Virus record (IMG/VR): IMGVR_UViG_3300028559_002705
Location: 1-24,205 of that record
Length of the DNA: 24,205 nucleotides
Source: a virus
Reading direction: 5' to 3' (one strand)
Below the pieces are notes generated by a model. The model did not search any database, was not told the origin of the DNA, and worked only from the letters and a program-made list of their open reading frames with translations. Within the stretch, counting starts at the first letter, position 1, and every line of letters starts with the position of its first letter. A program made the translations under genes and the position numbers. Shown piece after piece: positions 1 through 24,205 of this stretch.

Positions 1-633
1 GTGAACAGAAAACTGCATCAACCGATAAGGCTAATAGCGAATGTATTAATTGCAACTCCTTTTTTCTTCTCCAGCACCTACGCGGCTGAATACCATGCTA
101 TTTGTGGCAACAATGATTGCGTTATTAAAATAGCACCTGACAAAATAACTACGCCAAAAGGGTTGATACCAAGTCATAGGGTTGTTGTTTGGCTGAGAGG
201 TGGCACGCAAGAATATGACAAAGCTGTTGCTACTGCTGGAGCCGGTGGTGGTGCAGTTGCTGGCGCCGTTGCTGGAGCGATTGCAACTTGCTGGACTATT
301 ATCTTGTGCCCGGCCGGTATAATAGCTGGAGGCGTGCTCGGAGGTACTGCAGGAAACAAGCTTGGGTACAATACAGACTTTTATTTCATACTTATTGGGT
401 ATTCAGACGGCGGGAACAAAGTTGCAATTGACTTTAGATTTAAGAACCAGCAGCCAGTCAATCGAATGATGTGGGAGCTGCCCGCAATTACAGCTCTTGA
501 GATGGGAGAAAGGAGGTCAATATACGAAATTTTAAAATCTGAAGGTGTGGAGGCAAATGGTGAATCTTACAAAGACAAAAGCCTGCCCTTATCGCTACTT
601 CCGGAACTCATTATTGCTAATAGGGGCGATTAA
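1..633 (+). CDS. Exported orphan protein with glycine-zipper-like hydrophobic segment
   Basis: The function is not recognised. The 210-residue product begins with a basic N-terminus and a hydrophobic stretch ending in TYAA (about residues 1-29), which reads as a Sec signal peptide. A Gly/Ala-rich hydrophobic region at about residues 78-122 contains regularly spaced glycines (GAGGGAVAGAVAGA, then AGIIAGGVLGG) and two cysteines, so it is probably a glycine-zipper hairpin in a membrane. The C-terminal third is soluble and mixed in character. The GTG start is the first base of the window, so a longer start upstream cannot be excluded. Base composition is AT-richer than the phage genes downstream. 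The stop codon overlaps the stop of the converging gene within TTAA at 630-633. Confidence 0.7.
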   Translation: MNRKLHQPIRLIANVLIATPFFFSSTYAAEYHAICGNNDCVIKIAPDKITTPKGLIPSHRVVVWLRGGTQEYDKAVATAGAGGGAVAGAVAGAIATCWTIILCPAGIIAGGVLGGTAGNKLGYNTDFYFILIGYSDGGNKVAIDFRFKNQQPVNRMMWELPAITALEMGERRSIYEILKSEGVEANGESYKDKSLPLSLLPELIIANRGD

Positions 634-983
634 CGAGAACTTTGGATGAGTTCTGCAGTATGAGCTTTTCTACATCCGGCATATTCCTCGTTACCTGCTA
701 TATATTGCAAAATAATAGACGCGATTTTCTTTCTTCTTTCCTTCTTTTCTTTTTCATTTAAATGGTCAAGCTTGTCGATCATAAAAGCAACGTATAGCGC
801 TTCATCGTGTGACAGTTTATCTCCTCTACCATAGCAATAGGTCCTTGCATAGAGTGAGGAGTCCTGAAAACCTCTACCTCTTTCCCACCACTGTGAATAT
901 GCTGGGATCGGGTTTAAAACCAATAGTAAACTCAAAAATGTTGATGATCTAAAAAGAAATTTAAACATTGTCTTTGGGATCAC
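630..983 (-). CDS. Small exported orphan protein
   Basis: A 117-residue protein of unknown function. Residues 1-30 form a clear signal peptide (basic start, long hydrophobic core, PAYS end). The mature part has aromatic and arginine residues near its start, three cysteines and a lysine/glutamate-rich helix (HLNEKEKKERRKK). It lies 8 bases downstream of the 992-1753 gene on the same strand, so the two probably form one transcription unit read from the promoter near 1775-1803. It converges on the gene at 1-633 with the stop codons overlapping by 4 bases, leaving no room for a terminator between them. Confidence 0.65.
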   Translation of the reverse strand: MIPKTMFKFLFRSSTFLSLLLVLNPIPAYSQWWERGRGFQDSSLYARTYCYGRGDKLSHDEALYVAFMIDKLDHLNEKEKKERRKKIASIILQYIAGNEEYAGCRKAHTAELIQSSR

Positions 984-991
984 GACAAAGA

Positions 992-1753
992 CTATTTTTT
1001 AGGTGCTGCAGTAATGGCTTCATATTTCTCAAGAAGTTGCTTTGCTGCGCTATCAGCAATTGCCATTTGCAGTTTGGTTGTATCAGTATCTGATCCACCT
1101 TTGGCTACTCCCGAAAAACTAAATGCATTAAAGGTGTCCTTGTCTTCTGCGACTATTTTATCACCCGTCAATACACCTTGATCAACTATTTTCCCGTTGG
1201 TCGAATTAGTTATTTTATATTGGAGCTCAAAGATGGGGGTCCATTTGACTTTAGAGCCGCCTCCAAAACCCATGAAACCAACATTATAGGAAGAATCAAA
1301 CTTGACATCTGAACGAAGCAGATAAAATGACACTACATAATTAATTCCCAGCGACTTGGACGACGAATTAATACTATCTGCAAAATCCTTGATAATAGCA
1401 TTGCCAGAAAGTGTATTAATGAAAGTCATTCCTCCATTGGGAGGGGCATATCCTTCCTTCTCGGCATACTTGGCGACACCTGCTTTAACTTTAAACCAAG
1501 GTTTTTGTTTGTCTCCATACTTTTCTTTGGTCATTGCTGTTATGCTGTCATAAAAATAAGTGCATGGTGCATATTGTCCACTTGATTGTGATTGCGCTGC
1601 GCTCGGACACGAATCAACAACTACAAAAGAGTTCTTGATTACAGGTGTTGCCTTCTTGGACTGTGCGTGAGAGGGGGCATATAAAATACCCATGAAAATA
1701 TTTGCGCCAATAAGGATTCGCGAGGCGGCAACAACTAAATTTGATTTTTTCAT
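992..1753 (-). CDS. Exported protein, possibly CsgG/lipoprotein-like fold
   Basis: A 253-residue protein with a signal peptide (MKKSN start, hydrophobic core, SHAQ cleavage region near residue 31). The mature protein contains alternating hydrophobic segments: NYVVSFYLLRSDVKF, then a glycine-rich GFMGFGGGSKVKW, then FELQYKITNSTNGKIVDQG. This order of strand, glycine loop and strand recalls periplasmic CsgG- or LpoB-like proteins that report cell status, but the resemblance is by eye and weak. It is the first gene of a two-gene reverse-strand unit and has a well-formed promoter upstream. Its composition is AT-rich like its neighbours and unlike the prophage block that begins at about 2 kb. Confidence 0.65.
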   Translation of the reverse strand: MKKSNLVVAASRILIGANIFMGILYAPSHAQSKKATPVIKNSFVVVDSCPSAAQSQSSGQYAPCTYFYDSITAMTKEKYGDKQKPWFKVKAGVAKYAEKEGYAPPNGGMTFINTLSGNAIIKDFADSINSSSKSLGINYVVSFYLLRSDVKFDSSYNVGFMGFGGGSKVKWTPIFELQYKITNSTNGKIVDQGVLTGDKIVAEDKDTFNAFSFSGVAKGGSDTDTTKLQMAIADSAAKQLLEKYEAITAAPKK

Positions 1754-1774
1754 TCAGTGAAAAAATCTTTCTTG

Positions 1775-1803
1775 TTTGTAGCACTATTTTGCATTGCTGT
1801 CAA
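1775..1803 (-). promoter_or_regulatory. Sigma-70-type promoter for the 992-1753 / 630-983 unit
   Basis: On the reverse strand a perfect -35 box TTGACA (1798-1803) is followed after exactly 17 bases by TACAAA (1775-1780), a 4-of-6 match to the -10 consensus. The start codon at 1753 lies about 20 bases downstream of the -10 box. No competing signal was seen in the 1754-2039 gap. Confidence 0.6.
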
Positions 1804-1960
1804 CAAAAAACCAACTCTTTAATAAGGGTTCGGCCCGCGACGCGTGGAAGCGACAGCCGAGGACAATCCATTAGTGAACGCTACTGATACGTGTTAGGCC
1901 ATGCCATCCTTTCGCACAGTCAACACCTTCCCAATGCAGTACTGCTAACCCCTACTGCAT

Positions 1961-1994
1961 TTCCTGTGTACCCTAGGGTTCGTTAGTTCAGGAA
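1961..1994. repeat. Nested inverted repeat upstream of the small terminase gene
   Basis: TTCCTG (1961-1966) and CAGGAA (1989-1994) are perfect inverted arms. Between them sits the 8-base palindrome CCCTAGGG (1971-1978). Terminase recognition sites often lie beside the small subunit gene, so this is a candidate cos/pac-type site or leader structure. That role is an inference from position only. Otherwise 1804-2039 shows no gene. Confidence 0.3.
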
Positions 1995-2039
1995 ACTACT
2001 ACGAACCCCGCGCAACCGACTGCTGATCCACGCCAGCAA

Positions 2040-2591
2040 GTGCGTCTGGCGCTGATGGCGGCACTTGGCGAGATCACACCAGAAGACCCAGCGATCGAGG
2101 TGTTGCGCAATTCCGCTCCCCTGGAGGACGCAGACGGCAACCCCATCTGGCCCGAGCCGCCGCCGGGGCACAAAGGCAGGGGACGCAGCAAACGCAATCC
2201 GTCCGCTGTTGGTGTCAGCAAGCGCTTTCCGCAGCAGAGCGTCTCGCCACGCCCCAGCCGCTCTGAGGTGGAGCAGCGCATCGCCACGCTCCAGCTATGG
2301 CTGACGCAGCGCCAACCCGCGCTGATGATCCGCGACCAAGCAGCGCTGCTGTGGGAGATGACCTCCTACACGACCCTCAAGAAGTACCTGCGGGTGGCCC
2401 GCTCTCGCATGGTGGAGGAGCTGGTGGAAGACCGGCTGGTCCATCAGGCAGAAGCCATCTACGCATTACAGGACGTGGCTCGTCGTGCTGCCGACGCCGA
2501 GCAGTTCTCCGCCTCGGTGGGCGCCCATCGGGTGCTGGCGGAAATCACTGGCATGCTCCGCGCCCCGGTCAAACCAACGGCTGCCGCCTGA
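2040..2591 (+). CDS. terS: Phage terminase small subunit (TerS)
   Basis: TerS binds the packaging site and hands DNA to the large subunit. This 183-residue product has a disordered, basic, Pro-rich N-terminal part (about residues 37-72), then a helical region (76-125) with helix-turn-helix spacing (MIRDQAALLWEMTSYTTLKKYLRVARSRM). A long C-terminal helical segment (126-172) follows, as expected for the oligomerisation core. It overlaps the large terminase gene by one base (TGATG). The GTG at 2040 has no clear ribosome site. The frame stays open upstream to 1977 without ATG, GTG or TTG, and an ATG lies at 2055, so the exact start is uncertain. The call rests on helical architecture and position rather than a diagnostic motif. 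Confidence 0.75.
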   Translation: MRLALMAALGEITPEDPAIEVLRNSAPLEDADGNPIWPEPPPGHKGRGRSKRNPSAVGVSKRFPQQSVSPRPSRSEVEQRIATLQLWLTQRQPALMIRDQAALLWEMTSYTTLKKYLRVARSRMVEELVEDRLVHQAEAIYALQDVARRAADAEQFSASVGAHRVLAEITGMLRAPVKPTAAA

Positions 2592-4378
2592 TGCCCTCTT
2601 CTCTTACGGCGGCATCCCTTTCTGATCGCCAGGGCGCAGCTTTGGTCGGTGGCCTGCTGGGTTCCACGGACCATGGCGATCCCTGGCGCGATGCCGGCGT
2701 GCTGGGTTACCGCGCCCCAGCCATGGAGGCGACCAAAACAGCACCGCGCAGCTTCCGCGACTTCATCTCCGCGGCCTACCCCGGCTACGCCTTTCACATC
2801 TGGGCCGAGCGGTTGATTGCCCTGCTTCAGCGGGTGGCCGATGGCCAGCTCAATCGCCTGATCGTCTGCTGTCCGCCGCGGCTGGGCAAATCACTGCTGG
2901 TCTCCAAACTCTTCCCGGCCTACTGGGTGAGCCGCTACCCGAGTCGCTTCTGCGCCATTGCCTCCTATTCAGCCGAGCTGGCCTACGCCCACAGCCGGGA
3001 AGCACGGCATTACTACCGGGCCTGCGGCCATGCCCTCTCCAAGGACTCCACCGCCGTGGGCAACTGGCTCTCCCCTGAGCGTGGCGGCTGCATTGCCGCC
3101 GGCGTGCGGGGACCATTTACCGGCAAGGGCTATGCGCTGGGAATCATCGACGACCCTTACAAGGGCCCAGAAGATGCCAACTCCGCCGGCCAGCGCCAGA
3201 AGTTGATCGAGTGGTTCCAGTCCGTCTGGCTGACTAGATCGGAACCCGGGGCCCCAGGGGGGGCCACGCGATGGGGTGTTGCAGATGAAGGCCCAAGTGC
3301 TGGGCAGGGAGAAGGGCAGGAGCAGGAGCAAGAGAGGCCTGGGGCTGGCTCTGCAGCACAGGTGGTGGTGCTGACCCGCTGGCATCAGGACGACCTGATC
3401 GGCTGGCTACTGGAGCAGGAAAGCGGCGACGCACCGCAGCACTGGCAGGTGCTCAACCTGCCGGCCACTGCCGAGCCGCCCGAGCAGCAGCTGCAGTTCC
3501 CGGCCACCTGCACGCTCGAGCCGGACTGGCGCCAACCCGGTGAGCCCCTCTGCCCGGAGCGGTTTCCCCTGGCTGAGCTTGAGCAGATCAAGATCCGCGC
3601 CGGCAGCTACTGGTGGAATGCCCTTTACCAGCAGCGACCATCTCCGGCCGGCGGTTTGCTGTTTCAGCGGCAGTGGTTGCGGCAAGTGCCGCAACGCCGC
3701 CCAAGCAGCCAGCACCAAGGTCGCCTGGGCCAGAAGGCCTATGCCCCCTTGGTGCTCAGCTGCGATCTCAGCTTTAAGGGGGGAGAGGGGAACGACTACT
3801 GCGCATTTGTGTTGCTGGGCCTGGTGGCAGAGCCTCAGCAGCGCCATCCTGCGGCGGAAGCCAGAGTTCAAGGACAGCAGCTGCACCGCAGTGCCGCAAA
3901 TATCCCTGCTCTACCCCCACCCACTCAGGAGGGTGCCGGAGCGAGCGCCCACCTGATCGAAGTGCTCTGGGCTCGCCACCAGCGCCTCGATCTGCCCGGT
4001 GTCGTCAAAGCCCTCAGCGAGACCCTGGCCTCTCTGGCTCTGCAGGGCCTTACCCCTGATGCAGTCTTGATAGAAGACGCCGCCAATGGCCCGGCGGTCT
4101 GTCAGCTGCTCCAGCGTCAGATCCCTGGACTGATTTCAGTGCGGCCAGTAGGCAGCAAGGTGTCCCGCGCCCATGCCGTCGCACCACTGCTGGAGGCAGG
4201 GCAGCTGGGCTTCTGCCAGGGCGGCAATGACGAGTTGATTACCGAGCTGCTGGGGTTCCCCAATGCCGCCCACGACGACTTGGTGGATGCCTTTTGTCAG
4301 GGCGTGATCTGGCTGCAGAACCAGCACTGGCGGGGCAACGGCAGGGCTACTCCCAGGCCGCTGCTTTTCTCCCGCTGA
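2591..4378 (+). CDS. terL: Phage terminase large subunit (TerL)
   Basis: The ATP-driven packaging motor and nuclease, 595 residues. Visible motifs are Walker A PPRLGKS (95-101), Walker B GIIDDP (184-189) and the coupling motif LTRWHQDD (261-268). An RNase H-like nuclease follows with Asp392 (CDLSFKGG), Glu495 (LIEDAANG) and Asp562/563/566 (HDDLVDAF). The start is the ATG overlapping the TerS stop. The same frame is open back to 2297, but that extension runs in another frame through TerS and is rejected. Two low-complexity insertions are unusual: about residues 221-256 (Gly/Gln/Glu-rich), just before the coupling motif, and about 412-452 (Gln/Pro/Ala-rich), inside the nuclease domain. All core catalytic residues are present, so the enzyme looks intact. 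Confidence 0.95.
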   Translation: MPSSLTAASLSDRQGAALVGGLLGSTDHGDPWRDAGVLGYRAPAMEATKTAPRSFRDFISAAYPGYAFHIWAERLIALLQRVADGQLNRLIVCCPPRLGKSLLVSKLFPAYWVSRYPSRFCAIASYSAELAYAHSREARHYYRACGHALSKDSTAVGNWLSPERGGCIAAGVRGPFTGKGYALGIIDDPYKGPEDANSAGQRQKLIEWFQSVWLTRSEPGAPGGATRWGVADEGPSAGQGEGQEQEQERPGAGSAAQVVVLTRWHQDDLIGWLLEQESGDAPQHWQVLNLPATAEPPEQQLQFPATCTLEPDWRQPGEPLCPERFPLAELEQIKIRAGSYWWNALYQQRPSPAGGLLFQRQWLRQVPQRRPSSQHQGRLGQKAYAPLVLSCDLSFKGGEGNDYCAFVLLGLVAEPQQRHPAAEARVQGQQLHRSAANIPALPPPTQEGAGASAHLIEVLWARHQRLDLPGVVKALSETLASLALQGLTPDAVLIEDAANGPAVCQLLQRQIPGLISVRPVGSKVSRAHAVAPLLEAGQLGFCQGGNDELITELLGFPNAAHDDLVDAFCQGVIWLQNQHWRGNGRATPRPLLFSR

Positions 4379-4421
4379 GCCCACCAAGAGGCAGGCCTTT
4401 TTCTTCCACTGCATCTGCGTC

Positions 4422-4985
4422 ATGAGCGGCACCATTGCAATCCATCAACAACGGGCGCCACGGCCGAATCCGTCAGAGGGAAGCGGACTAGGGAGCGGCA
4501 GCAGCCAGCGGCACCCAAAGCATTGCCGCAGGCAATCGCGGCGCTCGATCCATGCCGCTGCAGATGCGCTGGTGCTCGAGCACCTGCCCTTTGCCTCACG
4601 GGTAGCGGCTAACTACGCGCGCCGCACCGGCCACCCCAAAGAAGACTTGGAGCAGCTGGCAGCGATCGGGCTGATCAAGGCGTCGCGCCGCTACGACAGC
4701 CAGCGGGTAAACCGCAGCTGCTCCAATTTCATCGCTTATGCCAGGCCATTTGTGAATGGCGAAATCACCCACTATCTGCGCGATAAGGGCTTTCTGATTT
4801 CAGTTCCAGGCCGCTGGCGAGAGCTGCATGCCAGGGGGCAGAAGTTGCTGCGGCAGGGCATAGCCGCAGATCAGATCCCCGAGCAGTTGGGGCTAACACC
4901 AGAACGTTGGGCTGAGATTGCAGCGGCTTGCTCAGTGCGGGTGGTGGCGATGGCGCTAAGCCAAACGGATGAATCCTTTGAGTGA
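4422..4985 (+). CDS. Sigma-70-like protein with regions 2 and 3 but no region 4
   Basis: A 187-residue protein. After a basic, probably disordered N-terminus (1-45), residues 48-121 match sigma region 2 (LVLEHLPFASRVA, EDLEQLAAIGLIKASRRYD, GEITHYLRD), which binds core RNA polymerase and the -10 element. Residues 130-182 resemble region 3 of SigF/SigB-type factors (VPGRWRELHARG, then LGLTPERWAEIAAA). The protein ends where the linker to region 4 would begin, so the -35-binding helix-turn-helix is missing. Nothing on the plus strand after the stop restores it, and the next gene converges 23 bases away. It sits between terminase and portal, so it may direct late phage transcription from extended -10 promoters, or modify host polymerase. 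The family is clear; the role is inferred. Confidence 0.85.
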   Translation: MSGTIAIHQQRAPRPNPSEGSGLGSGSSQRHPKHCRRQSRRSIHAAADALVLEHLPFASRVAANYARRTGHPKEDLEQLAAIGLIKASRRYDSQRVNRSCSNFIAYARPFVNGEITHYLRDKGFLISVPGRWRELHARGQKLLRQGIAADQIPEQLGLTPERWAEIAAACSVRVVAMALSQTDESFE

Positions 4986-5008
4986 TGTCCTCTTGCCCGG
5001 AGTGGCCG

Positions 5009-5545
5009 TCAATTCCGGTCAGGAAAGGCAGCGGAGTAGATCTGCTTGAGTCCATCGTGATAGCCCCAGCCGATACAAGAAGACGAGCGCACGACCTCGG
5101 CGAGCCGTTCCCCGTAGGCCTCCTGCTTTTCCTTTGGCAGTACGCAGATCGCCTGGACAGCGCGGCTGGCCATGACGAGCAAGGCGTCGTAGAAGCCTGC
5201 ATCGATGTCGCCGAATTCAACAGTGAAGGCATTGCCCTGCTCCAAGAAGAACACCATGAGTTCGGCATGGCGCATTGGCTCAGCGACCGCCTTGCAGAAA
5301 TCGGCAACAGACTTTTTGGCTTTTGCGACCTGCAGAGGGCGATCGCGCTGCATATCCGGATACAGGCAATCGGAGATGATCTTCTTGCAATCCTCCATCG
5401 CAGCCTCCGCATCCGCGTAGCGAGCGTGGAGAAATGCCTGGTTCGGCTTGGAGAGTCGGTAGAGATCGGCGACAAGGCTGAGCAGGTCGTCGTGGCTCAG
5501 CTTGATAACCGCTGATTTAACGGCTGACCATGTCTGCTTAGGCAT
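5009..5545 (-). CDS. DUF6155-like hypothetical protein
   Basis: A 178-residue soluble, mostly helical protein. The opening (KLSHDDLLSLVADLYRLSKPNQAFLHARY) and the later segments (PLQVAKAKKSVADFCKAV, ELMVFFLEQGNAFTVEFGDIDAGFYDALL) recall a family of bacterial hypothetical proteins annotated DUF6155. No catalytic motif is visible. It lies on the reverse strand beside a toxin-antitoxin pair, inside an otherwise forward-strand packaging block, so it looks like accessory cargo. A GCGATCGC octamer lies within the gene. The family assignment is from memory of the pattern. Function unknown. Confidence 0.7.
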   Translation of the reverse strand: MPKQTWSAVKSAVIKLSHDDLLSLVADLYRLSKPNQAFLHARYADAEAAMEDCKKIISDCLYPDMQRDRPLQVAKAKKSVADFCKAVAEPMRHAELMVFFLEQGNAFTVEFGDIDAGFYDALLVMASRAVQAICVLPKEKQEAYGERLAEVVRSSSCIGWGYHDGLKQIYSAAFPDRN

Positions 5546-5711
5546 CTTGAGGCTAGGCGAGACTTAAATATGGTTGCCATACTGCCGGTGGGTGGCAGGC
5601 AAAGATTTCTGCATGTAGTCGGAATTTGTCAATTACTGTCCACTCGAGTGGTGCTTTCGAAGGCCCCGCTCAACAAACAAACATCGCAGACTCTGGCTGT
5701 CATAGTTGAAC

Positions 5712-6020
5712 TCAGGCCACCTCAGCCTTCTCCTGAACACCGGCGCTGAGCTTTAACCCAAGCGCAGCGATCACCTTAAGCACAGTGTCAAAACTAGGGC
5801 TGCGATCACCAGATAGCGCCTTATACAGGCTTTCGCGTGAGAGCCCTGTCTGGCGTGCAATTTGTGTCATGCCCTGGGCACGGGCAATATCGCCAAGAGC
5901 CTTGGAAATGAAGGCCACATCACCATCAGCTTCTTCAATGCATGCCTCGAGGTAGGCCGCCATTTCGTCGGGTGTTCTGAGTGTCTCAGCGACGTCGTAA
6001 GGCAGGGTCTTGATCTCCAT
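5712..6020 (-). CDS. HigA-type antitoxin (addiction module antidote)
   Basis: A 102-residue DNA-binding antitoxin. The N-terminal segment (LRTPDEMAAYLEACIEEADGD) is typical of the antidote family paired with HI1419-type RelE-like toxins. Residues from about 52 form a Cro/CI-type helix-turn-helix (TQIARQTGLSRESLYKALSG, then SFDTVLKVIAALGLKL). The ATG at 6020 is preferred over the TTG one codon earlier because it overlaps the toxin stop by one base (TGATG), giving translational coupling. In this toxin-first order the antitoxin usually represses its own promoter; the inverted repeat at 6332-6347 is a candidate operator. Confidence 0.88.
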   Translation of the reverse strand: MEIKTLPYDVAETLRTPDEMAAYLEACIEEADGDVAFISKALGDIARAQGMTQIARQTGLSRESLYKALSGDRSPSFDTVLKVIAALGLKLSAGVQEKAEVA

Positions 6021-6322
6021 CAACCGTTCTCCTTGATCTGGCGAGCCAGCGACAGTGCTTCATCAATGTCTCTTGGCTGAGATGCCTTGTCGCCACCGGC
6101 CAAGAGAATGATCAATGTGGAGCCCTTCTGCTGGAAGTAAACCCTGTATCCAGGGCCGTAGTTGATCCGTAATTCAGAGACGCCACTCCCAACAGGCTTG
6201 ATGTCACCAGGATTGCCGCCAATGAGACGCTCAATCCTGGCCTGCACACGCGCCCTAGCCCTGAGATCACGCAGATCCTCGAGCCATTGAGCGAACCGCT
6301 CTGTCTGCCGAACTTCGACCAC
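6020..6322 (-). CDS. RelE/ParE-superfamily toxin (HigB-like, HI1419 type)
   Basis: A 100-residue toxin of the family usually called addiction module killer protein. The sequence shows the expected N-terminal helical pair (FAQWLEDLRDLRARARVQARIERL) and the conserved sheet core: SELRINYGPGYRVYF, LIILLAGGDKASQPRDI. It includes the Arg, Tyr and Lys positions usually kept in active members. Such toxins generally act on translation by mRNA cleavage at the ribosome, though members with other targets exist, so the target here is not proven. It starts with GTG and is the first gene of the two-gene operon. The cassette lies reversed between the sigma-like and portal genes, suggesting stable maintenance of the element or a defence role. 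Confidence 0.88.
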   Translation of the reverse strand: MVEVRQTERFAQWLEDLRDLRARARVQARIERLIGGNPGDIKPVGSGVSELRINYGPGYRVYFQQKGSTLIILLAGGDKASQPRDIDEALSLARQIKENG

Positions 6323-6331
6323 AGGACAACT

Positions 6332-6347
6332 GTAGCCGCGTGGCTAC
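6332..6347. promoter_or_regulatory. Inverted repeat, candidate operator of the toxin-antitoxin operon
   Basis: GTAGCC (6332-6337) and GGCTAC (6342-6347) form a perfect inverted repeat separated by GCGT, starting 10 bases upstream of the toxin GTG. Antitoxins with a Cro/CI helix-turn-helix commonly bind such palindromes next to their promoter. Binding here is inferred. Confidence 0.4.
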
Positions 6348-6406
6348 GCATCGGCAAGCGGCAAGGCCGCTGCAAGTGCCCTTCTGCCTGTTCCTTCAAA
6401 AGCTGA

Positions 6407-7972
6407 ATGGTCGAGCCCGATAACCACCTGTTCAATCAGCTACACGATCACGGCAGCCACCCCTCCCCAAGCCCCCCCCTGGCTGATAGTGAATTGCTCC
6501 CGCCGGCAATAGCCCGCAGCTGCTCATCTCTTTTGCTGTCGCTGGCCACTGGTCCAATCCCCTGGCTCCTGCATCCAACCCTGGCGGCCCTGCTGCCGCG
6601 CCTGCAACTGGTGGCCGACTGCTGGCACCTGCTGGCTGACCCCAATGGCTCAGACCGCAGGGAGCACTACCTGATCCGGGGTGAACGGGAACCGGAAAGC
6701 GCCTATCAACGTCGGTTAGAAGCAGCTCTGCCATCAGGCTTCTTCCGTGATGCCCTGCGCACCTTTGCCGGGATGCTGGCCTCCAGCCACTGGCGCGCGC
6801 TGCCGGCCTCTCTGCAGGCGGTGATCAGCGATGTGGATGGATGCGGCACCGATCTGGGGGTATTCCTAGAAGCTGCTGATCTGGCGGTGCTGCGTGACGG
6901 CGCGGCCTTGGTCGGGGTTATCCCCCCCGGCCATAGCTGGCCAAGCGAGGGCGATAGGCAGCAGGCCCTGCGCAATGGCGATCGGAGCTCCTTGCCCCGC
7001 TTGCTGCTGCTGGAGCGGAGTGACGTTCTCAACTGGCACCTGCCGGCTAACCACGCCCTGCCTGATGCGATCACCTGGCGGGAGCGGTTGCCCAATTCCC
7101 CCGTGGGAGCACCTGATGCCTCCCTGGAACCCCCAGGTGGCTTTAGCCAAGGGATTTCTCCCGATCACTGGCATCTCCGCACGGTGGCGCTGGAGCCCGG
7201 CGTGGGCATGCAACTCACCACAGAGGAGCTGGTCCTAGATCGCCAGGCCCCGTCAGGTTGGAAGCGGCAGGTGATCGACCAACGCCAGTACCTAGGCCTC
7301 ACCGCACTGCCAGCCATCTGGTACGCGAGCCACGGCTCTGCCTTTGGCAATGGGGAGCTGCCGCACCTAGGGCTGGCGCACCAGTACCTGAACCATTTCT
7401 GCAGGCAGAGCGACTACCAGGAGCTGCTGTATCGGACCGCCTTACCGGTGGGTGTACGAACCGGCGTTACTGGCCCGATGGGAACCAGCGCAGCTGGTGA
7501 GCCGGTGGTGCTGGGACCGAACACCGTGATTGATCTACCGGAGGGCGCCAGCTTTCAGTTTGTCGAGATCCAGGCTCGCTCATTAGCCGAGCACCGGGCC
7601 TGGCTCGAATCGCTAGATCAAGGCATGCGCCGTGATGCCTTGATCCCCGCTGCCGCCCAGGGTGCACCACGCACGGCGATGGAGATCTCGATGGCGGCCT
7701 CCCAGGCCTATGCCCTGCTGCAAAGCCAGGCGATACAAAAGGCCTCGATGTTCTCTTCTCTGCTGCAGCACTGGTGCGCCATCACCGGTGAACCGCTACC
7801 CGTGCAGGAGGGCCCTGCCCTGACGGTTGAGATCAGCCCGCTTGCACCAGCACCCAAGCCCCAACCAACCGTGAGCGAGATGCTGCAACTGCAGGAGCGG
7901 GGAATCATCAGCGAGCAGGCCCTGCGGCAATGGCTGGGAGATACAGCCGGTCTTTCCCCGGCAACGACATGA
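6407..7972 (+). CDS. Phage portal protein, DUF4055 type
   Basis: The portal is the ring at the unique capsid vertex through which terminase pumps DNA. This 521-residue protein matches the DUF4055 portal-like pattern: YQRRLEAALPSGFFRDALRTFAGML, then a conserved Asp-rich stretch (VISDVDGCGTDLGVFLEAA, about 139-157), a middle module (LRTVALEPG), and the segment LPHLGLAHQYLNHFCRQSDYQELLY in the second half. The C-terminal part is helical (AMEISMAASQAYALLQSQAI). It overlaps the next gene by 4 bases (ATGA). The first 40 residues are Pro/Ser-rich and do not resemble the family, so the true start may be further downstream. Position after terminase supports the call. Confidence 0.85.
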   Translation: MVEPDNHLFNQLHDHGSHPSPSPPLADSELLPPAIARSCSSLLLSLATGPIPWLLHPTLAALLPRLQLVADCWHLLADPNGSDRREHYLIRGEREPESAYQRRLEAALPSGFFRDALRTFAGMLASSHWRALPASLQAVISDVDGCGTDLGVFLEAADLAVLRDGAALVGVIPPGHSWPSEGDRQQALRNGDRSSLPRLLLLERSDVLNWHLPANHALPDAITWRERLPNSPVGAPDASLEPPGGFSQGISPDHWHLRTVALEPGVGMQLTTEELVLDRQAPSGWKRQVIDQRQYLGLTALPAIWYASHGSAFGNGELPHLGLAHQYLNHFCRQSDYQELLYRTALPVGVRTGVTGPMGTSAAGEPVVLGPNTVIDLPEGASFQFVEIQARSLAEHRAWLESLDQGMRRDALIPAAAQGAPRTAMEISMAASQAYALLQSQAIQKASMFSSLLQHWCAITGEPLPVQEGPALTVEISPLAPAPKPQPTVSEMLQLQERGIISEQALRQWLGDTAGLSPATT

Positions 7973-8502
7973 CGCAGATGCAGTCAGGACTGCAGGGGAA
8001 ACCTTTTGGTGCGCCCGCCTGGCAACCGAGCGACCACGAAGCCATTCGTCAGGCCCTGGCCCTACCGGCGACGGTGCCTTGCCTCGATGCCATCGGCCGT
8101 GCCATGGCCGATCTGGAGCGTCAGCACCCGGCCGGGGTGCTCAGCGCCCGGGCCCTACTGGATGCGGTGGCCTTAATTGACAAGCACCTGCTGGCCGGAG
8201 GTATTGAGCAGGAGCAGGCGATCGAGAGGACAAGCCGCTCCGGTCCAATCGCTGGTTCGGTGGCAGCCGCCGGTGATGCACCACTGCAAAAGGCGGATGT
8301 GATCGCCTACGACACGGCGTTGCTGCGGGAGGACCGGGAGACCGTCTATGCCAACTCTGCTTCTCCAGCCGCAGCGCTGCTAAATCAACGCCGCCGCTAC
8401 AGCGAGCAGCTGTTGTTGCTCCTGCCGGGCTTGAGCAGCTGGATGCAATTCAGCGTCGCTGCCCCAGGGATGGCTGGAGGCACGGCCTTGCTGCGGGGTT
8501 GA
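7969..8502 (+). CDS. Hypothetical phage protein in connector position
   Basis: A 177-residue protein, no recognised family. It starts at the ATG overlapping the portal stop (ATGA) and ends overlapping the next start (TGATG), so three genes are translationally coupled. It has helical segments (SDHEAIRQALALPATVPCLDAIGRAMADLE; ALLDAVALIDKHLLAGG; LLREDRETVYANSASPAAALLNQRRRYSEQLLLLLPGL) and an Ala-rich C-terminus. Genes directly behind a portal often encode head-completion or head-tail connector proteins, which is an inference from position only. An in-frame start at 7930 would add 13 residues inside the portal gene and is not preferred. Confidence 0.7.
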   Translation: MTQMQSGLQGKPFGAPAWQPSDHEAIRQALALPATVPCLDAIGRAMADLERQHPAGVLSARALLDAVALIDKHLLAGGIEQEQAIERTSRSGPIAGSVAAAGDAPLQKADVIAYDTALLREDRETVYANSASPAAALLNQRRRYSEQLLLLLPGLSSWMQFSVAAPGMAGGTALLRG

Positions 8503-9065
8503 TGATCTCCCCCCGCCAGTTCACCAGTGGCAAGCACCAGCGCAATACAACTCTGTGGGGTCCCACCCCCTTGCAGCCGTTTGCCAATGCCCGGCTGCTG
8601 CTGGGCGAAAACGCCATCCCTGGTGACACCACCTCTGCTGTGGTGGCAAGCCACGTTCTCGAGTGCTTTCTTGAGCGCTCCCGTTACATCACCGCCAGAG
8701 ACAACGGCCCTGGTGTTGATACCGGTGACTTCACCTTTCAAGGAATGATCTGCCGTGCCACCCGGCTGCCTCCCAACCCTGGTGCGATCTGGCTGAGTAG
8801 GGAGCTGCAGTGGAGTCAGAACGGCCGGCGTGTTTCCACTGCTGGCAGAACCGTTGTGGCTCCATGTGAAGGCTTGATCTGGCTTGGTGATCTAACCCTG
8901 CTCAATGCCGCAGGTGATGCGGGTGTCGATCCCTATGCCCAGTACACCTTGTTCACCGTGCTGGAGTTCGGTGCCAGCTATGGCTCAGGGGGCATCGGCG
9001 CTCTGGTGCAGCCGCTGATTGGTGAGCGGGTGTTTGGCACGCTCAAGCCGAATCGGCTGGAGTGA
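8502..9065 (+). CDS. Hypothetical phage structural protein
   Basis: A 187-residue protein of unknown family, translationally coupled to the gene before it (TGATG; a TTG one codon earlier is possible). It looks beta-rich: TTLWGPTPLQPFANARLLLGENAIPG, then repeated short strands (GDFTFQGMICRATRLPPNPGAIW; YTLFTVLEFGASYGSGG). It contains three cysteines and no signal peptide or membrane segment. As the last gene of the portal operon it may be a head-tail joining or tail-associated protein, but this is positional. It marks the 3' edge of the first phage block. The next 200 bases hold no gene, and the strand then switches to non-phage genes. Confidence 0.7.
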   Translation: MISPRQFTSGKHQRNTTLWGPTPLQPFANARLLLGENAIPGDTTSAVVASHVLECFLERSRYITARDNGPGVDTGDFTFQGMICRATRLPPNPGAIWLSRELQWSQNGRRVSTAGRTVVAPCEGLIWLGDLTLLNAAGDAGVDPYAQYTLFTVLEFGASYGSGGIGALVQPLIGERVFGTLKPNRLE

Positions 9066-9261
9066 GCGGAGGTTGAGGCTACGGCTTGATACCTCAGCCA
9101 GCAGCAGGAGCAAAAACCTAAAAAACCCTTACATCCAACTCAAACTCATGCAAACGAATGACCCAAGACTTCTTCTGCTGACTGGGGCATGCCCAAGCCC
9201 ACCAGGAGTTGAGAGCCAACTCACCGAAGATCACATTGAAGAGAATGAACACTTACGGCAC

Positions 9262-10653
9262 TCAGACGTTTGCACAGAGCGCAGCCACCATCTCATCTTC
9301 TCCTTGTCGTGACTTATTTCCCGGCCCAGCAGGCTCTTTCCACTTGCTCCACCCCGATGAAGTTGTGTATCCAGCAACCAAGAGGCGATCACAGCTCACC
9401 CCTACCGTCAAGCGCGTTGCAGAGCCCCCACATTCAGCTGCGGTAGTCCGTGTGCCATTTGAGTTCAGTCTCCACCCGGCCCAGTCGTATTTGCACTGCC
9501 CATAGGTACGCCATTGTGGCGTGTAGCTATTAGATCGAATGCGATTAAGTAGGGCTTGCTCGTTTGGACTTAACGGTTTAATTGCAGGACCACTAATAGT
9601 GCTGCTACCTCGCCAGCGCACCACCAATCCGCTGCTGCACTCCTGCTGGGAAAGGGCGCCGACACTGCAGGCCTGCTGATGAGCTGACACGCTGGGATTC
9701 TCGTCAGACAACGAACGGATCCGCGCTCGCTCCACCGGACTCACCACCCCATCATGCACCAGTTCATCTAGAGAGGCATCAAAACGGGCGGGTGGTCTGG
9801 ACGGCAGCTCTGGACGCAGTGGCTCAGAAAGTGGCTGGTGAGGAGCAATGCGAGTGCGCTCCGAAGACGCCTGTCGAAGGCGGACCTGGCTTCCCACCAC
9901 AAGCCGTGCAGTTTCCATACCAGGATTGAGACGTAGCAGCTCTTGCAGGGTTAAGCCGTAGTGCTGAGCAATCTTTACGACCGTGTCGCCGAAATGGACA
10001 GTAGTTACAAGCTCACTACTGAGTTTCAGACCGGAGATATTAGTTGAATAGAAAGAAAATGCACTAACTCCAGCTAAAGTAGTTTTTGCTTTATTGACTT
10101 TGCTTGCTTGGACCGGGAACAGGCTGGCTACAGCGGCAATTGCGGCGTTCATTTCTTCTTCGCCTGCAAAAGCTTTATCGATCTGAGTTAGCGCGCCACT
10201 CTTATCCACAAGATAAAGCGCAACCTGATCCTGTACCACTGGTGCAACGGATTCATTTTGTTTGTTGCGCTTGGAGCCCCAAAGATCGAGAAGAGCTTGC
10301 TCGTATGCTTTTGTGTTAATTTGATATGCGCCAATGGCTTCTGCCTGGGCTATGCCCTGCGCAAGATAGCCAGAATCATTGCCTTCATCCCAAGTCAATA
10401 CCAAATATCGAATTAGGTTTAGGAATGCTCTTCGTTCGGCAGTTATTGCGTATACTCTTGAGGGTTGACTCGAACGCCTTGGGTCTATTTTCGCCTTCGC
10501 TTCCCGTGTAGAATTGGTCGGTACTTGTCTGGCTCCCAGGCGATCAAGAGCTTCTAATTGGCAGCGCAGTGATCCCACTGGTGAACATGTCAAGGTTTCG
10601 GCTTGAGCCGATGATGTGATGAGTAAAATGGATGTAATGAGTGAGTAATCCAT
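9262..10653 (-). CDS. Exported LysM-domain protein with four-cysteine C-terminal domain
   Basis: A 463-residue protein. Residues 1-18 resemble a signal peptide ending SAQA, though without the usual basic start. Residues 60-125 (SRVYAITAERRAFLNLIRYLVLTWDEG, GAYQINTKAYEQALLDLWG) recall a glycosidase- or lysozyme-like helical region, weakly. A LysM peptidoglycan-binding domain spans 217-259 (HFGDTVVKIAQHYGLTLQELLRLNPG). The C-terminus has four spaced cysteines and many aromatic residues. The LysM segment is nearly the same at DNA level as that in the gene at 11492-12436, so the two are paralogues. It lies on the strand opposite to the phage genes and is probably a host cell-wall protein rather than a phage lysin. 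Confidence 0.75.
   Translation of the reverse strand: MDYSLITSILLITSSAQAETLTCSPVGSLRCQLEALDRLGARQVPTNSTREAKAKIDPRRSSQPSRVYAITAERRAFLNLIRYLVLTWDEGNDSGYLAQGIAQAEAIGAYQINTKAYEQALLDLWGSKRNKQNESVAPVVQDQVALYLVDKSGALTQIDKAFAGEEEMNAAIAAVASLFPVQASKVNKAKTTLAGVSAFSFYSTNISGLKLSSELVTTVHFGDTVVKIAQHYGLTLQELLRLNPGMETARLVVGSQVRLRQASSERTRIAPHQPLSEPLRPELPSRPPARFDASLDELVHDGVVSPVERARIRSLSDENPSVSAHQQACSVGALSQQECSSGLVVRWRGSSTISGPAIKPLSPNEQALLNRIRSNSYTPQWRTYGQCKYDWAGWRLNSNGTRTTAAECGGSATRLTVGVSCDRLLVAGYTTSSGWSKWKEPAGPGNKSRQGEDEMVAALCANV
9869..10000 (-). repeat. LysM-encoding repeat, copy 1
   Basis: This 132-base segment aligns without gaps to 11886-12017, including a 25-base identical run (GCTGAGCAATC...GTGTC on the plus strand). 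It encodes the LysM domain of the 463-residue protein. Confidence 0.7.
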
Positions 10654-10780
10654 TCTACAAAAATCTAGTTCATTTAAAATAGCTAAATCTTGCCGTGGTG
10701 GCTATTGCTGCCAGGAGGCACCAGTCATTACCTGAGCAACAATTATATCTAGCAGCTTAGCCCAAGGAACCATGACCACA

Positions 10781-10847
10781 AGGCTGCCAGCTGTTCCAAG
10801 ACTGTCGGGTCACGCTAGTGCTCAAGGAAGGAGAACCCGGCACTTGA
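10781..10847 (+). pseudogene. Decayed 3' end of a copy of the small ORF at 12435-12656
   Basis: The frame ending at TGA 10845-10847 reads RVTLVLKEGEPGT, close to the end of the intact 73-residue ORF (RFTVVLKEGEPGS). Similarity continues upstream with a one-codon gap (shared AGGCTGCCA at DNA level) until an in-frame stop and then fades. Each copy lies just outside the 5' end of a reverse-strand LysM gene, so a two-gene cassette was probably duplicated. Confidence 0.55.
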
Positions 10848-10909
10848 CCCGCCAGGCAATCACCGCAGGGCTTTGCCAGCAGAGCACCTAGCAGGCATAG
10901 ACGTATCGG

Positions 10910-11113
10910 TCACAGCTTCTCACCCAGAAGGCGCCGCAGATGTCGATCTGGTAGACCCGCCGAGGCAATCAATCCCAGCGGACCAGTCAGTATTCCTATC
11001 CCGAGCCAGACCCAATACGCATGGCCTTTCTGGTGAGCGACCATGCCGGTCAGCATGCCGCATACCAAAGGTAGAAACAACAAAAGAAAGGTGGTTAGCA
11101 ATTCTGTTTGCAT
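10910..11113 (-). CDS. Small two-helix membrane protein
   Basis: A 67-residue protein with two predicted membrane helices: residues 5-24 (LLTTFLLLFLPLVCGMLTGM) and 33-53 (YWVWLGIGILTGPLGLIASA). They are joined by a short polar loop (VAHQKGHA) and followed by a basic tail. The GTP-free motif W-x-W-x-G-x-x-x-G-x-x-GPLGLI is common in small bacterial inner-membrane proteins of unknown function. A plus-strand ORF overlaps the same bases but has no features of a real protein. It sits between two LysM genes on the same strand. Function unknown. Confidence 0.65.
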   Translation of the reverse strand: MQTELLTTFLLLFLPLVCGMLTGMVAHQKGHAYWVWLGIGILTGPLGLIASAGLPDRHLRRLLGEKL

Positions 11114-11491
11114 GAGAAGGGCAAGTGCTTTTGCTTGTCAGTCCTAGCGCCTAGGCGTGCAGCTGCAAGCAGAGTTACGCTATTGTGACTATGCCGACCG
11201 CAATCGTCGTGACGAAGCTGGATTTAGCAGACCGTTGGTGAAGACTGCTAAGACTGGCCCACCATGATAGCCGCTCGCATCAAGGACACCACAGTGGACA
11301 AGGGCCGTGACTGAGGCTAATGCAAGTGCTGCAGAGGCAATAGATATGAGTGATCACTGCAGTCTATCCCTATGGCCCCCGACTTAAGATCGACTAGCAG
11401 AGGGTGTGACGAAAGAGTTAAACAAGGAACACGAGAAGTGACTTTCCGATGCCATCCAACAGCATTGGAAGAGTGGCATTTGAATACTTGA
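11114..11491. other. Intergenic stretch without a supportable gene
   Basis: About 380 bases between the small membrane protein gene and the 3' end of the second LysM gene. A reverse-strand ORF at 11317-11631 overlaps the LysM gene out of frame and has no family features. No promoter or hairpin-plus-T-run terminator stood out. Confidence 0.5.
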
Positions 11492-12436
11492 CTACCTGCA
11501 TCCCAAAGCTTTAAAAGATTGGCCTTTGCTCCAGGACCATGAAACATAATCAAGCCTGCATCGGCGTGGTCCAAGATTATCAGAATAACTAACATATCCA
11601 CCATCGCATCGATAGCTTGGAGGCATGGCATTTGAATTGTCGGCCGGATATGAGTAACAACTGTATAGGTCGTAGAAATATGTTCTGAGCGAGGGATCCT
11701 CCCAGATTCTTGGCTTACTGTTTAAAAAACGTGCAAATGCAGAGGGGTTTCTCTTGAATGGCCCAACTAATCCAATTGTACTTACTCCACTACCGGTACT
11801 TCGATATTCAGGCAGTTCGGGCCAGCTGATACCGCCACTAGTGGTTGGCTTGAGCCCCAGCACCATGCGGGTGCGGCCGGATGAAGCCTGCGCAAGCCGT
11901 ACTTGGGAACCGACGACAAGGCGTGCGGTTTCGAGGCCAGGATTGAGACGCAGCAGTTCCTGCAGGGTCAATCCATAGCGCTGAGCAATCTTTACGACCG
12001 TGTCCCCAAAGCGCACAACAGCACGTTCCTCCACAGGAGCAAAGGACTGAAGAGGAGGTGTGCGACGCAGATCGCTGGTATCGATCGCTGCAAGCTGCTT
12101 TATCTGCCTCAATTGCTGACTGGGAACAACAAGCCAATCATCTGGACGAAAATGGTGGTCTTCGTTGACGTCGTTGAGCTTGGCGATGAGATCTTTATCA
12201 AGTCTGAGGCTGCTGGATAGCTCTTCAACGCTGATGGGGTGACGCACCTTGACCCATATCTTGTCGATGCTGGGGGTAGGTAGGGCAGCGATCAAAGAAT
12301 CAACAGAAGCCTTCTCGATATCGGCGGGCTCAAGAGCTACAACCACGGCTGGCAGCTCAACACCCAGCAGGGGTGGCGGGATATCGATCATCATTGCGAG
12401 CAAAGCCGACCTGGCAAGAAGTGCAGCGGCTTGCAT
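11492..12436 (-). CDS. LysM-domain protein, paralogue of the 9262-10653 product
   Basis: A 314-residue protein. The N-terminus is hydrophobic and atypical for a signal peptide (ARSALLAMMIDIPPPLLGVELPAVVVA). Residues 61-105 look like a diverged LysM unit (VRHPISVEELSSSLRLDKDLIAKLN, RPDDWLVVP). Residues 139-181 are a clear LysM domain, almost the same as in the other paralogue. The C-terminal 65 residues carry four cysteines with spacing 16, 15 and 19 and are rich in Tyr and Ser; the paralogue ends in a similar four-cysteine region. LysM domains bind peptidoglycan or related glycans, so an envelope role is likely. The start codon at 12436 overlaps the divergent ATG at 12435 within CATG, so one of the two starts may be wrong. 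Confidence 0.75.
   Translation of the reverse strand: MQAAALLARSALLAMMIDIPPPLLGVELPAVVVALEPADIEKASVDSLIAALPTPSIDKIWVKVRHPISVEELSSSLRLDKDLIAKLNDVNEDHHFRPDDWLVVPSQQLRQIKQLAAIDTSDLRRTPPLQSFAPVEERAVVRFGDTVVKIAQRYGLTLQELLRLNPGLETARLVVGSQVRLAQASSGRTRMVLGLKPTTSGGISWPELPEYRSTGSGVSTIGLVGPFKRNPSAFARFLNSKPRIWEDPSLRTYFYDLYSCYSYPADNSNAMPPSYRCDGGYVSYSDNLGPRRCRLDYVSWSWSKGQSFKALGCR
11886..12017 (-). repeat. LysM-encoding repeat, copy 2
   Basis: Ungapped 132-base counterpart of 9869-10000, encoding the second LysM domain of the 314-residue paralogue. Differences are spread along it and many fall at third codon positions, which suggests both copies are under protein-level selection. Confidence 0.7.
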
Positions 12437-12656
12437 GGTTGATCAATATGCAACCCTGTTCCTGCAGCATGGCAGCTCAAGTACCGCTCTGACGGCATTG
12501 GTCCCGCTATTCGACGTAATCGCTGACCTGCCCGAGGGCATCGCGGTGACGCCGGACTTCGCTGCTGATAAGGCCGAGGCCCTCCAGGCTGCCAAAGAAC
12601 TGCTCCCAGGACATCGGTTCACTGTCGTGCTCAAGGAAGGCGAGCCGGGTAGCTAG
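12435..12656 (+). CDS. Small acidic hypothetical protein
   Basis: A 73-residue soluble protein with no recognised family. It has helical and mixed segments (STALTALVPLFDVIADLP; DFAADKAEALQAAKELLPGHRF) and ends with a beta-like TVVLKEGEPGS. The reading frame is open further upstream to 12249, but that part is antisense to the LysM gene, so the ATG at 12435 is chosen. That ATG overlaps the start of the divergent LysM gene (CATG), leaving no room for a separate promoter or ribosome site. The real start may be inside the ORF or on an antisense transcript. Homology of its last third to the relic at 10781-10847 supports it having once been, or being, a real gene. Confidence 0.45.
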   Translation: MVDQYATLFLQHGSSSTALTALVPLFDVIADLPEGIAVTPDFAADKAEALQAAKELLPGHRFTVVLKEGEPGS

Positions 12657-12735
12657 CGCCCATATGGGTCATCGGCGGGCACTGTCCAGAAACGTGAGTC
12701 GACCTCGCTCCCGAAGTTAAGTCGCGAATAAACGC

Positions 12736-12764
12736 TTGGGACCTCTGAGTCGGACCAGTATATG
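12736..12764 (+). promoter_or_regulatory. Sigma-70-type promoter of the three-gene membrane operon
   Basis: TTGGGA (12736-12741) and TATATG (12759-12764) are separated by exactly 17 bases. Each matches 4 of 6 consensus positions. The lipoprotein ATG at 12795 lies 30 bases downstream of the -10 box. Confidence 0.5.
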
Positions 12765-12794
12765 GTGTAAATTGTGAGGGGCTTATATTTTGTC

Positions 12795-13763
12795 ATGAAT
12801 CAAAAAAGCAAAAATCTATCCGCGTTAGTCGCTATTTTAGTTGCAAGCGCAACCTCAGGATGTAGTACGGACATAAGCCAATTCGCAGTCGGCGAGGTCA
12901 CAACCTGGAAATGCGATAAAGAACCCAGCTCCAAGAAGGAATATGTTTTTAAGCCGTATGAATATATTATCCAAGCACCGGCCGACACTATCGGGATTGG
13001 CGGCTCAGATGAATCCAGGAGCTCAACCATACTCAACACCAAAGACCCTCTCCAAAAACTTCCGTCAGGATGGGTACTCAGTGACAGCTATTCCCATGAG
13101 GTTACCGATGAAGGGGGCTTTGCTATTAGCGGGACTGCCGACAATGGTGAAGGCGGACGATTAAAGCAGTCCCTCGTTTTGGATGGAAACACTGGCAAAA
13201 TGAATATTAAGAATGGCAGCGAAACAACAATACTTCAATGCAAACGGATTGGGGACTGGAGAAAGATTATGAGCTCTGTCATGCAAGGTCCTGGAAATTC
13301 ATATTTGGACAAAAGGCTAAGCAGTATTCCGTTTCTTCGCAAAAAGGCAGGAGATGTCGAATTCTCGTCGGAATTGGCAAAGGAGGCAAACATAAATAAT
13401 GATCATGCCTCTGTATATGGGCTGCTATCACCATTGCCATCATCTGAACTAACTACGCAGGACTCCGATCTTGTTGAGACCGCAAAGAAAAGATTGATTG
13501 AAAATGATACGAGTTCTTATGCCGTCTGGGAGTGGAACAATAGTTGGCAGGGGAGTTATTATACGGACGAGGAGAAATCTAGTCGGTGCAGCAATCTTGC
13601 GGGAAACCCTTACCAGGAGGGATACAAGATTATAAGTTCTACTCCGCAAGAAAGGATTGGTGGCACAGGACTAACGTGTCATGGAACGCTTCACTTATTA
13701 AAAAAGGAGGGAGCACTGCAAGCTGTTAAGCCCGCAACTCTGCTGCCTGTTTATTATGACTAA
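12795..13763 (+). CDS. Predicted lipoprotein of unknown function
   Basis: A 322-residue protein. MNQKSKN is followed by a hydrophobic core and the lipobox ATSGC with Cys23, so it is probably lipidated and anchored to a membrane. An in-frame GTG or TTG earlier (from 12774) would add seven residues; the ATG at 12795 fits the lipoprotein signal better. The mature part has a cysteine pair around a beta-rich region (TTWKCDKEP ... TTILQCKRIGDW) and further Cys residues in the last quarter (SSRCSN, LTCHG). No enzyme motif is visible. Its end overlaps the next start by 8 bases, so it heads a three-gene operon. The DNA is clearly AT-richer than the phage genes on either side, which suggests separate ancestry. 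Confidence 0.7.
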   Translation: MNQKSKNLSALVAILVASATSGCSTDISQFAVGEVTTWKCDKEPSSKKEYVFKPYEYIIQAPADTIGIGGSDESRSSTILNTKDPLQKLPSGWVLSDSYSHEVTDEGGFAISGTADNGEGGRLKQSLVLDGNTGKMNIKNGSETTILQCKRIGDWRKIMSSVMQGPGNSYLDKRLSSIPFLRKKAGDVEFSSELAKEANINNDHASVYGLLSPLPSSELTTQDSDLVETAKKRLIENDTSSYAVWEWNNSWQGSYYTDEEKSSRCSNLAGNPYQEGYKIISSTPQERIGGTGLTCHGTLHLLKKEGALQAVKPATLLPVYYD

Positions 13764-14397
13764 ACTGTTTTCTGCACGCATTCGGTCCTTAGAATTCATC
13801 AAGAGGCAAAATTTATCAACTCTTTTTCTCTTTTGCTCGGTAGCCTTTCTTAGCATTTCAAGCACAATCTGTTTGGCAAGACTCGCTGAGAGGGAAAAAG
13901 CAGAAAAAATATTGGCTCAGCAACTTACAGTAATTGTATTTGACCTTTCTAGAGACCGACGCAATATTGCCATCGCGAAAGAGAAAGAAGAATCTATCCA
14001 GAGACAGTTCCGAGAGGAGGCAGAGCGAAATGCTATGTATTTCAATGATGTGCCCTTGGTAATATCAACTTTGGATGGCAAGGGCAGGCTTGTTGGATTC
14101 AGTAGGCTTGGAGAATCAAATGGCACAGCTCAGTATTCATTTCTTATTAAGAATGGCAACGACGAAATTACAGTAACTGGCACGATTACTAATCATTCTG
14201 GGAAATTTATTTATAGCGACGATTACAGCACGCCCATGGAAGCTAGGACAAGCGGAGAGGTGGTGCATGGGAAGCCCAAAAGCACAAGATTGAGATTAGA
14301 TTTTGTTGTGACAAGCACTCCTTCTGATAAATACAGAGTAGGTGACACTTTCTTTGCAACATTTGTTTTGCCGGGTGTCAGTGGAGAAGCGACATGA
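13756..14397 (+). CDS. Single-pass membrane protein with extracytoplasmic beta-rich domain
   Basis: A 213-residue protein. It has a basic N-terminus, a membrane helix at about residues 21-42 (STLFLFCSVAFLSISSTICLA), a charged helical linker (REKAEKILAQQ; AKEKEESIQRQFREEAERN), and then a beta-rich domain (residues 95-205). The pattern GTAQYSFLIKNGNDEITVTGTITNHSGKFIYSD loosely recalls the Coa1/Tim21-like fold found in membrane-anchored assembly proteins, but this is a weak by-eye match. It overlaps the lipoprotein gene by 8 bases and the following gene by 4 (ATGA), so it is translationally coupled to both. The three products probably act together at the membrane. AT-rich composition as in its operon partners. 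Confidence 0.7.
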   Translation: MTKLFSARIRSLEFIKRQNLSTLFLFCSVAFLSISSTICLARLAEREKAEKILAQQLTVIVFDLSRDRRNIAIAKEKEESIQRQFREEAERNAMYFNDVPLVISTLDGKGRLVGFSRLGESNGTAQYSFLIKNGNDEITVTGTITNHSGKFIYSDDYSTPMEARTSGEVVHGKPKSTRLRLDFVVTSTPSDKYRVGDTFFATFVLPGVSGEAT

Positions 14398-14729
14398 AAA
14401 AAATATCGGTGCTTAAATACGCTTTGTCTGGCATGTTAATAGGTCTATCGGCTAGCGCATTGGTTATTACCTCTAGGCTAGACCTGCCACAATGTAATAA
14501 TGATAAGGTTATCAGCTCTGTCATTGCGCTCTGGAAGCTTAATGCGCTGAGATCCGATCAGCCCGTGGAAGATGGAAGATTGAAGGAGCCGCTTGAACTG
14601 CCTCTAAAAATTGCTAGTGGCAGGGCGTGTACTGCCGAGATATACGTGTCAGGGAAGGTGAATGGAAGCATTGGCTATACTGTAATGCGGCCTCTCAAGG
14701 GCGCAGCCAATATGGTTACTCTTGACTAA
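14394..14729 (+). CDS. Small membrane-anchored orphan protein
   Basis: A 111-residue protein. It starts at the ATG overlapping the previous stop (ATGA). Residues 1-27 (MKKISVLKYALSGMLIGLSASALVITS) form a signal anchor or signal peptide. The rest is short and mixed, with two cysteines (LPQCNND and GRACTAE) that could form a disulphide outside the cytoplasm. No family is recognised. It is the third gene of the operon that begins at 12795. The sequence after its stop holds a 10-base palindrome AAACTAGTTT but no clear terminator. Confidence 0.65.
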   Translation: MKKISVLKYALSGMLIGLSASALVITSRLDLPQCNNDKVISSVIALWKLNALRSDQPVEDGRLKEPLELPLKIASGRACTAEIYVSGKVNGSIGYTVMRPLKGAANMVTLD

Positions 14730-15264
14730 TTCTAAAACTAGTTTACGACTAAGTAATTTTGAGGTCAATACTCCTTCTTCGGAAGTGGCTTTAAAATTTT
14801 CGCTCAGGTTGTTGTGGGCAGCCTGTCGAGGCGTTGCTTCAGGCTATGTGGGGTTCGGTGGCGCGCAGACCAGTCAGCATTACGCTGTAATCCCTGAAAT
14901 CCATGCCGCATTTGCGGTGTTTTCTCAGACGGCAGCACCCCGCCAGCCCTTACTGACCAGTGCCAGTGTCCGCTGCTGTACTGCCTTCAGGCCATTTGCC
15001 CCTAGATGAACTTTTGGTGCCTGCTGCTGGCTCTTGAGGCCCTCCCAGTGGCCGGCTGCCTCCACCTCATCGTCAGGCTGACGCTTCGATCGAGGTTTGC
15101 AAGCCATCCTCCCGTCTGGATCGGCCTTTTAGCTGGATATCGCCGGCGCATCGCTATTGAGAATCGACTCTCTGTCCAGACCTGATGGCTACGGCCGTGA
15201 ATTGGAACAGCCACAACGCTTGCGGCTATGAGCTCTAGCTAGCTGGCGAATCTGTTGTTGACGT
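14730..15264. other. Intergenic stretch without a supportable gene
   Basis: About 530 bases that change from AT-rich to GC-rich. ORFs at 14722-15009 (plus), 14925-15107 and 15002-15214 (minus) overlap each other and have no family features or convincing start signals. The stretch leads into the terminase relic at 15265, so it may hold further unrecognisable phage debris. Confidence 0.5.
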
Positions 15265-15360
15265 AGGTGCTCAACCTGCCCGCCATTGCTGAACATCCTT
15301 TCTAGCAACTGCACTTTTCAGACACCTTCAGCATTGAGCCTGATTGGTGGCATCCAGCTC
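15265..15360 (+). pseudogene. Relic of a second large terminase gene
   Basis: An ungapped alignment to 3448-3540 inside the intact large terminase begins with a 16-base identity (AGGTGCTCAACCTGCC). Read in that frame it gives VLNLPAIAEHPF, a stop (TAG), then QLHFSDTFSIEPDWWHP. The intact protein has VLNLPATAEPPE, then QQLQFPATCTLEPDWRQP at residues 287-315. Conserved positions include VLNLPA, A-E-x-P, QL-x-F and EPDW. Neither the Walker motifs nor the nuclease motifs were found nearby, so this is a fragment. Its divergence from the intact copy, mostly at third positions and with an in-frame stop, points to an old remnant of a related element rather than a recent duplication. Confidence 0.7.
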
Positions 15361-15491
15361 AGTTGCACTAGCGATTGGTCTGGAACTGAAATTTCTCATC
15401 TTCACGGAGGGCCAAGACTTCTATGGCAGCGGTATCGCCATGTAGACGACTCGCACTGTGGAGATCTACTCGAACAGTTCAGCTGATGCCT

Positions 15492-15533
15492 CGGCAACAG
15501 GGAGTGGCAGCGCCGCGATGGGCTGCCGCTCCC
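15492..15533 (+). promoter_or_regulatory. Leader hairpin before the scaffold gene, with a degenerate CGGCAATAGC-type motif
   Basis: CGGCAACAGG (15492-15501) matches CGGCAATAGC at 8 of 10 positions. A strong stem overlaps its end: GGGAG-T-GGCAGC (15500-15511) pairs with GCTGCC-G-CTCCC (15522-15533), 12 pairs including one T-G. The scaffold ATG lies 20 bases downstream. Confidence 0.35.
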
Positions 15534-15553
15534 ACTGACAGCCGAGACGGGTC

Positions 15554-16417
15554 ATGGCCACAACCGCAACTCACAACAGCTCCAGGACAACTGACGAGAG
15601 CAGCGAGCTGCATGAGCAGCACCATCAGGAGACTGCTGAACTAGAGAGCAACATCACTGCTGACTATCCACCCGCTGAGCGCCAAGCCGGCATCGCTCTG
15701 GCTGATGCAGACGAGCCCAGCACAAGCGAGATCCAGCCCAGCAGCGGCCTCGGCGATGCCCTCAAGGCCGAGCGCAGGCGCAGCAACAACCTTGAAAAAG
15801 AGCTGCGGGGTCTACGGCAGCAGCTGACCCGCTTCTCGGAGATCAATCCCGAGGAATACGCCCGCCTGCAGCAGGCCGAACGCCAGAAGCAACTGCTCGA
15901 GCAGCAGGTGGATCTGCGCGAACGTCAGATGGAAGAGGCTTCCGCCCGCAAGGTGGCAGCCGTTGCAGCGGAACGCGACGCGGCCCATGAGCGCGTACAG
16001 GAGTTGCGCAAGGAGCGGCTGCTGGAGCGCGCTTTTTCAGAAGCAGAAGGCCGCACCGGCGGCGATGGGCGCGGCACCTTTTTTCAGGTGTTCAAGGGCC
16101 AGCTGGGCGAGAGCTTTCGGCTCACCACCAGCAAGGACAGCGTCGATGTGCTGGAACCGCTGGACAGTCAGGGCCAGCCGTTGCTGGGCGATGACGGGCG
16201 GCCACTGAGCACCGCTGACTTCCTTGATCAGCTGCGCATCCACCCCGTCTACGGCTTCCTGTTTCAGCAGCGCGGTGCGATGACCGGCAGCCCAGGGCTG
16301 GGTGTAGCACCTGCGGCAGCTGGTGGCTTTGGCGAGGTGCTCAACCCCCAGGCGATGAGTGCCAGTGAGCTCTACCGGGCTGGCTTTGTCACCAACGGCC
16401 GCAGCCCACGTCGCTGA
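15554..16417 (+). CDS. Phage scaffold-like protein
   Basis: A 287-residue, highly charged protein. After a disordered acidic N-terminus (1-65), residues 68-162 form a long coiled coil (GDALKAERRRSNNLEKELRGLRQQL ... LLERAF) that strongly resembles capsid scaffold proteins of the GP20/phage minor structural type. The C-terminal part (175-287) is globular and ends with NPQAMSASELYRAGF and a basic tail, as often seen where scaffolds contact the capsid protein. Scaffolds guide assembly of the major capsid protein and then leave the particle. The capsid protein in this window lacks an N-terminal delta-type domain, which fits a separate scaffold. The ATG at 15554 follows the leader hairpin. Confidence 0.75.
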   Translation: MATTATHNSSRTTDESSELHEQHHQETAELESNITADYPPAERQAGIALADADEPSTSEIQPSSGLGDALKAERRRSNNLEKELRGLRQQLTRFSEINPEEYARLQQAERQKQLLEQQVDLRERQMEEASARKVAAVAAERDAAHERVQELRKERLLERAFSEAEGRTGGDGRGTFFQVFKGQLGESFRLTTSKDSVDVLEPLDSQGQPLLGDDGRPLSTADFLDQLRIHPVYGFLFQQRGAMTGSPGLGVAPAAAGGFGEVLNPQAMSASELYRAGFVTNGRSPRR

Positions 16418-16434
16418 GCACAGCCGTTCAGCAA

Positions 16435-16716
16435 ATGGCCAGCCGCTACTACCTGGTGTTCTGGAGCCGCCGCTCGACAGCCACCGTGGTGCCGGCTGCC
16501 ACAGCTGCTCAGGCCCGCACTAGAGCCCATGCCCGCCATAAGGCGGGGTACGGCACCCTCCTCTCAGCCCGCCAGGCCAATGCCGCAGACAGTCGACTGA
16601 TCCGCAAAGGGGTCTGGGTCCGTCGCCGCAAGGACGGCAGCAGCCCCCAGTTCGGCACTGCTGCTGCACGAACAGCGGCCAGACGCCAGCGCAGCCATTA
16701 CCGCAGCTGGTTGTGA
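16435..16716 (+). CDS. Small basic hypothetical protein
   Basis: A 93-residue, very basic protein (many Arg, few acidic residues) starting 17 bases after the scaffold stop. It begins with a hydrophobic YYLVFWSRRSTATVVPA segment and continues with ARTRAHARHKAGYGTLLSARQANAADSRLIRKGVWVRRRKDG, which has an organised, protein-like look. Such composition suits a nucleic-acid-binding or capsid-interior protein, but that is speculation. A reverse-strand ORF over the same bases has no comparable features. Confidence 0.55.
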   Translation: MASRYYLVFWSRRSTATVVPAATAAQARTRAHARHKAGYGTLLSARQANAADSRLIRKGVWVRRRKDGSSPQFGTAAARTAARRQRSHYRSWL

Positions 16717-16734
16717 CGCCAGGACTCAACCCCT

Positions 16735-16836
16735 GTGCCACGACCCTGGACGCCCTACGCCTACTGGTTCTTTACGGCGGTGAGCACCGGCAGCATCCTG
16801 CTGATTGTTTGGCTGGTGCTGCGGCCCAGGCTGTGA
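16735..16836 (+). CDS. Tiny single-pass membrane protein
   Basis: A 33-residue ORF starting with GTG. It reads V/M-PRPWTPYAYWFFTAVSTG, then SILLIVWLVLRPRL, then stop. It has one convincing membrane helix (about residues 9-29) flanked by PRPW and RPRL, following the positive-inside pattern. It lies 18 bases after the previous stop and converges with the holin-like gene. A role in lysis beside the reverse-strand holin and peptidase is possible. It has no homology support and its small size makes chance likely enough to matter. Confidence 0.4.
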   Translation: MPRPWTPYAYWFFTAVSTGSILLIVWLVLRPRL

Positions 16837-16855
16837 AAGCAGAAGACCGCTCGCG

Positions 16856-16881
16856 TTCAAGGTGGCGGCCCCACCCTTGAA
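16856..16881. terminator. Inverted repeat between converging genes
   Basis: TTCAAGGTGG (16856-16865) pairs with CCACCCTTGAA (16871-16881) with a one-base bulge. The left arm covers the stop of the holin-like gene, and 33-aa ORF transcription meets it from the other side. There is no T-run, so termination is only possible, not shown. Confidence 0.3.
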
Positions 16882-17141
16882 ATGGCCGCTCCCCCCAACA
16901 GCGCCAGCAGCAGGTTGAGGGTGGAATCAAAGCCTCTCTGCAGCTGCTCCAGCGTGCCGGGGCACACCTGGCCGACGGCACGGCCAGCCATAGATCGCTG
17001 GCCGCAGATTCCGGCAGCCAGCCCATAGACCAGCAGCTGGGCGGAGATCACCACCGCAAGGGTCTTAAAAACAAAGCGCTCACGATCAAACGGTGGCCGG
17101 GGTGGCGGCAGTGGTGTTAGTGGCTGCGGTGTTTCTGCCAT
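16857..17141 (-). CDS. Holin-like small membrane protein
   Basis: A 94-residue protein with a Pro-rich N-terminus (ETPQPLTPLPPPRPPFDRERF) and two hydrophobic segments: residues 24-46 (VFKTLAVVISAQLLVYGLAAGIC) and 73-90 (STLNLLLALLGGAAISRV). The second carries the LLALLGGAA pattern common in small phage holin-like proteins. Holins open the inner membrane so that a lysis enzyme can reach the wall. The frame is open upstream to 17270 inside the peptidase gene; the Met at 17141 is chosen because it follows the peptidase stop by 10 bases and begins the family-like sequence. Co-orientation with the peptidase supports a lysis cassette. Confidence 0.65.
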   Translation of the reverse strand: MAETPQPLTPLPPPRPPFDRERFVFKTLAVVISAQLLVYGLAAGICGQRSMAGRAVGQVCPGTLEQLQRGFDSTLNLLLALLGGAAISRVGPPP

Positions 17142-17151
17142 GGCCTGCTGC

Positions 17152-17895
17152 TCAGGGATGACAGGTGAGCAGCCAGCCGGTGCCATTGCCATCGGCCTCC
17201 CAGCGGGGTTGCCAGTTCTTCCAGCTGTAGTGCTGGCCTGCGCCGTTGGTGTTGGCGGTGTAACCACCAACCACCAGATCGGCCTCCCCGTTGGGGTCGT
17301 TATGAATGGCGACCGCCTCGGTGAAACCGATCACCACACTCCAATGGCCCCCACCTGATGGAGCAGATACAGAACCGTGATGCAGCCAGCCCACGGCTAC
17401 TGGCCGACCCAGATTGATCTGCTCTTCCAGGGCCTGGCGATCGCCATTGGTCGCGAAGTTGGCAGTCAGCCCCAGGGAGCGCAAAGCAGATAGCTGAGCC
17501 TCTGCACTAGTGCTGTCGCCGTACTTGGCGCGGATGGCGTTGTATTCATCGTCAGAGCCGACCTTGCCCCAATAGCGGGCGAGCATCGCGCAGCTGCTGG
17601 AGAAGCATTCGCGGTAACCGGTACCTGAGGCGTTGTCGTTCTGGTTCTCCCAGGCCACCGGCAGGGGATTGGCATGGGCTGAGGGCTCTGGTGCCGGGGG
17701 TGCTGGTGGTGCCGATGAGAAGCTCTGCCGCCAGGGCGCGGGCTCGGTGAGGATCGCCGGATCAGCGCTGATGACGGCGAGCCGCAACTGCTCGATGCCC
17801 TCGAGCTGCTGGGGCTGGGCTTTCCAGGCGTTCCAAAACTGCTGCCAACGTTCAGCTGTGAACGGTGCCTGGGCGGCAGGAGAGGTTGTGGTCAT
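17152..17895 (-). CDS. C39-type papain-fold peptidase, probable lysis enzyme
   Basis: A 247-residue protein. The N-terminal 75 residues are a helical part and a Pro/Ala linker. From residue 80 a peptidase C39-like domain is visible: Gln85 in ENQNDN for the oxyanion hole, catalytic Cys97 in YRECFSSSCAML, His184 in GGHWSVVIGF and Asn199/Asp200 in IHNDPNGE. The segment SVSAPSGGGHW and the C-terminal SWKNWQPRW complete the fold. Enzymes of this fold cut peptide bonds; beside a holin-like gene, cutting of peptidoglycan cross-links is the likely job, acting as an endolysin. Processing of a phage protein is an alternative. It has no signal peptide, as expected for a holin-dependent enzyme. It is on the opposite strand from the head genes around it. 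A GCGATCGC octamer lies within it. Confidence 0.75.
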   Translation of the reverse strand: MTTTSPAAQAPFTAERWQQFWNAWKAQPQQLEGIEQLRLAVISADPAILTEPAPWRQSFSSAPPAPPAPEPSAHANPLPVAWENQNDNASGTGYRECFSSSCAMLARYWGKVGSDDEYNAIRAKYGDSTSAEAQLSALRSLGLTANFATNGDRQALEEQINLGRPVAVGWLHHGSVSAPSGGGHWSVVIGFTEAVAIHNDPNGEADLVVGGYTANTNGAGQHYSWKNWQPRWEADGNGTGWLLTCHP

Positions 17896-17981
17896 GGCAG
17901 TAGGGCAATCCTTTGCTGTTGCCGCCCCGCCACTTCACGTCTTTCAGCTCAGACTGTGGAGCAGGTCGGATAGGTCGGTTG

Positions 17982-18386
17982 ATGTGCCTCGCTCCTGAGA
18001 GCCACGAGCTCTACTGCCAGCTGACGCGCAATCTCGACGACGAGAAGCTGCTGGCGCTCGATGCCCACTACAGGGAGAAGTGTGGCAACTCTGTGGAATG
18101 GGAGCTGCACGGCATCGTGATGAATGAGATCCACCAGCGCCGCAAGTTCAGGCGACAGAAACTGGAGCGCTCTCTCTGGCTCGCAAGCCGCCGCGGACGG
18201 CTTACAGAAGCGATCAAGCGCTGGCTGATCAGACGCCGGCTCTGGAGTTCGGCCACTTGCGAGCGCCAACACCCGCGCTCTTTGATCGGCCGGGTGCTGG
18301 CGCTGGTCTTCGAGAGCTACCAGAGCAGCAAACGACTAGCGATCGAAACACTTCCAGGCCGGCAGACCCCGCTGGAGCAACTCTGA
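17982..18386 (+). CDS. Basic hypothetical protein between lysis cassette and capsid gene
   Basis: A 134-residue helical, Arg-rich protein of unknown family. Segments such as LTRNLDDEKLLALDAHYREKCGNSVEWELHGIVMNEIHQRRKFRRQKLERSLWLASRRGR suggest a nucleic-acid-binding or regulatory role, unproven. The frame is open from 17913, but the first 23 residues lie in the divergent gap before the peptidase gene and look non-coding, so the ATG at 17982 is chosen. It precedes the capsid gene by 83 bases, which contain the CGGCAATAGC leader. Confidence 0.55.
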   Translation: MCLAPESHELYCQLTRNLDDEKLLALDAHYREKCGNSVEWELHGIVMNEIHQRRKFRRQKLERSLWLASRRGRLTEAIKRWLIRRRLWSSATCERQHPRSLIGRVLALVFESYQSSKRLAIETLPGRQTPLEQL

Positions 18387-18426
18387 GGAAAGGCGAGAAC
18401 GGGTTGCGCCGCTGAAGCCAGGTAGT

Positions 18427-18462
18427 CGGCAATAGCCCCTGACCTCCTTGGGGCTGCGCCCC
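18427..18462 (+). promoter_or_regulatory. CGGCAATAGC motif plus hairpin before the capsid gene
   Basis: The 10-mer CGGCAATAGC (18427-18436) is followed by a 5-bp GC stem, GGGGC-TGC-GCCCC (18450-18462), 7 bases before the capsid ATG. The same 10-mer and a hairpin occur before the genes at 21368 and 23084. It may be a late promoter element with a 5' untranslated hairpin; no function is shown. Confidence 0.45.
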
Positions 18463-18469
18463 CTGTGCC

Positions 18470-19405
18470 ATGGGCCTCACCTTGATCGAGGCAGCCAAAT
18501 ACGAGAACCGGCTCGAGCACTTAGCTGTGCTCAAGACCTTCTCAGAAGGCGAATTGCTCGCCCGGCTGCCGTTCATGAACATCGCCGGCAGTGGCCTGTT
18601 TTATTCCGCCGAGCAGGAACTGCCCTCAGTGGGCTTCCGTGCTGTCAACGAGGGCTACACCCAGAGCTATGGCGTGGTGGATCAGCGCGCAGAGGCGGTG
18701 CACCTATTTGGTGGTGACGTGGATGTGGATCGCTCGATCGTTGACCTGATGGGCCCTGAGGCCCGCGCCAGTCAGATCGAGATGAAGGTGCGCTCCATGC
18801 GTCTGACGCTGGAGGCGACGGTGATCAACGGCGACACAAGCGCCAACCCGCGGGCCTTTGACGGGCTGAGCAAGCGCCTGCAGCCCGGTGATGCAATGGC
18901 GATCGACAACAGTGCTGGCGCAGGTGTTGCCGGGGCCCCGCTTGATTTTGATCGCCTCGATGAGTTGATCGATTCGGTGAATGCCTACGGCGGCAGCAAG
19001 GTGCTGGTGATGAGCAAGGCGATGCGCCGCCAGCTCAATGCCCTGGCCCGCTCCACCATGGGCGGCGGGGTGTATCAGACCAGCACCAACTCCTACGGGA
19101 TGACGGTGCACCGCTACCAGGACTGCGACATCTTGACGGTGGACCGCGATGCCCAGGGCGTCGAGGTGATGGGTTACGACGAGGCGGGCGGCACCAGCTC
19201 GATCTACTGCTGCACCTTTGGCGATCAGGGCGTGACTGGTCTGCAGGGTCCCTTTCAGGGGCGGTATGGGATTTCGGTGCGGGATCTGGGCGAGGTGCCC
19301 GATGCCCCGGTGTTCCGCACCCGCGTCGATTGGTACGTGGGCTTTGCCGTGCTGCATCCGCGTGCGAGCGGCCGGCTGTTCAACATCACACCCGCTGGGG
19401 CCTGA
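18470..19405 (+). CDS. Major capsid protein, HK97-type fold
   Basis: A 311-residue shell protein. The pattern is that of HK97-fold capsid proteins paired with a separate scaffold. The N-terminal arm (LTLIEAAKYENRLEHLAVLKTFSEGELLARLPF) leads to a strand-rich E-loop region (GLFYSAEQELPSVGFRAVNEGYTQSYGVV). The spine helix follows (DRSIVDLMGPEARASQIEMKVRSMRLTLEATVINGD), and then the A domain with RLDELIDSVNAYGGSKVLVMSKAMRRQL. The C-terminal domain ends in RVDWYVGFAVLHPRASGRLFNI. There is no N-terminal delta domain and no protease gene in the window. It starts 7 bases after a hairpin that might affect translation. The next gene has a good ribosome site (GAGGAGA at about 19404) just past its stop. 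Confidence 0.9.
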   Translation: MGLTLIEAAKYENRLEHLAVLKTFSEGELLARLPFMNIAGSGLFYSAEQELPSVGFRAVNEGYTQSYGVVDQRAEAVHLFGGDVDVDRSIVDLMGPEARASQIEMKVRSMRLTLEATVINGDTSANPRAFDGLSKRLQPGDAMAIDNSAGAGVAGAPLDFDRLDELIDSVNAYGGSKVLVMSKAMRRQLNALARSTMGGGVYQTSTNSYGMTVHRYQDCDILTVDRDAQGVEVMGYDEAGGTSSIYCCTFGDQGVTGLQGPFQGRYGISVRDLGEVPDAPVFRTRVDWYVGFAVLHPRASGRLFNITPAGA

Positions 19406-19416
19406 GGAGATCACCG

Positions 19417-19854
19417 ATGACCTACGCAAACGGCAACCCTTTGATTGATGCGGAGACCACCCTGGTGGGCTGGACCAACCGCAGCGCGATTCGCAACAGC
19501 GAGCGCACCTACATCGCAGGTGATGAGGTGCTGCTGAACACCAAGCTCGATGCAGCGTCGCGCTTCTCGCTGGTGGTCTCCCACCCCGGAGCCCAAGGCC
19601 CTGTGGAGGTGGAACTGCAGCTGGCGCCGGTGCTGCGCGATGGCACAACCGGTAGCTGGCTCACGGCCGCCACCGTCGCCCTACCGGCAGAAGGCGGCCG
19701 GGTGGAGGCGTTCATCAGCGGGCGTGACATCCAGCTCAACGTTGCTGACCTGGCGGATGTGGACCTGCCGGCGGTCTGCTTTGCCAAGGCACTCGTCACC
19801 CCCGAGACCCCGGAGGGGATGCACGTGGGCCTGACCGCCACCATCCCCGCCTGA
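19417..19854 (+). CDS. Beta-rich head-associated hypothetical protein
   Basis: A 145-residue protein directly behind the capsid gene, with ribosome site GAGGAGA 7 bases before the ATG. It appears to be all-beta: TLVGWTNRSAIRNSERTYIAGDEVLLNTKL, ASRFSLVVSHPG, PVEVELQLAPVLRD, GSWLTAATVALPAEGGRVEAFISG, DIQLNVADL. No family is recognised. Its place and size would suit a capsid decoration or head-completion protein, which is an inference. An earlier start at 19330 would lie in another frame of the capsid gene and is not used. Confidence 0.65.
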   Translation: MTYANGNPLIDAETTLVGWTNRSAIRNSERTYIAGDEVLLNTKLDAASRFSLVVSHPGAQGPVEVELQLAPVLRDGTTGSWLTAATVALPAEGGRVEAFISGRDIQLNVADLADVDLPAVCFAKALVTPETPEGMHVGLTATIPA

Positions 19855-19859
19855 GCGCC

Positions 19860-20501
19860 ATGTCGACTCTTGTTCGCCATGACCTCACAGACCCCGCCAT
19901 TCCCGAGGGGATGGTGCGGATCGTGCAGGGGGGCAGCTACCGATTCATCTGGCCGGTGCATCTGGGCGGCTGGCAGAGCCTGGGCTGGCAGTTGCAACCG
20001 GCAGCAGGTCTGACAGCGCCGGAGCCCAGGCTGCCGGAGCCGGAGCTGGCCCCGTCAGCTCAACCGCCGTCAGAGGTCGTTGAGGACTTGGCACCTGTCG
20101 CACCTGTCGGTGCTGACCTGCAGAGCGCACCTCTCGGTTCCGATTCACTGAGCGCACCTCTCGGTTCCGATTCACTGAGCGCACCTCTCGGTTCCGATTC
20201 ACTGAGCGCACCTCTCGGTTCCGATTCACTGAGCGCACCTCTCGGTTCCGATTCACTGAGCGCACCTCTCGGTGCGACCTTCCAGGCGATGACCAAGGCC
20301 CAGATCATTGAGCACTGCTCCAGCGTTTATGGGGTGGAGCTCGATGGCAGCCAGACCAAGGCGGAGCTGGTGGAGCAAGCCATCGCATTGGAAACCCAAA
20401 ACGACTCAATCGCTGCTGCTGCATCAGGGCCTGAACCGCTGCTCCAGCCGGAGAGCGATGAGCCCCTGCTTAATGAGCTGCTGGATGACCCGCTGATCTG
20501 A
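19860..20501 (+). CDS. Protein with 27-bp tandem repeat and C-terminal HeH/LEM-like domain
   Basis: A 213-residue protein. The N-terminal 60 residues are globular (IPEGMVRIVQGGSYRFIWPVHLGGWQS). A Pro-rich linker leads to five perfect copies of the nonapeptide SAPLGSDSL and a sixth partial copy (about residues 89-138). Then comes MTKAQIIEHCSSVYGVELDGSQTKAELVEQAIAL (about 143-176), which has the helix-extended-loop-helix look of HeH/LEM or SAP-type domains often found in phage head or tail-associated proteins. The tail is acidic. It starts 5 bases after the preceding stop. The repeat makes a flexible spacer whose length is likely to vary by slippage. Function unknown; a structural connector is plausible. 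Confidence 0.65.
   Translation: MSTLVRHDLTDPAIPEGMVRIVQGGSYRFIWPVHLGGWQSLGWQLQPAAGLTAPEPRLPEPELAPSAQPPSEVVEDLAPVAPVGADLQSAPLGSDSLSAPLGSDSLSAPLGSDSLSAPLGSDSLSAPLGSDSLSAPLGATFQAMTKAQIIEHCSSVYGVELDGSQTKAELVEQAIALETQNDSIAAAASGPEPLLQPESDEPLLNELLDDPLI
20125..20274 (+). repeat. Perfect 27-bp tandem repeat (5 full copies plus partial)
   Basis: The unit encodes SAPLGSDSL (agc gca cct ctc ggt tcc gat tca ctg). Five copies at 20125-20259 look base-for-base the same, followed by a 15-base partial copy. The unit length is a multiple of three and it lacks stops in several frames on both strands, so copy number can change without breaking the gene. Confidence 0.9.
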
Positions 20502-20514
20502 GGAGGAGCACCGC

Positions 20515-21309
20515 ATGTCCCTGAGCTTGCGCACCCCGGCGATCAGCAGCAGCGGTATCAGCGCGCAGCTGATTCGTCTGCTGCCGCCTGTGGGTTGCCC
20601 GGGTCATCCGATCTGGGTGCCGCCCAATGAGGTGCAGCGCTGGGAGCAGCTCGGGTTTGGTCGTGCGCCGATCCCAGCAGCTGATCTGGAACTGAGCTGG
20701 CAGCCAGCTGGACAGGAGTCGGGCGGCCTGATTCCGATCGAGCTGCTGCTCAACCCACGCCACACGCCCCCCAATGCGGTGACGGTGGACTGGGGTGATG
20801 GGGTGACGGAGACCCTGCCCTGGCCGGTTGGCGGCGATGGCAACGGCCGGCTGCGGCATAGCTACACCAGCCGTAGGGATTACACGATCAAGGCCGAACT
20901 CAGCGGCAATGGCGTAACGGCTTCTGTGCTGGTGAGCCTGGCGGGCTGCCCGATCTGGCAGCCCGAGGTCACGCCACCCCCCGATGGCAGTGGTGGTGGC
21001 ACAGCACCTGGCTCTGTGCTGCCCTTGATTCCTGGTGCTGGCCTAAGTGGCGCTGCCTACGACGGCAGCACAACCCAACAGTGGAGCCTGACGCGATGGA
21101 GTGGTGGAACCAGTGCTGGTGGTGTGCCAGCCAGCGATGGCTCGAGCTCCTTATTCCTATGCGCTGATGGCAGCTGGGCCATGCCGCCAGTCGGCGGTAC
21201 GCGCTGGTTTAACGGCGCTGGACCACCGCCGCTGACGATCAGTGGTGCAAACCCCGGTGACTACTACCTGGACAGCCTCAGCGGCAACTTTTACGTGCTG
21301 GAGGGTTGA
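20515..21309 (+). CDS. Tail-fibre-like protein with PKD-like domain
   Basis: A 264-residue protein preceded by a strong ribosome site (AGGAGG, about 20502-20507). Residues 74-143 show a PKD/Ig-like beta-sandwich signature ([16 protein letters not shown] ... [20 protein letters not shown]). A Gly/Ser/Pro linker follows. Residues 228-264 form a short module ([35 protein letters not shown]) that returns at the end of the 23084-23653 protein, so it is probably a fibre joint or cap. The mix of beta domain and repeatable tip module fits a virion surface or fibre-attachment protein. There is no signal peptide. Confidence 0.7.
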
Positions 21310-21310
21310 T

Positions 21311-21344
21311 CGGCAATAGCGAGTAGGTCGCACCAAGGGGTGCG
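21311..21344 (+). promoter_or_regulatory. CGGCAATAGC motif plus hairpin before the first collagen-like gene
   Basis: CGGCAATAGC (21311-21320) directly follows the stop of the preceding gene. The perfect stem CGCACC-AAGG-GGTGCG spans 21329-21344. The ATG at 21368 is 47 bases after the 10-mer. TTTACG lies 17 bases upstream of GCAATA, so a -35/-10 reading is possible but weak. Confidence 0.45.
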
Positions 21345-21367
21345 CGCGGCAACGTTGCAACTGATTG

Positions 21368-21901
21368 ATGCCCTGGAGCCAGAGCTTGAACCTTGTTGGT
21401 CCAACAGGTCCTGCAGGTGCTGCTGGAGCAAGCGGAGAACCAGGTGCTGCTGGTCCGGCTGGAGAAAATGGTCCTGCAGGTGAAATAGGCCCTGCAGGGC
21501 CGCAGGGTCCTGCTGGACCAGCGGGCCCGGCTGGTGAAAGTGGCCCTGCAGGTGTTGCCGGCCTAGCTGGTGATGTGGGTCCTACTGGCATAGATGGTCC
21601 ACCTGGAGAGCCTGGCCCTGCTGGCCTTGATGGACCACCAGGCGTCGCTGGACCCCCAGGCGAACCGGGTCTTACTGGAGAAGCAGGACCCGCTGGCGCT
21701 GCCTGTAATACCGAGTTCCGCGTTGATGCAGGTGTGCCGCAGTACTACCTAGCTGCAGAAGGTCGCTGGGGAAACCTTGCTGTTTTGGCAGTGGCTTCTG
21801 CGCCCGCTAATGCCATGGCTGAACTGGATCCAAACCTTGAGGCCCGCTCCCTTGATTCAGCCATAAGCCAAGACGACGCCACCTCTGGCGCGGGCCAATG
21901 A
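21368..21901 (+). CDS. Collagen-like fibre protein 1
   Basis: A 177-residue protein. The N-terminal tag [12 protein letters not shown] is followed by 34 uninterrupted Gly-X-Y triplets (residues 11-112) and a C-terminal domain that opens with [20 protein letters not shown]. Such collagen-like stretches in phage proteins form trimeric rod-shaped fibres. The ATG is chosen over the TTG one codon earlier. It overlaps the next gene by 4 bases (ATGA), so the two collagen proteins are translationally coupled and may be made in a fixed ratio. The C-terminal module is shared with the next protein; the N-terminal tag is shared with all three later fibres. Confidence 0.85.
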
Positions 21902-22974
21902 GCTGGCTAGAAGCGCTCAACCTTGCCGGGCCAGCTGGTTCTGCTGGTGCACAAGGAGCGGCAGGAGCACCAGGCCCTGCTGGACCACCTGGGGCAGCAG
22001 GGGCAGTTGGCGAGCCTGGTGCTGAGGGCCCTGCTGGCCCGCAAGGAGATCAAGGGCCCCTTGGCCCTCAAGGTCCCCAGGGCCCTCAAGGAGCGCCCGG
22101 AGTGCAAGGCAGCCAAGGCGCTCAAGGTCCCCAGGGACCGCAAGGCCCTGCAGGAAATCCCGGTCCAGCAGGAGCGCAAGGCGTCATGGGGCCTACTGGT
22201 GCAGCGGGGCAGCAAGGCTCTGCAGCTACAAGTGATTTCCAGGTGCTTGCTGGCGTTCCCCATGCCTATATGGCAAATCAGGGGACCTGGGTGCCGCTTG
22301 GCGTTGAGCCGCTTGCGCCTGTTGTTCCAGAGGTTGGCGCACCGATTGGCGGTGGCTACTTCGCTGGGTTGATTAGCCATACGGCTGATGGCAACCCCAC
22401 CCATTACCTAATCGTCGCGCCGCGTGATGCGGGTGCTACCGGCGGCTCTAATACCGGCATGCCCGAGGTTTACCCGCAGGCTTATAACCCGACCTACAGG
22501 GACTACGGGCCAAGCGGTGGTTGCGGCAGCAGGCATGACGGCTGGGCGAACACCGAGTGGATGATCCAAAATGGTGTTCACCCTGCTGCCCAGTGGTGTG
22601 CGGCACTAAATATCAACGGCTACGACGACTGGTACATGCCAGCGCACTACGAGCTGGAGATTGCCTACTTCCATCTCAAGCCAACAGCTACGCCGAACGT
22701 AGCTGATCCAGCCTATGGAGACGGGATCAACCCATATGCAGTGCCAAGGCGTGACTATCTGTTCCCCCCATACGTGCCAGCTCAGTGCTTAAACCCTGCC
22801 TTTCAGTGGGGCGGGGCGGAAGCCTTTATTCCATTAATCCACTGGACATCATCAGAGAGGGATACGCGCGATTGCTATGTGTTGAGTATGGATAGTGGTT
22901 TGTTTTCTTGGATGCCCAAGATATTTATTTCACCTGTGCGCGCCATGCGCAAGATCCCCTACGGGTCGCTCTAG
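21898..22974 (+). CDS. Collagen-like fibre protein 2 with DUF1566/Lcl-type tip
   Basis: A 358-residue protein. The tag [12 protein letters not shown] leads into 33 Gly-X-Y triplets (residues 11-109), then a short module [20 protein letters not shown] shared with fibre 1. From about residue 150 follows a DUF1566/Lcl_C-type domain, marked by [37 protein letters not shown] and the closing SPVRAMRKI. This domain forms the adhesive end of the Legionella collagen-like adhesin and some phage receptor-binding proteins, so it is the best candidate here for the receptor-binding tip. It contains several cysteines. The last 110 bases are locally AT-richer than the rest of the gene. Confidence 0.88.
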
Positions 22975-23043
22975 TCCAGTCAGCTTTGCTGAACGCAGTT
23001 GTGGCTTGCTGTTAGCCACCGGCTAGCGGCTAGCGGTGCAATA

Positions 23044-23082
23044 CGGCAATAGCTGCTGTTGACACACCGGGCTGCTGGCCCG
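23044..23082 (+). promoter_or_regulatory. CGGCAATAGC motif plus hairpin before the third collagen-like gene
   Basis: CGGCAATAGC (23044-23053) lies in the 109-base gap after fibre 2. The stem CGGGC-TGCTG-GCCCG (23068-23082) ends just before the ATG at 23084. A second GCAATA lies immediately upstream of the 10-mer, and GGCTAGC-type repeats precede it. Confidence 0.45.
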
Positions 23083-23083
23083 C

Positions 23084-23653
23084 ATGACCATGGCTTGGGT
23101 AGCAGGCGGCTCTCTTAAGGGTCCACAGGGTGAGCAAGGCATTCAGGGCGCCCAAGGGGTGCAAGGCCTTGCTGGCGCTGATGGCGCCCAAGGCGTCCAG
23201 GGACCACAAGGAGAAGCCGGCATCCAGGGTCCGATTGGTCCTGATGGTGTTCAAGGCCAGCAGGGCATCCAGGGTGCTGCGGGGTTGGGCATCACCTTTA
23301 AGGGCCAGGTAGCGACAGAAACGGAGCTGCCAGCTGGTGCAGCCCAGGGCGATGCCTACATCGTTCAGGCCGATGACTCCTTCCAGGTGTGGGATGCGGC
23401 CAGCAGCAGCTGGGTGAATGGTGGCTCGATTCAAGGACCGCAGGGAATTGAGGGCCCAGCTGGCGTTGCTGGTGTTCAAGGAGAAATAGGCCCTGCTGGC
23501 GCTCAAGGCGTAGAAGGACCAGCAGGCGTCCAGGGCATGCGCGGTACGGGCTGGTTCAACGGCAGCGGCGCTCCTGCAGAAGATATCCCTGGTTCGATCC
23601 CTGGTGATCTGTATTTAGATAACGCCACGGGCGATGTGTACACCCTGAGCTGA
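23084..23653 (+). CDS. Collagen-like fibre protein 3, two rods with a central domain
   Basis: A 189-residue protein starting [14 protein letters not shown] (an alternative start is the second Met). It has about 18 Gly-X-Y triplets, then a globular insert ([35 protein letters not shown] ... SSSWVNGG) of a type often seen in phage fibre proteins. About 12 more triplets follow, then the terminal module [34 protein letters not shown]. The X-Y positions are rich in Gln (GVQ, GPQ, GIQ), unlike the Pro/Ala-rich rod of fibre 1. It probably makes a jointed fibre. The terminal module matches the end of the protein at 20515-21309. Confidence 0.85.
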
Positions 23654-23656
23654 GCG

Positions 23657-24205
23657 GTGGCCTGGTCGCTTGCTGCCAACCTGCAGGGCCCGGCTGGCCC
23701 GAGCGCTGTGTCGGCTGATGCCGGCAACAGCGCCAGGTTGGGCACTGACGCCAAGGTGTTTGTGCCCTCCTCCCTTTATGTCCTGCCCATCGCGACAACT
23801 GCGTTATTGGGCGGCATCAAGGTGGGTGCTGGGCTGAGCATGACGGCCGATGGCGTGCTCAGTGCTGCGATGGCAACCACCTACGTCAATAAGGCTGGCG
23901 ATGTGATGAACGGCCCGCTGCGCTTTGCCAATAGCGGCGGTGTTTCAACCTTCAATGGCCGGGACGTTTACCTGTACTACGACGGGACCTTCTTTCGCTG
24001 CCAGTTGCCGTCATCTAGATCCGCCTGGCGAATTGAGAACAGCAGCGGCCAGGTGTCCTTTGGCTCTTGTCCTGCAGCAGCTAACCCGCCTGTTGCGGCC
24101 AGTGACCTGACCAACAAGGGCTATATCGACAACCTCGTAAGCGCTGTTTTAGATGAGCTGCTGGCTCTCAAGGCAGAGGTGGCGGCCCTCAAGGCTGCGA
24201 CCTGA
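23657..24205 (+). CDS. Tail fibre protein with coiled-coil C-terminus
   Basis: A 182-residue protein starting with GTG (VAWSLAANLQGP, the same N-terminal tag as the collagen-like fibres, but with only one GPAGP remnant instead of a rod). The middle (IATTALLGGIKVGAGLSMTADGVLSA) is a pattern widely seen in phage tail-fibre repeats. NKAGDVMNGPLRF and DLTNKGYIDNLV match common fibre shaft motifs. The last 20 residues (VLDELLALKAEVAALKAAT) form a heptad leucine zipper suited to trimerisation. It starts 4 bases after the previous stop. The TGA is the last base triplet of the window, so the gene is complete but later fibre or tail genes may follow. Confidence 0.85.
   Translation: MAWSLAANLQGPAGPSAVSADAGNSARLGTDAKVFVPSSLYVLPIATTALLGGIKVGAGLSMTADGVLSAAMATTYVNKAGDVMNGPLRFANSGGVSTFNGRDVYLYYDGTFFRCQLPSSRSAWRIENSSGQVSFGSCPAAANPPVAASDLTNKGYIDNLVSAVLDELLALKAEVAALKAAT

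Follow-up and report, generated by a model that had tools for sequence, protein, structure and literature searches.

A dead fragment of a second large terminase ahead of the scaffold gene of a picocyanobacterial phage-like element

The virus record analysed here (24,205 bases; the whole of this stretch is referred to as the window) is a metagenome contig, a fragment of a phage-like element, and it carries ahead of its head scaffold gene a genuine dead, non-coding piece of a second, different large terminase (TerL) gene. This fossil probably comes from the TerL of a second element of the same family, near the lineage found in genome G197, and would be a relic of recombination between two related elements in the slot that separates gene o8499 from the scaffold gene. 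The kind of event is already known, being ordinary prophage mosaicism and decay, and the present instance is unusually well recorded: short dead fragments seldom reveal both their source lineage and the event that produced them, and here the fossil, a toxin stump and a change of nearest relative converge on one slot.

Results

Organization of the element

The window follows a module order shared by dozens of viral contigs and genomes of picocyanobacteria: probable small terminase (TerS), TerL, sigma factor, DUF4055 portal, the two small genes o7930 and o8499, scaffold, a C39-type peptidase on the opposite strand, major capsid protein and collagen-like fibres. The features referred to in the text are the following.

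2040-2591, plus strand: probable small terminase (TerS), named from its position beside TerL and without a PHROG match
2588-4378, plus strand: intact TerL (large terminase), the copy that the element uses (Terminase_6C; phrog_38, E 3.6e-80), with an alternative upstream ATG start at 2297
6407-7972, plus strand: portal protein (DUF4055)
8499-9065, plus strand: gene o8499, the last gene left of the junction
9066-15488, no strand: insertion between o8499 and the hairpin and scaffold, from comparison with compact relatives
14730-15263, no strand: stretch left of the terminase fossil, with one weak genome match and no family match
15264-15362, plus strand: TerL fossil fragment, cut at both ends, with one in-frame TAG, identified by TerL homology
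15365-15485, plus strand: remains of a PIN_2 (VapC-like) toxin gene, reduced to the last 38 codons at its 3' end, with an internal TAG (Pfam PF10130)
15489-15556, plus strand: conserved structured hairpin whose right end is at the start codon of the scaffold gene
15554-16417, plus strand: head scaffold gene, the first gene right of the junction
18470-19405, plus strand: major capsid protein
21151-24205, plus strand: collagen-like fibre region, a further mosaic tract, G197-like at 90-99% nucleotide identity

The element is one of freshwater cyanobacteria, and Cyanobium/Synechococcus genomes often contain several copies of it. The family is strikingly multi-copy: the 4-Mb genome of Cyanobium sp. 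Cruz-8D1 (G006) has TerL matches on about 10 contigs, and G197 holds two diverged copies. Recombination partners are therefore available within one cell. No integrase, replication or tail genes were seen in partial scans of this fragment contig and its relatives, which covered the window proteins tested and parts of loci L183, L068 and L060. The nearest TerL sequences from isolated phages are those of the Synechococcus siphoviruses S-CBS2 and S-CRES1-3 and of cyanophage PSS2, at only 31-34% amino acid identity, and none of 50,697 phage records reaches 60%. Two further observations concern other parts of the window: a putative HigBA-like toxin-antitoxin pair, recognized by eye in the translations, lies on the minus strand between the sigma factor and portal genes (5712-6322), and o19860 contains 27-bp tandem units of 100% identity at 20099-20279.

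The terminase fossil

The fossil is 99 bases long and aligns without gaps to TerL residues 287-318 when numbering begins at 2588 (384-416 from the ATG at 2297). Its gapless BLOSUM62 score against the element's own TerL is 88, the next best score in the six frames of 14730-15553 being 41. Among 300 dinucleotide-preserving shuffles the scores had a mean of 37.6 and a maximum of 53, corresponding to a Gumbel P of 3.8e-8 for the region and of 1.1e-6 when scaled to the whole window. A search of the record against itself gave the fossil-TerL match an E of 1.3e-5, and at the DNA level the fossil is 85% identical over 95 bp to the intact TerL of G197 (E 3e-24). The initial annotation had described a gapless, stop-containing, TerL-like stretch at 15265-15360 and had offered a shuffled-sequence comparison as the way to refute it; the stretch withstands that comparison, its coordinates are correct to within a few bases, and its match runs to residue 318 rather than 315. 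The significant family alignment, the broken and incomplete frame and an origin distinct from that of the resident TerL together identify it as a TerL pseudogene.

A TerL profile that included distant terminases missed the fossil, and a profile built from the close family detected it. When the close-family profile was run over 135 sequences (134 loci and the window), with terminases truncated by a contig end or an insertion counted as terminase genes, the fossil and a fragment in locus L107 were the only strong TerL-like matches outside terminase genes. A role as a functional site, for example a packaging signal, was set aside, since at no other locus does the fragment stand apart from a terminase gene.

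Lineage of the fossil

The nearest relative of the fossil is the intact TerL in genome G197 (locus L185), with which it shares 81 of 96 nucleotides and 23 of 32 amino acids, compared with 66 of 96 nucleotides (69%) for the window's own TerL. At discordant sites the fossil sides with the G197 TerL 18 times and with its own TerL three times (sign P 7e-4), and, the fossil being short, its lineage assignment rests on about 20 informative sites. The residues PAIAEHP and DT.S are common to the fossil and G197, whereas PAT.EPPEQQL, found in the window's TerL and in L058, is absent from the fossil. The differences from the own TerL are distributed 6/7/17 over the three codon positions, indicating that this divergence mostly arose under selection; those from the G197 TerL are distributed 5/3/7, and divergence from that lineage would thus have been mostly neutral, as in decay. 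These comparisons indicate that the fossil is the terminase of a second lineage, near G197, and did not arise by decay of a copy of the window's own TerL.

The toxin fossil and the slot

Terminase homology stops at about 15362 and toxin homology begins at 15364-15367, a clean fusion. The placement of the terminase piece beside the scaffold gene, as first annotated, therefore stands with the amendment that a toxin fossil intervenes between the two. The toxin stump matches Pfam PF10130 with an E of 8e-5, above the gathering score, and the toxin of L006 and L094 with an E of 2.7e-7, and it is 84% identical in nucleotides to L137. Both the PIN_2 profile match and the matching genomic slot mark it as a PIN-domain toxin pseudogene. 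It corresponds to the 3' end of the toxin of VapBC cassettes (PIN_2, PF10130); unlike an intact cassette, the window keeps 38 codons with a stop, and no antitoxin gene accompanying the stump was found.

The slot that holds both fossils measures 6.4 kb in the window (9066-15488), and contains two LysM-domain genes, three unnamed genes, the stretch without a family match and then the two fossils. The distance from o8499 to the conserved part of the scaffold gene is 6.7 kb in the window versus 0.2-2.6 kb in most relatives, and in L005, L007 and L009 the hairpin alone separates the two genes. Intact vapBC cassettes occupy the slot in L006, L094, L090 and L112; in the G197 element it holds a putative nucleotidyltransferase-HEPN pair, read by eye from the translation, and in L087 host-type genes. 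For the stretch at 14730-15263 no convincing identity was obtained among protein families, the proteins of 21 genomes or the DNA of 421 genomes in all, the weak match being one of 73% between 15123-15242 and an intergenic stretch of genome G125. A search of the window's gap for fossils of TerS, portal, o7930 and o8499 revealed none, and an identical TerL-toxin junction was recovered from no other genome searched.

The slot ends on the right at the hairpin, a 65-nt spacer that is the sole separator of o8499 and scaffold in the most compact relatives and that precedes the scaffold gene in nearly all relatives searched. Pairing in its inner stem reaches 99.7%, with compensatory changes, and Rfam contains no match to it; the hairpin may act as a cis-regulatory RNA for the head operon. 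A truncated second copy lies right after o8499 in L006 (16021-16083), L094 (9016-9078) and L112 (4745-4810), so that direct repeats flank the vapBC cassette in L006 and L094. Such a copy was sought left of the window's insertion and not found. A scan of viral contigs with the exact hairpin pattern gave no matches, the pattern being probably too strict for the variation in length.

Mosaic flanks

The genes on the two sides of the slot have different nearest relatives. The o8499 protein is 94% identical to that of G197 and 80% to that of L058, while the scaffold protein is 94% identical to that of L058 and 76% to that of G197. TerS is 98% identical in amino acids to L058 and L021 and about 50% to other relatives, and the major capsid protein is 98% identical to L058 and 91% to G197. 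In a nearest-relative profile computed in 200-bp nucleotide windows along the record, G197 is closest at 8551-9065, within o8499 (92% vs 75-88%), and L058 from 15551 to about 16750, over the scaffold gene (89-96% vs 67-88%). G197 is again closest at 17951-18350 (96-98%), L058 over most of the capsid gene, and G197 once more from 21151 (90-99%). Compared with L058 and G197, the resident TerL is a patchwork as well, and the place of the crossover is therefore not fixed. The slot shows two properties expected of a recombination junction: the nearest relative changes across it, and partners are able to meet in one cell. Several lineage switches are thus present in the window, and the slot is the only one of them to retain debris.

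Discussion

The G197-type fossil, together with the different nearest relatives of the genes on either side of the slot, gives good support to the initial proposal that two related elements recombined here. A G197-like element would have been joined to an L058-like element by homologous recombination, plausibly within TerL given that the resident copy is itself mixed, and this would have placed a spare TerL copy upstream of an L058-like scaffold gene. A deletion could then have fused the spare copy to a toxin cassette ahead of the scaffold, after which the terminase and toxin stumps would have decayed, leaving a terminase fragment without present function. This order and route, integration followed by deletion, are proposed from the end product, and the intermediate steps are unobserved since the TerL-toxin junction was found in no other genome. 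The accompanying suggestion, that the head module was rebuilt from a second prophage, likewise gains evidence, but the data do not tell it apart from a simple history of integration and deletion.

The fragment could also have arrived within cargo captured elsewhere, for example from a degraded element in the host chromosome, in which case the adjacent lineage switch would be coincidental. The contents of the slot are indeed varied, from the vapBC of L006, L094, L090 and L112 to the host-type genes of L087, and the sequence just left of the fossil resembles the G125 intergenic stretch. We nevertheless hold this to be unlikely, as the toxin fossil on the right is the slot's usual resident and not foreign, and the neighbouring o8499 is G197-like, the same as the fossil.

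Quite unlikely, too, is a chimeric assembly joined at the conserved hairpin, by which the fossil side and the scaffold would come from different element copies in the sample. The toxin fossil lies directly left of the hairpin, like the intact versions in L006 and L094, comparable switches of nearest relative occur away from the hairpin (e.g. 17951-18350 and from 21151 on), and the fossil itself is real regardless of how the join arose. In favour of a false join are the near identity of the hairpin among copies of a multi-copy element, the contig L059 that begins exactly at the scaffold ATG, and the several contigs that end inside the scaffold gene.

That the fragment arose by local duplication of the element's own TerL and then decayed, without any second element, seems very improbable, even though it lies in the same element and on the same strand, its match to the own TerL is still significant, and L063 indicates that part of the module may become duplicated in tandem. 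The nearest-relative test disfavours a duplicate, with 85% nucleotide identity to the G197 TerL versus 69% to the own copy, discordant sites at 18:3 and the PAIAEHP and DT.S residues of G197 in place of the PAT.EPPEQQL of the window and L058; so does the codon-position test, in which the third-position excess relative to the own TerL implies a long divergence as a working gene. Chance similarity, for which it could be said that the homology amounts to just 99 bases in a single region, is rejected by shuffling (P 4e-8) as well as by the DNA-level match to G197 (E 3e-24), and its probability is negligible.

Recombination between two related elements, the reading that we prefer, has a described counterpart in poly-lysogenic bacteria and their 'grounded' prophages, where phages recombine with prophage remnants (reviewed in PMC6379469). 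As in such prophage mosaicism and decay, related elements residing together recombine, shed genes and leave pieces behind; what differs here is that both nearest lineages, the slot and a toxin fossil fused to the terminase piece can be named within one picocyanobacterial element family. In the literature on cyanobacterial prophages and gene transfer agents, we found the element described nowhere beyond phiSynAce1 of Synechococcus sp. SynAce01, which the available portion of its report places at 65,524-73,790 and calls replication-defective (PMC6337551). This position overlaps the SynAce01 copy of the present element, whose TerL is at 70,049-71,635; the same portion of the report treats a single prophage locus and mentions no element family, slot or fossils (PMC6337551).

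Debris is also present at two other loci, both in metagenome-assembled genomes. In L087 a portal fragment (81% nucleotide identity to other portals) lies left of the cargo cassette and scaffold, with the locus's own portal-o8499 genes upstream, and in L107 a TerL fragment (about 92% to L096) is fused to slot DNA ahead of the scaffold. We tentatively raise the possibility, which is still a doubtful one, that DNA is exchanged repeatedly between o8499 and the scaffold gene, with toxin-antitoxin cassettes and other cargo coming and going beside the hairpin and stumps recording the exchanges. The element would then be a multi-copy and possibly domesticated cluster of capsid and packaging genes in freshwater picocyanobacteria. 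The slot is a usable marker of module swapping in this widespread, multi-copy phage-like element, and short terminase matches in such contigs are to be read as recombination debris and not as second working packaging genes.

Other loci are unusual in further respects. In L063 (9733-14757) the block from o7930 to the C39 peptidase occurs twice in tandem, apparently identically, either by duplication or as an assembly artefact. The 6.9-kb contig L022 starts with two outward-facing TerL copies (1-2495) and may be chimeric. Finally, the TerL of L088 (2108-4750), from Cyanobium sp. Cruz-8D1, is interrupted at its Walker A motif by a long in-frame insertion (PPRHGK / ACSHDTP ... VTHN / SQLVS), which, from its sequence, reads like an intein.
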